Shown: positions 1 through 64,000, counted from the stretch's first letter. The stretch: DNA of 64,000 nucleotides from an uncultured Spirochaetia bacterium (GCA_937125225.1 CAKZLE010000004.1:62001-126000); one strand, 5' to 3'. Numbers and translations are program-made. Notes: generated by a model from the letters alone, not told the origin.

Positions 1-74
1 TCCATCGGATTCGGTTTTAGTGATTAATAGCAAATAAGGTTGTTCCATCAAAAAGGCACTTTTGCACTCTGATC

Positions 75-1868
75 TCAGGCCTCCTTTGGGCATACCTGAT
101 TCTTACCAGCTCTTTTTGCCTTATAGAGCTCTTCATCTGCTCTATCTATGACAGAAGAACAGGAATCTCCCTGTTGATAGGTACTGACACCAAGAGAGAT
201 CGTTTGATTCGGGCTTATAGGGAATTTCGTCTCAGAGGCATTCATTCTCAGATGCTCAGCCATGATAAGCGTCTTTGCTAGAGCTGTCTCAGGACATAGG
301 ATCAGGAACTCCTCTCCTCCATACCGATATACCGTATCGGTGACCCTGATAGAACTCTGTAGTCTTCTAGCGATCTTCTTGAGAACCTCATCTCCCTCAC
401 TATGTCCATAATTGTCATTGACCTCTTTAAAATCATCAATATCCAATAAGATGAGAGAGAACGTCGATCCATATCGCCTAGCTCGTTCGATCTCCTGGGA
501 TAATAGTTCATCTAGCTTCAGACGATTATAGAGACCTGTGAGCTTGTCTGTGACCGATAGGAGCTCTACCTTCTTCTTATCAGTGATATCCTGACCAATC
601 GAAGTATACCCGATAAGGGTCTTTTCCAGATTATAGAAGGGAATCAACTGCACATCTACCCAGAAGCAATTACCATCTTTGGAGACCTTTTCGATCTCCC
701 CTGAAAAGACTGAATGAGACCTGATCTTCTCCATGATAGCCTCATAGAGCATATCAGACATATTGCTGCTCCAAAGCTCCCTGAACTGCCTACCTAGAAG
801 TTCATCACTCTCATACCCACTCAAAGCACAGAAGGCAGCAGAGACTTCAATGATCATTCCCGTCATGTCGATACTCAGAGATATGATATTCTTGTCTATA
901 AGAGAGAGATATTCCTTCATGGAGCTTTCCATATAGATCCTTTTCTTTATCTCACGCTTCAACCGTCTGTTGATACGATTGAAGCAAAGGATAATAGTTA
1001 CCCCTATGAGTGCCGCGATGAAGATCACTAGGAGTATGTCCTTAAGTTGGATCCCGTGTTCATAGCGAACTGAGAAGTAGGAATCTGTGATCGAATTCTT
1101 TGTAGCTTCTGGGATTGCCTCTAACCCTTTATTGATGATCGAGACTAGTTGAGGCCAGTCGTCACGGATAGCCATCGCATTGGCATGGTTTCCAAAGGGG
1201 GTAGGTGCGGCGATCTTCACGTTATGGAGATCGTTCTGCTTGATGAAGAAACTTCCGGTAGCAAGATTCCCTATATAGGCATCGACCTCTCCCACCGCTA
1301 GAGCCTCTATTGCTAGTTCAGTGGCATGAATCCCTGAATATGGTCTTAAGAGGATCTCAGGATAATTGGTCTCAAGGAGGCTTTGCATGACAAATCCCTC
1401 CTGTACGGCTACAGTCTTTCCATAGAGGTCTCTTATCCCAGAGATGAAGTGTGAATCGTCACGGGTGAAGATGACCCAAGGAGGTGCCACATATTCTGTA
1501 GTGAAGAGCATATGCTCTTTTCTCTCTTCAGTGATCTTTGCAGTGAGGATGAGATCTATATCTTTCTTCAAGGAAAGAGCCTCTAATGCATCAGTCCATT
1601 TCTGTGGATAGGAGACTAGGGTGTAGTCAATATCTAGTCGATCGAAGATGTAGGATATGTAATCAACAGAGATTCCACGATAACTATCATTATCACTCAT
1701 ATGATAGGGGGGCCAATTAGCCACCCTGACAATCACAGCATGCCCTTCCTCGAGCCAAGTGGTCTCTGCAGCAGTCAGTGAGATCGACTCCTCAAAAGAG
1801 GGTTGATCTGCAGAGAGGGAAAAAGAGGTCAGTAGGATAAAGACAATAAGAAAAATCTTTGTTTTCAT
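75..1868 (-). CDS. Membrane diguanylate cyclase with periplasmic solute-binding sensor and PAS domain
   Basis: 597 aa. Seen: a signal peptide (residues 1-20), a bacterial family-3 solute-binding domain (about 45-265, starting with VRVANWPPY), one membrane helix (about 278-296), a PAS domain (about 315-430) and a C-terminal GGDEF domain. The active-site loop is GGEEF at 517-521, and an RxxD inhibitory site (RVTD, 508-511) lies just before it. Family knowledge: such proteins sense an amino-acid-like ligand in the periplasm and make cyclic di-GMP in the cytoplasm, with product inhibition through the RxxD site. The ligand is unknown. It is transcribed alone, divergent from ptsP, with about 170 bp between the two starts. 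Both motifs are intact, so it is probably catalytically active. Confidence 0.92.
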   Translation of the reverse strand: MKTKIFLIVFILLTSFSLSADQPSFEESISLTAAETTWLEEGHAVIVRVANWPPYHMSDNDSYRGISVDYISYIFDRLDIDYTLVSYPQKWTDALEALSLKKDIDLILTAKITEERKEHMLFTTEYVAPPWVIFTRDDSHFISGIRDLYGKTVAVQEGFVMQSLLETNYPEILLRPYSGIHATELAIEALAVGEVDAYIGNLATGSFFIKQNDLHNVKIAAPTPFGNHANAMAIRDDWPQLVSIINKGLEAIPEATKNSITDSYFSVRYEHGIQLKDILLVIFIAALIGVTIILCFNRINRRLKREIKKRIYMESSMKEYLSLIDKNIISLSIDMTGMIIEVSAAFCALSGYESDELLGRQFRELWSSNMSDMLYEAIMEKIRSHSVFSGEIEKVSKDGNCFWVDVQLIPFYNLEKTLIGYTSIGQDITDKKKVELLSVTDKLTGLYNRLKLDELLSQEIERARRYGSTFSLILLDIDDFKEVNDNYGHSEGDEVLKKIARRLQSSIRVTDTVYRYGGEEFLILCPETALAKTLIMAEHLRMNASETKFPISPNQTISLGVSTYQQGDSCSSVIDRADEELYKAKRAGKNQVCPKEA

Positions 1869-2038
1869 GTGTTGAATAATTCTCTCATTTATTCATTTTA
1901 GATGAACTCATACTAGGATGCAATCATTATTAGCCTTTAGTAGCAGAAAACACCGAAAGATACTTAAATGTTCAGTACTCCTTGATGATGGCTTACGATA
2001 TCATTTGACCCCAATCCATCCTCCGATTACTATAGGGT

Positions 2039-4270
2039 ATGGGAAAGAATCATTGCTCACTACTATTACATGACATATCAGAAAGGATCTATCTTTTCGA
2101 GACACCAGAAGAGGTCGATGGCTTTCTTACTGAAGCTATAACGTTGCTGATGGGGGAGTCTGGTGCCTCTCTAGGAGCGGTCTTCGTACGGGATGATCGT
2201 TCACAGGAGTTGGTCTTCCGTGTCGGAATTGATGACGAGGGCTACTGGGACCGGTCGATCTGCAGTAAAGATCAAGCTAGCAGGAGATTTCGTTATGATG
2301 GGACTGATCTTGGAAGGGCCTTTAGAGAGGGGGCGACCCGGTTTCATACCTATAGTGAGGATGATGAGGCTCATCCATTAAAATCTAAGATCCTCATTCC
2401 GATCATTAGAGGGCCAGAGAAGATGGGAGTCTTCATCATGGCTCATAAAGATGCTCATGCGTTCTCGGATGTCGACCATGAAGATATACTCAATACCTCA
2501 TCTCTGTTAGGGGCGATGCTCGCTGAATCTACGATGTTGATCAATGAAGGTGCTAAGGAGCCGAGTACTCTTGAAAGAGGACCTTCCGTGATCAAAGGGA
2601 TAAAGACCTCTGAAGGTCTTGTTGAAGGTAGGGCTTTGCCTATCTGGTCAGATACGAACAGCGCTGTAGAACATTTACCACCCCAAGGGACTCCACAAGA
2701 GGAAGAGGCTCTCTTCAATAGGTCTCAGAGTCTATCTTTAGAGCAGTTAGAAGAGATGCAGAATGCATCTGCAGCGATCGACTCAGAGATCATCTCTCTC
2801 ATCTTCACCGCTCAGTACTATATGCTCAAAGATGAGAGTCTAACCAATAAGATCCTTACCCGTATCAAAGAGGGCTTCTCTGCACCGGATGCAGTCCATG
2901 CGGTGATAGATGAATATGCTGAGATCTTCTCCAATATGAAAGAACTCAGATTCGCTGAGAAGGCTCAGGATGTGCGGGACCTGGGCTTTAGACTCATCAC
3001 CAATATGGGGAAACCACGTGATGAGGGTTTTTCCTATAAGGGCCAGATTGTCCTTTCGAGACATATATACCCATCAGATCTTTTCAGACTCGCAGTAGAG
3101 AAGGTCGCTGGACTCGCACTTCGAGGTGCCGGAGTGACTGCTCATATCTCGATACTTGCACGATCTCTCAACCTCCCTGTACTCGTGACTGATGATAAAG
3201 ATCTCTTAGAGATCCCAGAAGGGACCCCTCTATTACTAGATGCTACAGGCGGTAGACTCTATATACGACCGACTGAAGAGACTATCACGAGTGTTAGAAA
3301 ACAAAGGGCATTGAAGCTGTCAGTGAGAGATTTCTATATGCTCAAGGGCAGCACCTCTGATGGAGTCCATGTGCATGTTGCGGCAAATGTGAACCTCCAT
3401 AATGATGCTAAGGTCGCAGTCGCTCAGGGAGCCGAGGGTATAGGGCTGTATCGATCAGAGTTCCCCTTCATCTTAAAGAAAGACTTTCTCTCTGAAGAAC
3501 AACAATATAGAATCTATAAATCGATTATCGATACCCAGCAGGGAAAACCGGTGATCATGAGGACCACCGATATCGGTGGGGATAAACTCCTCAAGGGACG
3601 TTCTGAAGAGGAGACCAACCCCTTCCTTGGAGTCCGGGGGATCAGGTTCTCTCTAGCGAACCGGGAGATGTTCCGTAACCAGCTGAAGGCTATGCTACGA
3701 GCAGGGGCTAACGCTGATCTGAGTATCATGGTTCCTATGGTTACCGATGTGGAGGAGATACTTACCGTAAAAGAGGAGCTAGCTCTTTGCATCGAACAGC
3801 TCAAGAACAGGAAGGCAGAATTCAATCCTGCACCAAGACTCGGTGCGATGATAGAACTGCCCTCTGCTGCTATGGCAGTCGATGAGTTGGCAGAAGAGAC
3901 CGACTTCCTCTCTATCGGTTCCAATGACCTGACGATGTATCTCCTAGCGATAGATCGGACCAATAAGAATCTTAGCCATCTCTACAGGAGTTACCATCCT
4001 GTCGTGCTGAAAGTACTTGCTCAGATTGCTGAGAAATCCGGTGATAAGATCAGTGAACTCTCCATCTGTGGAGAGGCCGCATCAGACCCAGTACTCTTAC
4101 CCTTTCTCCTCGGTATCGGTATCAGAAAATTGAGTGTGATCCCTTCTAAGATAGAAGAGGTCAAGCGAAATCTGTTCAACTACTCCATTGAAGAGGCTGA
4201 GAAGATCGCACAGCAGATGCTCTCGATCAGGCGTATAGGAGATATGGAGAAGTATATCAAAGCATTATAG
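2039..4270 (+). CDS. ptsP: PtsP-type phosphoenolpyruvate-protein phosphotransferase (GAF + enzyme I)
   Basis: 743 aa. An N-terminal GAF-like domain (about 10-165) precedes the enzyme I modules. The phosphohistidine motif GVTAHISILARS places the active His at 369. The PEP-binding barrel follows, with RTTDIGGDK (508-516), GAMIELPSA (602-610), SIGSNDLTMY (625-634) and the catalytic Cys in ICGEAA (C677). This is the EI-Ntr architecture: phosphate passes from PEP to a regulatory HPr-like carrier. No HPr or EIIA gene lies nearby, so the partner must be elsewhere. The start used is ATG 2039; the upstream TAGGGT is a weak ribosome-binding site, so the N-terminus is less certain than the domain assignment. 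Confidence 0.9.
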   Translation: MGKNHCSLLLHDISERIYLFETPEEVDGFLTEAITLLMGESGASLGAVFVRDDRSQELVFRVGIDDEGYWDRSICSKDQASRRFRYDGTDLGRAFREGATRFHTYSEDDEAHPLKSKILIPIIRGPEKMGVFIMAHKDAHAFSDVDHEDILNTSSLLGAMLAESTMLINEGAKEPSTLERGPSVIKGIKTSEGLVEGRALPIWSDTNSAVEHLPPQGTPQEEEALFNRSQSLSLEQLEEMQNASAAIDSEIISLIFTAQYYMLKDESLTNKILTRIKEGFSAPDAVHAVIDEYAEIFSNMKELRFAEKAQDVRDLGFRLITNMGKPRDEGFSYKGQIVLSRHIYPSDLFRLAVEKVAGLALRGAGVTAHISILARSLNLPVLVTDDKDLLEIPEGTPLLLDATGGRLYIRPTEETITSVRKQRALKLSVRDFYMLKGSTSDGVHVHVAANVNLHNDAKVAVAQGAEGIGLYRSEFPFILKKDFLSEEQQYRIYKSIIDTQQGKPVIMRTTDIGGDKLLKGRSEEETNPFLGVRGIRFSLANREMFRNQLKAMLRAGANADLSIMVPMVTDVEEILTVKEELALCIEQLKNRKAEFNPAPRLGAMIELPSAAMAVDELAEETDFLSIGSNDLTMYLLAIDRTNKNLSHLYRSYHPVVLKVLAQIAEKSGDKISELSICGEAASDPVLLPFLLGIGIRKLSVIPSKIEEVKRNLFNYSIEEAEKIAQQMLSIRRIGDMEKYIKAL

Positions 4271-4389
4271 AGAACTGCGATCTCTCAGCTACCTCATGCA
4301 GATACATAAGGGCCTCTGATCTGATCTATTAGATCGCTTTTGAGTTTGGTTGACCGGTTCCTGATAAGATGATCATAAGGGGGGGATAC

Positions 4390-4884
4390 ATGGAGAGAAT
4401 AAGAATACACCATTTCTTCGATATCATCAGGGATCATGGTAAAGGAAAGCTTCTGAAGCCCCATCCATATGGACATGCCTATCATACGGTAGGGAACAGA
4501 CTCATTTCAGGGGAGATCGACCAGATTCGTTTGGTTATTGAGAATGATGATATCTGTTGTGACTGTAGTAAACTCGTTTCCGGACACTGCATCGATACCA
4601 TACACCATCGAGCAGATTTCACCTCAAAGGAGAAGTTCAATGATTATCTTGATTCAAGGATCATGAAGACCCTTGGATTGGAAGGGGGACAGATCATTTC
4701 TATTGAGGCACTGCTAGACCTAACCTGTATCTATCTTGACCATATCGAGGATCTCTATGAGGGGAATGATCCTGAACATACAAGAACGAGAGCTGTAAAC
4801 GTTACAAGAGGTACCCATCTCATGAAGGCCATCATATCAGGAAACCTCTCTCAGTATACGACTGAGGAGAATGAGAATGGATGA
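4390..4884 (+). CDS. DUF1284-like cysteine-containing protein
   Basis: 164 aa from ATG 4390, chosen over the in-frame ATG at 4369 because a G-rich ribosome-binding site (AAGGGGGGG) sits just upstream of 4390. The sequence opens with RIRIHHFFDII and carries the pattern DDICCDCSKLVSGHC near the middle. That fits the DUF1284 pattern of an N-terminal His-rich motif followed by a CxxC...C cluster, possibly binding metal or an iron-sulfur cluster. The function of this family is not established. It lies about 120 bp after ptsP on the same strand, but nothing ties the two functionally. Family assignment is by eye. Confidence 0.6.
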   Translation: MERIRIHHFFDIIRDHGKGKLLKPHPYGHAYHTVGNRLISGEIDQIRLVIENDDICCDCSKLVSGHCIDTIHHRADFTSKEKFNDYLDSRIMKTLGLEGGQIISIEALLDLTCIYLDHIEDLYEGNDPEHTRTRAVNVTRGTHLMKAIISGNLSQYTTEENENG

Positions 4885-5100
4885 TTGAAGATCGGTTATT
4901 TCATAGATCCCGTAAAGAGTACATCATTGGTGTCCAGTAGTATAAAAGCATAGTCTATAGACTCTTCTACAAGCAGGGGGACTTGTGAAGTTCCTTTTAT
5001 TCTTCTCATCTTACAGATTCCATCAATGCACCTGAATTCTTGCTGGCAAATAGTATTTAGTATATAGTTACTAGATGTATATAAGATTCTCGATAACTGG

Positions 5101-7452
5101 ATGAACTGTATGGGTATAAAGCGTAATGTGTTTGAGTGGTCTGGCAGTCATGCAATCCTTATAGTAGTCATAACAGCTGTTCTCACCATATGCTTAGGAT
5201 TCTCTGCTCTCAGGATCACACTGGATTCGAATATTCAGAATCTCGTCCCTGAAGATGACGGGGTAAAGATGATCCTTGAGCAACATGGGTTTGAAGAGGG
5301 CACCTACCGGATACTCATTCTGGCTATTGAGAGTGGGCAGAAAGACATATTTGACCTAGAGGGCCTTCAGTTATTCGAACAAGTCATCCATGAGATCGAA
5401 GCTCTCGATGGTATAGAGGAGAGTATCAATCCCTTCAATTCGATATCCTTCAAAAAAGAGGGATCTAGGCTAGTCGTCTCCACATCAGGGCCGGATGGTA
5501 GAGCTCCCAGGAATCAATCTGAACTTGAGATCTATAGAAAAGCATTTGTCGGAGATCCCACACTTGTAGGGACTGTAAGGTCAGAGGACTCTTCAATGAT
5601 CTCAACCTATTTCTATTGCGATAGCATTGATGATACTCAGCTGTTCATGCAGGAATTCAATCTATTGATCGAACCTCTGAAGCAATATTACTCTGTCTAT
5701 GCCAGTGGTGATCATGTATTCACTGCAAGGACAGAGACCTATATGTCAAAGGATCTCTCAATTCTCCTTATCCTCAGCAGTCTATGCATTCTCATCTTCT
5801 TCTATCTTGGGTTCAGATCCTTACGAGCAGTCATCCTTCCCTTTATGAGTGTCATCATCGGGACGATCTGGAGTCTGGGGTTGATGGTACTCTTTAAGAT
5901 CGAATTGACTATTATAGGAATCATGATGCCTCCTTTGGTAATAACCCTTGGTACCTCCTACAGTATTCATCTTCTCAATGAGTATTATCGCTCTATGCCC
6001 CAAAAGATAGTGGATACCCGCTGGATCACGCTGGGGGTCATGAGAATATCTGGGACGATACTCATGGCAAGCCTTACCACTGCTGTAGGGTTCTTGAGTC
6101 TCCTGACGACTTCTTTGAGCCAGACCCGTGATTTTGGCCTTGCATCTGCCTTCGGTATCGTCAGTTGTGCTGTTCTCTCGCTCTTCTTCCTTCCTGCTGT
6201 TCTGACACTACTACCTTCACCAGCCTCAAAACATACCGACTCAGTTCGTAATGGGTTACTGACTCGATTGATGGGTAGGCTAGCAGAGAGAATCTATGAA
6301 CTACGTTTACCTGTTCTTGGAGTTCTCGTCTGTATACTAGGGGTATTCTTCATAGTGAATCCCCATATGACGCATCAATCAGATTACCTGAACTATTTCC
6401 CTGAGAAAGAACCGATGGTTCAGGAGCTCAAATACCTTACAGAGAGACTTGGTAGTTTTCAACCAGTCAACATCACCTTGAAAGCTCCGAACGATCAGAA
6501 AGAATATTTTCTTCAGAATGATATAGTGTTGAAAGTCTCAGAATTTGAGAAGGAACTACTTTCAGACCCCTCTGTTCAAAGGGTCAGATCCTATATCAGT
6601 TATCTGAAAGATATCAATTATATTATGAGTGGTGAATCGGTATTACCTGAAAGCCGTGGTCTTACGATGGTCGTGAGTCGATTATTCAAGTTGTTCGATC
6701 TTCAAACCACCGATGCCATGGCAAAGACCTTGATCGATCAGGATTACTCAGAGATCACGATCAACTGCATCGTTCGTAATCCAGAAACAGGACTTCTCGT
6801 GAATGACCAGGCCTTTCTTGATCTATACACTCATATGAATGCCACCATTGAAGAGTACCTTCCTGCTGAGATCGAACATGAGGTATGGTGTAATGCCCTC
6901 ATCTATCTTAATCTCAGCAATATAATCAATGAAGATCAGCTTATGTCGGTATTACTCTCGATGCTCTTCATATTCCTCACAACGTTCGGGATCTTTCGAG
7001 TCTTCCGCTATAGTCTCCTAGTTCTAGTTCCGTTGACCTTCGGATTGATGATGAATACGATCTTCATGGTTTCATTTGGGATTCCCCGAGATATGATAAC
7101 CCTCATGGTATCTAGTGTAGCGATCGGGGTAGGTGTAGATGATGCGATTCATTTCATGCTTCAATATATCAAGCAGAGGAAACGGTATGAGAGTAATATT
7201 CGATTGGCTCTGATCTCTACCCTGAAGATCACCGGGAGACCTATTCTCCTCACGACCATCTCTATCTTTGCCGGTATGATGGTACTCACAGCGGCTAGTT
7301 TCAAGGGAATCGCCGTCTTTGGCCTACTTGTCTCGGTCGCTCTTGTATCGACGATGCTAGGGACTCTTATCTTCCTTCCTGCGATCCTTGCGGTATTCGG
7401 TAAAAGGAAGGATCAACGTATCCTAAAGATTCCAGGAGACAAAGAGTTGTGA
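5101..7452 (+). CDS. RND superfamily exporter (MmpL/HAE3-like)
   Basis: 783 aa with the twofold RND layout: TM1 near residues 17-37, a large extracytoplasmic loop, a helix bundle at about 218-375, then a second TM at about 400-420, a second loop and a final bundle at about 640-770. The motif GVGVDDAIHFM in the second bundle and GTSYSIHLLNEYY in the first are typical of the MmpL/HpnN/hydrophobe-exporter branch, which moves lipids and other hydrophobic compounds using the proton gradient. There is no membrane-fusion or outer-membrane partner gene next to it. It is convergent with a PaaK-like adenylating enzyme, 45 bp away. An alternative start is ATG 5110; neither has a strong ribosome-binding site. 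Confidence 0.85.
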   Translation: MNCMGIKRNVFEWSGSHAILIVVITAVLTICLGFSALRITLDSNIQNLVPEDDGVKMILEQHGFEEGTYRILILAIESGQKDIFDLEGLQLFEQVIHEIEALDGIEESINPFNSISFKKEGSRLVVSTSGPDGRAPRNQSELEIYRKAFVGDPTLVGTVRSEDSSMISTYFYCDSIDDTQLFMQEFNLLIEPLKQYYSVYASGDHVFTARTETYMSKDLSILLILSSLCILIFFYLGFRSLRAVILPFMSVIIGTIWSLGLMVLFKIELTIIGIMMPPLVITLGTSYSIHLLNEYYRSMPQKIVDTRWITLGVMRISGTILMASLTTAVGFLSLLTTSLSQTRDFGLASAFGIVSCAVLSLFFLPAVLTLLPSPASKHTDSVRNGLLTRLMGRLAERIYELRLPVLGVLVCILGVFFIVNPHMTHQSDYLNYFPEKEPMVQELKYLTERLGSFQPVNITLKAPNDQKEYFLQNDIVLKVSEFEKELLSDPSVQRVRSYISYLKDINYIMSGESVLPESRGLTMVVSRLFKLFDLQTTDAMAKTLIDQDYSEITINCIVRNPETGLLVNDQAFLDLYTHMNATIEEYLPAEIEHEVWCNALIYLNLSNIINEDQLMSVLLSMLFIFLTTFGIFRVFRYSLLVLVPLTFGLMMNTIFMVSFGIPRDMITLMVSSVAIGVGVDDAIHFMLQYIKQRKRYESNIRLALISTLKITGRPILLTTISIFAGMMVLTAASFKGIAVFGLLVSVALVSTMLGTLIFLPAILAVFGKRKDQRILKIPGDKEL

Positions 7453-7497
7453 ACGGTAGTGTGATCCATCATATGCTGTGAGATGGCCAAATCTTCA

Positions 7498-9141
7498 TCA
7501 AGTCAGAGATTTTACCAGTTTTCTACTGGTCTTCCTTGAGAAATCGACTCGGTCTTCCACAGTGAAGATATGACGAGGCTTGAGTTGTCCCAACGAAGAG
7601 GTAGAATCAATCTTATCAAGGATCTCTGTCTGTATTTCACTGAATGCTTCAGGGTGTGTGATACGTATCTCAAGTAACCCCATACTCTCTGCTGATTTGA
7701 CCGTCTCTGTCTCATCTTGGGTCTTATACATCAGGGCCTTTCGTACCTTCTGGTCATACCCCTCAATATTATCAGGTATCTGTTCCGGATAGATCAGGAA
7801 GATCAGCGGACCAGGCCCTTTATCCCCATTCCTGACTCGAAATAGTTCCCACCAGGCAATATTGTGAAGTGAGAGGAGCGCCTGTTGTATTTGAGGAGTA
7901 TAAATCTTCTTCCCCATGAAGGATCCCATCTCCTCATCAGTCTCGAAATCGATAGCATCTGCAGAGCGTGCGATAACCCGTATTGCCGGGGCCGGTACAG
8001 GTTCAGAGAGTTCTTTGGGGTATAACAGTGCAGTCTCGGGAGTGAATGCTCTGAGAGGTTCTGCGATCTCCAGCAGATCCCCAGTGGCATAACGAAACAG
8101 AGGCAGTGCCTCTCCCGGGCGGGAGATGATGAGTTCTCCAGTCATCCCTTTCTCCCATTTGTACCAGGGGATGGTCTGAACCCCATAGTCTGGATCCTTC
8201 TTTGCCTTATAGACTTCTAGAGGGTCAGCGAGCTCTGCATAGAGTGCCGGCATCAACAAAGCAAGGGCATCATCACGCTTATTCAAGGTAGCACCGATGA
8301 TCGGCACTTCAGTACTTCCATAGACATCATACATGCTGAGGTTCGGGAAGAATTCATGTATCATCTCTATATAGGAGGAGAGAGGTTCTGCATAGGAGAA
8401 CCCTATATACATATGTTCCATTGCCTGACTGAGCTTTTTGGTATTGAATCCTGACAGGACCATCTTAGCAGTGGGTTTGGCCAGGAAGGCTGGTAGATGT
8501 ATGTCATTCTTCAATACTCTCTCTACACTCTCATAGATATATTGTTGATCACGAACAGCCTTGCATATGAGAAAATAGGCTAGTGTTGGACCGGCAATGA
8601 CGTCAGCCCCTGAACTCTTTGAAGCTTTCTTCAGGGCTTTGATGAAGTCTAGTCCATTCTTGATGGGAGTATACATCCCTCCACTGGGTATGAATCGGTC
8701 TTTGACCAATTCAAGGAGTTTACCTGAGACCATCGGCATCTTGGAACCGAAATTCCAGAAGGAGAGATCCGACCTGACTCCTGTTAACCATGCATAGGCT
8801 GCCCAGATGTCGGCTAATGAGTCAGTATCCTCTTTAGTATAATAAAAGGTCTTTGAGACCCCTGAATACCCTGAAGTCTTAAAACAGTAGGTGTGAGGTG
8901 TGTTCAAGACAGATCCGAGAGGGTGCTCATGCAAAGTACGTGTGATCTTTTCAGAGGATATGATTGGTAATCCAATCATCTCCTCAGGGTCCTTGATGAT
9001 CGGTAGTCTCTCACCGTATAGGAGCGTTGCTCTCCTCGCTTGTGTTGATATCTTCTTTAGTAGTGATCTGTGTTCTTCGATTCTCTGCTCAGGGGTGACA
9101 CAGAAGAGATCTTTTGCGATTTGAGAAGTTGTTAATGCCAT
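7498..9141 (-). CDS. PaaK-like adenylate-forming enzyme (acyl-CoA ligase family)
   Basis: 547 aa. A glycine/serine-rich motif reading TSGYSGVSKTFYYT near residue 110 corresponds to the nucleotide-binding loop of phenylacetate-CoA ligase-like proteins, and MYDVYGSTEVPIIG near residue 280 is the usual acid-rich A5 motif. A C-terminal region with KPRHIFTV and a final SRKTSRKLV matches the lysine-containing lid of this superfamily. It probably activates a carboxylate as an acyl-adenylate; substrate and acceptor are not evident. It stands alone, convergent with the RND exporter and divergent from the MFS gene. The protein is about 100 residues longer than typical PaaK. A role in making or loading a lipid for the exporter would be a guess. 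Confidence 0.7.
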   Translation of the reverse strand: MALTTSQIAKDLFCVTPEQRIEEHRSLLKKISTQARRATLLYGERLPIIKDPEEMIGLPIISSEKITRTLHEHPLGSVLNTPHTYCFKTSGYSGVSKTFYYTKEDTDSLADIWAAYAWLTGVRSDLSFWNFGSKMPMVSGKLLELVKDRFIPSGGMYTPIKNGLDFIKALKKASKSSGADVIAGPTLAYFLICKAVRDQQYIYESVERVLKNDIHLPAFLAKPTAKMVLSGFNTKKLSQAMEHMYIGFSYAEPLSSYIEMIHEFFPNLSMYDVYGSTEVPIIGATLNKRDDALALLMPALYAELADPLEVYKAKKDPDYGVQTIPWYKWEKGMTGELIISRPGEALPLFRYATGDLLEIAEPLRAFTPETALLYPKELSEPVPAPAIRVIARSADAIDFETDEEMGSFMGKKIYTPQIQQALLSLHNIAWWELFRVRNGDKGPGPLIFLIYPEQIPDNIEGYDQKVRKALMYKTQDETETVKSAESMGLLEIRITHPEAFSEIQTEILDKIDSTSSLGQLKPRHIFTVEDRVDFSRKTSRKLVKSLT

Positions 9142-9229
9142 ACAGTATTGTAGAAGTCGGTTAGGATATAAGTCAAATACAAATTAATATTTATTTACAC
9201 GGAGGGGCGGGTACATTAGAATCATCTTA

Positions 9230-10552
9230 ATGATACCTAAAACACAAAGATCATATTATGGTTTCCTGCTTTTCTACCTGGGATTGTATGAGATCTTCGA
9301 CAGCTATTTGACTGTTGGTTATACTATGCATGTCTCTCTAGTCATAGATTATTTTCAGACTACACTCTCATCATATTATCAGGCTGTCGCTTTTGGTTCT
9401 CTTGGTCTGTTCTTCGTTGTCATGACCCTGATCCTTGCCGACTTGATCGGGAGGAGGATATTACTCATCATCGTCTTCTTTGGAATGGGTTTGAGTATGT
9501 TCTTCCTGAATCTGACTCAGACTATCGAACAGTATGGCTATGCATTATTCGCGATGTTCATCTTCTTCTCATCTGATCTTTGGGTGATCATCATCGCAGA
9601 GGAGGCTCCCCCAAAGAAACGGGCTCGATATTCTTATATCATATCATCAATCGGAGTCTTAGGTATCTTCCTGATCCCTCTATTCAAGGTGTTCCTGACC
9701 CAGGCATCCAATCCTGCATCATGGAAACGAATGACCTGGTTCGGTTGGCTGGCAATGCCTTTGAGTCTTCTAGGTCTATTGATCAAAGAGAATCCTTCGA
9801 ACATGGACCAGAGAGAAAGAAACGCCAGAGTAGAGTTACAGGATCGTAGATTCCGTGTTCAACCCAAAATGATTCTAAACCAGATGAAAGGACTCTTTAT
9901 TGAGAGAAGGTGGAAGACCTCTTTAGTCTTTATGGGAATAGGATTGCTCATCGGATTGAATGCTGCATCATTTCAGACGATAGAGAACTATTTGATGCAT
10001 ACATTGTCTCCGAGTTTTCCCGACCCTGAGATTCGAAAGAATACCATTGCACTCATTCTCACTGTTGCAAATGTGGGGGCGCTATCAGTATATGTATTTA
10101 CAGGATTACTGGCAGATAGATTCGGAAGGAAGCCGATCCTGCTTCTTTTTAGTTCCCTCTTTGGCTTTTCAGTATTCGGATTGGTGATTGCAGCTGAGAC
10201 AGGGATGATCATCATGCTCTACATCACTGTATTCACGGCCCAGATGGGCTACTGGGGATTGTTCTCGTTAGTTAAACTCTATAATGCTGAATGTTTTCCA
10301 GCAAGTGTACGGGGGACTGCAGCCGGTCTACGAACCATCATGTTTGCGATCGGGATGACAGTAGGAAGTCTGGTCGCAGCTCTTATGGTCTCCCGTTTCT
10401 CAGATTATATTGTCTATTTAGTCTATGCAGGGTTGTTCACTGCAGGGATCACCTATTTCTCTTTGATTCTGCCGGAGACAAAAGGTTTGGACCTGAGTGA
10501 CAAGGGTACCGATGGTCTGGTTTATGAGACCATTGAGAATGAAGCCTTTTAA
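9230..10552 (+). CDS. Major facilitator superfamily transporter
   Basis: 440 aa of mostly hydrophobic helices, with about 12 segments. The MFS signature between TM2 and TM3 reads LADLIGRR and recurs in the second half as GLLADRFGRKP; this internal repeat is diagnostic. The C-terminus ends with LPETKGLDLSD, a sugar-porter-like PETKG motif. A cytoplasmic loop of about 60 residues separates the halves (about 185-235). The fold is closest to the sugar/organic acid porter branch; the substrate is unknown. It is divergent from the PaaK-like gene and followed by a gene-poor stretch, so it is probably monocistronic. Confidence 0.85.
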   Translation: MIPKTQRSYYGFLLFYLGLYEIFDSYLTVGYTMHVSLVIDYFQTTLSSYYQAVAFGSLGLFFVVMTLILADLIGRRILLIIVFFGMGLSMFFLNLTQTIEQYGYALFAMFIFFSSDLWVIIIAEEAPPKKRARYSYIISSIGVLGIFLIPLFKVFLTQASNPASWKRMTWFGWLAMPLSLLGLLIKENPSNMDQRERNARVELQDRRFRVQPKMILNQMKGLFIERRWKTSLVFMGIGLLIGLNAASFQTIENYLMHTLSPSFPDPEIRKNTIALILTVANVGALSVYVFTGLLADRFGRKPILLLFSSLFGFSVFGLVIAAETGMIIMLYITVFTAQMGYWGLFSLVKLYNAECFPASVRGTAAGLRTIMFAIGMTVGSLVAALMVSRFSDYIVYLVYAGLFTAGITYFSLILPETKGLDLSDKGTDGLVYETIENEAF

Positions 10553-11272
10553 AAAGAGGAGCTTACTCAAAGCTAGTATGCCCCTTCCCACTCTCATCAA
10601 GGTCGTTACACCACTAGATATCATAAAGATGTGACATGGACTCCTGAAGATAGCACAGACTTTCAGAGTCACGAGAAGTGATCTTGATACCAGACTTAGT
10701 GAGTGTCTCATGTGAAGATCCTATTCAGCCCCATTCTCTTACCTGTCTCATCTCTCTGTTATCATGAGAATCTTTGAGAAGTATTCAAGTGAGAGGATAC
10801 GCAATACACTCAAGAAGGTAAATGTGGTGAAGCTCGATAGCAAGATATCAAGACTACAAATTCGATCAGGTATCACAAAGACTCATAAAAGTGGATGTGA
10901 AACTAGATTCGGGTAGAATGTATCCACGAAGTATGCGATCAAGAACAGGTTGGCGAAACGACGGAACCTAACTGACTCTCTTCATGAACAAGCTTTTGAG
11001 ACTCCTTTCTCTATCATAACTACACAATAGGTTATTTCCTCTGTTACGTCTTGGTCATGATAGACCATGAATCCTACGGAGTTTAAAGGAATCTTTGATC
11101 AAAACTCATGAAAGATGAAAAATTCTTCGTTCTTATTGTGTGTAGTGTTGACTAATATATAAAAGTTTAGTAAATACTATAATATATGTTTTATAGTGAA
11201 TACTAAAATAAATTAAAACAGGTGGACGAACATGTGCCAATGATTGGTACCAATCCATCAGGAGAGAAAGAG
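10553..11272. other. Gene-poor stretch of about 720 bp with possible coding remnant and AT-rich promoter zone
   Basis: No ORF with a credible start and ribosome-binding site was found on either strand. Around 10,930-11,030 the plus strand reads briefly as a basic peptide (KNRLAKRRNLTDSL) before a stop, which may be a relic of a decayed gene, but no family can be named. The last 75 bp are very AT-rich and contain two copies of TAGTRAATACTA (11168-11179 and 11194-11205), listed separately. Confidence 0.5.
11168..11205. promoter_or_regulatory. Two palindromic TAGTRAATACTA boxes, candidate operator
   Basis: TAGTAAATACTA at 11168-11179 is a perfect palindrome apart from its AA centre. TAGTGAATACTA at 11194-11205 differs by one base. 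The copies are 26 bp apart start to start, in the AT-rich leader of the tandem OsmC gene. Repeated palindromes upstream of a gene with a TetR regulator just downstream suggest an operator; this is inference. Confidence 0.4.
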
Positions 11273-12619
11273 ATGAAGAAGAGATCAATAGTTAAAGCAA
11301 TCTTAGCTGCCGTTATGATCATCATGATCGGTGCAGTAATCGTATTATTCGGGTTCTTTTCCAGTGAGGAGAGGAATCTCATGTTGTTTATGATGACAAA
11401 TGGATCAAGTTCTGAGAATCAGCTGGAGTACCAGGTCATTGAAAGAAATGAATCGGCACCGGCTCCGACATCCTTTGAACCGGTAACAGCGGAGACGAGT
11501 GATGATGATCACAACATCAACATCACCGTGATCACTGAGATGGTGCAGAATGAGAACTCCAAGATGCTCAAGCAGGCAACGGTACAACCAAATGGGGCAG
11601 GAGAATATCTAGGGTGGCAGTTACTTGCCGATGAGGGTTTCGAGGACGGGGTGAATACCTTCGGTCCATCTCCACTCAGTTATCTGACGACTGGAGCAGC
11701 GACGAACCTCCATACACAGATTCTTCGGGTAGCTGAAGTGATGGATCTAGAGCTTGATGATGTGAAGGTCGAAGTCCTAGACAAATTTCACTGGGAAGAT
11801 ATGATGTCAGATGGTGGAGCAGGTTATCTCGGAGAGACCTATACGAATATCATCATCGAGAGTAGTGAGTCAGAAGAGTCCATCTCTGAGTTGACACGAA
11901 TCGCTCTGAATGCCTGGACTGCTGGAGAGGCTTTCGGGAATGAGACGACTATCGTACCTTCTTTGGTTGTCAATGGTGACCATTGGGATGACTATCGTGC
12001 TGTTCCTGGCACCTCTCTATCTGATGAATCCTATGAAGAGGGACTGATCCTGACACAGATCATAGATGAACCGAAACCCTCACAATACTTTGAACAGGTG
12101 ATAGAAGAGGATAGCGATATGTCCTTCAATGCTATCTCGAACCTGGTCTTTGAGATCCTCGCGATATCTGAATCTGCAGATGATCCTGAAGACCCATACC
12201 TGAAGAAGGTCACGGTCTCTTTCAATACTACTGAATCAGAGACGTGGGTACTCTACTCAGATGAGTTCGATGGAACTGATGAAGTCCCCAAAGCTCCAAC
12301 CTCTCTGGAATATCTGACAGCCGGTACTGCGTTATGTCTGACTTCCCAGACGACTCTTGTCAGTGCGATGATGAACCTTGATTATACAGACTTCCGTGTT
12401 GAGCAGCAGATTGACTACAGAGAGGAGGATGTTAATTCTCTGGAGATGGCAGGGTATGCAGATACCGTCTATTCGAACGTGATCATAGAATCAGATGAAT
12501 CTCAGGGAAGGTTGAATGAGTTCTTCGAGAAGTCATTAGCACTCTGTTTTGCAGGGGAGGCCTTCAAAGGTGCAACAAATATGTATACTAGCTGTTATCT
12601 GAATGGTAGCGAACTCTAG
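11273..12619 (+). CDS. Membrane-anchored tandem OsmC-like protein
   Basis: 448 aa from ATG 11273, chosen because AGGAG (11260-11264) lies 8 bp upstream and it begins with MKKRS followed by an uncleaved-looking hydrophobic helix (about 8-28). Upstream in-frame GTGs at 11222 and 11234 are less likely. Two OsmC/Ohr-like domains follow an acidic linker. Domain 1 (about 95-235) has GPSPLSYLTTGAATNL and domain 2 (about 305-448) has APTSLEYLTAGTALCL. Domain 2 keeps both expected cysteines (C355 and C425). Domain 1 has Asn145 and Trp215 instead. OsmC/Ohr proteins reduce organic hydroperoxides with this Cys pair and are normally cytoplasmic; here the domains should face the periplasm. A TetR gene follows on the same strand. 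The family call is by motif. Confidence 0.65.
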   Translation: MKKRSIVKAILAAVMIIMIGAVIVLFGFFSSEERNLMLFMMTNGSSSENQLEYQVIERNESAPAPTSFEPVTAETSDDDHNINITVITEMVQNENSKMLKQATVQPNGAGEYLGWQLLADEGFEDGVNTFGPSPLSYLTTGAATNLHTQILRVAEVMDLELDDVKVEVLDKFHWEDMMSDGGAGYLGETYTNIIIESSESEESISELTRIALNAWTAGEAFGNETTIVPSLVVNGDHWDDYRAVPGTSLSDESYEEGLILTQIIDEPKPSQYFEQVIEEDSDMSFNAISNLVFEILAISESADDPEDPYLKKVTVSFNTTESETWVLYSDEFDGTDEVPKAPTSLEYLTAGTALCLTSQTTLVSAMMNLDYTDFRVEQQIDYREEDVNSLEMAGYADTVYSNVIIESDESQGRLNEFFEKSLALCFAGEAFKGATNMYTSCYLNGSEL

Positions 12620-12629
12620 TAGGAAGGTC

Positions 12630-12690
12630 AGATCCTCTTAGGAGGATCTTATTTAAATATCAGACCCGGTTTTCATTGACCGGGTTTACT
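12630..12690 (+). terminator. Two hairpins after the tandem OsmC gene
   Basis: AGATCCTC-TTAG-GAGGATCT (12630-12649) is a perfect 8-bp stem. ACCCGGT...ACCGGGT (12664-12670 with 12679-12685) follows and is trailed by TTTA. The poly-T tracts are short, so one or both hairpins may act as a partial terminator before the TetR gene. Confidence 0.5.
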
Positions 12691-12764
12691 ATAGATTTTT
12701 TATATCTTAAAGCATTAGAATAGTGTTAGTAAGATTAACTAGCTAGATTGTGAGGTAGCTGAAC

Positions 12765-13334
12765 ATGGCAAAAGAAGAGACGAGGAATAAGATCCTGAGT
12801 GCAGCAGAGAAACTGTTCTCTAGAGATGGTTTTGACGGTGTTCCGACAAAGAAGATCGCCGATGAGGCGGGAATCACGGAGATGACGCTGTTCAATCATT
12901 TCGCTAAGAAGAAGATGCTCTATAAGACTGTGGTAAAAGAGCGATACCTTGCCATTGAGATCAAATCGATACTCGCAGAGTTGACCTATGATGATCTTGA
13001 ACAGGACCTCAATAAAGTCGCTGAAGTGCTGATCGGGAACTTTATGGATAATAAAATGATCCTGATGATGAGATTGAAGGAGAAACAGAGTTTTCAGGAT
13101 GATGAGGTCTTCAGTCTTGAAAAGGACCCGATACTCACACAACTACTACCTGTCTTTGAGACCTATGAGAAAAAGGGTGTTATCAATGGGCAGAGTGAGA
13201 AGGTCGCGTTGCTGTTCATGGCTACATTCAAAGGTCTCTGTCATATCTGTCTCTTGGAGAATAAGAGTTTAGAGGCCATCAAGGCTCTCATCCAAGACTA
13301 TGTGGGAACCTTTTGTCATGGAGTGATCAAATAA
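12765..13334 (+). CDS. TetR/AcrR family transcriptional regulator
   Basis: 189 aa. The N-terminal TetR helix-turn-helix is clear: TRNKILSAAEKLFSRDGFDGVPTK followed by KIADEAGITEMTLFNHFAKKKMLY within the first 55 residues. The rest is a helical ligand-binding and dimerisation domain with no recognisable ligand clue. It lies 145 bp downstream of the tandem OsmC gene, past two hairpins, and probably regulates that gene or itself; the paired TAGTRAATACTA boxes at 11168-11205 are candidate sites. Repression of a stress or efflux function is the usual TetR role; the specific target here is inferred from proximity only. Confidence 0.85.
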   Translation: MAKEETRNKILSAAEKLFSRDGFDGVPTKKIADEAGITEMTLFNHFAKKKMLYKTVVKERYLAIEIKSILAELTYDDLEQDLNKVAEVLIGNFMDNKMILMMRLKEKQSFQDDEVFSLEKDPILTQLLPVFETYEKKGVINGQSEKVALLFMATFKGLCHICLLENKSLEAIKALIQDYVGTFCHGVIK

Positions 13335-13462
13335 CCAGATAGTGAATAGGGTACTTGATCCGTAGCATCTTGTTACTGGATTTTACGTGAACTATCTTTA
13401 GATATGATTAGTATCTTGAAGTTCGAGTCTTCTTTCGGGCAAAAGTTCATTCTTTCAGAGAT

Positions 13463-13942
13463 TCAGTCTACACTCTCTACAGGAGTTTTACTGATCACCG
13501 CCTCAGTCTCAATTGATTGCTCTCTCTTTGCTAGATCGTTCGTATCAAGAGTCTTACCGAAGACTATGAATCGATCATAGATATACTCTGTGACAAAATT
13601 GAGAATCATATTGATGACCGTAACAAGATAAGCATTCCAGAGAAGTGTCTCTACGAGGTGTTCTCCCATGAGGGTAGTCACCGGTGTGAATACTAAATAG
13701 AACCCAAGGATCTTCATCATTGCGACGGGGATATTGTTAGCAGACTTGAAGGTGAATCTACGATTCAGGGTGAAATTCCATATTACTGATAACAGTAGGG
13801 CAATAAGATAGGATGGCCAATAGTTCCAAGTGGTTAGTTCCTTCAAGAGGCTGAAGCTGACGATCTCTATGAGCCCTGCACTTATAGAGAAGAGTAAAAA
13901 CTTGATCGATCGTAATAACTCTGCATTCTTTTCGCTTCCCAT
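13463..13942 (-). CDS. GtrA-like membrane protein
   Basis: 159 aa with four hydrophobic helices (about 10-30, 41-56, 73-92 and 98-120). The family motif is visible as SVIWNFTLNRRFTFK between helices 2 and 3. GtrA/DPMS-like proteins act in the cytoplasmic membrane with glycosyltransferases and are thought to move lipid-linked sugars, but the exact role varies. No glycosyltransferase gene is adjacent, so this is an orphan copy. A good ribosome-binding site (AGGAAGGT) precedes the start on the minus strand. The charged C-terminal tail of about 35 residues is longer than usual. Confidence 0.8.
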   Translation of the reverse strand: MGSEKNAELLRSIKFLLFSISAGLIEIVSFSLLKELTTWNYWPSYLIALLLSVIWNFTLNRRFTFKSANNIPVAMMKILGFYLVFTPVTTLMGEHLVETLLWNAYLVTVINMILNFVTEYIYDRFIVFGKTLDTNDLAKREQSIETEAVISKTPVESVD

Positions 13943-14198
13943 GATCTACCTTCCTGAAATCTCTAGATACTAGCAACTTTTTACAGAGTATAGCATGAAC
14001 TCTTTGAAAGTTCTTTAGGGAATATCAAATCTGCAGAATACTGCTTCTGCAGATTAGTATTAGCTCTACTCATATCCTAAGAATCAAACACTTTCATTTA
14101 TGTTAACATTACCACCTCTATACATAATATCTACACATTTGATCTGTATAGTACACATAACAGATTAACTGACAGATAAAAGCGCAAGGAGCATTCAG

Positions 14199-15692
14199 AT
14201 GAAGAGAAGAGTTTCGATGATGATCATAGCTACCCTGATGGGCGTGATCCTGTTATTCGCCGGTTGCCAGGCGACCGGATTACAGGAAAGTTCGACAGAT
14301 ACCACTGAGGCGAAGACCTCTGATGTTCCCCAAGTGAGTTTTGTGATCACTGACACCCTGCAGTCAAAATGTTTTGACAATGAGGGGAATATCATAGAGG
14401 CGCCAGAGGCTGGTGAGCTCTACTATGGACAGGATGCCCAGTATGATGGGATTCAACCTTCCTATACTGATAATGGGGACGGGACTGTAACCGATGACCA
14501 TACCGGATTGATGTGGCAGCAGACTCCGGAGGCTGAGAAGATGACCTATGATGAGGCAATCGATTATGTTGAGAATCTGGAGATCGGTGGTTATTCCGAT
14601 TGGAGATTACCAACTATACAGGAGTCTATGTCTATCGCTATGTTAGATGGAAAGCTCTCAGATGATATTCCCTATATTGATACTGATTACTTCGACTTCT
14701 TCTACACAGAGGGCGAGAAGAAATATACCGGTTCCTACTGGACTAGCACAGTCTGTAAGATGCCTGCTACTAATGACTATGAAGAGATGGAGAAGAACTA
14801 TGGTTTCAACTGGGCTGATGGGCACCTGAAATCCTATGGAGATGGATATACTATCGATGGTGAACCTACTGGATTCTCGATCCCTGCAGGAGTCAGAGCT
14901 GTTCGAGGTGAAGAGGGCGTCTATGGAGTCAATGATTACCAGGATAATGGTGATGGGACTGTCACTGATAATGCTACCTCTCTTATGTGGACAGCTCAGG
15001 ATAGTGGTGCAGTCACAGATGCTGGAACGATCCTGACCGAGGCTGATGAGGACTTCGGACTCGGACGTACCTGGACTGATACCCTAAAATGGGTAGAGGC
15101 TATGAACGAGGCTCAATATCTTGGATACAGTGATTGGAGACTACCGAATGTCAAAGAGCTGATCAGTCTTGTAGAGTATGAGATGACTACCATCCCGGCG
15201 ATCGATACTGACTATTTCTCCTTGAGTAGACCTGATTGCTTCATCTGGACCAATACTACCTGTGGTGATTTCCCAGAGATGGCCGATTATATCGCCTTCG
15301 GAAAGGGGTATGGGATCAATCTTGTACCTGATGATCTGCCTACAGGTACACCACCAGAAGATGGCGAGTTATCAGCAGATGATGAACAGCAGATGGGACC
15401 TCCTCCAACAGAGACTGAAGATACTGCAACAGAGGCCTCTGAGAGTGATGGAGAATTCGTCGATGTCCATGGGCCTGGATGTATGAGAGCTGACTATAAA
15501 GATACCAATGGTGTTGTTTCACAGGCCCCTGAGGCTTCAAAAGAGTTCTGGGAAGAGCTGTATGGTGAAGACTATCCCTATGAATGGGATGCTTCGAACA
15601 CCATCTCTGAGAGTGACCTGACCAATTCAGAGAATGCTGCAGACTATATCGTGATCTATAATTATGCCCTACTTGTAAGAGATGCACAGTAG
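14199..15692 (+). CDS. Lipoprotein with two DUF1566 (Lcl C-terminal) domains
   Basis: 497 aa. A lipoprotein signal ends with the lipobox LFAGC (Cys about 23). Two DUF1566 domains follow. The first runs from NGDGTVTDDHTGLMWQQ to GGYSDWRLPTIQE, the second from NGDGTVTDNATSLMWTA to LGYSDWRLPNVKE. This duplicated pattern (GDGTVTD...TGLMW...WRLP) is characteristic of these surface domains, which occur in many secreted proteins and have no settled biochemical role. An acidic low-complexity segment follows domain 2. The ribosome-binding site AAGGAG is 8 bp before the ATG. A hairpin terminator separates it from the downstream two-component genes. Confidence 0.85.
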   Translation: MKRRVSMMIIATLMGVILLFAGCQATGLQESSTDTTEAKTSDVPQVSFVITDTLQSKCFDNEGNIIEAPEAGELYYGQDAQYDGIQPSYTDNGDGTVTDDHTGLMWQQTPEAEKMTYDEAIDYVENLEIGGYSDWRLPTIQESMSIAMLDGKLSDDIPYIDTDYFDFFYTEGEKKYTGSYWTSTVCKMPATNDYEEMEKNYGFNWADGHLKSYGDGYTIDGEPTGFSIPAGVRAVRGEEGVYGVNDYQDNGDGTVTDNATSLMWTAQDSGAVTDAGTILTEADEDFGLGRTWTDTLKWVEAMNEAQYLGYSDWRLPNVKELISLVEYEMTTIPAIDTDYFSLSRPDCFIWTNTTCGDFPEMADYIAFGKGYGINLVPDDLPTGTPPEDGELSADDEQQMGPPPTETEDTATEASESDGEFVDVHGPGCMRADYKDTNGVVSQAPEASKEFWEELYGEDYPYEWDASNTISESDLTNSENAADYIVIYNYALLVRDAQ

Positions 15693-15733
15693 AGATAGAA
15701 GAAGATGAGTATGAGTAAGAGTTAAGTCTCTGT

Positions 15734-15765
15734 CTGCTAGTTTGTGTATGCAAGCTAGCAGTTTT
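15734..15765 (+). terminator. Rho-independent terminator
   Basis: CTGCTAGTTTG and CAAGCTAGCAG form an 11-bp stem with one G-U pair around a 6-nt loop, followed by TTTTGTCTT. It ends the DUF1566 lipoprotein transcript just before the response regulator. Confidence 0.75.
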
Positions 15766-15806
15766 GTCTTATACTTTTGATGAGCACGGTTGTAGGAGAG
15801 AAAGCA

Positions 15807-16487
15807 GTGAACTATCGTATACTTGTTGTAGAAGATAATCCTGAGATCAGTAGAATAGTCTGTAAATATCTTGATACGAAGGATTACAGCTGGTCTCTTG
15901 CAGAGAATGGGCTCGATGCTCTTGAGCTCTTCAATGAGCAGGATTACCATCTAGTACTGCTAGATATCATGCTCCCCGATATCACCGGATTCACTATTAT
16001 CGAGCGGATTCGAGAGGTCTCTCAGGTTCCGGTACTCTTTGTGACCGCTAAAGAGCTTGAAGAGGATCGGTTGAAAGGGTTCGATCTCGGGGCAGATGAT
16101 TATATCGTAAAACCCTTCAGCCCGAGAGAACTGATCTGTCGCATCCAGGTGATCTTAAAACGGGTTTATAAAGAGAATGAAGAACCTCTTCGATATCATG
16201 AACTCTCTCTTGATCCCAAGACGATGAAAGCGAGTCTGAAGGATCGTCTTCTCGATCTTACCACCACGGAATTCAAGATCCTGAATACCTTCCTTCGGTA
16301 TAGTGAACAGGTACTATCGAGAGAACAGCTTATCAACCTCTCTTTCGGTAATGGCTATGAGGCTTTTGACAGGAACATTGATACCTATGTGAAGAAACTC
16401 AGGCAGAAACTCGAGGATGACCCAAAGCATCCAAGATTCATCCATACAAAATATGGTGCGGGTTATATCCTTCAGGAGGAGTTATGA
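15807..16487 (+). CDS. OmpR/PhoB family response regulator
   Basis: 226 aa from GTG 15807, chosen because AGGAG (15794-15798) lies 8 bp upstream and the protein then begins MNYRILVVEDN, the normal receiver start; an in-frame TTG/ATG at 15777/15780 would add ten residues. The receiver domain (1-115) has the acidic pair ED, the phosphoacceptor Asp in LVLLDIMLPD, the conserved Thr in LFVTAKE and Lys in IVKPFS. A C-terminal winged-helix domain (about 130-222) has the usual NIDTYVKKLRQKL and GAGYIL motifs. It overlaps the downstream kinase gene by four bases (ATGA), so the two are co-translated as a cognate pair. Target genes are unknown. Confidence 0.92.
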   Translation: MNYRILVVEDNPEISRIVCKYLDTKDYSWSLAENGLDALELFNEQDYHLVLLDIMLPDITGFTIIERIREVSQVPVLFVTAKELEEDRLKGFDLGADDYIVKPFSPRELICRIQVILKRVYKENEEPLRYHELSLDPKTMKASLKDRLLDLTTTEFKILNTFLRYSEQVLSREQLINLSFGNGYEAFDRNIDTYVKKLRQKLEDDPKHPRFIHTKYGAGYILQEEL

Positions 16488-17875
16488 CTATACGTCGAAT
16501 GACGCACATCCTCCTCCTCTCTACGACCATATTCTCCGCAGCCCTCATGGCTCTATTCCTGACAGTCCTCACTGATGCGGCTCAGCGGGAGATCACCCTT
16601 GAGGAGTATGACAATACTATTATCGAGTTTCAGATGATGGTGAGCTCTATTCTTGAAGAGGATCCTGAGTATCTTCCAACCATCTTTCCCCTCTTAGTGA
16701 GACAACCGATCCAAAGAGCTGTCGTCTTTGATCTGAAGGGCGAGGTCCTTGCAGAAGAACATGATAACCGTGTTCATATCATAGAGAATGGTCAGGAGTT
16801 CCTGCATGTGGGACCCAATGCCCCGCCTATGGTACCAAATGATCAGATCGATAGCTTTACCTATACGCTTACCTCACAAGAGGATGAACCTCTAGGGACG
16901 CTCGTAGTAGAACGGAGAATACTTGCTCGTGTGCCCTTTTTCAACAGGGTGTTCGATTCATCCCTGTTCAAGAACTTCCTGATTGCCCTCATCCCCGCTT
17001 TCATGGTCTCGATCCTACTGGGATTCTGGTTCAGCAAGACGCTGAGCAGGTCTCTCAAAGGTACTGCTGTGTATGCACAGAATCTCCAACAGGGAAGAGG
17101 GGCTATCTCTATTGATGATATCTCAACTTCAATAGCAGAGATCTCTACGATTCAGGACAGCCTTGTCAATCTAGATAACAGGCTCAAGATAAAACAAAAG
17201 AGTCGTAAGACCCTCATTGATAATATGGTACACCAGACGAGGACTCCTCTGACTATCTTGAAATCCCATCTTGAAGGTATCGAAGATGGAATCATGAATC
17301 TGGATGCAGATGAGCTGAAGATTCTCTATACTCAGATAGATAATATCACCGAAGTCATAGCGAATATGAGCGGAATGATAGATGCAGCAAAAGAGATCGT
17401 CGATCTTTCGATTGAGGAGATCTCGATACCTGCTCTTCTGCAGAAGGTCTCAGCAGGCTTCTCCTCTCAGTTCTCAAAGAAGGATCTTGCTCTGAGTGTA
17501 CAGCAGGATCCCCCCATCACGATCATCTCTGATAGATTCCTCCTGTCTCAGATCCTCTATAACCTTTTGAGTAATGCACAGAAGTACTCTAATGCTGAAG
17601 GCGAAGTTTCTATCCGATATACTAAGAAGGAGGATTCTCTTTTGATCAGAATCTCTGATACCGGTATTGGTATCAGAAAAGAGAGGCTCCCCAATATCTT
17701 TGATGCCTATTACCGGGCATATTCCTCTCAAGAGGTAAACGGAGAGGGGTTGGGTCTCTTTATCGTGAAAGAGAATATGATACTACTAGATGGAACGATC
17801 TCTGTGGAGTCAGATGAGGGGATAGGAACAGTCTTCACTCTAGAATTACCTCTCGTGAGAGAGATCGATCCATGA
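16484..17875 (+). CDS. Sensor histidine kinase, partner of the OmpR-type regulator
   Basis: 463 aa. TM1 (about 8-30) and TM2 (about 165-185) bracket a periplasmic sensor region of about 130 residues with no recognisable fold. A HAMP-like linker follows, then the dimerisation helix with the phosphoacceptor His in NMVHQTRTPLTILKSHLEG. The ATPase domain shows the N box NLLSNAQKYS, G1 DTGIGIRKERL and G2 GEGLGLFIVKEN. The start overlaps the regulator stop by four bases. The upstream DUF1566 lipoprotein is a possible target or sensor partner, but a terminator separates them. The stimulus is unknown. Confidence 0.92.
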   Translation: MTIRRMTHILLLSTTIFSAALMALFLTVLTDAAQREITLEEYDNTIIEFQMMVSSILEEDPEYLPTIFPLLVRQPIQRAVVFDLKGEVLAEEHDNRVHIIENGQEFLHVGPNAPPMVPNDQIDSFTYTLTSQEDEPLGTLVVERRILARVPFFNRVFDSSLFKNFLIALIPAFMVSILLGFWFSKTLSRSLKGTAVYAQNLQQGRGAISIDDISTSIAEISTIQDSLVNLDNRLKIKQKSRKTLIDNMVHQTRTPLTILKSHLEGIEDGIMNLDADELKILYTQIDNITEVIANMSGMIDAAKEIVDLSIEEISIPALLQKVSAGFSSQFSKKDLALSVQQDPPITIISDRFLLSQILYNLLSNAQKYSNAEGEVSIRYTKKEDSLLIRISDTGIGIRKERLPNIFDAYYRAYSSQEVNGEGLGLFIVKENMILLDGTISVESDEGIGTVFTLELPLVREIDP

Positions 17876-17907
17876 AAGAATGAAGACTTCTTAGATAAAT
17901 AGGATTG

Positions 17908-18159
17908 CTAGAGGACAAGTATCGTTGTGATAGCACCTATTGCAAGTCCTACACAGGCATAAATACCTGCATACATGGATTCATTGAGAGAATCAGCGGC
18001 TTCTGGCTGTCTTGCTATTGATTCAACTGTGGAAGCGACTAACATCTCGATCCCTGCTGCAGCACCAGAGATCGCAAGACCTATTCCGATGTTCTTACCG
18101 AGATTATCCAACTCTTTATTGACACGATCGAGATCCTGTTGACCAAGACCCTCAGCCAT
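17908..18159 (-). CDS. Orphan ATP synthase subunit c-like proteolipid
   Basis: 83 aa from the only canonical start, ATG 18159. The core reads VESIARQPEAADSLNES between two hydrophobic helices, the polar-loop ARQPEA hallmark of rotary ATPase proteolipids. The helix 2 position that normally carries the ion-binding Asp/Glu is Val (SMYAGIYACVGLA). A Glu is present instead in helix 1 (GIEMLVAS). No other ATPase subunit gene is near. Upstream, the same frame stays open and encodes a plausible signal peptide (KKLTCILFVLVFCVTPLMA), with AGGAG (18221-18225) placed 7 nt before a TTA codon at 18211-18213; no ATG/GTG/TTG is available there. The true start may be non-standard, or the original start may have been mutated. 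Confidence 0.65.
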   Translation of the reverse strand: MAEGLGQQDLDRVNKELDNLGKNIGIGLAISGAAAGIEMLVASTVESIARQPEAADSLNESMYAGIYACVGLAIGAITTILVL

Positions 18160-18364
18160 GAGAGGTGTGACGCAGAAAACTAAGACAAATAGAATGCAAG
18201 TGAGCTTTTTTAAGGATGTACTCCTAAAAATTGTATATAAAGCGTCTTAGTGGAACACAGTTTATCTTCGTTATGTGAAATAGTTACTTCTCTTATCAAA
18301 CATGAATTCCTGTGGTAAGATTCAATGAGAGAATCCTATTGATCAAGAAATCGAGGTATGAAAG

Positions 18365-19000
18365 ATGACACCATTAGCACAAGCATATGAGAATAAAGCA
18401 AAGACCATAATCAAAGCATTAGAGAGGGGTAATATGGAAGGAACCTATTTCTCTACTAAGGAAGAAGCCAAAGCTTATGCTCTTCAGTTGATCCCTGACG
18501 GGTCGGTCATCTCTTGGGGGGGCTCTATGACCGTAGATACTCTTGGTATCAAGGAGTCTCTGAGAAATCGAGAGGTGACTTGTCTCGATCGTGAGAAGGC
18601 AACCTCACTAGAGGAGACGAAAGAGATCTATCGGAGGGCTTTCGGAGCCGACTACTTCTTGATGAGTTCCAATGCGATCACCATGGATGGGAAACTCATC
18701 AACATCGATGCAACCGGTAACCGGGTAGCTGCCCTAATCTTCGGACCTGAGCATGTGCTTGTGTTCGTTGGGATGAACAAGGTCGTGACAGATGAACGGG
18801 AGGGAATCAGCAGGGTCCATAATATTGCATCTCCCCCTAATGTGAATCGTATAGGTCTTAAGACTCCCTGTTCGACAACAGGCTTCTGTCATGACTGTCA
18901 TAGCGAAGGGTGCATCTGTTGCAATACCGTCATCACGAGACATAGCCGACAGAAAGGCAGGATACAGGTCCTTCTCATCGGGGAGAGTCTCGGCTTCTAA
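18365..19000 (+). CDS. LUD domain protein (LutC/YkgG-like)
   Basis: 211 aa. The LUD (lactate utilisation, formerly DUF162) fold is recognised from GSVISWGGSMTVDTLGI, DYFLMSSNAITMDGKLINIDATGNR and VVTDEREGISRVHN. The C-terminal part adds cysteines (PCSTTGFCHDCHSEGCICC), a common extension in stand-alone family members that may bind metal. LutC-like proteins take part in lactate oxidation complexes, but single LUD proteins of this type have uncertain roles. No lutA/lutB genes are next to it. The EFR1 ferredoxin gene downstream on the same strand is about 250 bp away and may be functionally related through electron transfer; that is only a suggestion. Confidence 0.85.
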   Translation: MTPLAQAYENKAKTIIKALERGNMEGTYFSTKEEAKAYALQLIPDGSVISWGGSMTVDTLGIKESLRNREVTCLDREKATSLEETKEIYRRAFGADYFLMSSNAITMDGKLINIDATGNRVAALIFGPEHVLVFVGMNKVVTDEREGISRVHNIASPPNVNRIGLKTPCSTTGFCHDCHSEGCICCNTVITRHSRQKGRIQVLLIGESLGF

Positions 19001-19254
19001 GAGGGTCTAGAAAATTCATTTAGATCACTGCTATGAGATAGTACGATTTTTCATAGCAAATATTCCTCATTCATGATGTTATCAAAGGTGGCTATCGGCC
19101 ATCCCCACAATAAGTTCAACGATGTTCAAATGATAGGGAACGATAATAGGATCTTCCTCGTAGTTCTCCTTTTTTTAGCTATGAATCTATGTGAAAGGGG
19201 CTATACTGATAATCAGTGAATCAATCCTTTTTGAAGGCACTAGAGGGGAGAGAT

Positions 19255-20034
19255 ATGACAAAGACGATCCTGTATTTTAGTCCCACTGGTAATGTACGAT
19301 ATGTAGCACAATCACTTGCAGATGCACTTCATATGGGAAAAGATGTCCCCATTGCCATTGAAAAGACACCATATGAGAAACTCGGAGGTAATGAACATCT
19401 TATCATCCTATTCTCCATTCATGGGTTCAACCCTCCAAGAACCGTAAAACGATTCATCAAAGAGATGCCAGAAGGCCTTTGTGATTCTATCTCCCTGTTA
19501 GCTGTAGGTTGTGCAGAAGCCTGGGTGAATGAGGCTGTGAATACAGACCTGCGTAAGTTCTTGGAAAGTAAAGGGTATCAGATCCTTATCGATAGAGTTC
19601 TTGCTATGCCTTTGACTTTAGTTTCTGCCTTTTCCCTTGAGACGGGATCTGAGCTTATCGTAGCTATGAGAGAGAAGATCGATATTATCGCAGAGGAGAT
19701 CGAGAGTCTGACCGTGATGAAACCGAAGATCCGTAGAAGGTCAAAGCTGATCCATACGTTTGGAAAAGTCGAGGATCCGGCTTCACGGTTATTTGGATTG
19801 GAATTACATACGAGTGATGCCTGCATACACTGTGATCTCTGTATCAAAGAATGTCCTGAGAAGAATATCCACTATAATAGAAAAGAGAGACCGGTATTCG
19901 GCTTACGCTGTATCATGTGTCTGCGCTGTGTTTATAGCTGTCCAGTCAAGGCGATATCTCCAAGAATCGCTAAGTTCATCCCGATCAAAGGGGGCTATTC
20001 CCTGACAAGATATCTTCTAGCATCTCGAAGGTAA
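19255..20034 (+). CDS. EFR1-family flavodoxin-ferredoxin fusion
   Basis: 259 aa from ATG 19255, preferred over GTG 19216 because AGGGGAGAG precedes it and the protein then starts MTKTILYFSPTGN, the flavodoxin-like FMN-binding loop. The N-terminal flavodoxin-type domain (about 1-150) is followed by two 4Fe-4S clusters: CIHCDLCIKECPE and CIMCLRCVYSCPV. The family is annotated as EFRC/EFR1 ferredoxin and is thought to move electrons; the redox partner is not evident. It lies downstream of the LUD gene, past a 254-bp gap in which no other gene was found. Confidence 0.88.
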   Translation: MTKTILYFSPTGNVRYVAQSLADALHMGKDVPIAIEKTPYEKLGGNEHLIILFSIHGFNPPRTVKRFIKEMPEGLCDSISLLAVGCAEAWVNEAVNTDLRKFLESKGYQILIDRVLAMPLTLVSAFSLETGSELIVAMREKIDIIAEEIESLTVMKPKIRRRSKLIHTFGKVEDPASRLFGLELHTSDACIHCDLCIKECPEKNIHYNRKERPVFGLRCIMCLRCVYSCPVKAISPRIAKFIPIKGGYSLTRYLLASRR

Positions 20035-20394
20035 GACCTTTCAAACATCGAGTTTTCGAGATCTATGAAGCAAAACGATAGGTGTATCAAGTGTTTGAAA
20101 CTATAATATCGATAGCACCCTGCAATTATTAGAAAGTTGTAGTAAAGATGTAGTAGTAATCACGTATTTAGCCTTGAGTTATGTGGATATTCACCGTAAG
20201 ATGCCTGTATATTTGATACTATCGAATAGATTGGATGTAAATGCTTTGATGCTCATGAGGCTCCTCTGTTCTCCCCCCACGTGCTGCGGGATGAAAAATT
20301 GCTTCAAGACGATTCTGTTACCTGCGGGTAGCGGTCATGATCAGGGCATATGCTAGAACAATTGGTGTGTATGCACGGAACAAGGAGAAAATAG
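20035..20394. other. 360-bp intergenic region upstream of mtnA
   Basis: No credible gene. TTTCAAACA (20039-20047) and TGTTTGAAA (20092-20100) form a 9-bp inverted repeat around a 44-nt loop, just after the EFR1 stop, perhaps a loosely structured 3' end. The remainder was checked for a SAM-type riboswitch because of the methionine-salvage gene downstream; no convincing match was seen. AAGGAG sits before the mtnA start. Confidence 0.45.
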
Positions 20395-21456
20395 ATGAAT
20401 AATAGTAATAAGGACCTAGCGGTCTCAGTGATTTGGAAAGATGAGAGACTCTTCTTTCTCGATCAGACACTCCTGCCTAATGAGTTGGTTCAGGAAGAGC
20501 AGCTTACTGTAGAGCAGGTCTGGGATTCTATAAAGAGACTCAAGGTAAGAGGAGCACCTGCTATAGGTATTGCAGGTGCCTATGGGCTGATCGTTAGCAT
20601 CAGGGATGACGTGTCTCTGACGCCTCAGGAGTTACTAGTTGAGATCAAGAAGAATGCTGATTATCTCAATAGTTCAAGACCTACTGCGGTGAATCTCTCA
20701 TGGGCCTTGAAACGACTCACTGCTAAGGCTGAGGCACTGTTTGATAAAGGACTCTCAACCCGGAAGATTATTATAGGACTCACCGAAGAGGCTGTTTTGA
20801 TACATGAAGAGGATAAGATACTTTGCAGAAGGATCGGAGAGAATGGACTCCCTCTCATCAAAGAGGGTATGGGGATTCTCACTCATTGTAATGCAGGAGC
20901 ATTAGCGACATCGGAACTGGGAACCGCTACGGCCCCAATGTATCTTGCCCATGATAAAGGTATCTCCTTCAAAGTCTATGCTGATGAGACACGACCTCTT
21001 CTTCAGGGTGCGCGATTGACAAGTTGGGAGCTCCAACAGGCCGGTATCGATGTCACCCTCAACTGTGATGATATGGCTGCGAGTCTTATGGCTGAAGGTC
21101 TCATCGATATGGTCATCGTAGGTACTGATAGAGTCGCTGCCAATGGAGATGTGGCAAATAAGATCGGAACTATGGGTGTTGCGATCCTTGCCTCCTATTT
21201 CAATATACCGGTGTATGTTGCCTGTCCTTCATCGACTATCGACCTAGATACAGCTATTGGGGCTGATATCGAGATCGAAGAACGGGGTGAAGATGAGGTG
21301 ACTTTCTTCGGGATGAGAAGAACAGGACCTGAAGGGATCGCTGTCCGGAATCCTGCCTTCGATGTTACCCCAAATGAGATGGTAGCTGGACTCATCACAG
21401 AGAAAGGGATCATTAGAGCCCCATATGATGTGAATCTGAAGAAGATGTTCTCCTAG
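20395..21456 (+). CDS. mtnA: S-methyl-5-thioribose-1-phosphate isomerase
   Basis: 353 aa, the usual MtnA length. Motifs: KVRGAPAIGIAGAYGL, SRPTAVNLSWAL, the catalytic Cys in THCNAGALATSELGTA and the catalytic Asp in GTDRVAANGDVANKIGT; the C-terminal NPAFDVTP is also typical. The enzyme converts methylthioribose-1-phosphate to methylthioribulose-1-phosphate in methionine salvage. No other salvage gene (mtnK, mtnB and so on) is in the window. The next gene is a DeoR-type repressor 44 bp downstream, usually linked to sugar phosphate metabolism, so a role on another 5-modified pentose phosphate is possible. The two probably form an operon. Confidence 0.88.
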   Translation: MNNSNKDLAVSVIWKDERLFFLDQTLLPNELVQEEQLTVEQVWDSIKRLKVRGAPAIGIAGAYGLIVSIRDDVSLTPQELLVEIKKNADYLNSSRPTAVNLSWALKRLTAKAEALFDKGLSTRKIIIGLTEEAVLIHEEDKILCRRIGENGLPLIKEGMGILTHCNAGALATSELGTATAPMYLAHDKGISFKVYADETRPLLQGARLTSWELQQAGIDVTLNCDDMAASLMAEGLIDMVIVGTDRVAANGDVANKIGTMGVAILASYFNIPVYVACPSSTIDLDTAIGADIEIEERGEDEVTFFGMRRTGPEGIAVRNPAFDVTPNEMVAGLITEKGIIRAPYDVNLKKMFS

Positions 21457-21500
21457 TATCATACAGAGTTTAGACGATCAGGTGGGAAAGGAGTCATAAA

Positions 21501-22265
21501 GTGCTGGGTGTAGAACGACGACAATATATCTATAACCTCTTAGAAGATAAGGGTAATATTTCCGTAACAGAACTCAGCAGCCTCTGTGCGGTTGGTGAGG
21601 AGACGATCCGACGAGACCTGTCCCGTATGTCCTCTGAAGGACTCATCGAGAAGATCTATGGAGGCGCTGTCCTCCGAAATACCATGCATAGTGTACTCCC
21701 TGTACCTATGCGGAAGATCACAGCGGCTGAAGGGAAGAGAAAGATCGCGAAAACCTGTGCTAAGCTCATTGAAGATGGGGACACGATCTTTCTTGATGGA
21801 AGTACGACGTCCATGAAGATCGCCGCAGAACTGGTAAGGTTCAGACGTCTCGTGATCATTACCAATTCAGCAGAGATAGCCTGTATCTTTTCAGAGAACC
21901 CGCTGATAAAAGTGATCTGTATCGGTGGGACTATGCGGGCAAATACTCGGACCTTCGTAGGTCAGAGTACCGTCAATATGCTCCAGGACTACTTTGCTGA
22001 TAAAGTATTTCTCTGTTGTGATGGTATAGATATGAGGACGGGAATCACTGATGCGAATGAGCAGGAGGCTGAAGTGCGGAGAGCTATGATCGATCATGCA
22101 ACAATGATCATTCTCGCTGCAGATCAGAGTAAATTCGATAAGACCTCTTTCGTATCAATTGCAGAGATCCCGATTCTTGATAGGGTAGTAACAGATGTGA
22201 GACTCTCAGAAGGTTGGGAGAGGTATCTCTTTGATAATGAGGTCTCCTTTTCCTATGGTGAGTGA
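21501..22265 (+). CDS. DeoR/GlpR family transcriptional repressor
   Basis: 254 aa. The start is GTG 21501 with AAAGGAG placed 7 bp upstream. The N-terminal winged helix (residues 1-57) shows RRQYIYNLLEDKGNISVTEL and GEETIRRDLSRMSSEGLIEKIYGGAVL, a textbook DeoR signature. The C-terminal sensor domain carries the ribose-5-phosphate-isomerase-like elements FLDGSTTSMKIA and VITNSAEIA. DeoR proteins respond to sugar phosphates. It follows mtnA closely and may control that operon with a phosphorylated pentose as effector. Confidence 0.88.
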   Translation: MLGVERRQYIYNLLEDKGNISVTELSSLCAVGEETIRRDLSRMSSEGLIEKIYGGAVLRNTMHSVLPVPMRKITAAEGKRKIAKTCAKLIEDGDTIFLDGSTTSMKIAAELVRFRRLVIITNSAEIACIFSENPLIKVICIGGTMRANTRTFVGQSTVNMLQDYFADKVFLCCDGIDMRTGITDANEQEAEVRRAMIDHATMIILAADQSKFDKTSFVSIAEIPILDRVVTDVRLSEGWERYLFDNEVSFSYGE

Positions 22266-22287
22266 GCTATAGAAGCTTGCACCTCAC

Positions 22288-23022
22288 CTAGAACATCATC
22301 TCATGAGTCTCTCTTGTCCCATAGTCTTGTATCTCTTCGATCTGTAGACCTTGATTATTGATGGCTGTATTGACGATCTTCCTGTTGAAAGGATGAGTAT
22401 CCGCATGCTCAAGGAACTGTTCTACCGGCATCCATACCGCTTCAGATATCTCTCTAGGGTCTAAGGTGATATCTGAAGATAGAGGTTTGAGTCTGCATAC
22501 GAAGTAGATATCTGATTTGCCATACCGGTATCCATGCCAGTGCCTGAAACAGTTGAGGGAGATGAACTCTGTCTTGATCCCCGTCTCCTCAAAGACTTCA
22601 CGAACAACCCCTTTTGAGATATGTTCACCAGGATCAAGGGCTCCTCCCGGGAGCTTGTAATGCTTTCGGGTGTGGTATTTCTCCTGGATAGTCAATATCC
22701 GGTTCTGATCATCGATCACCACTCCACCTGCCCCGATATAGTGGGTTGCATAACCGGGGATAAAGGCGTCAGATCTTAGCCTTCGTACTAGCTGTAATCC
22801 TTCAGCATCTGCATGATGATAGAAGAAGCCGTTTTCTACCGTTATCCCAACGAGATTAGCCTGAACAGTAGGAAGTTGCAGCCAAGCAAGGTTAAACTCC
22901 TGTTCCCGAAGTTCTGAGAGGGTGGCTTTGATGAGGACCTCAAATTGGTCAGGTGTCATAGTATCTGATGGGGCATCTATGAGGGCTCCCCCATAGGGGT
23001 CTATCGTATATGTGAGTTTCAT
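22288..23022 (-). CDS. NUDIX hydrolase with NUDT6-type N-terminal domain
   Basis: 244 aa. The NUDIX box is complete: GGALDPGEHISKGV followed by VREVFEETGI (about residues 126-149), giving the metal-binding glutamates. The N-terminal 90 residues (AWLQLPTVQANLVGITVENG, then FFYHHAD) match the extra domain of NUDT6-like proteins. The enzyme should cleave a nucleoside diphosphate linked to another group; the substrate is unknown. It is convergent with the DeoR gene and has its own promoter region after the ABC exporter operon. Confidence 0.85.
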   Translation of the reverse strand: MKLTYTIDPYGGALIDAPSDTMTPDQFEVLIKATLSELREQEFNLAWLQLPTVQANLVGITVENGFFYHHADAEGLQLVRRLRSDAFIPGYATHYIGAGGVVIDDQNRILTIQEKYHTRKHYKLPGGALDPGEHISKGVVREVFEETGIKTEFISLNCFRHWHGYRYGKSDIYFVCRLKPLSSDITLDPREISEAVWMPVEQFLEHADTHPFNRKIVNTAINNQGLQIEEIQDYGTRETHEMMF

Positions 23023-23085
23023 GAGGACAGACTATAGGCTATCTGAGATTCCTTCAAGGTCATAGCCTCTTATTGTATTATCATA

Positions 23086-23469
23086 TTAAGCATCGTCACT
23101 CCCATAGAGCTCCTTTGATAGTGTGATGAATTCTTGGAAGGTGAGTCCCATATTCTTGTAATAGGAGATATCCTTCTCGATCTTTGCAGAGGCTAATCGT
23201 CTCTTCTTAGCGAGTAACTCTTCCTCTGATAAGGGGACGATGAAACACCCTCGTCCTACGACCGTATAGATAAGACCTTCCCGTTCTAGCTCCTCCCAGG
23301 CCTTCTTCACCGTGATGATACTGACCCTTAGCTCTTTAGCTACGGTCCTGATCGGAGGGAGACCATGGTCCCCAATCAGGTCTCCTTTAATGATCTGTGC
23401 ACTGATCTGATCGAAGAGCTGTTGGTATATCGGGGTGTCTGAACTATTGGCTATGATGATCTGTATCAT
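23086..23469 (-). CDS. GntR family regulator, YtrA subfamily
   Basis: 127 aa. A GntR winged helix (about 8-78: PIYQQLFDQISAQIIKGDL, then LPPIRTVAKELRVSIITVKK) is followed by only about 45 residues, the short C-terminus that defines the YtrA subfamily. These regulators control ABC exporters from the same operon. This gene is the last of three: its start overlaps the permease stop by four bases. A palindrome over the operon -10 box (24993-25007) is the likely autoregulatory site. In many operons of this kind the regulator is first; here it is last. Confidence 0.9.
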   Translation of the reverse strand: MIQIIIANSSDTPIYQQLFDQISAQIIKGDLIGDHGLPPIRTVAKELRVSIITVKKAWEELEREGLIYTVVGRGCFIVPLSEEELLAKKRRLASAKIEKDISYYKNMGLTFQEFITLSKELYGSDDA

Positions 23470-24110
23470 ACATCAACACTCTCAAAACGTCGGATTGATA
23501 ATATATAGGTCTCAAATATAGATAAGGTGAAGAGTCCCATACCAAGTATAAGAAGAAGTGCTTGGATCCCATTACCAGATTCTTCCATGAGGTATCTAAG
23601 ACTACTATTGAAGATGATAAGGAGTTCCATACCTAGACCCAAGAGGGTGGCAGCGGTGATTGAGATGATGAGGGGGACACCAAACGAGTAACCGGTCTTG
23701 AAGAACATCGGAAGCATGATCAGGTTGAAGACTCCATATATGACGAATACAAGTCCGAAGAAGGCCGGATTCAGATCTAATGCAAAGTTATTGGGGTTAT
23801 GATAAATCGCTCTATTTAGCAGAGCGAATATTGCTGCTAGGAGGATATGTAAGAGCTCTAATCCTACTACTGCTCCGATTCTTGCCTTCACGATATCGCT
23901 CTTACTGACTGGTAACATCGCAAGGAAGCTAAGGTCATTAAAGGCTTTGTACGAGCTGAAGAGATTGGGAATCGAGACAAAGCAGAAATAGAGGGGGACT
24001 AGGGTGAATATCCACTGTGGGATGAGCATCAGAGCCCCTATAAGGAATGGAAAAAGAAGAAAGAATGGGTGAATCGATAATTTGAACTCTTTATATAATA
24101 GATTAAGCAT
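23466..24110 (-). CDS. ABC-2 type exporter permease
   Basis: 214 aa from the ATG at 24110, which has AGGGGG 7 nt upstream; an upstream in-frame ATG at 24131 would lengthen the overlap with the ATPase gene to 29 bp. The protein is six hydrophobic helices with few charged residues and no conserved catalytic motif, as expected for an ABC-2 permease. It sits between the ATPase and the GntR gene, overlapping both by a few bases, so the three form a translationally coupled unit. The exported compound is unknown; antimicrobial peptides or envelope stress are common triggers in this family. Confidence 0.8.
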   Translation of the reverse strand: MLNLLYKEFKLSIHPFFLLFPFLIGALMLIPQWIFTLVPLYFCFVSIPNLFSSYKAFNDLSFLAMLPVSKSDIVKARIGAVVGLELLHILLAAIFALLNRAIYHNPNNFALDLNPAFFGLVFVIYGVFNLIMLPMFFKTGYSFGVPLIISITAATLLGLGMELLIIFNSSLRYLMEESGNGIQALLLILGMGLFTLSIFETYILSIRRFESVDV

Positions 24111-24966
24111 GAGTACGCCCCCTTTTAGCATAATAGATCATGATATCTTCGAGCGTGGGTCGTTCACTAGTATAATCACTTTCAATATCATGTGAATGAT
24201 CATTGGTCTTCATAAGTCCAGAGAAACCGAAATCGTTCTTCTTATAGGATATCATAAGCTCTTTTAGCTCATCAGTTAATTGTGGGAGAGTCCCTTTGAT
24301 AATAGCATATGAATCAATGAACTCATCCTTGGTCGTGCTAGTGATGATCTTTCCCTCATGAATATAGGTAATAAAATCTGCATACTTCTCAAGATCACTC
24401 GTGATATGGGTAGAGAAAAGTACACTTTTCTGCCCGTCCTCGACTAACTGTTGAAAGATCTCGAGCAGTTCATCTCTTGCGGCGGGGTCAAGACCGCTCG
24501 TGGGTTCATCGAGGATGAAGAGTCGTGCCTGATGGGATAGGGCTAGAGTCAGAGCGTATTTGGTCCTCATTCCGGTGGAGAGTTCGCAGAGCCTTTTCTC
24601 TTCATCGATATTGAATCGATCGCAGTAGGTGGCATATATCGTATCATCCCAGTGGGTATAGAATCGCTTGACTACTTCAGTGAGTGTCTTCACCCTCTTC
24701 TTCACATAGAAATCCATATCACCTAGCATTACCCCTATATCTTGTTTAAGTTCGAGTTCGTGTGACTTGAACTCCTTTCCCATGATCTCTATATATCCAG
24801 AATCGGCATGGACCATATTGAGGATTGACTTTAGGGTCGTCGTCTTTCCTGCCCCGTTCATTCCGATAAATCCCATGATATACCCCTTCTCAAGGGAAAA
24901 GGAGACATCCTCCAAGTGGAATGATGGATAGCTTTTATTGAGCTCCTGAACTTTTAATAATTCCAT
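24103..24966 (-). CDS. ABC exporter ATP-binding protein
   Basis: 287 aa from ATG 24966, preceded by AAGGAA; an in-frame start at 25002 would overlap the promoter -10 box and operator, so it is rejected. Walker A is GMNGAGKTTT, the signature motif is LSTGMRTK, Walker B is LFILDEPTSGLDPA and the switch His is in LFSTHITSD. It powers the neighbouring permease. First gene of the operon, transcribed from the TTGACA-17-TATATT promoter at 25001-25029. Confidence 0.92.
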   Translation of the reverse strand: MELLKVQELNKSYPSFHLEDVSFSLEKGYIMGFIGMNGAGKTTTLKSILNMVHADSGYIEIMGKEFKSHELELKQDIGVMLGDMDFYVKKRVKTLTEVVKRFYTHWDDTIYATYCDRFNIDEEKRLCELSTGMRTKYALTLALSHQARLFILDEPTSGLDPAARDELLEIFQQLVEDGQKSVLFSTHITSDLEKYADFITYIHEGKIITSTTKDEFIDSYAIIKGTLPQLTDELKELMISYKKNDFGFSGLMKTNDHSHDIESDYTSERPTLEDIMIYYAKRGRTHA

Positions 24967-24992
24967 ATTGAATTCCTTATTGTATCTATTGA

Positions 24993-25029
24993 GTATACAC
25001 AATATACAATAAGTTTATACACATGTCAA
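24993..25029 (-). promoter_or_regulatory. Sigma-70-like promoter with overlapping palindromic operator
   Basis: On the minus strand TTGACA (25024-25029) and TATATT (25001-25006) are 17 bp apart, nearly the sigma-70 consensus. The sequence GTATACACAATATAC (24993-25007) has perfect GTATA/TATAC arms around 5 bp and lies over the -10 box. It is the best candidate site for the YtrA-type GntR repressor encoded at the end of the same operon. Confidence 0.7.
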
Positions 25030-25177
25030 GAATTGTTAACTAAGAACATGAGATAGCGAATAAGAGCTATTTTCATTTAGTAACTCTATCATTATAATCC
25101 CTGAGTGCTACAATGGGATCGAGGATACATCTTGTCAAGATCATACAGTCTTTCACTGTATACTCAGGAGGTTCATG

Positions 25178-25930
25178 ATGACGTATGATAGTTATTCACT
25201 ATTCTATGATCAGGCTATGTCTGATTACCGATGGTGTGAGGATTTCCTACTTAAGATGATAGAGTCTAAGCTAAAGGCACATCATTCCGTACTTGAACTC
25301 GGATGTGGCACGGGAAGGATCCTTGAGCTCGTAAAAGATGAGTTCACCTGCAGCTCAGGAGTAGATATCAGCCCCGCAATGCTAAAGTTTGCGAAACAGA
25401 GACTTCCTGAAACAGACTTCTATGAACAGGATATGCGTTACTTTAAGATCGATAGGAGTTTCGACCTGATCCTCTGCCTATTCGATTCGATCAACCATCT
25501 GAACTCTTTTGACGGATGGGAGAGGACCTTCAGGTTGATTGCGAGCCATCTCGCCCCCGCAGGAGTCTGTATCTTCGATATGAACACCCCCCAACGGCTT
25601 GCTCGGCTCTCCCTCTTTCCTCCGATGATCGAGACCTTCGGTGAGGATGACCTTCTGATCCTTGATGTTCTCGAAGATGAAGAGAATCCAGATCATAGTG
25701 GCCTGTTCCACTTCAATATTACCATATTCAAACAGCTCGTCGATGATACCTATCAGAGATACTCTGAACGGATCCTCGAGTTCGCACCTACAGTAGAACA
25801 GGTGTTAGAGAGTCTCTTGAGTATCTTCTCTAAGGTGGAGATCTACGATGAGGATGAACAACTAGTTGGGGAGGATATATCCTTAGAAGAGGCAAGAGAG
25901 GGGCGGTTATTCTTTGTCTGTGAGCGATGA
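25178..25930 (+). CDS. Class I SAM-dependent methyltransferase
   Basis: 250 aa. AGGAGG (25166-25171) favours the second of two adjacent ATGs (25178 rather than 25175). Motif I, the SAM-binding loop, reads VLELGCGTGRIL near residue 40. The acidic residue after beta 2 is in SSGVDISPAML and motif IV follows as FDLILCLFDSINHL. The family is Methyltransf_25-like; the acceptor is not identifiable. It is a single gene with about 170 bp of upstream sequence, divergent from the ABC operon. Confidence 0.88.
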   Translation: MTYDSYSLFYDQAMSDYRWCEDFLLKMIESKLKAHHSVLELGCGTGRILELVKDEFTCSSGVDISPAMLKFAKQRLPETDFYEQDMRYFKIDRSFDLILCLFDSINHLNSFDGWERTFRLIASHLAPAGVCIFDMNTPQRLARLSLFPPMIETFGEDDLLILDVLEDEENPDHSGLFHFNITIFKQLVDDTYQRYSERILEFAPTVEQVLESLLSIFSKVEIYDEDEQLVGEDISLEEAREGRLFFVCER

Positions 25931-25956
25931 GACTCCTTAGTGGTTTCGCATGCGGG

Positions 25957-26793
25957 TCAGCCACCTATCCCGATCAAGGCTGCCCCGGTGATTGCGAGTA
26001 CCAATCCTCCGATCCTTAATGGAGTGAGTTTCTCTCCCAGGAAAAGACGCTGTAAGAGCACTGTTGGCGCAGGATAGAGGGCTGTTATCACGACAGCAGT
26101 GATCATCAGTCCGGAACGTGAAGCTAGAAGATAGAATATATTGGCTCCCATATCGAGAATCCCACCAGTAAAAGCATACCTTCGAGACCCCTTAACTAAT
26201 CGAATCGGTCTCTTTCTGAGGAGCAAAGTCATCAAGAATAGTGGTACGGTAACAGCTCTTGCAGCAACGAGGGGCCACATCCCTGAACTATCACCTGTTT
26301 GAGCGATGAGAATGAAAAAGCCACTGAAGCCGACTCCCGCGAGGAAGCCCATCTGAAAGGATCTTATCTGGTGGGCCGATCGTTCCCCTTTCTCCAAAGA
26401 GAGTAGGAGGATCGCAGGGATTGCCAGGGATACCCCGATCCAACTCAAGGGGGTAGGTTGTTCTCCTGTGACAACTCCGAAGAATACCGGTAGTATTGCA
26501 CCCGTGAGTGCTGCTACTGGAGATATGATAGAGGCTAGCCCACTTGCAAGACCATGATAGAGGAAGGCTACACCTATTGCACCTGATACACCTGCAGCTA
26601 TACCCCATAGGATGTCTTGTGTCACCACAGTTGCTTCTCCCAAAAGTGGAGTGGCAAAGAGTGCGATGAGGAGACCTATTGCCTGTGACCAGGCAACAAC
26701 GGTGACTGCTGAGTTCTTACGAGTAGCGAAGCCCCCATAAAAATCGGCGGCTCCATAGGTTAATGCTGAGAGTGATGCGAAAAGTACGACCAT
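25957..26793 (-). CDS. EamA/DMT family transporter
   Basis: 278 aa with ten hydrophobic helices in two repeats of five, each ending in an EamA-type pattern (PVAALTGAILPVFFG in the first half, LYPAPTVLLQRLFLGEKLT in the second). The second pattern is the conserved RLFLGE motif of drug/metabolite transporters. Members export amino acids, purines or drugs; the substrate cannot be read from the sequence. Single gene, convergent with the methyltransferase and divergent from the DUF1456 gene. Confidence 0.88.
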   Translation of the reverse strand: MVVLFASLSALTYGAADFYGGFATRKNSAVTVVAWSQAIGLLIALFATPLLGEATVVTQDILWGIAAGVSGAIGVAFLYHGLASGLASIISPVAALTGAILPVFFGVVTGEQPTPLSWIGVSLAIPAILLLSLEKGERSAHQIRSFQMGFLAGVGFSGFFILIAQTGDSSGMWPLVAARAVTVPLFLMTLLLRKRPIRLVKGSRRYAFTGGILDMGANIFYLLASRSGLMITAVVITALYPAPTVLLQRLFLGEKLTPLRIGGLVLAITGAALIGIGG

Positions 26794-26983
26794 AAGGTGA
26801 TTATAGGTTATTACTATTGACTTGGGGAAGTATCAAGAAGACTCCTGATCAACAGAGTTTCCAGTCTATCTTGTAGGATAACTTCCTATTCTTCAGTGAT
26901 CAGGTCTTACAATTATTGGAGAACACATGTATAAAGAGGTTACTGAAAGTGAGCAGCTAGAGAATGGTTGCGAGGGAGAGTAG

Positions 26984-27451
26984 ATGACTAATAATGATGT
27001 ATTGAGAAGGATCCGTTTCATCTTTGACTATAATGATGAGAAGATGATCGCTATTTTCTCCCTATCAGGGTATACCCTTACCCGAGAGATTCTTTGTGAT
27101 TGGTTGAAAAGGGAAGAGGAGAGCTCTTATAAGGAATGTACAGATTCTCAGCTTGCATCCTTTCTCAATGGTTTGATCATTGAGAAGAGAGGGAAGAAAG
27201 AGGGACCCCTACCTGTCCCAGATAGAGAGCTCAATAATAACAAGATCTTCATGAAACTCAAGATTGCCTTGAATCTGAAAGCAGAGGAGGTCCTTGAGAT
27301 CCTTACGCTAGCCAATCTAACGATAAGCAAACATGAACTGAGTGCCTTCTTTAGAAAACCCGGTCATAAGCACTACCGGGACTGTCAGGATCAGGTATTA
27401 CGACGATTCCTTAAAGGTGTACAGCTGAAGTTTCGTCCAATAGAGGAATAG
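26984..27451 (+). CDS. DUF1456 family protein (YehS-like)
   Basis: 155 aa with two copies of the DUF1456 repeat: [18 protein letters not shown]...LCDWLK and [18 protein letters not shown]...[13 protein letters not shown]. Each unit has the family features (N-D/K-V-L-R-x-IR, then an FLNGL or FLKGVQ ending). Function is unknown; the fold is small, helical and possibly nucleic-acid binding. It ends four bases before the SDR gene, so the two are co-transcribed. Confidence 0.85.
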
Positions 27452-27455
27452 ATCG

Positions 27456-29009
27456 ATGAGTCCCGATGAGAATCCAAACTATACAGAATCTGAGATACAA
27501 AGATGTATCTCGATCTTAAGAGAGCTCAGTGAATCAGGTGATGCCTTCATCGCCTTGCCTAAAGAGCAACAGATTGAGTTGATGAAAGCTGCCGGACAGT
27601 TGGCAAAACCTGATCATAGACAGCTGAAACAACGGAAGAAAGCTGCTCTAAAACAGAAGAAACAGCAAGTAGCTTCCTCTGAAAGACAGGCACGAGCTGC
27701 AACTGGGATCAGAAGAGCAAGAGAGGCTTCAGTCTTCACCGCACCTGAACAGCTTCAGTTAGATGATAGTAGAGAAAGCCTTCCCCCTGAGTTGAAGCTC
27801 AATTCACCGAGGAACTGTTATGTCTGTAAAGCTGAATATAGCCAGATGCATTTCTTCTATGATTCGATGTGTCCCTCCTGTGCTGAACTGAACTATCGCA
27901 AGAGGTTCCAGACTGCAGATCTGACCGGACAGGTAGCCCTGATCACCGGTTCACGTCTGAAGATCGGTTATCAAGCGACCTTACTGATGCTCCGGTCAGG
28001 CGCGACAGTCATTGCAACCACGAGATTCCCTATCGACTCTGCCTTACGTTATGCGAAAGAGAAGGATTACCCACTTTGGGGTGACCGACTCCATATCTAT
28101 GGACTCGACTTACGGCATACTCCGAGTGTAGAGATCTTCTGCAACTATATCGAACACAGCTATGAACGATTGGATCTTCTGATTAATAATGCGGCACAGA
28201 CGGTCAGGAGACCTCCAGAGTTCTATGCTCACCTTATGGAGAATGAGAGCAGACTCTTTGGGGATCTTCCCTCTGATGCACAGAAGCTATTGGGTAATCA
28301 CCAGCAGTGTACTGCAGCCTTACATGATTCGGTTGGGGTGAAGGCCGAGGTGAGTTCTGGCTTGCCGGTATCCTGGAATGGAAAACTTCCCGGGATCGGT
28401 ATCAGAGAGTCCGCAAAACTCTCACAGATCCCCTATGCCTATGATACGAACGAGGTGTCTGTGGATATGGTCTTCCCGAAGGGTGAACTCGATGTGGATC
28501 TACAACAGGTAGACCTGAGAAGGACCAACAGCTGGCGGCTCAAGATCGGTGAGATCCAGACCGCAGAGATGCTAGAACTACAACTCATCAACTCTATCGC
28601 TCCCTTCGTTCTTTGTAATAAACTCGTTCCAATGATGAAAAGAGAGAACACAGGACAGAAGCATATCGTCAATGTATCTGCTATGGAAGGTAAGTTCTTC
28701 AGGTTCAAGAAGGGGGCGCGACATCCCCATACCAATATGGCGAAGGCTGCACTGAACATGTTGACTCATACCTCTGCAGATGAACTTGCCGATCATGGGA
28801 TCTTTATGAATGCCGTAGATACAGGGTGGGTCACAGATGAGGACCCGGCACAGCTTTCGAAGTTCAAAGAGGATGTACACGACTTTCAGCCACCCCTCGA
28901 TATCGTAGATGGTGCTGCAAGAGTCTGTGATCCCTTCTTCGATGGTATCAATACTGGAAAGCATTGGTGTGGTCAGTTCCTCAAGGACTATTTTCCTATC
29001 GATTGGTAG
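27456..29009 (+). CDS. SDR-family protein with N-terminal Cys4 module and altered active site
   Basis: 517 aa, about twice the SDR norm. A helical, basic N-terminus (1-95) precedes a four-Cys site (C121, C124, C139, C142: CYVC...CPSC), then a Rossmann domain with the loop ITGSRLKIG (163-171) and NNAA (244-247). An insertion of about 100 residues follows NNAA. The usual catalytic Ser is in [10 protein letters not shown], but at the YxxxK site the sequence is TNMAKAAL: Lys is kept and Tyr is replaced by Thr. It may not be an ordinary dehydrogenase. It is paired with the DUF1456 gene four bases upstream, and convergent with the GNAT gene three bases downstream. Confidence 0.8.
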
Positions 29010-29012
29010 AGT

Positions 29013-29525
29013 TTAGCTGATCTCTCTTCTGAGTAGATAGTCAGATTGAAGTTCCTCTCCCATCTTGAAGATACGAGTCCCTGCCTGGTGAAAACCCATC
29101 TTTTCATAGAAGGAAACCGCAGAAGGGTTCTTCTTCCATACACTAAGCCATATATATGAGCAACCAAGTTCTCTACCAAGCGCTATTGAATGCTCAATAA
29201 GCGTTTTTCCGAGACCTCTTCTTTTATACTTCTCAAGGACATATATTCTTTGTAACTCCATCCCCTCCTTTTCCTGAAGGTCGGTCTGTGAGTCGAGAAT
29301 ATTGACCTTAGAGAAGGCGGCGACCTCTTCTTCGATAGTGAGAAGGAAGGTATGGGAGTTCTGATCTTCGAGCTCTGAGCGTATCTTCTCATGGGGGAAG
29401 GCCTCATCGAGATATGCCTGCATGATAGAAGGGGTGTTCAGGTGTTTATAGGTATGGTAATAGGTCTCCCTTCCCAACTTTGCGACTAGTTCCGTATCCT
29501 CCGGCGTACATCTTCGTATCTTCAT
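29013..29525 (-). CDS. GNAT family N-acetyltransferase
   Basis: 170 aa. The acetyl-CoA binding motif A is visible as LQRIYVLEKYKRRGLGKTLIEHSI, with the R/Q-x-x-G-x-G/A loop as RRGLGK. The C-terminal beta-strand ends with SVWKKNPSAVSFYEKMGFHQAG, the usual AxxFYxkxGF signature. The acceptor is unknown; related small GNATs modify amines or protein N-termini. Single gene, convergent with the SDR gene. Confidence 0.88.
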   Translation of the reverse strand: MKIRRCTPEDTELVAKLGRETYYHTYKHLNTPSIMQAYLDEAFPHEKIRSELEDQNSHTFLLTIEEEVAAFSKVNILDSQTDLQEKEGMELQRIYVLEKYKRRGLGKTLIEHSIALGRELGCSYIWLSVWKKNPSAVSFYEKMGFHQAGTRIFKMGEELQSDYLLRREIS

Positions 29526-29696
29526 GTGACAACTCTACCGGGCATAGAAGATTTATACAAGGAGAGGATCTGAATTTGAAGGAGTCCCCACTTAAGTCCC
29601 ATAGACTTTTCATTCTTATGGTAATTATATATAATCCTGACAAATAGACAACGAAGTATCACATTCATACAATATGCTGATGGGGAGTAATATAAT

Positions 29697-30479
29697 ATGT
29701 ATATAGTATTTTTTATAATTGGTTTTGGCGCCTCAGTCATCGGGGCCATCAGTGGGATCGGTGGTGGAGTCATCATCAAACCGGTCATGGACCTTGTCAG
29801 TGGTCTTGGTGTTGCTTCAGTCAGTTTCCTTTCGAGTACCACCGTTCTCTCCATGGCCACAGTATCACTGATTCGTTCACGGAAGAGTCCAGTCAATATT
29901 AATGTGAAGAATACCTCAATGATGGCAGTCGGTGGGATTCTTGGTGGATTAGCCGGGAAATCTCTCTTTGATATAGTGAGAACCGGATTCGGGAATGATA
30001 AGGTCATCGGAGTTGCTCAGGCTAGTATCCTGTTTGTCATTACCCTTTGGGTACTCCTCTTTTATATTAATAAGGAGAAGATTACTCCACAGCACCATAC
30101 GAGCCTGATCTTCAGTGTCTTCATCGGTCTGATCCTAGGTAGCTTTGCCTCTTTTCTTGGCATCGGTGGAGGACCTATCAATCTCGCAGTTCTCTACTTC
30201 TTCTTTGCGATGGACTCAAAGACTGCTGCACTCAACTCGATCTTCATCATATTCTTCTCTCAGATCGCGAATCTTTTGTTCACCACACTTTCTGGTAATC
30301 TGCCAGAGTTCGAGCCTGTCGTATTGATCATCATGATCGTTGGTGGGATCACTGGTGGGCTCACCGGATCGGTTCTCTCTCACAAGATGACGAATCGGGC
30401 TGTTGATAAGCTTTTTATGATCGTACTGATTGTGATCATGATTTTATGTGTCTATAACACGATCAGTCTGATTCTTTAG
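29697..30479 (+). CDS. TauE/SafE family sulfite/anion exporter
   Basis: 260 aa with about eight helices. The two family repeats are GFGASVIGAISGIGGGVIIK near the N-terminus and GLILGSFASFLGIGGGPIN in the second half; the GIGGG loops are diagnostic. Members move sulfite, sulfonates or sulfur compounds across the cytoplasmic membrane. The substrate is not further defined; no sulfur genes are adjacent. A GGGGAG ribosome-binding site lies before the ATG. Confidence 0.88.
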   Translation: MYIVFFIIGFGASVIGAISGIGGGVIIKPVMDLVSGLGVASVSFLSSTTVLSMATVSLIRSRKSPVNINVKNTSMMAVGGILGGLAGKSLFDIVRTGFGNDKVIGVAQASILFVITLWVLLFYINKEKITPQHHTSLIFSVFIGLILGSFASFLGIGGGPINLAVLYFFFAMDSKTAALNSIFIIFFSQIANLLFTTLSGNLPEFEPVVLIIMIVGGITGGLTGSVLSHKMTNRAVDKLFMIVLIVIMILCVYNTISLIL

Positions 30480-30535
30480 CAATAATACCTGATCAGCTTG
30501 AAAATCCTCTACGATACTCTATAATTGAGTTCATC

Positions 30536-31132
30536 ATGCGGAAGATATTCTTTTATATAGTTTCAATAGGCATACTCGCTACTTCTATACCTGCTATCAG
30601 TTACCGGGTCATTGAAGCTGAGAGTATACTTCATGTTCTGAACCTCTTTGGGTATTTTACCATTCAGTCAAATGTTGCTGTACTAGTCCTCGTTATAGCA
30701 GCTTTGAGCGGCAGGCGTTTTTCGAGAAGAGTCGAGCTAGCAGTCGCTGTAGCCATTACTATTACCGCTATCATATTCCAACTGTTTCTCCGTCCTTGGA
30801 TCGAGGGGACGGGGGTGACGGTCCTTGTCAGTAATATCAACCATGGTTCAACTACCATCCTCTATCTCCTCTGGTTCTATCTTTCAGAGAGGCGAGAGGA
30901 GTTGGTGTTCAAGGATATCCTCTTTACCATTCCCTATCCTGCAATCTACTGTGTCTTTGGGGTTCTCGAAGGTCTTATCAGAAAACAGGCTCGTTACTTC
31001 TTCCTAGATCTTAGAAGTCTGGGCTTTCTGTTTCTCCTCTGGTTAGTCGGTTTGATACTCTTATTCCTAGGAGTAGCTTCTCTGATCATTCTTCTTGATA
31101 GGAGACCAGATAGCATCATTGAGGAGACCTAA
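30536..31132 (+). CDS. Pr6Pr family membrane protein
   Basis: 198 aa with six hydrophobic helices. The run FGYFTIQSNVAVLVLVIAAL and a later SNINHGSTTILYLLWFYL match the Pr6Pr (FAR-17a/AIG1-like) arrangement, with a conserved Asn in the N-terminal helix pair and a His in the middle. The function of bacterial members is unknown. The stop overlaps the convergent ArgP stop by four bases. Confidence 0.72.
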   Translation: MRKIFFYIVSIGILATSIPAISYRVIEAESILHVLNLFGYFTIQSNVAVLVLVIAALSGRRFSRRVELAVAVAITITAIIFQLFLRPWIEGTGVTVLVSNINHGSTTILYLLWFYLSERREELVFKDILFTIPYPAIYCVFGVLEGLIRKQARYFFLDLRSLGFLFLLWLVGLILLFLGVASLIILLDRRPDSIIEET

Positions 31133-32013
31133 TGCAGGTATTCCTTAGCCCCTGAGATCACGGCCTCTGAGAATAGGGATAGCTGCCTTGAAGGGATATT
31201 CCAGCAATGCCAGAACAGGTCTACCCCTTTAGGTACTTCAGATAGCTCTACTAATTCATGAGTTTTCAGCTTCTGCCTGTATTGAAGAAACGGCACCATA
31301 CCGTAGGCTGAGCCCATGGAGATCAGCTCCAGGAACTTCTCTGTAGAGGGGATCTGGTGGGTAGGAATAGCTGAGAAATTCATCTGATAGTGATCAAGTA
31401 GATACTGCCGCTGTAAGGTGTCTCTACTATTGAAGATGACTGCAGGGGCTTCTTGAATCGATTCGATAGTCAGCCCCTTCTTGAACCATCTCTCCTTGAA
31501 TGCAGGAGTGCAGACAAGATGATAATCCATCTTTCCGAGATGGGTCATACTACAACCTTTTAAGGGTTTGTCATTCGAAGTGATACATCCTGCCACGATC
31601 CCGTTCTGTAAGAGGGTCCGTGTCTCATCCTGATCATCGACGCTGAAATCGATCACTATCTTATGCTCTGAATAGAAATCTTGCAGACTCGGCAATAACC
31701 AGAGGGCAAGGCTATCTGCATTCGTCCCGATAGAGAGGGTAGAGAAGGTTTCCTCATCTTGTTCGTCAAAGGTGTTCTCAAGTTCAGCTTCGAGTCTACC
31801 GACCTGATGGCAATGCTTGATCAGTTCATATCCTGCAACAGTCGGTATTGGAGGATTTGCCCGCGTGATGACAATCTTCCCGATCTGCTCCTCTAGAGAT
31901 CTTATCCTCTGTGATACGGCAGACTGTGTGATGAATAACCGCTGTGCTGCCTTTTCGAATCCTCCCTGCTCTACTACCATGACTAGTGCCTCTAGTAACT
32001 TATAATCTAACAT
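31129..32013 (-). CDS. argP: LysR-type regulator, ArgP-like
   Basis: 294 aa. The N-terminal LysR helix-turn-helix reads MLDYKLLEALVMVVEQGGFE followed by KAAQRLFITQSAVSQRIRSLEEQIG. The ligand-binding domain is of the ArgP/IciA type, with ADSLALWLLP and PFLQY. ArgP activates argO in response to arginine and lysine. The gene is divergent from a LysE/ArgO exporter, the standard regulator-target layout. The 104-bp AT-rich gap holds a TTAACA-17-TATACA promoter for the exporter. Symbol assigned from family and context. Confidence 0.82.
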   Translation of the reverse strand: MLDYKLLEALVMVVEQGGFEKAAQRLFITQSAVSQRIRSLEEQIGKIVITRANPPIPTVAGYELIKHCHQVGRLEAELENTFDEQDEETFSTLSIGTNADSLALWLLPSLQDFYSEHKIVIDFSVDDQDETRTLLQNGIVAGCITSNDKPLKGCSMTHLGKMDYHLVCTPAFKERWFKKGLTIESIQEAPAVIFNSRDTLQRQYLLDHYQMNFSAIPTHQIPSTEKFLELISMGSAYGMVPFLQYRQKLKTHELVELSEVPKGVDLFWHCWNIPSRQLSLFSEAVISGAKEYLH

Positions 32014-32064
32014 GATCTAATATTAGGATAACTTATATAGTATGTATATAATTAATTATACTAA

Positions 32065-32093
32065 TTAACATATATACACTATATTCCTATACA
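32065..32093 (+). promoter_or_regulatory. Candidate argO promoter
   Basis: TTAACA (32065-32070) and TATACA (32088-32093) are separated by 17 bp and lie 24 bp before the exporter start. The surrounding region is highly AT-rich with many TATA/ATAT steps, suitable for a LysR-type activator, but no specific ArgP box was identified. Confidence 0.5.
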
Positions 32094-32117
32094 AAGATTT
32101 GAATGAGGGGATAACGA

Positions 32118-32735
32118 ATGTTGATGATATATGGGAAGGGCTTGGCCTTAGGGGGATCATTGATCATGGCGATAGGGGCTCAGAATGCCTTTGTATTATC
32201 ACAAGGGGTGAGAAAGAGATTCTATTTCATCATCCCACTGATCTGCAGTATCATCGATGCCATCCTGATAGCCACAGGTGTACTTGGAGCAGGTGCTTTC
32301 TTCTCATCTCATGAATCTCTGACCTGGATAGCCTCTATTGGAGGTGCTACCTTTCTTATCTGGTATGGGATAAGGAGTTTTAAGGCCAGTTTCACTGCAG
32401 AGAGTATGAATGAAGAACAGCAGGGACCTTCTGATCTGAAAGCTGCAGTATTATTCACCTTGGCAGTATCTCTACTCAACCCTCATGTCTATCTTGATAC
32501 TATGCTCTTGATCGGTAGTATCAGTAGCGGGTATGCAAGAGATGAGAGTATCTATTTTGGTTTGGGGGCGATCACCGCATCATTCATCTGGTTCTTCGCA
32601 TTGAGCTTCGGGGGGAAGGTCCTGTCCCCGCTATTCAAGAACCCGCTAGCTTGGAAGATCCTTGATATCATGATCGCTCTTATCATGTGGATCCTTGCCT
32701 ACTCCCTGATCAGATCTGTGATCATGAGCCTATAA
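32118..32735 (+). CDS. argO: LysE/ArgO family amino acid exporter
   Basis: 205 aa with six helices. The family opening LALGGSLIMAIGAQNAFVLSQG is clear, and LLNPHVYLDTMLLIGSI carries the NPxxYxD motif specific to the LysE/ArgO branch. It exports basic amino acids, chiefly arginine. GAGGGG lies 7 bp before ATG 32118. Divergent from the argP-like gene, which should regulate it. Confidence 0.87.
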   Translation: MLMIYGKGLALGGSLIMAIGAQNAFVLSQGVRKRFYFIIPLICSIIDAILIATGVLGAGAFFSSHESLTWIASIGGATFLIWYGIRSFKASFTAESMNEEQQGPSDLKAAVLFTLAVSLLNPHVYLDTMLLIGSISSGYARDESIYFGLGAITASFIWFFALSFGGKVLSPLFKNPLAWKILDIMIALIMWILAYSLIRSVIMSL

Positions 32736-32802
32736 GCAGGTCATGCCTTTACTCTATGGTGTACTTTTCATATGAAACAACTCGTAGGACGAGTAGATCT
32801 GT

Positions 32803-33450
32803 TTAAGAGGACTCATGAAGGATGACCATCACCCCAAATATGAAGATCGTAGTACCGGCTATCATATCCATGATCTTGTGGTGCTCTCTCAAATAGCTTC
32901 CGATACCTCCTGCAAACACTCCTACTCATATATAGATTACAGCAGTGAGCCCGGTAAAGCTGAGACCAAACAGAAAGTGTGGAAAACTCTGTGGTATCTC
33001 ATTGTGTATGATGAACTGAGGGGGGAAAGCTAGGAAGAAGATGACTTTCTTCGGATTGAGGGTGTTTGATATGAGACCCTGACGAAAACACGTTCAATAT
33101 GAACTCTGTGAGATCGTCTCTCCTAGTTCAAGCATTTCTCTGCTTTTGAAAGTCTGTATCTCTAGGTAGATAAGATAGAATCCCCCAAGATAGGTAGTCA
33201 TGGAGAATAGTCCTGGAACAGCCTGTATGATTAGAGCCACTCCCAAAGCTGTTAGACTCTTATGGAGAAGAAGCCCAGTTGCTATTTCCATTGCTGCGAC
33301 TATACCATACCTCTTCCCGAATAGAACACCTCTTGTCATGGTATAGATCAGACTAGGGCCCTGAACGATGCTAACCAGGAATGCTGAGACTAAGCATACT
33401 GGTATTGAACTTATCGATAGAGGTCGATCCAATGCTCGAGATCGTTGCAC
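32803..33450 (-). pseudogene. Decayed RhtB/LysE family exporter with two in-frame TGA codons
   Basis: One frame from 33450 down to a TAA at 32803 reads as a full-length LysE-type exporter of about 215 codons: FLVSIVQGPSLIYTMTRGVL, ATGLLLHKSLTALG, GFYLIYLEI, then LISNTLNPKKVIFFLAFPPQ and a closing membrane segment. TGA at 33094-33096 interrupts before the NPK motif, and TGA at 32926-32928 interrupts the last third. There is no frameshift. Because TGA is a normal stop elsewhere in the window, the gene is dead or makes only short fragments. The start is also unclear: GTG 33450 extends beyond the usual N-terminus. An intact paralogue (argO) lies just upstream. Confidence 0.82.
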
Positions 33451-33658
33451 AGGTTATGCAGCATTACTCTCAGGTAGTCTTGGAAGAGGCCTTTGATAGT
33501 AAAGGAGGGAGTACTACACAGAGTTCATTAATTCTTGAAGAGGATAAATCTCTCTATTGATGTGGTGTATTGGGCATTATAATAGACTGAATTACTGTTT
33601 TCTCGTTATACTTATGGTAGACTGAACATAGTAGTAAGTATGATCAGAAGGTGGGAAG

Positions 33659-35188
33659 ATGAAAAAAGGCCTATTGTTTCTCATGATCAGTATAATCCTC
33701 TGTTTTACCGGTTGTTCAAAGAGTGAGATCGAAGAAAAGTCCTTTGACTTCTCGCTTCTATTCAATAGCCGGTCAGAAAGTCCCTATTCAGAGCAATGGC
33801 CGATATGGGATGAATATGAGAAGAGAAGAGGGGTTCTCTTTGATGTGACTATTGGTGATGATAGTGATTACCGATGGTATGTCGTGAAAGCTTTAGAATC
33901 CGATTCCCCACCTGACATCATCCTGAAAGTCTTTCCTGAAGAGATCGCCGAATATGCGAACAAGGGCTTGGTTCTCCCCATTAGTGATTATGTAGAGGAT
34001 ATGCCATTCTTTCAATCCTATATAGCTGAACACTCCTTAGAGGAAGAGATCGAGTCCTTGAAGCAAGAAGATGGTAAGTATTATGTGCTACCCGGTTACC
34101 AGAGGGCTATACAGGTACAGCAGTGGATCTATAGAGAAGACCTCTTCACAGCAGCAGGTCTTGGTATTCCTCAAACCTACGAAGAACTGTTCTCAGATCT
34201 AGTAATCTTGTATGAACAGTATCCCGATTCAACTCCCCTATCGGCTTGCTGGGGTGGTGCTCATCTGTATTCCATGATGGGTGCTGGTTACGGTATAACC
34301 TCGGGGTGGTCAGGGAATAGGTCTTTCAATGAACAGACGAAAAGATGGGAGTATGCACCTGCTACAGAGGCTTATCGGGAGATGTATAGATTCCTTCATA
34401 GGTGTTATGAAGCTGATCTCTTTGCACTAGATGAAATCAATCAGACAGTAGAATCCTTCATTGAGAAGCTTACCGATAATAGTATCTTCTTTACTCCTAC
34501 CTGGATATCCTCAGGATTTGATTCTTGGAATACGAAATTAGTAGAGAATGGGTATCAAGGTGCTCAATGGAGTGTCCTTCCCGTTTTAGAAAGTACGGTC
34601 GGTTTGAAGACACTTCCTCCGGTCAATAGATTTAGAAAGGGACTTGTGATCTCTTCAAAGGTGTTGGAGAAACCCTACCTAGACGAGCTGATCAGTTTTA
34701 TTGATTGGGCGGTCTATTCTGAGGAGGGGCAGACTCTTACAACTTGGGGAATCGAAGGAGAGACTTTTGAGTTTACTGAAGATGGCCCAAGGTATCTTCC
34801 CGAGATGCAGAGTTTCATGAATCCTGAAGGAGAGAGGTCGATCTATATTGAGTATGGATTAGATCAGATATTCAATCTTTGTGAGAATGAAGAGCTTGAA
34901 GATCTCAAGAAGCCAGCAGATATTGTGAGCTTTCTTGAACGCTCTGAGATGAACGAAGAGACTCTACCGATTGATCCTATTTTGGAGTTATCTCCACTTG
35001 AACTGGATACCATCAGTAAGATTGATGAATCAATAGATGCCTATGCGAACAATGCTTCGATCAGATTCATCACCGGAGAGTTGGATATCGAGGGGGACTG
35101 GGAAGAGTACTTAGCAGAGCTTGGTATGTTAGGATATCAGAGTTTAGAAACCATCTGGAATACTGCACACCAGGGAGGCCTAGATTGA
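33659..35188 (+). CDS. Solute-binding lipoprotein coupled to a sensor kinase
   Basis: 509 aa. The signal peptide ends in the lipobox CFTGC (Cys about 19). The mature protein resembles extracellular family-1 solute-binding proteins: a substrate cleft region, KVFPEEIAEYANKGLVLPIS near the N-terminus, WIYREDLFTAAGLGIPQTYE and ACWGGAHLYSMMGAGYGI in the middle. These bind oligosaccharides or similar ligands for ABC import. No ABC permease follows. Instead its stop overlaps the TTG start of a hybrid histidine kinase by three bases, which suggests it presents ligand to the kinase. An AAGGTGGG ribosome-binding site precedes the ATG. Confidence 0.85.
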   Translation: MKKGLLFLMISIILCFTGCSKSEIEEKSFDFSLLFNSRSESPYSEQWPIWDEYEKRRGVLFDVTIGDDSDYRWYVVKALESDSPPDIILKVFPEEIAEYANKGLVLPISDYVEDMPFFQSYIAEHSLEEEIESLKQEDGKYYVLPGYQRAIQVQQWIYREDLFTAAGLGIPQTYEELFSDLVILYEQYPDSTPLSACWGGAHLYSMMGAGYGITSGWSGNRSFNEQTKRWEYAPATEAYREMYRFLHRCYEADLFALDEINQTVESFIEKLTDNSIFFTPTWISSGFDSWNTKLVENGYQGAQWSVLPVLESTVGLKTLPPVNRFRKGLVISSKVLEKPYLDELISFIDWAVYSEEGQTLTTWGIEGETFEFTEDGPRYLPEMQSFMNPEGERSIYIEYGLDQIFNLCENEELEDLKKPADIVSFLERSEMNEETLPIDPILELSPLELDTISKIDESIDAYANNASIRFITGELDIEGDWEEYLAELGMLGYQSLETIWNTAHQGGLD

Positions 35189-37845
35189 GAAGTCTCAAGA
35201 AGCTTGTGAGCCCCATTGGTACTTTCATCAATACAAAGCTCTTTCTGGTACTTGTCATTGGAGTTCTCCTCTCCTATACCTTTATCAGTTGGCAGGGGGA
35301 GAAAGAGGAGAAATTTGACCAATTACGATATGAGACTCAATCAGCAGCACTTATCATAGCAAGAAATACTGAGATAAGCTTTCAAGGACTCTCACAGGCT
35401 CTTGACCGCCTAGCCCTTACAACCATCCATTCGGATAGTATAGATCAGAGGGCCTGGCGGGAGAAGGCCAAGAGATATCAGGAGACTTATACAGGAATAC
35501 GAACGATCGAACTATTAGATGAGAAAATGAAAGTCCTCACGTCATTTCCCAATCAGGAATGGCAGAAAGCTCATGAACAGGAATTAACAGCTTCTCAGAT
35601 AGTTTCTGTCGTATCTCCAGTGTATGATGGAACCCAGTTAGAGGGATTCATCATCGGACGGATTGATATGTATGATGTCATGCATAACTCCTTTGATGAA
35701 TATGATGATCTGTTCCAGATTCAATTATTGAAGAATGAGGCTCTTCTGCTTGAGACTGGGGATTGGAATAGAGCTGGGATCCCTTATCAGAAGATAGAAA
35801 AGATCTCTCTCAATGAGTTCAATACAATGTCAGTGGTGTTAGCTCCAACAGAGGCTTTTGAGAAGAAGAATCAGGAAAGTGTTCGGGCCCTTCTGCTATT
35901 CCTGATCTTTACCACCTTGATCGTCTCCTTTGTTATTGGGCTAGCTCAGAAGAATCATGCGTTATCTGCCCTTAATCTTAGGCAGTACCTGGAACTCTTG
36001 GAGAATATCAAGCTAGCGGCAATGACCGTCGATATCAGGGGGAATCTAACCTACTGTAATGATCACCTTCTCGAGTTGCTAGGGTATGAACAGAAAGAGA
36101 CCCTTGGAGCAAACATATTCGAACTCCTGCTTCCCTATTATGGGGATAGTTTGAAGAGAGGTTTTCTCAGACATTTGAAAGCCGGAGATATCCCCACTCA
36201 CAATGAGGTGAGGATCAAGACGAAAGAGGGTGTAGAGAGATATATGGTCCTCAATAACACTCTTTTGAGGAATACTCAGGGCGAGGTCGTCGGCTTTGCC
36301 TCTATTGGTGATGATATTACTGAGCAGAAACGAAGCGATCAGACCCTGTTCCTACAAAGTAGTGCTCTCTCATCGGCGGTCGAAGGGATAGTCATTCAAA
36401 AGATCTCCGGTGAGATCGAATGGGTGAACAAAGCCCTCCTTGAACTGATCGGCTATGAAGAGTCTGAGGTCATTGGTAATTCTTTCAAGAATCTCATTCG
36501 CTCTGATCACAAAGATGAAGATTTCTATGAAGCCATTGATAGGACTGTACATGCCGGTCTAGTCTGGAGTGGAGAACTCGTGAACAGGAGGAAAGATGGT
36601 TCTTTATACCATGAGTATATGACTATCACCCCTGTGAAAGATGAATTTGATGAGATCTCTCACTATATATCGATCAAACGTGATATTACCGAACAGAAAA
36701 AACTCGAAGAAGAGAACAGGATCCTTGCTGAACAGTTTGCCTTGAGCCAGAGGATCGATTCACTGGGAAAACTTGCTGGTGGTATTGCTCATGACTTCAA
36801 TAATCTACTTGTTCCGATCATAGGCTTTGCAGATATTGGGATGATGAATGAGACAGCCGACAAGAGTATTCAGGAGAGCTTCAGGCAGATCAAGGATGCG
36901 GGAGAGAAGGCTGCAGAGCTTACGAAACAGATACTTGCTTTTGGACGAAAGCAGATGCTCAAATTAGAAGTCCTAGACATGAATAAGGTCATCTCTGACT
37001 TTCAGCCGATGCTTGTACGCTTGATAGGAGAACAGGTCCTCATCTCTTTTGAACTGGATGAAAGAGAACTCCTCATAGAGGCTGATAAAGGACAACTAGA
37101 ACAGATCATCATGAATCTTGCAGTGAATGCCCGTGATGCCATGGTGAAAGGTGGAGAATTGACCATCACAACACGTGTGGAGAGTTTGGATATTGGAGAG
37201 CATGCGGTATTGCTTTTCAAAGATACAGGAGCCGGTATGGCCTCTGATACCCTTGAACATCTCTTCGAACCCTTCTATACGACGAAACCTCAAGGAAGTG
37301 GTACAGGATTAGGACTCTCTACGGTCTTTGGGATAGTAAAACAACATAATGGAACTATCGAAGTCTCTTCGACCCTCAATCAAGGAAGTGAATTCATCAT
37401 CTCTTTCGGTCTGGTGGGGGGTAGGCAGGTTCCCACTAAGAAACATACCAAAAGTATTGGGAAAGCTGCAAACGGAAGTGAGACTATCGTAGTCGTAGAA
37501 GATAATACTCAAGTCCTTCAACTCGTATCAACTACCCTGAGAAATCATGGATATACCGTGATAACCTGTGATACTCCCAAGAAAGGACTTGCGGCGGTAC
37601 TTGAATCGCCTTCTAGTATCGATCTAGTCCTCTCTGATATCATCATGCCTCAATATGATGGATTGACCCTGTTAGGAAAGATCAGAAAGCAAAGGCCTAA
37701 GACAAAGGGTCTCTTCATGTCCGGCTATACTGATACTGAGATCTCAAAACATATGCAGATGGATGATGACTTTAATTTTATTCAGAAACCCTTTAGTACT
37801 GATGCACTTCTTGCTAAGGTGCGTTGGGTCCTAACAAGGCCCTAA
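35185..37845 (+). CDS. Hybrid histidine kinase with two PAS domains and C-terminal receiver
   Basis: 886 aa, start TTG 35185 with GGGAGG (35173-35178) upstream; the start overlaps the previous stop. TM1 (about 19-35) and TM2 (about 235-253) enclose a periplasmic sensor of about 200 residues. PAS1 (about 265-385) and PAS2 (about 392-510) follow. The phosphoacceptor is H536 (GGIAHDFNNLL), the ATPase shows NLAVNARDAM, DTGAGM and GTGLGLSTVFG, and the receiver phosphoacceptor is D818 (LVLSDIIMPQYDG) with KPFS. A receiver on the same chain without a separate output gene suggests phosphorelay to an unknown phosphotransfer protein. Probably senses the ligand bound by the preceding lipoprotein. Confidence 0.92.
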   Translation: MRSLKKLVSPIGTFINTKLFLVLVIGVLLSYTFISWQGEKEEKFDQLRYETQSAALIIARNTEISFQGLSQALDRLALTTIHSDSIDQRAWREKAKRYQETYTGIRTIELLDEKMKVLTSFPNQEWQKAHEQELTASQIVSVVSPVYDGTQLEGFIIGRIDMYDVMHNSFDEYDDLFQIQLLKNEALLLETGDWNRAGIPYQKIEKISLNEFNTMSVVLAPTEAFEKKNQESVRALLLFLIFTTLIVSFVIGLAQKNHALSALNLRQYLELLENIKLAAMTVDIRGNLTYCNDHLLELLGYEQKETLGANIFELLLPYYGDSLKRGFLRHLKAGDIPTHNEVRIKTKEGVERYMVLNNTLLRNTQGEVVGFASIGDDITEQKRSDQTLFLQSSALSSAVEGIVIQKISGEIEWVNKALLELIGYEESEVIGNSFKNLIRSDHKDEDFYEAIDRTVHAGLVWSGELVNRRKDGSLYHEYMTITPVKDEFDEISHYISIKRDITEQKKLEEENRILAEQFALSQRIDSLGKLAGGIAHDFNNLLVPIIGFADIGMMNETADKSIQESFRQIKDAGEKAAELTKQILAFGRKQMLKLEVLDMNKVISDFQPMLVRLIGEQVLISFELDERELLIEADKGQLEQIIMNLAVNARDAMVKGGELTITTRVESLDIGEHAVLLFKDTGAGMASDTLEHLFEPFYTTKPQGSGTGLGLSTVFGIVKQHNGTIEVSSTLNQGSEFIISFGLVGGRQVPTKKHTKSIGKAANGSETIVVVEDNTQVLQLVSTTLRNHGYTVITCDTPKKGLAAVLESPSSIDLVLSDIIMPQYDGLTLLGKIRKQRPKTKGLFMSGYTDTEISKHMQMDDDFNFIQKPFSTDALLAKVRWVLTRP

Positions 37846-37857
37846 AGTTTTCTTATC

Positions 37858-37903
37858 ATACATATTGTAATTATTATAAAACTGTGATAATTACAATATG
37901 TAT
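37858..37903. repeat. Perfect 17-bp AT-rich inverted repeat, likely operator
   Basis: ATACATATTGTAATTAT (37858-37874) is repeated as its exact reverse complement (37887-37903) around a 12-bp spacer. It has no GC-rich stem and no T-tail, so it is not a good terminator. It ends 22 bp before the start of the mini winged-helix gene, where an operator would lie. Confidence 0.6.
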
Positions 37904-37925
37904 AGATTAAGCACAGGAGTAAAAT

Positions 37926-38102
37926 ATGGAAGCAAGAGATAAGGTTTTGGAAGTCATGGGAAGTGCAGGCCGTCCGGTTAGTGCTGGAGAGGTCGAGAAG
38001 ATGTCTGGACTTGAGAGAAAAGAGGTCGATAAGGTCTTCAAAGCATTGAAGAAAGAGGAAGTGATCATATCCCCTGTTCGTTGTAAGTGGGAGATCAAAT
38101 AG
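37926..38102 (+). CDS. Mini winged-helix-like DNA-binding protein, 58 aa
   Basis: 58 aa. AGGAG lies 6 bp before ATG 37926. The sequence begins MEARDKVLEVMGSAGRPVSA and continues with GEVEKMSGLERKEVDKVFKA then LKKEEVIISPVRCKW: helix, turn, helix and a short wing, as in tiny winged-helix regulators found in clostridia and thermophiles. A 17-bp inverted repeat lies just upstream and a strong terminator just downstream, so it forms a unit of its own. Autoregulation through the repeat is an inference. Confidence 0.75.
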   Translation: MEARDKVLEVMGSAGRPVSAGEVEKMSGLERKEVDKVFKALKKEEVIISPVRCKWEIK

Positions 38103-38117
38103 TTGAATGAACTAGAG

Positions 38118-38148
38118 AAGGAGAGGATATAGATTCCTCTCCTTTTTT
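38118..38148 (+). terminator. Strong rho-independent terminator
   Basis: AAGGAGAGGA and TCCTCTCCTT pair perfectly (10 bp) around a 7-nt loop and run into a T tract. It ends the mini winged-helix transcript. Confidence 0.85.
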
Positions 38149-38208
38149 CACATGATATGAAACGATTTTCTCATCCATTGGTTCTTTCTAGTGTATGGAG
38201 GACACGCA

Positions 38209-39858
38209 ATGAGACACAGATCGCTATATATGAGAACCATGATATTCATGGTTATGATAGGTCTTTTATTTGGATGTGCAACGGGTGAAGAGTCTATAGT
38301 TCAAGAAAATACAGAATTACTTAGCCCAAGTGTAGAGGCTCTCGTGAGGCCCGTGATGGCATCCAAGGCTATGGCAAGTATCGCAATGGATACCGGGGTG
38401 AATACCCAATCCTTTTCACCTTCTGATAAGAATACAGAAGAATATGATCGAATCACCGATAATCCTTTTCGTAGTGTAGCAGATGATCCTGTCTCAACCT
38501 TTTCCATAGATTCCGATACTGCAAGCTATACCAATGTCAGAAGATTTCTCACACAAAGTAGTGAGTTGCCACCAAAGGATGCCGTACGTATCGAAGAGTT
38601 CCTTCAATACTTCCCTTATAAGTATGCACAGCCCTCAGGAGAACATCCCATTGGTTACCAACTCGATATGGAGCCGGCCCCTTGGGCCCCGGAACATCGA
38701 ATACTCAGGATCGCCCTGAAAGCAGAAGAGATCATGACCGAAGAGCTTCCTGCTTCCAATCTAGTGTTCCTGATCGATACTTCAGGCTCTATGCATAGTG
38801 ATAACAAACTACCCTTACTGCAGAAGAGTATGCAGATCCTAGTAGAGCAACTTAGACCGCAGGATTCGATCTCCATAGTTGCCTATGCAGGGTCTGCTGG
38901 AGTGATCCTGGAAAGGACCTCCGGAGAGAGACAGAAGACGATCCTTGCTGCGTTCACTGACCTTCAGGCAGGTGGTTCGACTGCAGGTGGAGCGGGAATA
39001 GAACTTGCCTACCAGATAGCTAGAGAGAACTATATCCCTAGCGGGAACAATCGAGTCATTCTTTGTACTGATGGTGATTTCAACGTTGGGGTCAGTTCTA
39101 CGGGAGAGCTAGAACGGCTCATCGAGGAGAAAAGGGAACAGAATATCTATCTCACTATCTTAGGTCTTGGGATGGGGAACTATAAGGACTCTCGTATGGA
39201 GGCTTTGTCAAATATCGGTAATGGTAATTATGCCTATATCGATAATCTTCTTGAGGCTAAGAAGGTCCTCGGTAAGGAAATCTGGGGAAATCTGTTTGCT
39301 GTTGCAAAGGATGTGAAGATCCAGATCGAATTCAATCCTACTATCGTTGGATCCTACCGTCTGATCGGATATGAGAATCGGGTACTGAATCGGGAGGATT
39401 TCAATGATGATGGGAAAGATGCCGGTGAGATGGGTTCAGGACAGACTGTGACGGCCTTCTATGAACTGGTACTAACCTCGTCACAAGAGGAAGAGTCCTC
39501 CTCCTCTGATCCTTTAGTATTTCAGGAAAGTACCGTCATTCCTTCAGATGATCTGCTATCTTTGAAGATCCGTTATAAGAGACCTGAAGAGGGCAAAGAA
39601 TCGAGCCAACTCATGAGCGTCCTGATGAATGAAGAATCTCTTTTCCATGAACCGGGAAAGACCGATGAAGATTTCACCTTTGCCAGTGCTGTTGTTGAGT
39701 TCGGTATGTTACTTCGAGATAGTCCCTATCAGGGGGACTCCTCCTGGCAACATGTGCTCACTCGTGCAAAAGAGTCTAAAGGTGTTGATGAGAATGGGTA
39801 TAGAGCTCAGTTCATACAACTCGTTGAACTTGCTGAACTCTTATCAAAGCAGAAATGA
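38209..39858 (+). CDS. VWA-domain lipoprotein (YfbK-like)
   Basis: 549 aa from ATG 38209, with GGAGG (38197-38201) 7 bp upstream; the in-frame GTG at 38191 is less likely. Lipobox LLFGC gives Cys23. The YfbK-type N-terminal domain is seen at about 85-170 (NPFRSVADDPVSTFSIDSDT), then a von Willebrand A domain with a full MIDAS: DTSGS (190-194), STAGGAGIELAY and CTDGD. A C-terminal DUF3520-like domain ends the protein. Surface metal-dependent adhesion or complex assembly is likely. It is not in an operon with a MoxR ATPase, unlike many VWA proteins. Confidence 0.87.
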   Translation: MRHRSLYMRTMIFMVMIGLLFGCATGEESIVQENTELLSPSVEALVRPVMASKAMASIAMDTGVNTQSFSPSDKNTEEYDRITDNPFRSVADDPVSTFSIDSDTASYTNVRRFLTQSSELPPKDAVRIEEFLQYFPYKYAQPSGEHPIGYQLDMEPAPWAPEHRILRIALKAEEIMTEELPASNLVFLIDTSGSMHSDNKLPLLQKSMQILVEQLRPQDSISIVAYAGSAGVILERTSGERQKTILAAFTDLQAGGSTAGGAGIELAYQIARENYIPSGNNRVILCTDGDFNVGVSSTGELERLIEEKREQNIYLTILGLGMGNYKDSRMEALSNIGNGNYAYIDNLLEAKKVLGKEIWGNLFAVAKDVKIQIEFNPTIVGSYRLIGYENRVLNREDFNDDGKDAGEMGSGQTVTAFYELVLTSSQEEESSSSDPLVFQESTVIPSDDLLSLKIRYKRPEEGKESSQLMSVLMNEESLFHEPGKTDEDFTFASAVVEFGMLLRDSPYQGDSSWQHVLTRAKESKGVDENGYRAQFIQLVELAELLSKQK

Positions 39859-39983
39859 TGGTTAGAGTAGGCCAACTCCATCTTCAAACTCCTAGAGGAA
39901 CAGGATCTCTCTGTGTACCGATGAGATCCTAGGCAAAACGAGTTCGAGGATCTTATCCTGATCAGGGTTCATGATCTTTAGGG

Positions 39984-40733
39984 TCAATTGACAATGTTAC
40001 TTGAGATCTGCCTACAGATTCCACCTATAGTAGTCTCATCTCCCTTTGCTTCGATTATCAACAGATAACCCTTATCAGCTGAGGTTGTTGTATAGGTCGT
40101 AGAAGTCGCCCCTTCGATGAGGGTCCTGTCTTCCATGTCAGCGGGATTCACACGATACCATTGATAGGTAAGGACACTCGTATCAATTGGGGTCCCTGCG
40201 GGGATGGATTGGACTGAGAAGTCAGCAGAAAGGCCATATCCGACATTTGGAGCTGAGACTCCTGTATTATCTATTGTTTCATCAAGACCCCAACTATTAA
40301 AATAGGTATGAATAGTGGTTACGGTAGAGTCTTCGATATTCGATTTCTGCCCATCGTAGGTACCCCCTGTAATATGAAACCGGTACTTATAATCTGTGTT
40401 CGTATAGACACTCAGAAGGGTGGACTCTCCAGATATCGTGACCGGTTCACCATCATTGAGATAATTCTGCCAATCAGTAGTTCCATCTAGGGAGCATTCT
40501 AGTGTATAACTTGTCGCGCCCAATATGTTTGGTGCGGCATATCCCAGATATACTGCTGTTTTTCCACCTGAAGAGCTAGAATATACACACATTTCAGTGA
40601 ATAGGAGGTTATCAGCTGTCCTTACCCATGGTAAATAGCCACCATCCCCATCACCACTGAAGAGGATATCACATCCGGAAAAAAGAAGAGAGATTACTAC
40701 TAACAAAGAAATTAGCGAAAAGACTTTTTTCAT
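39984..40733 (-). CDS. Hypothetical lipoprotein with Ig-like C-terminal domain
   Basis: 249 aa. The signal peptide ends with lipobox LFSGC (Cys about 21). A C-terminal stretch reads LTYQWYRVNPADMEDRTLIE and GATSTTYTTTSADKGYLLII, a typical bacterial immunoglobulin-like repeat (YQWYR...GAT..TYT...D.G). The middle region has no clear family. Probably an outer-surface or periplasmic protein; no function can be assigned. It is convergent with the VWA gene, 125 bp away. Confidence 0.75.
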   Translation of the reverse strand: MKKVFSLISLLVVISLLFSGCDILFSGDGDGGYLPWVRTADNLLFTEMCVYSSSSGGKTAVYLGYAAPNILGATSYTLECSLDGTTDWQNYLNDGEPVTISGESTLLSVYTNTDYKYRFHITGGTYDGQKSNIEDSTVTTIHTYFNSWGLDETIDNTGVSAPNVGYGLSADFSVQSIPAGTPIDTSVLTYQWYRVNPADMEDRTLIEGATSTTYTTTSADKGYLLIIEAKGDETTIGGICRQISSNIVN

Positions 40734-41114
40734 TTGGGCCCCCCAGTTCTTTATTCAAGCTAAGCTGAGAGTGTTACATGATTATTGCTACACTGTGATA
40801 TAATTATAACATAGATTGTAGCTACGTAGTTACAATGTGTTGAGTTGTCATCTTCCTGTGGTTGATATGAGTTTTAGGGCACTGCTCTGGAAGAGTAGGT
40901 TGGAATGCTCAATTAACTAGTGTTTTACTCTGTGCAATCCCAGCTCTATTGGTTTTTTACAATTAATCCTGACCCCAACTCGCGATAGGTTGTACCTGAG
41001 ATAGATAGCTCATGACTCCTCTGTTTGCAACAATCGAAGTAATTATCCACCCATCTATTTCTTTGGGAAACAAAATGTGCCAAACTGATAACACACTAGA
41101 TGCTGGAGGGGTGT
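40734..41114. other. Intergenic region (381 bp) with a near-palindrome
   Basis: No gene seen. ATTGTAGCTAC-GTAGTTACAAT (40815-40836) is a 22-bp palindrome with one mismatch. Nearby ACTGTGATATAATTATAACA resembles the ACTGTGATAATTACAATATG that spans the right part of the 37858-37903 inverted repeat. Both gaps might hold sites for one regulator, but this is weak. Confidence 0.4.
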
Positions 41115-42500
41115 ATGAAACAGAGAGAGTTCTCAAGAATGTGGGGTAAAAGACTACGCTGCACTCTGTTCCTTCTCTTCTTTATCCTAGCAGCTTCCAA
41201 TATGGTTGCAGCCAACAATGAGGTTAGGGATCTTTTAGTCGATGCTACTGTCCGTATTGACAGTATAGACTCTGCTGGAGAGGTCTTCTCTTATGGATCA
41301 GGTTTCTTCATTGCTGAGAATGGGCTTATCTGTACCAATTTTCATGTGATCGAGGATCACTTCCGTGATGGCTACACATTGGAGGTCCAGACTAACTACG
41401 GTGAGTCTTTCGATGCTGTACCGATTGTATGGAACTATGAGAGAGATTGGGCTGTCATTCAGATAGAGGGGGCCTTTCATGAGCAGTATATCGATTTTGG
41501 GACGGATATCGATCTTCTTGATGACATCTGGGCGGCAGGTTATCCGGTCACCGGGAATCTGAAGATAACAGAGGGGACGATCAATGCCTACCAACCAGAT
41601 TTCATGGGGTATGGTCAGAACTTCTATGATGTATCGATAAATTTCGATAGTGGTAACAGCGGTGGTCCTGTGATCAATGAGTATCTTGAAGCGATCGGTA
41701 TCGTAGTGGCCTACTACACCGAGGCAAGGGCTATGGATTTCATCATCCCGATAGAGGAGATCGTTGATGAACTGTATTGGGCTCGCTACATAACCGGGAG
41801 TGATGCCTTTGTACCTCAATATATCTCAGGAGACTACTATAGTACCAATAGTGATGAGGTCTTCTATGTGACGAACTTTACCGGTTATGAGATCAGTTAT
41901 CTCTATATACTCGATGAGAAGATGGTAGCTCTAGATGATTGGGGTGAAGATTTACTTGGAGCAGGGATCCTCCCTGAGAACAGTTGGATCACCATCGACC
42001 CCTATGAGTATCACTATATCCAAGACCAGATTGATGGAGTTCTCGGTGAGTTGATCATACTGGCAATCGATATCGATGGTGATATGTATATAAGAGAATG
42101 GTTCCCTGATCTTGATCCTTGGGATATCGAGCTGACCATGGATGATATTGAATACTACTGGGATAGTGAGGATAAGATCCTGACTGATGAGAGTATCACG
42201 GTGACCAATCATACTGGGTACACCTTTGAAGGTCTCTATCTCACAGATGGCGATATGTTAGATTCCGGGATACTAGGGGAGAATCTTCTCTCCTCATTGA
42301 TGCATGAGGGTATGAGCCAGATCATCGATCCTCAAGAGATTGATTTGCTCACAGAGATAGAAGATCTCTCTTATGAATATTTCTATCTTATCGCGATCGA
42401 TGATGAGGGAGATTATTATGTCCATATGTGGTTCCCTGGTTTAGATTCATGGGATATTGAGATGAGCTTCGAGGACTATGAGTCAAACTACCAGTTATAG
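41115..42500 (+). CDS. Exported trypsin-like (S1C) serine protease with two C-terminal repeats
   Basis: 461 aa from ATG 41115, just after GGAGGGG; ATG 41100 is an alternative. A signal peptide (about 13-33) precedes a protease domain with a complete triad: His77 (TNFHVI), Asp111 (ERDWAVI) and Ser182 (GNSGGP). There is no PDZ domain. Two related repeats of about 100 residues follow (about 239-340 and 360-455). Each has VTN(F/H)TGY near its start, YLTDGD or YILDEK later, and ends in WFP.LD.WDIE...D. The repeats may be ligand-binding or cell-surface domains. Single gene, convergent with the LacI gene three bases away. Confidence 0.85.
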   Translation: MKQREFSRMWGKRLRCTLFLLFFILAASNMVAANNEVRDLLVDATVRIDSIDSAGEVFSYGSGFFIAENGLICTNFHVIEDHFRDGYTLEVQTNYGESFDAVPIVWNYERDWAVIQIEGAFHEQYIDFGTDIDLLDDIWAAGYPVTGNLKITEGTINAYQPDFMGYGQNFYDVSINFDSGNSGGPVINEYLEAIGIVVAYYTEARAMDFIIPIEEIVDELYWARYITGSDAFVPQYISGDYYSTNSDEVFYVTNFTGYEISYLYILDEKMVALDDWGEDLLGAGILPENSWITIDPYEYHYIQDQIDGVLGELIILAIDIDGDMYIREWFPDLDPWDIELTMDDIEYYWDSEDKILTDESITVTNHTGYTFEGLYLTDGDMLDSGILGENLLSSLMHEGMSQIIDPQEIDLLTEIEDLSYEYFYLIAIDDEGDYYVHMWFPGLDSWDIEMSFEDYESNYQL

Positions 42501-42503
42501 GGA

Positions 42504-43493
42504 TCAGATAAGTTCTGGAGAAAGACGAAAGATCTGAGGGAAGGTGATATCTTCATGATCGATCCTCTGTAATAGGAGATCTGCTGCAGTGGTCCCTATC
42601 TGCCCTAACGGTTGTTTGACTGTTACGAATGAGTGTGTGAATAGGGGGGATATGGCTGCTAGGTCGAATGCAGCGATCTTGATCCTGCTACCTTCAGGAT
42701 GTTCAGCTAGATACTTCTCCGCACCGATTCGCATGAATAGATTGACGATGAACACATAAGAGACATCCTTGGAAGACTCCATGATATGGGCCATCGCATG
42801 ATAGCCTGATTGGATATGCATATCACCAAATTGGATAATATCCTCTTCAAGTGGTATCTGATGATCAGATAAAGCCTGTGAGTAACCTTTGAAGCGCTCT
42901 TTTGCAGAGGTGAGACTCTGGTCGCCAGCTATGACGGCGATCTTCTTTGCACCATCCTCGATGCAACTCGTTACCGCCTCATAGGCCCCATGATAGTTAT
43001 CGGTCAGGACACAATCTGAGCTCATCCCCTCGATCATACGGTCTACAAGAACGAACGGGATCTTATGTTCATCAAGGATGGAGAAGTGCTCTCCTCGGTC
43101 AGAGGCTGGGATGATGATCGCTCCATCCACCTGTTTCTCGATCAAGAGCTCTAATCTAGCTTTCTCCTCTTCAATATCCTCTCTTGAATTGAGGATGAAG
43201 GTGGTATAACCTTTAGCCCTCAAGACCTCTTCGATACCCTCGGCTACTGCAGTGAAGAAATCATTCTGGAACTCCGGGGCGACGATCCCGATCGTATGGG
43301 TCTTCTGTGCCCGTAGGGAACGCGCGATAGGGTTCACACGATACCCGATCTCTTTCATAGCGACTAGGACTGAGTCACGTGTTTTCTTCTGGACCTTAGG
43401 ATCCTTGTTGATGACACGGGAAACCGTTGCTGTTGAGACTCCTGCTTTCTTCGCTACATCTTTTACGGTTGCACCGCGCCCCTGTCTTCCCAT
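42504..43493 (-). CDS. LacI family repressor of the fucose cluster
   Basis: 329 aa. The DNA-binding domain reads TVKDVAKKAGVSTATVSRVI followed by NKDPKVQKKTRDSVLVAMKEIGYRVNPIAR, a textbook LacI start. The rest is a periplasmic-binding-protein-like sensor. It is translationally coupled to the FucU gene (TAATG overlap) and faces fucI across two abutting TGTAATCGATTACA palindromes, the obvious operators. The inducer is probably L-fucose or a related sugar; inferred. Confidence 0.9.
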   Translation of the reverse strand: MGRQGRGATVKDVAKKAGVSTATVSRVINKDPKVQKKTRDSVLVAMKEIGYRVNPIARSLRAQKTHTIGIVAPEFQNDFFTAVAEGIEEVLRAKGYTTFILNSREDIEEEKARLELLIEKQVDGAIIIPASDRGEHFSILDEHKIPFVLVDRMIEGMSSDCVLTDNYHGAYEAVTSCIEDGAKKIAVIAGDQSLTSAKERFKGYSQALSDHQIPLEEDIIQFGDMHIQSGYHAMAHIMESSKDVSYVFIVNLFMRIGAEKYLAEHPEGSRIKIAAFDLAAISPLFTHSFVTVKQPLGQIGTTAADLLLQRIDHEDITFPQIFRLSPELI

Positions 43494-43927
43494 TATTTGA
43501 ATACGACACCTTTCTTCAGGATTATATTGGCATAGATTGCCTCTTCTCCACTAGCTACGATTGCATAGGCCTGTTTTGCCCGTTCATAGAATGCGAATCG
43601 CTCTATAGATCCAAAATCAGTGAAATCCTTCTCGTGCTTTCTTGTGACTGCATCATATCTATCCCAGATCTCAGGTCTTCCACAGGGGTCTCCCGGAACG
43701 ACTTCCATCAACCATGCCTGGTTCTCACTATACTGATCGAGAGGCATGAGGGAGAGGATCGCATCAAGGATCTCTGGGACCCCATGCCCATCAAGTCTTA
43801 CGAGCTTCTGTGAATAGTTAGCTGAGGGGAAGTTTCCGTCTCCGATGACGATCTCATCTCCGTGTCCCATCTCCATCAAGATCTTCAGCAGCTCCGGTGA
43901 GATGATCGAAGGTATCCCTTTTAACAT
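43493..43927 (-). CDS. fucU: RbsD/FucU family sugar mutarotase (first copy)
   Basis: 144 aa from ATG 43927, chosen because it gives the family start MLKGIPSIISPELLKILMEMG; the longer in-frame start at 43975 adds 16 residues unlike the family and overlaps the promoter region. His22 and Asp24 (GHGDE) match the conserved catalytic pair, and the family ends with GE...Y.N..L.KGV. FucU interconverts the anomers of L-fucose and similar sugars before isomerisation. It leads the minus-strand operon with the LacI gene and is divergent from fucI, which supports the fucose call. Confidence 0.88.
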   Translation of the reverse strand: MLKGIPSIISPELLKILMEMGHGDEIVIGDGNFPSANYSQKLVRLDGHGVPEILDAILSLMPLDQYSENQAWLMEVVPGDPCGRPEIWDRYDAVTRKHEKDFTDFGSIERFAFYERAKQAYAIVASGEEAIYANIILKKGVVFK

Positions 43928-43954
43928 ATTGATTCTCCTCTGATTATTTTTTAC

Positions 43955-43983
43955 TTGCGTTCTAGAAAAAACCATGTGATAAT
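43955..43983 (+). promoter_or_regulatory. Candidate fucI promoter
   Basis: TTGCGT (43955-43960) and GATAAT (43978-43983) are 17 bp apart on the plus strand, immediately upstream of the LacI-type operators. A repressor bound there would block the start region. On the minus strand TATAAT (44013-44018) may serve fucU, though its -35 is poor. Confidence 0.55.
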
Positions 43984-44010
43984 GTAATCGATTACATGTA
44001 ATCGATTACA
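43983..44010. promoter_or_regulatory. Tandem 14-bp LacI-type operators
   Basis: TGTAATCGATTACA occurs twice with no gap, at 43983-43996 and 43997-44010. Each copy is a perfect palindrome with a central CG, the usual LacI-family operator shape. They lie between the divergent fucU-lacI and fucI genes. Confidence 0.88.
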
Positions 44011-44041
44011 TGATTATACCATGAGAACCAGGAGGCCGCCA

Positions 44042-45859
44042 GTGGCAAATGTAAAAAATATGAAGATGACAGAACCAGTATACAGACTGAAAGGAAGTCT
44101 ACCGAAGATAGGTATCAGACCTACTATCGATGGACGAGGTGGGGTTAGAGAGACCTTAGAAGAGCAGACGATGAATATGGCAAAGAGTGCCGCAAAACTC
44201 ATCTCTGAGAATCTTACCCATCCATCAGGACACCCTGTCGAATGTGTTATCGCAGACAGTTGTATCGGTGGTGTGGCAGAGGCTGCAGCTTGTCAGGACA
44301 AGTTCGAGAGAGAACAGGTAGCCGTGACACTGACGGTGACTCCCTGTTGGTGTTATGGTTCAGAGACTATGGATCAGGATCCTAAGACCGTCAAAGCTGT
44401 CTGGGGTTTCAATGGTACTGAGAGACCTGGTGCGGTATATCTTGCAGCAGTCCTTGCCGCACATACACAGAAAGGTCTACCAGCTTTTGGTATCTATGGT
44501 AGAGATGTACAGGACTCAGGAGATACCACGATCACCGATGATGTGAAAACGAAGATCCTCAGATTTGCAAAATCAGGTCTTGCTGTAGCACAGATGAAAG
44601 GTAAGTCCTACCTATCCCTCGGCGGCTGTTCGATGGGTATCGCAGGTTCTATCGTAGATCAGGATTTCTTTCAGGAATATCTTGGCATGAGAACAGAGGT
44701 CATTGATATGAGTGAGATCGCTCGTAGAGTGGAAGAAGAGATCTATGACAAAGATGAGTTCGAACTGGCAAAAGAATGGGTCAAGCAGAACTGTGTAGAA
44801 CAGGAAGATACGGCCAATGAACCTTCAGCTAGAAGATCTGCAGAACAACGGGCTGCTGATTGGGATTATGTCATCAAGATGTTCATGATCGGTAGAGACC
44901 TGATGGTCGGTAACCCTAGACTCGCAGAGGCAGGATTCTATGAAGAGTCTCAAGGCCGAAATGCTATCGTAGGTGGATTTCAGGGACAACGATCTTGGAC
45001 TGATCACTGGCCAAATGGAGACTTCATGGAGACCTTCCTTAATACCTCCTTTGACTGGAATGGTATCAGAGAGGCCTTTGTCTTCGCCACAGAGAATGAT
45101 TCTTTGAATGGTGTTGCGATGTTATTCGGTCACCTTCTTACCAATAGATCTCAGATATTCTCAGATGTAAGGACTTACTGGAGTCCTGATGCGATCGAAC
45201 GAGTGACTTCATGGAAACCTGAAGGACTTGCGGAGAATGGATTCATCCACCTGATCAATTCAGGGTCTACTACCTTGGATGCTGCCGGTGAGATGAAAGA
45301 CGCTGCTGGAAAACCTGTGATGAAACCCTTCTGGGATATCACAACAGAAGATGTCGAGAAGACCTTGGATGCGACTGAGTTCTGTGTCGGAGATGGTGGA
45401 TACTTCAAAGGTGGTGGTTACTCATCTGACTTCTTGAGTAAGGGTGGTATGCCTGTGACCATGACCCGAGTGAATATGGTGAAGGGATTAGGCCCGGTGA
45501 TCCAGATCGCGGAAGGCTGGACGGTCGATATCCCTGAAGAGGTTCATGAAGTTCTCGATGCAAGAACCAATCCTACCTGGCCGACTACCTGGTTCGTGCC
45601 AAGAGTTGATGGTAAAGAGGGTCCTTTCAAAGACGTCTATGAAGTGATGGCGAACTGGGGTGCCAATCATGGTGCTATCAGTTATGGCCATATTGGAGCA
45701 GATCTGATAACTCTCTGTTCGATGCTAAGAATCCCTGTCTGCATGCATAATGTGGATAAGGACGATGTCTTTAGACCAAGTTACTGGAATGCTTTCGGAA
45801 TGAATAAAGAAGGTTCAGACTTCAGAGCATGTGATGCTCTAGGACCTCTATATAAATAA
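44042..45859 (+). CDS. fucI: L-fucose isomerase
   Basis: 605 aa from GTG 44042, with AGGAGG (44030-44035) 6 bp before it; an upstream in-frame ATG at 44021 precedes the ribosome-binding site. Length and motifs fit Fuc[21 protein letters not shown] near the N-terminus, [55 protein letters not shown] with metal-binding Glu and Asp, and [17 protein letters not shown]. It converts L-fucose to L-fuculose (and D-arabinose to D-ribulose) with a divalent metal. Controlled by the adjacent operators. No fuculose-phosphate aldolase (fucA) is in the window. Confidence 0.93.
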
Positions 45860-45886
45860 TCCATTTTCAAAACTCCTCTCTTCTTT

Positions 45887-45915
45887 CAGACCCGGTTTTT
45901 TGCCGGGTCTGTTTT
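45887..45915 (+). terminator. Rho-independent terminator after fucI
   Basis: CAGACCCGG and CCGGGTCTG form a perfect 9-bp stem around a T-rich loop, followed by TTTTGATT. It separates fucI from the YesN-type regulator. Confidence 0.82.
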
Positions 45916-46045
45916 GATTATATTACAGAGAGCTCCAATAAGATGTTTCCCCAGTCCAAAGGCTGTGCTAGTATAGTCTTGACCCTGTTTCTATATATAT
46001 TGATAAAAATAGAGTATCATCATAGATACTGTTAGAGGATAGATT

Positions 46046-47641
46046 GTGTATAAACTATTGTTCGTTGATGATGAATCGATCATACGGGAGGGAATCTCGT
46101 CTGTCATATCGTGGGATGAACTCGGGTTCGAGTTGGTAGCAAAACTTGAGAACGGGTTACAGGCTATCGAATATATCAGAAAGAATCCGGTAGACATCGT
46201 GATCTCCGATATCAAGATGCCCAAAGTCGATGGTCTACAGCTCTCGAAGAAGATCTCTGAGGAATTTCCCGAGATCATGGTCATGCTCCTTTCGGGGTAT
46301 GATGACTTCGAATATGCTCAGGAGGCCTTGAAATACCAGATCAGTGAATTTCTTCTGAAGCCGATCACTGCTGATGAACTCTCGAAGGTCCTGACCTCCA
46401 TGAGGGAGCGTCTTGACGAACAACATGATGAAAAAGAAAACCAGAAGGAGCTTCAGAAGAAACTTGATGAGAGTTTCCCTCTCCTGAGAGAACGGTTTCT
46501 CTACCGTCTGATCTCTGGTAGGATCCCCAAAGAGGCTATCGCTGAAAGAAAGGACTATTTTCAATGGATGGACCTAGAGGGGCTGTATCTTGTCATGATC
46601 ATCGATATTCCTGAGACCAATGATGATCTCGATCATATAGCACTGATGCAGTTTATCGGTAATCAGTTGCGGGAGAGTGATGAGATCCTGATAAACCGCG
46701 ATGATAACTTCGTCCTGCTTCTCCAGGAATTCGTAGACTTGAGTGATCAGGCTTCCGTGGATGAGGAGAGTGCATCTCTCAAGAAGAGGAGCTATGAACT
46801 CGGCAAGAAGATATTCTCCTATCTGCACAAGAGATCCGATGATCAGGGTGCCATCGGTTGTGGGGAGGTCGTCAACTCTATCGATCATCTAGTCATATCC
46901 TACCGAGGGGCACATAGTGCAGCAGAGTATGTGAAGGTCATAGGTAATGAGATGATCATGCAGGTCTCTGAGATAAGGAACAGACAGACTATATCTCCTG
47001 AGGACTTCTTCCTGCTTTCAGAACAGTTGGTAGCAGAATTGAAACGGGGAGCAAGAGAGGATGCTGAATCTGCTCTTGATGCCATCTTCACCTACTTTGA
47101 GAAACACTATCTCACCCTTCATGAAGCATCGTTATATCTTGTGCGGCTCCAATCAGTTCTTCAGGATTTTCTTCAAGAACTTGGATTAGTACATGGAGAT
47201 GAGATAGTACCCTTTCAGAGTGATTACTTCGTCTCGATAAACCAGGCTCGGGGATTCTTCACCAAGGTCGTTCGTGATATCGAGGATAGAATCCAAGATA
47301 GACGACTCGATAATACCAGAAGTCGTGTGGATAGGGCAAAGAGTATCATCTCACAGCGTTATGCGGAGAAGGGCTTCTCCCTGCAAGAGATCTGTGATGA
47401 GTTGTTCCTCTCTACGAGTCAATTCAGTCTGCTCTTCAAAGAGGGGACGGGGAAGACCTTCGTCGAGTATCTTACCACATATAGGATCGAACAGGCTCAA
47501 AGCTTGTTGAAGAGCTCCTCAATGAGAGCCTATGAGATCGCAGAGCTCGTGGGTTTCAGTGATCCGAGATACTTCTCGATCATATTCAAAAAACTGACAG
47601 AGAAGACTCCTCTTGAATACCGAAGGAGTCTGTCGGAGTGA
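46046..47641 (+). CDS. YesN-type response regulator (receiver + AraC)
   Basis: 531 aa, start GTG 46046. An N-terminal receiver (about 1-120) has DDE, the phosphoacceptor Asp in VDIVISDIKMPKVDG, and Lys in LLKPI. A middle region of about 280 residues follows. A C-terminal AraC-type double helix-turn-helix (about 430-530) reads FSLQEICDELFLSTSQFSLL, then YEIAELVGFSDPRYFSIIFK. YesN-like regulators activate sugar transporter genes. It overlaps the YesM-like kinase gene by four bases (GTGA) and probably drives the CUT2 importer downstream. Confidence 0.92.
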   Translation: MYKLLFVDDESIIREGISSVISWDELGFELVAKLENGLQAIEYIRKNPVDIVISDIKMPKVDGLQLSKKISEEFPEIMVMLLSGYDDFEYAQEALKYQISEFLLKPITADELSKVLTSMRERLDEQHDEKENQKELQKKLDESFPLLRERFLYRLISGRIPKEAIAERKDYFQWMDLEGLYLVMIIDIPETNDDLDHIALMQFIGNQLRESDEILINRDDNFVLLLQEFVDLSDQASVDEESASLKKRSYELGKKIFSYLHKRSDDQGAIGCGEVVNSIDHLVISYRGAHSAAEYVKVIGNEMIMQVSEIRNRQTISPEDFFLLSEQLVAELKRGAREDAESALDAIFTYFEKHYLTLHEASLYLVRLQSVLQDFLQELGLVHGDEIVPFQSDYFVSINQARGFFTKVVRDIEDRIQDRRLDNTRSRVDRAKSIISQRYAEKGFSLQEICDELFLSTSQFSLLFKEGTGKTFVEYLTTYRIEQAQSLLKSSSMRAYEIAELVGFSDPRYFSIIFKKLTEKTPLEYRRSLSE

Positions 47642-49419
47642 GAAATTCATTGCGATTCGGGACCCTTGGATCAAGAATATACTCATTCTTTATCCTCTTT
47701 ATCTTCGGGACTATCATCATCTTGCAGCTCGTTGCCTTTCAATTCACGATCAGTACCGTTCAAAATACGACCATCGAATCGAATAAGACCCTCTTAGGGC
47801 AACTCACTCGTCAGATTGAGTCCTACATAGAGGATATGGAACACCTTTCTCTTGCTGTCATCGAAGCTGAGGAGGTACAGACCTATCTAAGAGGAGAGGC
47901 TCCTGCTCCCTTGCCGGTCTATACGAAATTGATCCAGAAGCAGTTGGGGACCTATCTGAAGGCTCGCGAAGATATAAAGAATATCTACTTCTCAGATATG
48001 GTTGGTAATATTCTCTCGGCTGATGCATCAGTCGAGATCAATCAATATGCTGATGTGCTCAACAGTCAATGGTTCACCTCTGCAGTCGATAATCCCTCTG
48101 AGACTATCCTGTCCGGCTCCTATGTACAGAATCTCATTACTGAGGACTACTCATGGGTGACCTCAATCAGTAGAGGGATCGTATCGTTGGATACGGGAAC
48201 ACTCTTGGGGGTCCTTCTTGTAGACCTGAAGTTCGATGGGATCAAGGAACTTTGTCAGTCAATGGTCACGGGTAGAAAGGGGTATAACTTCATCATCGAT
48301 GATCAGGGAGTATATGTCTTCCATCCTACACAACAGTTAGTATACAGCGGCGTGAAGGATGAACCTCTCGATGAGATTCTGGAGTCTATCCATAGTGGTG
48401 AGGATAATACCTATAGTGATGGGGAGAAATATTATTTCATCAATGATTCAGAGACCACCGGCTGGCATATGGTGAGTGTCCTCTATGAGGATGATATTAT
48501 CACCGACTGGCAGTATGTTCAGATTTCCTTCGCTGCCATCGGTCTGATCCTATTCTTAGTCGTCGGTCTTGTGACGAATAGGATCACCCGATCTATCACA
48601 AGTCCTGTGAAGAAACTACAGAAGATCATGAAGAGTGTGGATGAGGGAGAGTTCCATCTAGTCGGAGAGATCCATGCGACTGATGAGATCAAAGAGCTTG
48701 CTCACGATTATGACATCATGGTAACTCGGATCAGAGAGTTGATGCATGAGAATGTAAAGGAACAGGAACTCAAACGAAAGAGTGATCTGAAGGCGTTACA
48801 GGCTCAGATCAATCCTCACTTTCTGTATAACACGCTAGATTCGATCATCTGGATGGCAGAGATGAAACAACATAGAGAGGTGGTTCTTATGACCTCAGCT
48901 CTGTCAAAACTCATGAGAATCAGCATCAGTAAAGGTCGGGAGATCATTCCGATCAAAGATGAGGTCGCGCATGTAGAATCCTATCTGACAATCGAAGAGA
49001 TGCGGTACAAAGGAAAGTATGATTCAGAGATCCTGATCGATCCTGAGTTGTATGAGGAGATGACCTTGAAGATCACCCTGCAACCACTGGTAGAGAATGC
49101 GATCTATCATGGGATCAAAGAGTCTGATCATAAGGGACTTATCCAGATCATTGGAACACGTGAGAAGGATACTATTGTGTTGAAAGTCATAGATAATGGA
49201 AATGGCATGACACCTGAAAAGGTGAAGATGCTCAATAGTCCCTATACAGTCTATGAGGATGACCAACCCTGGGTCAATCTGAGAGGGATGGGAGTCAGAA
49301 ATGTTCATGAGAGGATCCAACTCTATTTTGGTGAAGAGTATGGACTCCATTGTGAGAGTCTTTTAGGTGTCGGTACGACGATTACGGTGAGAATCCCGGT
49401 GAGAGGGGGCGTCAGATGA
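47638..49419 (+). CDS. YesM-type sensor histidine kinase
   Basis: 593 aa, start GTG. TM1 (about 13-33), an extracytoplasmic dCache-like sensor (about 40-285), TM2 (about 292-312), HAMP (about 315-370), then the His_kinase domain with the phosphoacceptor in NPHFLYNTLDSIIWM and an ATPase with TLQPLVENAIYHGIK, NGNGM and GMGVRNVHERI. The family activates a YesN-type regulator when a sugar is present. It is co-translated with the regulator before it and the sugar-binding protein after it. Confidence 0.92.
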   Translation: MRNSLRFGTLGSRIYSFFILFIFGTIIILQLVAFQFTISTVQNTTIESNKTLLGQLTRQIESYIEDMEHLSLAVIEAEEVQTYLRGEAPAPLPVYTKLIQKQLGTYLKAREDIKNIYFSDMVGNILSADASVEINQYADVLNSQWFTSAVDNPSETILSGSYVQNLITEDYSWVTSISRGIVSLDTGTLLGVLLVDLKFDGIKELCQSMVTGRKGYNFIIDDQGVYVFHPTQQLVYSGVKDEPLDEILESIHSGEDNTYSDGEKYYFINDSETTGWHMVSVLYEDDIITDWQYVQISFAAIGLILFLVVGLVTNRITRSITSPVKKLQKIMKSVDEGEFHLVGEIHATDEIKELAHDYDIMVTRIRELMHENVKEQELKRKSDLKALQAQINPHFLYNTLDSIIWMAEMKQHREVVLMTSALSKLMRISISKGREIIPIKDEVAHVESYLTIEEMRYKGKYDSEILIDPELYEEMTLKITLQPLVENAIYHGIKESDHKGLIQIIGTREKDTIVLKVIDNGNGMTPEKVKMLNSPYTVYEDDQPWVNLRGMGVRNVHERIQLYFGEEYGLHCESLLGVGTTITVRIPVRGGVR

Positions 49420-50405
49420 AGAACTGGTTCGTATTATTATTGAGTTTCATGGCAGCTTTGATTCTTTTCTTTGTCCTTACGATCTTCTATGAACAATCCA
49501 CCCCTCAGAAACTCGAACTTGATACTCCAATCCCGATCGTCCTGAAGTCCCGTATGGTAGAACCGATGGAATTCTGGGATGTGGTACATCGTGGTATCTA
49601 TGAAGCTGCAAAAGAATATGGGATCGATGTCAAGATCTCCGGTCCTCTCTATGAGAAGGAGATCGATCAACAGATAGAGATCGTAGAGGCTATATTGAAT
49701 GAGCATCCACCCCTACTAGTCCTGTCAGCGACTGACTATGTAAAACTCGTATCTACTGTCGAGAAGGCAGATAAGATGGGAATACCTGTGATAACCATCG
49801 ACTCAGGAGTCGATTCAGATATCCCGGTCTCATTCATCGCTACAGATAACATCGCTGCAGGAGAGAAGGCTGGTTTAGAGTTGCTGCGGCTTCTAGAGAA
49901 CAAAGAGAATCCAAAGATCGCAATCGTCAGTCATATCAAAGAGGCAGCCTCTGCTATCGATAGAGAGGCTGGAGTTCGAAAGGCTCTAGCTGGAGAGAAT
50001 ATCGTAGGTACTTGGTACTGTGATGTAGAAGAGGATCGTGCCTATGAGATCACCAAAGAACTCATTGATACTTATGATCTAGATGGGATCGTTGCACTTA
50101 ACGAAGTCTCCTCCCTCGGTGTCGCTCGAGCAGTGGATGAGTACCAGGTGAAGGATGCTCTTGTAGTTGTCGCCTTCGATAATGCGATCAGAGAGTTGGC
50201 ATTTCTGGAATCCGGTGTGATAAAAGCTACAGTGGTTCAGAGACCTTATAATATGGGATATATGACAGTGAAGATCGCAGTAGACTATTTGAAGGGAGAG
50301 GATGTTCCTGATTTCCTCGATACTCAATCGGTACTCATCACCCAAGAGAATATGTTCCAGAGGGAATATCAGGAGCTTCTCTACCCCTTCAGTAATGCTG
50401 AATGA
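49416..50405 (+). CDS. Membrane-anchored periplasmic sugar-binding protein
   Basis: 329 aa. The N-terminal helix (about 4-24) is followed by EQST rather than a cleavage site, so it probably stays anchored. The rest is a Peripla_BP_4-type domain (MEFWDVVHRGIYEAAKEYGI, VLSATDYVKLV, ITIDSGVDSDIPVSFIATDN). Its start overlaps the kinase stop by four bases. Such proteins present sugar to the kinase rather than to the importer, which has its own binding protein downstream. Together with YesN/YesM it forms a three-part sensing unit. Confidence 0.85.
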   Translation: MKNWFVLLLSFMAALILFFVLTIFYEQSTPQKLELDTPIPIVLKSRMVEPMEFWDVVHRGIYEAAKEYGIDVKISGPLYEKEIDQQIEIVEAILNEHPPLLVLSATDYVKLVSTVEKADKMGIPVITIDSGVDSDIPVSFIATDNIAAGEKAGLELLRLLENKENPKIAIVSHIKEAASAIDREAGVRKALAGENIVGTWYCDVEEDRAYEITKELIDTYDLDGIVALNEVSSLGVARAVDEYQVKDALVVVAFDNAIRELAFLESGVIKATVVQRPYNMGYMTVKIAVDYLKGEDVPDFLDTQSVLITQENMFQREYQELLYPFSNAE

Positions 50406-50568
50406 TTAAAAAAGTATACGAATTTCCTAGCTAATTCCTCTGATTTAGGAATAATTTAAACATTCTCCGTAAAATCCTCTATTTCGCGATCAAAAAAACG
50501 GGTTGATACTAATATTGTCGAAATTATGCAGGTGCAAAGGGTGTACCTGTCTTTCAGGGAGCGAAAGT

Positions 50569-52068
50569 TTGAGTAAACAAATTCTTTCAGTGAAACAAAT
50601 CGATAAACGATTCAAAGGTGTTCACGCATTAAAAGGTATAGATTTTGACCTGAATGAGGGCGAAGTCCATGCACTAGTAGGTGAGAACGGTGCCGGGAAA
50701 TCGACCCTAATGAAGATCTTGACTGGAATCTATGAGAAAGATTCTGGAGAAATGCACTATCTAGGTAAATTGTATCATCCACACGGCCCAAAACAGGCAC
50801 TGCAGATGGGCATTGGTATCATCCATCAGGAATTGAACATGATGGATCACCTTACTGTTGCACAGAATATCTTCATTGGTCGAGAATCGATGCATAAAAG
50901 CGGATTGTTTCTTGATGAAAAAGCCCAGAATCAGAGGGCTCAGGCATTATTTGATCGATTGAACATGAATATCGATCCATCTGAACTGTTGGGAAACCTC
51001 ACTGTAGGTATGCAACAGATGGTAGAGATCGCAAAAGCTGTATCACATGATCTTAAGGTGTTGATTCTTGATGAACCAACAGCTGCACTCACCAATACAG
51101 AGATCGATGAGTTATTCACGATCATGAGGAATCTTTCTAAACAGAAAGTAGCAATGATCTATATCTCACACCGAATGGATGAGATCCATAGAATCACCAA
51201 CCGGGTAACAGTCATGCGAGATGGTGAGTATATTGGAACAAGGGATACCGATAAGGTGACAAAAGAAGAGATCATACAAATGATGGTCGGTCGAGTCATC
51301 TATGAAGACCCAAAACAGAAGAGTAATGTAGAAGATGGAGCACAAGTCGTCTTGAAGGTCTCGAACCTTCATGCCGGTAAGATGGTCAAGGATGTCAGTT
51401 TCGAACTCAGACGTGGTGAGATCCTGGGATTCTCAGGTTTGATCGGGGCTGGTAGAACAGAGACAGTAAGAGCTCTCTTCGGAGCAGACAAGATAGAAAG
51501 TGGAACAATCGAGATCAATGGGAAACCTGCATTGATCAAGACTCCTAGGGATGCTGTCGAACATGGTATCGGATATCTTTCAGAAGATAGAAAGCGATAC
51601 GGATTATGTACCGGACTCAGTGTGATCGATAACTCGATCATGGCTACCTATGAATCTTATCAGAAGTATTCATTCATGCAACAGGGGAAGATGAGAAAGG
51701 TCGCACAGCAGTTCAGTGAAGCTATGAAGATAAAGACTCCATCCTTGGAACAACTTGTCGTCAATCTTTCTGGTGGTAACCAGCAGAAAGTAGTCATAGC
51801 AAAATGGTTGATCAAGAACAGTGATATCCTCATCTTCGATGAACCGACTCGAGGGATCGATGTCGGTGCTAAGAGTGAGATCTATCATCTGATGAATGAA
51901 CTGGCTAAAGAGGGCAAGTCGATCATCATGATCTCTTCAGAGATGCCTGAAGTATTAAGAATGAGTGATAGGGTCATCGTGATGTGCGAAGGCCGAATCA
52001 CTGGAGAACTCGATATCAGTGAAGCCAATCAAGAGAAGATCATGGCTTTCGCGACAATGAACAATTAG
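50569..52068 (+). CDS. CUT2 sugar ABC transporter ATP-binding protein
   Basis: 499 aa from TTG 50569, with GGGAG (50557-50561) 7 bp upstream; the longer in-frame start at 50503 adds residues unlike the family. Two fused ATPase domains: Walker A GENGAGKST, signature LTVGMQQMVEIAKA and Walker B ILDEPTAAL in the first; a degenerate Walker A (GLIGAGRTE), LSGGNQQKVVIAKW and FDEPTRGID in the second. This is the RbsA/XylG-like pattern. It energises uptake through the permease encoded 16 bp downstream. Confidence 0.93.
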   Translation: MSKQILSVKQIDKRFKGVHALKGIDFDLNEGEVHALVGENGAGKSTLMKILTGIYEKDSGEMHYLGKLYHPHGPKQALQMGIGIIHQELNMMDHLTVAQNIFIGRESMHKSGLFLDEKAQNQRAQALFDRLNMNIDPSELLGNLTVGMQQMVEIAKAVSHDLKVLILDEPTAALTNTEIDELFTIMRNLSKQKVAMIYISHRMDEIHRITNRVTVMRDGEYIGTRDTDKVTKEEIIQMMVGRVIYEDPKQKSNVEDGAQVVLKVSNLHAGKMVKDVSFELRRGEILGFSGLIGAGRTETVRALFGADKIESGTIEINGKPALIKTPRDAVEHGIGYLSEDRKRYGLCTGLSVIDNSIMATYESYQKYSFMQQGKMRKVAQQFSEAMKIKTPSLEQLVVNLSGGNQQKVVIAKWLIKNSDILIFDEPTRGIDVGAKSEIYHLMNELAKEGKSIIMISSEMPEVLRMSDRVIVMCEGRITGELDISEANQEKIMAFATMNN

Positions 52069-52084
52069 GTAGAGGTAAGAGAGA

Positions 52085-53323
52085 ATGGAAAAGAAAAAGA
52101 ACCTTATCGAGGATATTAAGAGTAAAGGACTTCAGAAGATTCTTGCACCTGCTGCATTGATCATCCTGTATGCTTTCTTTGCGATCTTCGGAAGAAACTT
52201 CCTGTCATATACGACTTTGGTGAATATTCTAGATTCATCATACTATATTGGTTTTATTGCGATCGGTGTAACCTTCGTCATTATCACAGGTGGTATCGAC
52301 CTATCCTGTGGAACAGTAATGATGTGTGCAGCGATCATCGGTGGTACGGCATATAAGACTTGGGGATGGCCAATGTGGATATCTCTTCTTCTTATAATCT
52401 TTGTTGGTTTCCTATTCGGATTATTCAATGGTATCATGGTCTCAAAACTGAAACTCCCTCCCTTCATCGCAACATTAGGAACGATGATGATCTCAAAGGG
52501 TGTTGGATCTATCGTATCAAACGTAAGATCAGCTACATTCCCAACGAGAACAGAGTCAGCAGGTTGGTTCAAAGGTATCTTCAAGTATATCACTCCGGAC
52601 AAGACTTCTATTCCTACTGGAGCTTTCGTACTGTTCGGTGTCGCATTCATCTGTTATCTGATCCTGACCAAGACGAAGATGGGACGTTATACCTTCGCAA
52701 TCGGATCTAACAAAGAGGCTGCAAGACTCTCCGGTATCAATGTAGAGAAATGGGAGATGATGGTCTATATCGTAGTCGGAATCCTTGCAGGTGTCGGTGG
52801 TATCGCATTCGCAGCTGTTTATACGACAGTTATGCCTGCTCAGGGAGCTGGATTCGAACTCTATGCAATTGCAGGAGCGGTAATCGGTGGTACATCACTT
52901 TCAGGTGGTATCGGTACTATCTCTGGAACCCTGATCGGTGTATTCATCATGAGTGTACTGAGAACTGGTCTTCCTTCAATGGACCTACAGTCTCATTACC
53001 AGACATTCTTCACTGGTGTTGTAGTAATCCTTGCGGTTTTACTCGATATCTATAAGACTAATCAGTCAACACAGGAGAGGGTCCTTGCCCCTTCAGAGAA
53101 ATATAAACAGTCAATGAACGAGAAGATCGAAGATCTTAAACAGGCATTAGCTTCTGCTTCAGATGATAAAGCTAGTGGAATCAAGGCAGAGATGGCAGCT
53201 CTCACAAAAGAGAGAAATCATACCTACTCACGAATGAGAGCTGAAGAAAAAGCAGAAGCAGCTCGAGTCAAGAAGGCAGAGAGACTTGCAGAGAAGGAAT
53301 TCAAGCAGAGTCTTTCTAGCTAA
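52085..53323 (+). CDS. CUT2 sugar ABC transporter permease with charged C-terminal tail
   Basis: 412 aa. The helical core (about 15-320) carries the BPD_transp_2 features GVTFVIITGGIDLSCGTVM and IAGAVIGGTSLSGGIGTISG. After the last helix about 85 residues of charged, lysine- and glutamate-rich coiled-coil-like sequence follow (EKIEDLKQALASASDDKASG onward); a typical RbsC ends near 325. The tail is probably cytoplasmic and may interact with the ATPase or be lineage-specific. Middle gene of the importer operon. Confidence 0.9.
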   Translation: MEKKKNLIEDIKSKGLQKILAPAALIILYAFFAIFGRNFLSYTTLVNILDSSYYIGFIAIGVTFVIITGGIDLSCGTVMMCAAIIGGTAYKTWGWPMWISLLLIIFVGFLFGLFNGIMVSKLKLPPFIATLGTMMISKGVGSIVSNVRSATFPTRTESAGWFKGIFKYITPDKTSIPTGAFVLFGVAFICYLILTKTKMGRYTFAIGSNKEAARLSGINVEKWEMMVYIVVGILAGVGGIAFAAVYTTVMPAQGAGFELYAIAGAVIGGTSLSGGIGTISGTLIGVFIMSVLRTGLPSMDLQSHYQTFFTGVVVILAVLLDIYKTNQSTQERVLAPSEKYKQSMNEKIEDLKQALASASDDKASGIKAEMAALTKERNHTYSRMRAEEKAEAARVKKAERLAEKEFKQSLSS

Positions 53324-53338
53324 TTATATTGTGAATAC

Positions 53339-53356
53339 CCGGTACGTATGTACCGG
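53339..53356 (+). other. Intercistronic hairpin before the binding-protein gene
   Basis: CCGGTAC-GTAT-GTACCGG forms a perfect 7-bp stem 22 bp before the binding-protein start. Similar hairpins in sugar operons stabilise the downstream message or set the ratio of binding protein to permease. No T tract follows, so it is not a standard terminator. Confidence 0.55.
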
Positions 53357-53378
53357 TGAAATAAAGAGGAGGAACTTA

Positions 53379-54473
53379 ATGAAAGTTTCAAAAAGATTTG
53401 TAGCAATTCTTTTAGTACTCGCTTTTCTAGGAACTTCTATGGCCGTGTTCGCACAGGGTCAGGAAGAACAAGCCTACATAGCTGTTGTATCTAAAGGTGA
53501 ACAGCATGACTTCTGGCAGCAAGTAAAACTTGGTGCTAAAGATGCAGCTGAGAAACTCGGTGTAGATATGACCTTTGAAGGACCACCATCAGAAAGTGAT
53601 GTACAGATTCAGGTAGAGATGTTGAATTCAGCTATGGCTAAGAATCCTGTAGCTATTGCTCTTGCAGCTCTAGATACTGGATCAGTTATGGACCAGCTTC
53701 AGGACGCTCTTGATAAGAATATCCCAGTAATCGGATTCGACTCTGGTGTTCCAAACGCTCCTGCTGGATCAATCTATGCAAATGCATCAACTGACAACTT
53801 CAATGCTGCCGGTGTTGCTGCTGAAAAAATGTTCGAAGTCATCAAAGCTGACATCGAAGCTGCAACAGCTGCTAACCCAGTAACAATCGTTGTTATGAAC
53901 CAGGACGCTTCTGGTGAATCACTTCTTAGCCGAGGAAAAGGTTTCAGAGATACAATGATCGAATTGATCGTTGCTGAGACTGCTCTTGGAAAAGACGACA
54001 TCAAAGTTATGGGTAACACTGCATATATCTCAGCAGATAACCCAACTAGCGGCTCAAAAGTCATGATCGATATGGTAGTTCCTGCTTCTGCTGATGCAAC
54101 TGATGCAACAGCTTCAGCACAGGCTGTATTGAACAAGGTTGAAGACGCTGGTACTCTTGGTATCTTCTGTTCAAACGAATCAACAGTCAAGGGTCTCCTA
54201 GCTGCAACCAATGATGGTTCAGATCTTCCTGGAAAATTCCCTGGACTCATAGTTGTAGGTTTTGATGCTGGTAAAGCACAGAAAGACGCTGTTCGAGCTG
54301 AGTACTTCTTAGGATCAATCACACAGGATCCTTACTCAATCGGATACAAAGCAGTATCTCTTGCTTACGATGCATACATGGGCAAAGCAGTATCAGATGT
54401 TGATACAGGTGCTAAGTTCTACAACAGTTCTAACATGGACGATGCTGACATCACCGGTCTTCTTTACGACTAA
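53379..54473 (+). CDS. CUT2 sugar ABC transporter substrate-binding protein
   Basis: 364 aa from ATG 53379, with AGGAGG (53367-53372) 6 bp upstream. The signal peptide ends near AVFAQG. The mature domain is Peripla_BP_4 type: FWQQVKLGAKDAAEKLGVDM, VIGFDSGVPNAPAGSIYANA, VVGFDAGKAQKDAV. Codons are strongly biased to GCT/GCA, GGT and AAC, unlike neighbours, as expected for the most highly expressed gene of an importer. The sugar is unknown; fucose or a sugar of the next cluster is a reasonable guess from context. Confidence 0.92.
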   Translation: MKVSKRFVAILLVLAFLGTSMAVFAQGQEEQAYIAVVSKGEQHDFWQQVKLGAKDAAEKLGVDMTFEGPPSESDVQIQVEMLNSAMAKNPVAIALAALDTGSVMDQLQDALDKNIPVIGFDSGVPNAPAGSIYANASTDNFNAAGVAAEKMFEVIKADIEAATAANPVTIVVMNQDASGESLLSRGKGFRDTMIELIVAETALGKDDIKVMGNTAYISADNPTSGSKVMIDMVVPASADATDATASAQAVLNKVEDAGTLGIFCSNESTVKGLLAATNDGSDLPGKFPGLIVVGFDAGKAQKDAVRAEYFLGSITQDPYSIGYKAVSLAYDAYMGKAVSDVDTGAKFYNSSNMDDADITGLLYD

Positions 54474-54500
54474 GATCAAGTATTGTTAATATGCTAATAA

Positions 54501-54526
54501 AGAGTCACTTCGGTGGCTCTTTTTTT
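54501..54526 (+). terminator. Terminator with UUCG tetraloop
   Basis: AGAGTCAC-TTCG-GTGGCTCT is an 8-bp stem (one G-U pair) with the stable TTCG loop, followed by six Ts. It ends the importer operon. Confidence 0.9.
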
Positions 54527-54589
54527 ACGCTTGGTAAATAAGAGTTTTCATGTTCTAAATGGTAGAGCTGATTTGATAGTATCCGATTG

Positions 54590-55140
54590 CTACATGAACA
54601 GGAACATTCCCATAGAGGATCCTGTATGAAGCCGTTGTTATCCGTCAGATCACATGATGAGACAAGGGCGTTCACGTCGATTCCATAGGATTCCAAAAGA
54701 TGTCCGGGAATCTGTAGGCTAATTCTTCGGGGTAGGTACAGTTCGAACAGAACTTACACTTCCTAGCATTCAGAGGAAGTATCTCTCCGAAGAAAGATAT
54801 GTCTTCGAGGATATATGTATGGATACTACGGTAGGTCTCATCATGGATACGCTTTGCCTCTTCCATCCCTTCAATATCAAAAGAATCCTCTAGTTGAAAG
54901 ATAATCTGTACGACTAACCCTTTCCTGAATCTTCTTACATATATGATCGATTCATCCAGTGGTCCCACAGCTCGAGACATACCTAGTTCATGCCATAATA
55001 GCCACAGGAGTTTTACTCACATGCAGTTCTGAAATCAGATGAGAAACTCATATTCGCGATATCTATGATCCTTGAGGAATCAGCCCCTTGTCTTACGTCC
55101 TCTTGTGATAAGTCGGTTATATCAGCATAAGCTGACTATA
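54590..55140 (-). pseudogene. Decayed DUF2284 metal-binding protein gene
   Basis: Fragments in several minus-strand frames rebuild a DUF2284 protein. The first reads SSRIIDIANMSFSSDFRTAC, a TAA, then NSCGYYGMN, a TAG where Trp is usual, then a one-base shift near the CPP motif. Next comes RFRKGLVVQIIFQLEDSFDI and CKFCSNCTYPEELAYRFPD (54672-54980), a further frameshift near 54,680-54,695, then SYGIDVNALVSSCDLTDNNG, ending near TAG 54590-54592. At least two stops and two shifts are present, so the gene is dead. The conserved Cys in the CxYPEExCRFP segment is also lost (AYRFP). Confidence 0.78.
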
Positions 55141-55160
55141 CTCTGATTTGAAGAGGGATG

Positions 55161-55202
55161 AAAAAAAAGCCCCTATAGACCTTTTGGGTGGATCTATAGG
55201 GG
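55161..55202 (-). terminator. Terminator of the aldo/keto reductase gene
   Basis: The stem CCCCTATAGA/TCTATAGGGG with a 20-nt loop is followed on the minus strand by eight Ts, 30 bp after the reductase stop. Confidence 0.88.
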
Positions 55203-55230
55203 AAAAAGGAGAGAAAAGTATTATGGAGAA

Positions 55231-56268
55231 TTAAGGAGGTGTGATTTCTCCATCAAGATCCCAGAGTGCTGTCCAGTCCTGGTCTTCCTTCCACAGGAAT
55301 ACCTGACCTTTGATCAAACGGCAATTCTTATTAAGATTAGCTAGAGCAGTCATCTCATCCTCAGTTAACGGATCGATCACTGAGCATTCTAGGTTGCTCA
55401 GATATTCATTCTTTCTTACTGAGAAGGGGATCGGGGTCTGCCCTCGCTGTACTGCCCATTTAATACAGATTACTGCTGGGTGAACGTTATGGTTCTTTGC
55501 GATCTCGAGTACCACAGGATCTTCGATATCGACAGTATCATTTTCGGTCTTGTCTCTATCAGGTCTCGTAGGAGATCCAATAGGGGTGAAGCCGATAGGT
55601 TGTACATCATTTGCTTTGAGGAAATCAAAGAACTCTTTCTGCTGGAAATGGGGATGGAGCTCCATCTCATTCACTGCAGGTTTGATCTTTGCATCTCTTA
55701 AGATGAGTTTCATCTTTGCGATAGTGGTGTTTGAGGTCCCGATATTCCTGACTAGTCCCAACTCTACGAGTTCTTCCATCTGTCTCCAAGTCTTCATGAA
55801 GTTCTCATGAATATAAGGTTTAGCATCAGGTGATCGTGAATCAACATCACAACCCGGTGCATGAAAGTTAGGGAAGGGCCAGTGAACGAGATAAAGGTCC
55901 AGGTAATCGACCTGTAGATCTTTCAATGACTGTTTACATGATTTGAGAACATCACCTTCACCGTGCATGTTGTTCCATACTTTTGAGGTGATCCATAATT
56001 CTTCTCGTTTGAGACCTCCATCCATGATGGATCTGAAAGCCTCTCCGATATTCTTCTCATTGCCATAGACTGAGGCACAGTCAAAATGACGATAACCGAT
56101 CTCTGCAGCTCCAACGACTGCGTCTGCAATATCTTCTGCACTAAAGCGGTCAGAACCGAATGTTCCAAGTCCTACTGCAGGAAGTAGATCCCCTGATCTC
56201 AATACTCTTTTTGGTACGAGATTCGGATCGATTCCATCACTTGCCTTGGTGAATGTTCTAATTGACAT
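55231..56268 (-). CDS. Aldo/keto reductase
   Basis: 345 aa. The catalytic tetrad is present: Asp in YRHFDCASVYGNE, Tyr in the same motif, Lys in LWITSKVWN and His in LVHWPF. It is an NADPH-dependent carbonyl reductase that would reduce an aldose to a polyol. Its promoter carries the 20-bp palindrome shared with the FGGY-kinase operon, and it is divergent from the GntR gene, so it belongs to that regulon. A role as aldose reductase in the first step of sugar breakdown is inferred. Confidence 0.9.
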   Translation of the reverse strand: MSIRTFTKASDGIDPNLVPKRVLRSGDLLPAVGLGTFGSDRFSAEDIADAVVGAAEIGYRHFDCASVYGNEKNIGEAFRSIMDGGLKREELWITSKVWNNMHGEGDVLKSCKQSLKDLQVDYLDLYLVHWPFPNFHAPGCDVDSRSPDAKPYIHENFMKTWRQMEELVELGLVRNIGTSNTTIAKMKLILRDAKIKPAVNEMELHPHFQQKEFFDFLKANDVQPIGFTPIGSPTRPDRDKTENDTVDIEDPVVLEIAKNHNVHPAVICIKWAVQRGQTPIPFSVRKNEYLSNLECSVIDPLTEDEMTALANLNKNCRLIKGQVFLWKEDQDWTALWDLDGEITPP

Positions 56269-56292
56269 AGTGAACTCCTTCTGTTTCTTAGC

Positions 56293-56312
56293 TGTTATAG
56301 TACACTATAACA
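56293..56312 (-). promoter_or_regulatory. GntR operator over the reductase -10 box
   Basis: On the minus strand this reads TGTTATAGTGTACTATAACA, identical to the site at 57575-57594 before the kinase gene. Its TATAGT serves as the -10 box, with TTTACG 17 bp upstream as -35. Binding would block transcription of the reductase gene. Confidence 0.85.
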
Positions 56313-56400
56313 CGATATGTTTTGTTCGTAAAGGGTAAAGATAGATAATATTCATATAGCATTATGTTGACTGTTCTATCTGTTCTAGGACAGTTAATTG

Positions 56401-56429
56401 TTGACGGTTTTTCACTATGCCTCTACTAT
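56401..56429 (+). promoter_or_regulatory. Promoter of the GntR gene
   Basis: TTGACG (56401-56406) and TACTAT (56424-56429) are separated by 17 bp and lie 32 bp before the ATG. The TGTTATAGT operator is absent here, so the regulator gene seems not to be autoregulated through the same site. Confidence 0.62.
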
Positions 56430-56461
56430 AGAGTTATCACTGAATCAAGAAGGTAAATCAG

Positions 56462-57526
56462 ATGACCCTACAGGTTGATAAGAATAGTACGATCCCCCCA
56501 TTCCAGCAGATCAAGAACCAGATAAAGGCAGCAATCGTCTCAGGAGAGTATCCTGCAGAGGCTGCATTACCTTCAGTCAGAGAAGTCTCAAGGATCACCA
56601 ATGTTGCTTTGACGACAGCTCAGCGCGTATATACTGATCTTAGAAATGAAAACTATATCTATTCAATGAGAGGTAAGGGGAATTTTGTCAAATCTCTTGC
56701 TGATAGGATCAACCATCAGATTCATGTGTTTCTTCCCTCATCCTCCCTCTCCTTCTTTACCAAGATCCTTCAAGGGGTATTCTCTGCAGCCTATTCAAAG
56801 AACTGGGAAGTCATAGTACATAGTCTTGAGACTGATAAACTTCTTTGGAATGAGCATACGATCGAGATGCTCACAGATGCGATCGATCAGAATGCTGGAG
56901 TGATCTTCATTGAGGAAGCTTTCGGTGATGTTAAACAGAAATGTATCGAGGCTGCGAAGATCATTCCCTTTGTATCCATCGAGTGGAAACTTCAAGGGGC
57001 CTCGTCAGTCACGAATGATTATGAACACTCGATGTACCAGGCCATGAAGTATCTCGTTGAGCAAAAGAGTAGTAAGCGCTTTCTTATATTAAAGGGACGT
57101 GATTATCAGTATAACGCTTCACAGAAGATCCAGGGAATCCATAAGGTGGTTGAAGAATTCAATCTTTTGATCAATAGAGACATCTATTTCAGAGATAGTG
57201 ATTTTGATGCGATCTCCGGTTATGATGTGACACAGGGGTTCTTTAAGGATAAATCGGTAGATACGGTTATCTGTGCCAATGACTATGAGGCAATCGGGGT
57301 CATCGGAGCACTCACCCAGAAGGGTCTTCTCGTAGGAAAGGATGTAAGAGTCCTCGGCTATGGTGATATGACAGATAAGACCACCAACTATTTCCCTTTA
57401 TCCACGGTATCTCAGAATCTTGCTCAGGTCGGCCTCAGTGCGGTGGAAGAGATCTTCAGATTATCGAGTGGTGAATCTATCCGCGATATTACTGTTGCAG
57501 CACATCTTGAGATGAGAAACACCTAA
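56462..57526 (+). CDS. GntR-type regulator with LacI-like sensor domain
   Basis: 354 aa. The N-terminal GntR winged helix (about 10-78) shows IPPFQQIKNQIKAAIVSGEY followed by LPSVREVSRITNVALTTAQRVYTDL. The C-terminal part (about 88-354) is a periplasmic-binding-type sensor with VFIEEAFGDV, SIEWKLQGAS, TVICANDYEAIGVIGAL and LGYGDMTD. This hybrid is the AraR-like arrangement that binds a sugar directly. It is flanked by two identical palindromes before the reductase and kinase genes and is their likely repressor. Confidence 0.88.
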   Translation: MTLQVDKNSTIPPFQQIKNQIKAAIVSGEYPAEAALPSVREVSRITNVALTTAQRVYTDLRNENYIYSMRGKGNFVKSLADRINHQIHVFLPSSSLSFFTKILQGVFSAAYSKNWEVIVHSLETDKLLWNEHTIEMLTDAIDQNAGVIFIEEAFGDVKQKCIEAAKIIPFVSIEWKLQGASSVTNDYEHSMYQAMKYLVEQKSSKRFLILKGRDYQYNASQKIQGIHKVVEEFNLLINRDIYFRDSDFDAISGYDVTQGFFKDKSVDTVICANDYEAIGVIGALTQKGLLVGKDVRVLGYGDMTDKTTNYFPLSTVSQNLAQVGLSAVEEIFRLSSGESIRDITVAAHLEMRNT

Positions 57527-57574
57527 AAGCATAAGAAGATACGAGAAAGAAGGATTGTTTAAATGGGATTATGA

Positions 57575-57594
57575 TGTTATAGTGTACTATAACA
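57575..57594 (+). promoter_or_regulatory. GntR operator over the kinase-operon -10 box
   Basis: TGTTATAGTGTACTATAACA has perfect 9-bp arms. TATAGT (57578-57583) lies within it and TTGTTT (57555-57560) is 17 bp upstream, so the repressor would cover the -10 box. The same sequence, same orientation relative to the gene, occurs at 56293-56312. Confidence 0.87.
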
Positions 57595-57616
57595 GTTAGT
57601 CATCAAGGAGTATTAT

Positions 57617-59113
57617 ATGAGTAAATATATCCTGAGTATCGATCTTGGCACCACAAGCATGAAAGCTGCGGTATACCAATTAGATTTTACCCCTGTATAT
57701 ACAGTACAGAAGGGGTATCAGACAACATTCCCTCATGAGGGCTGGGCTCAACAACACCCTGATATGTGGTGGAAGGTCCTCTCAGAGGTGGTGAAGGAGC
57801 TCTTAGAAAAGAGTCGGATAGCACCTTCAGATATTGCCGTCATCGGTATTGATAGTATGTCTTCTGCAGTAGTCCCCCTCGATGGAGAGGGTAATGTCCT
57901 CTATCCAGCAATGCTCTGGATGGATAGGCGAGCACGAACAGAGTGTGATGATATTGACTATATATTCGGAAACAAGTTCTTCACGATCAGTGGGAACCAT
58001 AATGACCCCTCGAACTTCGGGCCTAAGATCATGTGGCTCAAGATGAATGAACCTGATGTCTATGATAAGACATCGGTGATTCTCCATGCCAATGGATTTC
58101 TTGCCTATCGACTCACTGATGAACTGACTATGGATGTCAGTGAATGTGGATTATCGCAGTTATGCTATACCGCAGAGTCGGCATGGTCTGAGGAACTTCT
58201 CACAGGCTGTGGTATCGATAGAGAGAAATTACCTGAGATAAGAGAATGTACCTCAGTCATCGGAAAGGTGACTAACAGAGCAGCCGCTATTACCGGTCTT
58301 GCAGCGGGAACTCCAGTAGTCGCAGGATCCATGGATAATGTGGCCGCAGGTGTTGGAGCAGGACTCTATCAACAGCATGATGTCTATGTCTCAGCGGGAA
58401 CGGTAACTACTGTGAACAGTTGCATCAGTACTCCTGAATATAGTGAGAAGATGCATCTGTATCGACATGCAGTCCCGAACCGTTGGCTATCAGTAGCGGG
58501 AGTCGATTATGGTGGAGCTGGCTTGAAATGGTTCAAAGAGATATTGGAGAATGATGATTTCAAAGAGATTGACCGATTGGCCACAGAGGCGGTCACACGG
58601 GTGAATTCACCTCTGTTCTTCCCCTATATGGTAGGGCAGAGAGCACCTTTATGGAATGATGACACGAGGGGAGTCCTCTATGGACTGACTCCTGCAGTAA
58701 CGAAAGGTGAACTCCTTCGGACTCTCATGGAGGGTAATGTCCTTGGTGTCAGAAGAATCTTCGGAGAGCTCAACAGGATGGGGGTCCGACCAAACCAGGT
58801 GCGACTCACAGGTGGTTGTGCAAACAGTACTATCTGGTCTGAGTTGTTTGCAGATATCCTTTCAATGGAGGTGGTCATTCCCGGTTCAGGAGATGTTGCT
58901 TCCCTTGGCTCTGCTATGATCGCAGCAGTCGGAGCTGGTATCGTAGATGATTTTGAATCTGCAGCAGAGACAATTCCTATTAGAGAGACCTTTACTCCTC
59001 ATGGAGAGGAGATACATAGGATGTATGAAAAGAGAATGGAACTTTTTAATACTATTTACGAAAAATTAGAAGATACCTTCCATACCTTTGGTGCCTCTGT
59101 AAAAGAGTCCTAG
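57617..59113 (+). CDS. FGGY-family sugar kinase (xylulokinase-like)
   Basis: 498 aa. The N-terminal phosphate motif LSIDLGTTSMKAAVYQ and the FGGY signatures AMLWMDRRAR, GSMDNVAAGVGAG and LTGGCANSTIWSELFADIL are present. Length and motifs are closest to xylulokinase-like members; the substrate could be a ketopentose or ketohexose. First gene of a four-gene operon with Zn-dehydrogenase, GatZ-like protein and FucU, 25 bp before the next start. Repressed by the GntR protein, inferred from the operator. Confidence 0.9.
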   Translation: MSKYILSIDLGTTSMKAAVYQLDFTPVYTVQKGYQTTFPHEGWAQQHPDMWWKVLSEVVKELLEKSRIAPSDIAVIGIDSMSSAVVPLDGEGNVLYPAMLWMDRRARTECDDIDYIFGNKFFTISGNHNDPSNFGPKIMWLKMNEPDVYDKTSVILHANGFLAYRLTDELTMDVSECGLSQLCYTAESAWSEELLTGCGIDREKLPEIRECTSVIGKVTNRAAAITGLAAGTPVVAGSMDNVAAGVGAGLYQQHDVYVSAGTVTTVNSCISTPEYSEKMHLYRHAVPNRWLSVAGVDYGGAGLKWFKEILENDDFKEIDRLATEAVTRVNSPLFFPYMVGQRAPLWNDDTRGVLYGLTPAVTKGELLRTLMEGNVLGVRRIFGELNRMGVRPNQVRLTGGCANSTIWSELFADILSMEVVIPGSGDVASLGSAMIAAVGAGIVDDFESAAETIPIRETFTPHGEEIHRMYEKRMELFNTIYEKLEDTFHTFGASVKES

Positions 59114-59138
59114 GTGGAAGGAGATAAGGAGTAGCGGT

Positions 59139-60176
59139 GTGAAAGCAGCATTAAGAAGTGCGCTGAAACAGGTAGAGTGTGTAGAGATCGATAAACCTAC
59201 AGCAGGTGATGGTGAAGTCATCATCAAAGTCGCATTTGCAGGGATCTGTGGATCAGATATTCATCGAATGGTCGATGATAATGAGAAATGGAACCGCATC
59301 GTCCTTGGCCATGAGTTCTCAGGTTATATCGAGGAGATAGGAGAAGGGGTCGAAGGTCTCACTAAAGGTGATCGTGTCACTGCAGTCCCCCTAGAACCTT
59401 GTCACCACTGTAAGTGGTGCCAGCAGGGACTCTATTCACTTTGCGGTGGATACTCATTCGTCGGTTCAAGAAAACATGGGGCATTTGCCCAGTTTGTCCG
59501 GGTAAAGGCTGATAATGTCCTGAAACTCGGGGACAAGGTCAGTATGCGACAGGGAGCTCTGATGGAGCCTGTCACAGTGACCCTTCATCCGGTACTCGAG
59601 TTGGGGACCATTGCAGGTAAAAGAGCTCTTATTATCGGTTCAGGTACCATTGGGGTACTTGCCATATCGGTACTGAAGAAGATGGGGGTCTCTGATGTGA
59701 CTGTTTCAGATGTCGTAGATCAGAAACTCGAACTTGCAACGAGATGCGGTGCAGACCGGGTGGTCAACGTGCTCAACGAACCTCTTACAGAGGTAGCTGA
59801 GAAAGAGGGCCTCTATGATATCGTACTTGAATGTTCAGGAACCCATATTGGGAAGAATGATGCTATGAATGTGGCTAATGGGAAGGGCACTATCGTTTTT
59901 GTCGGTACCTCTCCAAAAGATGCACAGTTCAGTGGAGAGACTCTTGAGAGGATCAACCGTAAAGAGTTGACTATCAAGGGTTCTTGGATGAACTATTCAG
60001 CACCATGGCCTGGTAATGAATGGAAGATCGTGAACGATATGATGAATGAAGGACTTATAGATGAGAAGCTTATTGTCTCACATGAGTTTGGAGTAGAAGA
60101 TATGCAGAAGGCATATGATGTGATCTTCGGTGGTGAGTACTACGTGAAGATCCTTATAGCTATGGGAGAAGAATAA
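59139..60176 (+). CDS. Zinc-dependent polyol/alcohol dehydrogenase (GatD/sorbitol dehydrogenase-like)
   Basis: 345 aa, start GTG with AAGGAG upstream. Catalytic zinc ligands are Cys in GICGSDIH and the His-Glu pair in LGHEFSGYIEE. The structural zinc site is PCHHCKWCQQGLYSLC, four cysteines. NAD-binding loop IIGSGTIGVLA. This subgroup oxidises polyols or their phosphates (galactitol-1-phosphate, sorbitol) to ketoses. The TAATG overlap with the next gene indicates translational coupling. Confidence 0.88.
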   Translation: MKAALRSALKQVECVEIDKPTAGDGEVIIKVAFAGICGSDIHRMVDDNEKWNRIVLGHEFSGYIEEIGEGVEGLTKGDRVTAVPLEPCHHCKWCQQGLYSLCGGYSFVGSRKHGAFAQFVRVKADNVLKLGDKVSMRQGALMEPVTVTLHPVLELGTIAGKRALIIGSGTIGVLAISVLKKMGVSDVTVSDVVDQKLELATRCGADRVVNVLNEPLTEVAEKEGLYDIVLECSGTHIGKNDAMNVANGKGTIVFVGTSPKDAQFSGETLERINRKELTIKGSWMNYSAPWPGNEWKIVNDMMNEGLIDEKLIVSHEFGVEDMQKAYDVIFGGEYYVKILIAMGEE

Positions 60177-61486
60177 TGAGCGATGCATTAACAGGATTTC
60201 AGGCAATGCTTATCAGTAATAGAGAGAATGGAACAGGTGGAATCTGTTCTGTATGTTCCGCTCATGCTGAAGTGATAAAGGCAAGTATGGAACAGGCTGT
60301 AGAAGATGATTCTATCGTCTTGATCGAGGCAACTTCCAACCAGGTGAACCAGTTCGGTGGTTATACCGGTATGAAGGCACCAGATTTCGTCGAGTATGTG
60401 AACAGACTCGCCGATGAGGTTGGCTTTCCCAAAGAGAGAGTACTTCTTGGTGGTGATCACCTCGGACCCAACTCCTGGCAGGATGAACCAGCTGCCTCCG
60501 CGATGGATAAGGCAGAGGAGCTCATCAGGTCCTATGTGGCCGCAGGCTTTCGGAAGATCCACCTCGACTGCAGTATGTTCTGTGCAGACGATGAGGGTGA
60601 TCGACATGCAGCACTTGCTGATAGTATCGTAGGTGCTCGTGCAGCACGTTTATGCGCTGCAAGTGAGGATGAGTGGGCAAAGACCGATGGTAAGGGTGCT
60701 AGACCTCTCTATATCATCGGGACAGAGGTCCCTATTCCTGGTGGAGCACAGGAAGAGGAAGATACAGTCATCCCTACTACTGCTGAAGATGCGAACCGGA
60801 CCATCGCAGTGACAAAGAGTTGCTTTGAAGATGCGGGTCTTGCCGATGTCTGGTCACGAGTGATAGCTCTTGTCGTTCAACCCGGTGTTGAGTTCGGTGA
60901 TGATCAGATCTTTGACTATGTACCTGCAGCAGCAGCAGGCTTGAGTGAATCGATCATGGCGCATTCAGGGATGGTCTTCGAGGCCCATTCTACTGATTAT
61001 CAGAGGGAAGAGGGACTTGCTGAACTAGTTCGTGATCACTTCTGTATCCTCAAAGTCGGTCCATGGTTGACCTATGCTTACCGAGAGGCGATCTATCTAC
61101 TCGCTGATGTAGAGAAAGAGTTGATCACAGATGAAAGCCGACTCTCACGAGTCAAAGAGGTGATCGAAGAGGTCATGCTCGCGAAGCCAGGGAACTGGAA
61201 GAAATACTATAAGGGAACAGATGAAGAGATCACCTACAAGAGAAAGTACAGTTTCAGTGATCGTTCTAGATACTACTGGCCGGATGCAGATATACAGGGT
61301 GCTATCGCAACTCTCAATGCGAATCTGAGAGAGAAGGGCATACCGTTTTCCCTGCTCAGTCAATATTTCCCGGTTGAATTCACTATGATACGAGATGGGA
61401 AACTAGATAATGACCCTGTTGCGATCGCTCGTCAGAGAGTTCGTCAGGTAGTGAGCATCTATTCACGAGCAAGCGGAATCGCATAG
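60176..61486 (+). CDS. GatZ/KbaZ-like protein without a GatY partner
   Basis: 436 aa, full length for the family. Motifs: ENGTGGICSVCSAHAEVIKA, VLLGGDHLGPNSWQDEPA, AAGFRKIHLDCSMFCADD, YIIGTEVPIPGGAQEEEDTV and AHSGMVFEAHSTDYQ. GatZ/KbaZ was named as a non-catalytic partner of tagatose-bisphosphate aldolase GatY/KbaY. Stand-alone homologues have been described as ketohexose-6-phosphate C4-epimerases (tagatose-6-P to fructose-6-P). There is no GatY/KbaY in the window, so the stand-alone role fits better. Confidence 0.88.
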   Translation: MSDALTGFQAMLISNRENGTGGICSVCSAHAEVIKASMEQAVEDDSIVLIEATSNQVNQFGGYTGMKAPDFVEYVNRLADEVGFPKERVLLGGDHLGPNSWQDEPAASAMDKAEELIRSYVAAGFRKIHLDCSMFCADDEGDRHAALADSIVGARAARLCAASEDEWAKTDGKGARPLYIIGTEVPIPGGAQEEEDTVIPTTAEDANRTIAVTKSCFEDAGLADVWSRVIALVVQPGVEFGDDQIFDYVPAAAAGLSESIMAHSGMVFEAHSTDYQREEGLAELVRDHFCILKVGPWLTYAYREAIYLLADVEKELITDESRLSRVKEVIEEVMLAKPGNWKKYYKGTDEEITYKRKYSFSDRSRYYWPDADIQGAIATLNANLREKGIPFSLLSQYFPVEFTMIRDGKLDNDPVAIARQRVRQVVSIYSRASGIA

Positions 61487-61498
61487 GAGGATATGATC

Positions 61499-61930
61499 AT
61501 GTTACGAGGTATAGCACCACAGATTTCACCTGAGCTATTGAAAGCTCTAGCAGAGATGGGGCATAGCGATGAGATCGTGATCTCAGATGCGTTCTTTCCT
61601 GCTGCAAAATATAATGATAGGATCATCAGAGCTGATGGTATCAAGATAGCGGATCTCCTTGCAGGGATTCTCCCTCTGATTACCTTGGATAGTTATGTCC
61701 CCTCTCCGGTCCTCATGATGCAGCCTGGGGAAGGTGATGAACTTGACCCTACTGTTGAGGCAGCTTATCGTGCTGAGATAGACAAAGTATGGCCAGAGAC
61801 TCCTGAAACAGGGCGGATCGATAGATTCGAGTTCTATGAAAGAACGAAGAGTGCCTTCTGCGTCGTAGTGAGCGGTGAGACTGCGAAGTATGGCAATGTC
61901 ATCCTGAGTAAGGGTGTGATCAACCGATAA
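61499..61930 (+). CDS. RbsD/FucU family sugar mutarotase (second copy)
   Basis: 143 aa from ATG 61499, 8 bp after AGGAGG (61485-61490); ATG 61493 is too close. It opens MLRGIAPQISPELLKALAEM, like the first FucU, with His22 and Asp24 (GHSDE) conserved. About half of the positions appear identical to the 43,493 copy. As the last gene of the kinase operon it probably equilibrates anomers of the sugar this operon uses. The sugar need not be fucose. Confidence 0.88.
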   Translation: MLRGIAPQISPELLKALAEMGHSDEIVISDAFFPAAKYNDRIIRADGIKIADLLAGILPLITLDSYVPSPVLMMQPGEGDELDPTVEAAYRAEIDKVWPETPETGRIDRFEFYERTKSAFCVVVSGETAKYGNVILSKGVINR

Positions 61931-61957
61931 TCAATTCAATTCTTATGAGATATGAAG

Positions 61958-61998
61958 ATGGCCAATGAAAAAAATCTGTTTCATTGGCCATTGTTCTT
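61958..61998. terminator. Hairpin terminator between convergent operons
   Basis: ATGGCCAATGAAA and TTTCATTGGCCAT pair over 13 bp without mismatch around an 8-nt loop, then TGTTCTTTA. It sits between the end of the kinase operon and the convergent REC-GGDEF gene and may serve both. Confidence 0.82.
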
Positions 61999-62013
61999 TA
62001 TCGGGATAGAACT

Positions 62014-62973
62014 CTATTCTTGTATAGAGACTCTGTTACGACCTGATTCCTTTGAGGTATAGAGGGCTTTATCTGCACTTTCGAATAGACTTTCTGCGAT
62101 TGAATCATTCGCAGGAATCACCCCAAAAACTCCGAAGCTCATAGTGAACTCCTTTATTGCCCCAGTCTCTGGATCCTTGATCCTTAGCTTCATGATGTTC
62201 TCTCTCATCTGTTCTGCAACTGCAGCAGCCTCTTCGGCTGTTGTCTCTGGGAGGACTGCGACGAACTCATCACCTCCGAACCGTGCGATCACGGCATTCT
62301 TTGTAGTCAGAGTCCTGTTGAACGTTTTAGCTACTGCTTGGATGCAGAGATCTCCATAGTGGTGTCCGAGTGTGTCATTGAGTTGTTTGAACCTATCGAT
62401 ATCTGTCATGATCATAGAGATAGATGTACCGTTACGCTTTGCTGTATGCCACATCGAAGTAAGGGTAAGGTCATAGAATCGTCTGTTGGGAATACCGGTC
62501 AATCCGTCAAGGAAAGCCAGTTGTTCAAGTTCAGCATTCTTTCTTGATAGATCTTGGATCAACTCCCTATTCTGCATCTTCAGATCGAAGATCTCGAGAA
62601 CCTTAGCTACAGAGAGGGGGAGGGTCTCGGCGATAGCAGAGCCTTTGAGAATATAGTCATCTGCACCCTTCTGGATAGCTTGGATAGCGGTCTCGATCTC
62701 GGAGTTCACCGTGAGGATGATGATGGGGATATCCCCATTGAACTGCCTCACTGCATCAACGAGTTCTAGGCCGTTCATCTCTGGCATATTGAGGTCTGAG
62801 ACTATCAAGTTGATCATGTTGTTCTGCTCTAAATACGATAAGGCCTCTTTCCCATGCTCAGCCTGATAGATTGTAAATCCCAGGGATTCGAGGATATCAC
62901 TTATCATCTCCCTGACGAAGATATCATCATCGACTACGAGTATCTGTGTGGTACGACCTGTTAACTGTTCCAT
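62014..62973 (-). CDS. Response regulator with GGDEF domain (diguanylate cyclase)
   Basis: 319 aa. The receiver (about 8-130) has DDD, phosphoacceptor Asp in INLIVSDLNMPEMNG, Thr in IILTVNS and Lys in YILKGS. A GGDEF domain (about 155-318) has an intact RFGGDEF active site, but the RxxD product-inhibition site is absent (TKNAVIARFGGDEF). It is downstream of a CheA-like kinase by 18 bp and probably receives phosphate from it, linking chemotaxis-type signalling to cyclic di-GMP. Confidence 0.92.
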   Translation of the reverse strand: MEQLTGRTTQILVVDDDIFVREMISDILESLGFTIYQAEHGKEALSYLEQNNMINLIVSDLNMPEMNGLELVDAVRQFNGDIPIIILTVNSEIETAIQAIQKGADDYILKGSAIAETLPLSVAKVLEIFDLKMQNRELIQDLSRKNAELEQLAFLDGLTGIPNRRFYDLTLTSMWHTAKRNGTSISMIMTDIDRFKQLNDTLGHHYGDLCIQAVAKTFNRTLTTKNAVIARFGGDEFVAVLPETTAEEAAAVAEQMRENIMKLRIKDPETGAIKEFTMSFGVFGVIPANDSIAESLFESADKALYTSKESGRNRVSIQE

Positions 62974-62991
62974 CTGCTATTCTCCATATTA

Positions 62992-64000
62992 TTATCCTAC
63001 GAGTGTCTTGATTGTCTGGATCAAATTCTCCTGATCAAACGATGACTTGACGATATACGCATCTGCTCCTGCTTGCGCACCCCGCATCTTATCTTCCTGG
63101 CTATCACGTGATGAGACTAGAATGATAGGTTTATGTTGATAACCCTTAGTCTTTCTTAAATTCTTAGTCAATGTGATACCATCCATTCTCGGCATCTCTA
63201 TATCGGAGATGATCAGATCGAATTGATATTCTTCGATCAACTCCATCGCCTCTACCCCATCTCCTGCGATCTCTACATTATAACCATAGGATTCTAGGAT
63301 ACTTTTCTCTATATCCCTTGTGCTCACTGAATCATCTACAATGAGAATTCTCAAAGAGCTCGCATCGGTCTCTTCTGATTCTGTTGTTGTCACTACGATC
63401 TGGTTCTGCGAGTATTCCAACAGATGCCTGACATTGATGACACTCGTCAGATGTGAGGTGGTACGTATGATACATCCCGATACCCAAGGTGTCGATTTCA
63501 CAAGGTCTGGTAGTGAATGGATGACAAAACTATCTTGAATCAGAATATCATCAATGGGGAGGGCAACCTGTCCACTCCCGGTCCTGACGATGACGACCAT
63601 CGGTTTTGGTTCAAGCTGTCTATTCGAATGGGTATCGAAAAGTCCATCTAAGAAGACTAATGGGATGATCTGTTCCCGCAATCTGATTGCCTGTCGATCT
63701 ACAACCTGGATGAACTCATCCCTGTCTACACGCAGGACCTCTTTCATCGAGTGGGTAGGGATCGCAAGTTCGCAATCATCGATAGTGAAGACAATCACAT
63801 TCATGATAGCGGTATTCAAAGGTAATCTGATGGTGAAGGTCGTCCCTTCTCCGCTCTTTGTCTCTACATGAATCGAACCATTGAGCTGCTTGATGATATT
63901 CTCATATACGATGTCCATCCCGACACCACGTCCGGAAAGATCAGTGATGATCGTACTTGTCGATAGTCCGGGAGTGAAGATCAGATCAGCTATTGCCTCA
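62992..64000 (-). CDS. CheA-like kinase with C-terminal receiver, 5' part outside the window
   Basis: Partial; the open frame runs past the right edge (first full codon from 63999). Visible: the end of the ATPase with FTPGLSTS and DLSGRGVGMDIVYENI, a CheW-like regulatory domain, and a receiver with LIVDDS, phosphoacceptor Asp in LIISDIEMPRMDG and Lys in YIVKSS. An internal ATG at 63918 is not the true start. Hybrid CheA-receiver proteins act in chemosensory pathways that control outputs other than flagella; here the REC-GGDEF gene 18 bp downstream is the likely output. Confidence 0.9.
   Translation of the reverse strand, partial: EAIADLIFTPGLSTSTIITDLSGRGVGMDIVYENIIKQLNGSIHVETKSGEGTTFTIRLPLNTAIMNVIVFTIDDCELAIPTHSMKEVLRVDRDEFIQVVDRQAIRLREQIIPLVFLDGLFDTHSNRQLEPKPMVVIVRTGSGQVALPIDDILIQDSFVIHSLPDLVKSTPWVSGCIIRTTSHLTSVINVRHLLEYSQNQIVVTTTESEETDASSLRILIVDDSVSTRDIEKSILESYGYNVEIAGDGVEAMELIEEYQFDLIISDIEMPRMDGITLTKNLRKTKGYQHKPIILVSSRDSQEDKMRGAQAGADAYIVKSSFDQENLIQTIKTLVG

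Follow-up and report, generated by a model that had tools for sequence, protein, structure and literature searches.

What sugar is consumed by a bacterium that groups a stand-alone GatZ with an FGGY kinase, an aldo/keto reductase (AKR) and an L-fucose-type mutarotase, and by what route might that sugar reach fructose 6-phosphate? The question is raised by a cluster at positions 55231-61930 of a 64,000-nucleotide stretch of DNA (the window) from an uncultured Spirochaetia bacterium. A reading made earlier from the nucleotides alone (the sequence-only reading) had placed here an AKR, a GntR-LacI hybrid regulator, an FGGY kinase, a Zn-polyol dehydrogenase, a GatZ-like protein and a FucU mutarotase, and ORF calls together with Pfam and NCBIfam profile searches bore out all six genes where it had put them. 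In particular, the AKR gene (55231-56268, minus strand; PF00248, 192 bits) is divergent from the gene for a predicted regulator (56462-57526, plus strand) in which a GntR-type HTH (PF00392) is fused to a LacI-type sugar-binding domain (PF13377/PF13407). Nearly contiguous genes follow on the plus strand for an FGGY carbohydrate kinase (57617-59113; PF00370/PF02782), a Zn-dependent medium-chain (MDR) polyol(-phosphate) dehydrogenase of the GatD subfamily (59139-60176; GTG start), a GatZ/KbaZ-like protein (60176-61486; PF08013) and FucU, an L-fucose-type mutarotase (61493-61930; NF011949). The operon ends at a strong terminator-like hairpin with a 14-pair stem and a T-rich tail (61957-61992, plus strand).

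We give about even odds (roughly 0.5) to the reading that this regulon encodes a PTS-free route from galactitol to fructose 6-phosphate with an aldose front end, for which L-galactose would be the likeliest input. FucU would equilibrate the anomers of a galacto-series aldohexose, and the AKR, as the proposed aldose reductase, would reduce the aldose to galactitol. The FGGY kinase, which would act on a ketose or a polyol, and the GatD-like dehydrogenase would jointly yield D-tagatose 6-phosphate, either by phosphorylation of galactitol and then oxidation of the galactitol phosphate, or by oxidation of galactitol to D-tagatose and then phosphorylation. Finally, GatZ would epimerise C4 of D-tagatose 6-phosphate to give fructose 6-phosphate. 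(Every substrate is predicted from sequence, and the kinase may act before or after the dehydrogenase.)

The regulatory layout marks out the genes that belong together. Operator 1, GTTATAGTACACTATAAC (56294-56311), lies 26 bp upstream of the AKR start, and operator 2, GTTATAGTGTACTATAAC (57576-57593), lies upstream of the FGGY start; both are perfect 18-bp palindromes and they are exact reverse complements of each other. When up to three mismatches were allowed, the operator pattern matched twice in the window, compared with 0.04 matches expected by shuffling, and in a scan of the 3.43-Mb genome these two were the only sites with fewer than three mismatches. The next-best sites, which have three, were no commoner than those of a control pattern, which gave more. 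The earlier claim of identical operators on both promoters is thus confirmed, and the pair is unique in the genome at this stringency. Operator 1 overlies the -10 element of an extended -10 promoter-like site (56332-56304, minus strand) and the promoter-like match of the regulator gene (56401-56429) carries no operator, although promoter-like matches around the operators occur at chance frequency in our promoter scan. The operators mark two transcription units, one with the AKR gene and the other with the kinase, dehydrogenase, GatZ and FucU genes. The GntR/LacI regulator would control both units through its two identical operators, presumably by induction.

Orthologues of the regulator that are 49-51% identical to it precede kinase, dehydrogenase and GatZ genes in three spirochaete loci (L016, L018 and L037), and a further relative precedes an apparent deletion remnant in L040. 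Three of these four loci likewise have two sites that resemble each other, of which one precedes the regulator and the other the kinase; L018 has a single site, and its kinase gene begins 17 bp after the regulator gene. The sites themselves differ in sequence from those of the window, being AGTGTTYTARAACACT or close to it. That the double-operator plan was kept while the site sequence changed supports the view that this plan is functional. The AraR-type repressors of Bacillus subtilis likewise combine a GntR HTH with a LacI/GalR effector domain; their operator and target genes differ from those of the regulator described here, and the likeness is one of domain architecture.

The window shares its grouping of kinase, dehydrogenase and GatZ genes with four spirochaete-class loci (L016, L018, L037 and L039) and six Kiritimatiellota/Verrucomicrobiota genomes. 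All six operons of the latter join this enzyme core to FucU and five join it to an AKR as well (the sequence of L117 begins past the AKR position). Their order is, with variations, AKR, FucP-type permease, FucU, histidine phosphatase, FGGY kinase, dehydrogenase and GatZ; in L119, FucU comes last. (The histidine phosphatase, which our scheme does not need and which counts against it, occurs with GatZ not only in the Kiritimatiellota but in L017, L041 and L075 as well.) Note that the comparison loci were collected through GatZ, so that their gene content says nothing about the frequency at which either kinase or AKR is found apart from GatZ, and that absences carry little weight because most of the loci are metagenome-assembled contigs, some of them truncated.

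The window AKR has the complete D-Y-K-H tetrad, in the motifs FDCASVYGNE, TSKVW and LVHWP, and its closest solved structures are aldose/aldehyde reductases. It is 64-73% identical to the AKR of the five Kiritimatiellota/Verrucomicrobiota operons, clearly above the values for the kinase (44-48%) and the dehydrogenase (47-50%) in the same comparison group. FucU scores 174.4 bits against NF011949, above the cut-off of 141, and its best PDB match is the L-fucose mutarotase 2wcv. Six operons, that of the window and the five others, have AKR together with FucU, and neither is found within 10-18 kb in L016, L018 and L037. Such joint gain or loss around a constant kinase-dehydrogenase-GatZ core is what would be expected if a mutarotase and a reductase fed an aldose into a polyol/ketose core, and supports the oxido-reductive logic put forward by the sequence-only reading.

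The same three spirochaete loci, which hold the regulated core without AKR or FucU and in two cases adjoin an ABC transporter, are consistent with another reading, in which the cell takes up galactitol, or else D-altritol or D-tagatose, and AKR and FucU form a side branch or serve another sugar. We consider this improbable, given that the window AKR gene shares its operator with the kinase operon, that FucU is encoded within that operon, and that the Kiritimatiellota AKR and FucU genes sit within one gene run. The window also has a sugar ABC transporter, with ATPase, permease and binding protein (50584-54473, plus strand; PF00005, PF13407), directly before the AKR gene. It scores 579 bits against an NCBIfam RbsA-like model, under the cut-off, and the best PDB match of its binding protein is 4kqc; the transporter is possibly the importer for the cluster, and we found no operator at it.

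The C4 epimerisation has published precedent. Window GatZ matches PF08013 over its full length (584.6 bits, positions 4-419 of 420) and scores 567 bits against TIGR02810, for which the cut-off is 568.8. Moreover, seven residues proposed to bind metal or act in catalysis in Escherichia coli GatZ (Cys20, Glu44, Asp87, His88, Glu171, His257 and Lys279; PMC11907403) are all identical in the window protein. E. coli GatZ and KbaZ turn fructose 6-phosphate into tagatose 6-phosphate (PMC11907403); for the reverse direction, that paper cites earlier Agrobacterium/Sinorhizobium work (Wichelecki 2015; Kohlmeier 2019). The conserved residues support the suggestion that the stand-alone GatZ acts as an epimerase, and we propose that it is a D-tagatose-6-phosphate 4-epimerase. 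This activity and pathways with a stand-alone GatZ are already published; what is novel is the gene combination.

There is no GatY, PfkB or class II aldolase gene within the cluster. The earlier statement to that effect holds for the cluster and does not extend to the genome, which has several PF00596 aldolases and two PF01116 aldolases, namely an FBA and a PRK08185-subfamily ketose-bisphosphate aldolase, whose gene has a lyxose-isomerase-like gene and DeoR-type regulators in its neighbourhood. In the whole-genome scan no operator was found before any of these PF01116 or PF00596 genes. With the operator missing in front of both PF01116 genes, no co-regulated GatY, which the sequence-only reading had named as evidence that would count against it, was found.

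The kinase and dehydrogenase are relatives of known enzymes rather than members of their curated families. The closest NCBIfam model to the kinase is XylB (TIGR01312), against which it scores 323.7 bits with a cut-off of 380.25. Xylulokinases have the motif GQMHG, of which Met77 and His78 are substrate contacts in XylB; the corresponding residues are DSMSS in the window kinase and DAFST in the Kiritimatiellota. On the basis of the missing motif, and with the score under the cut-off, we set aside the idea that the kinase is a xylulokinase, and a kinase specific for a pentose such as D-xylulose, the other finding named in advance as contrary, does not appear to be what the operon encodes. A route from D-arabinose or D-arabitol to D-xylulose 5-phosphate through a xylulokinase, with GatZ incidental, could draw on XylB being the nearest model and on the transport of D-arabinose by FucP (see below). 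The kinase motif and score make that route very unlikely, as does the presence of GatZ in every operon found, a count biased by the collection of loci through GatZ.

The best solved relative of the dehydrogenase is E. coli GatD (4a2c, 228 bits; the next is at 150 bits). The GatD signature GSWMNYSxPxPGxEW is present in the window enzyme as GSWMNYSAPWPGNEW and, with at most one change, in the dehydrogenase of every operon; of the next four solved homologues (threonine dehydrogenase, RspB, 5vm2 and ketose reductase), none has it. Against the NCBIfam GatD equivalog the enzyme scores 287.7 bits, below the cut-off of 550, and it is thus a relative within the GatD subfamily and is not filed as GatD. 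In a tree of dehydrogenases the window copy clusters with the Kiritimatiellota (support 0.998) and the spirochaete copies cluster with enzymes of Lachnospiraceae PTS operons (support 0.89); those operons contain EIIC-GAT PTS genes and GatZ. L026 and L030 have both EIIC-GAT and EIIA, and L026 also has a PF01116 aldolase. GatD acts on galactitol 1-phosphate, and membership of its subfamily makes phosphorylation followed by oxidation at least as likely as the order that had been proposed, oxidation followed by phosphorylation. The class of chemistry proposed earlier stands, whereas the fixed order is not established: kinship with GatD argues for phosphorylation first, and the published alphaproteobacterial routes argue for oxidation first.

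The stereochemistry of the proposed intermediates narrows the choice of input sugar. Enumeration of Fischer projections indicates that only galactitol and D-altritol give D-tagatose upon oxidation at C2 or C5, that the aldoses reducing to these two polyols are D-galactose, L-galactose, D-talose and D-altrose, and that inversion of D-tagatose at C4 gives D-fructose. Because galactitol is meso, L-galactose that has been reduced at one end and oxidised at the opposite one yields a sugar of the D-series. L-Galactose and L-fucose are alike at C2-C5. An input of L-galactose, which the sequence-only reading had not considered, would explain why a permease and a mutarotase of the L-fucose type are found alongside a GatZ whose substrate is a hexulose 6-phosphate.

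The permease in question is FucP. By its curated cut-off (280 bits) it is recognised in L022/L115 and L114 (453 and 507 bits), it sits between AKR and FucU in L115 and L114, and a matching gene or fragment is found in L116 and L117; L118, L119 and the window have no FucP match. FucP also accepts L-galactose and D-arabinose, though it transports L-fucose more efficiently (PMC13406643). Elsewhere in the genome, galT (C20:369693) adjoins a divergent galK-like gene, a Leloir-type pair apart from the cluster. FucP and FucU, together with the separate galK/galT pair, favour L-galactose over D-galactose, although the Leloir argument is not airtight because the galK-like gene scores 101 bits against a curated cut-off of 227; also on the contrary side, no galT match was found in the five related Kiritimatiellota/Verrucomicrobiota genomes searched. 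We rank L-galactose first among the inputs, with D-galactose and imported galactitol (the AKR then having another role) behind. (Counting against L-galactose, L-fucose is the better-known substrate of FucP and FucU, FucP takes D-arabinose too, and no L-galactose-specific enzyme was identified.)

The route suggested at the outset ran in fixed order from D-galactose through galactitol, D-tagatose and tagatose 6-phosphate to fructose 6-phosphate. FGGY kinases are mostly ketose kinases, and the alphaproteobacterial routes, as far as the published accounts describe them, pass through free D-tagatose with a PfkB kinase, both of which fit that version; the phosphate-substrate subfamily of the dehydrogenase, the galT/galK-like pair elsewhere and the L-galacto series suggested by FucU and FucP make it unlikely. 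Its galactitol-tagatose chemistry is retained here, and its D-galactose input is not established.

L-Fucose itself is a common sugar of marine polysaccharides, and FucU, FucP and a GH95 gene adjoining one operon would all suit a route in which L-fucose is reduced to L-fucitol (1-deoxygalactitol), which is phosphorylated and oxidised, with GatZ acting on 1-deoxy-tagatose 6-phosphate ahead of cleavage. Lacking a C6 hydroxyl, however, L-fucose cannot normally supply a hexulose 6-phosphate, and the route would need an additional aldolase that is absent from the operon. Moreover FucI, the usual entry for L-fucose, is encoded at another site in the genome, and four of the six Kiritimatiellota/Verrucomicrobiota genomes have it too. 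We therefore regard L-fucose as quite an unlikely input. The window copy of FucI, overlooked by the sequence-only reading, belongs to a separate L-fucose-type unit 11 kb upstream of the cluster (42504-45859), in which genes for a LacI regulator and a second FucU (46% identical to that of the cluster) lie on the minus strand and that for FucI (1049 bits, over the TIGR01089 cut-off) on the plus strand. The GH95 gene, which may encode a fucosidase, neighbours the L118 operon, and its product has Thr at a position proposed as diagnostic (Thr/His). Thr at that position has been tied to L-galactose (PMC4491172), but a Thr-bearing GH95 enzyme is a strict fucosidase (PMC8245568), and we therefore dropped this test for telling L-galactose from L-fucose.

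The cluster can be set beside three known pathways. The catabolism of galactitol, D-altritol and D-tagatose in Agrobacterium/Sinorhizobium likewise uses a sugar kinase and a stand-alone GatZ with no need for GatY, to the extent that the available accounts cover it. The Agrobacterium route combines a PF00107 dehydrogenase, a PF00294 kinase and PF08013, so that oxidation is of the Zn-dehydrogenase type as here. Its kinase, however, is PfkB instead of FGGY (in the S. meliloti locus L034 a PF00294 gene adjoins GatZ), its regulator is different, the GatD-type dehydrogenase is a feature of the window, and we know of no AKR, FucU or FucP in it. The gatYZABCD PTS operon of enterobacteria and Lachnospiraceae shares the GatD-type dehydrogenase, GatZ and the passage from galactitol to tagatose 6-phosphate, but phosphorylates by the PTS, whereas 55231-61930 has the FGGY kinase and no EIIC-GAT or EIIA component or GatY. 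The yeast/fungal oxido-reductive D-galactose pathway also proceeds through galactitol by an aldose reductase and then a polyol dehydrogenase; the window differs in having a bacterial operon, a C4 epimerase acting at the phosphate level, and FucU/FucP that suggest an L-sugar. Precedents thus exist for stand-alone GatZ epimerases, for the catabolism of galactitol and tagatose, and for the oxido-reductive use of galactose by yeast. We found no relevant paper describing the gene combination in the open-access literature, and what appears to be new is an FGGY kinase in this role, a GatD-type dehydrogenase without a PTS, the AKR-FucU(-FucP) entry, conservation across phyla and the L-galactose reading.

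More tentatively, and at clearly less than even odds, bacteria of at least two phyla may catabolise L-galactose via galactitol, D-tagatose 6-phosphate and fructose 6-phosphate, having recruited FucP and FucU to take up the sugar and exchange its anomers; the route would further use a GatD-type dehydrogenase and an FGGY kinase whose specificity would be new. If the proposed route is correct, it would provide a testable function for a clade of FGGY kinases of which we found no characterised member in this analysis, and a passage from galactitol to fructose 6-phosphate independent of both PTS and aldolase. Since GatZ enzymes are sought for D-tagatose production, a natural operon that also supplies a dedicated kinase and a GatD-type dehydrogenase would be useful. 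L-Galactose, a constituent of red-algal galactans and some xylans, would then enter bacterial glycolysis by way of a symmetrical intermediate.

At a locus of one spirochaete-class genome (L040, positions 7415-9182, in genome G046), the regulator is intact and both operators are kept, and a GatZ fragment lies no more than about 100 bp downstream of the start portion of the kinase gene, as if the remainder of the kinase-to-GatZ stretch had been lost by deletion. A FucU gene is located 3 kb beyond the GatZ fragment. In another spirochaete (L037, positions 6784-17871, in genome G026), a second and nearly identical GatZ gene follows an ABC transporter and a LacI regulator, all of which are located downstream of the first kinase-dehydrogenase-GatZ run.

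A gene for a cobC-like histidine phosphatase repeatedly adjoins GatZ or lies near it, both in the kinase-dehydrogenase-GatZ operons of Kiritimatiellota and Verrucomicrobiota (L114-L119) and in loci L017, L041, and L075. The pairing is also seen without the kinase and dehydrogenase, and at L017 the two genes are accompanied by a gene of the mannitol dehydrogenase family as well as by an ABC transporter. Adjoining the L118 operon is a gene (positions 1-1437, minus strand, cut by the contig end) for a glycosidase of GH95, the α-L-fucosidase/α-L-galactosidase family. (Note that the Thr/His residue of the −1 subsite was considered as a guide to the specificity of this enzyme and is not diagnostic.)

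Elsewhere in the genome of the window organism, a PRK08185-subfamily ketose-bisphosphate aldolase gene is found near two DeoR-type regulators and a D-lyxose isomerase-like gene (L052, positions 5364-8394); the operator of the GatZ regulon was looked for at this locus and is absent. A second kinase of the regulon's FGGY clade, 45% identical, is encoded in the same genome (L131, positions 7854-9368) within an unrelated-looking cluster that also encodes an ABC transporter as well as a pair of URO-D-like proteins.

Within the window, a separate unit (42504-45859) that is absent from the note lies 11 kb upstream of the regulon; it encodes a full-length L-fucose isomerase, FucI, along with a further FucU and a regulator of the LacI type. 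Between this unit and the aldo/keto reductase gene (55231-56268, minus strand), positions 46046-54473 encode a sensor kinase and an AraC-type response regulator, as well as a sugar-binding protein anchored in the membrane and a full ABC transporter for sugar; together, these likely constitute a sugar-sensing uptake system.
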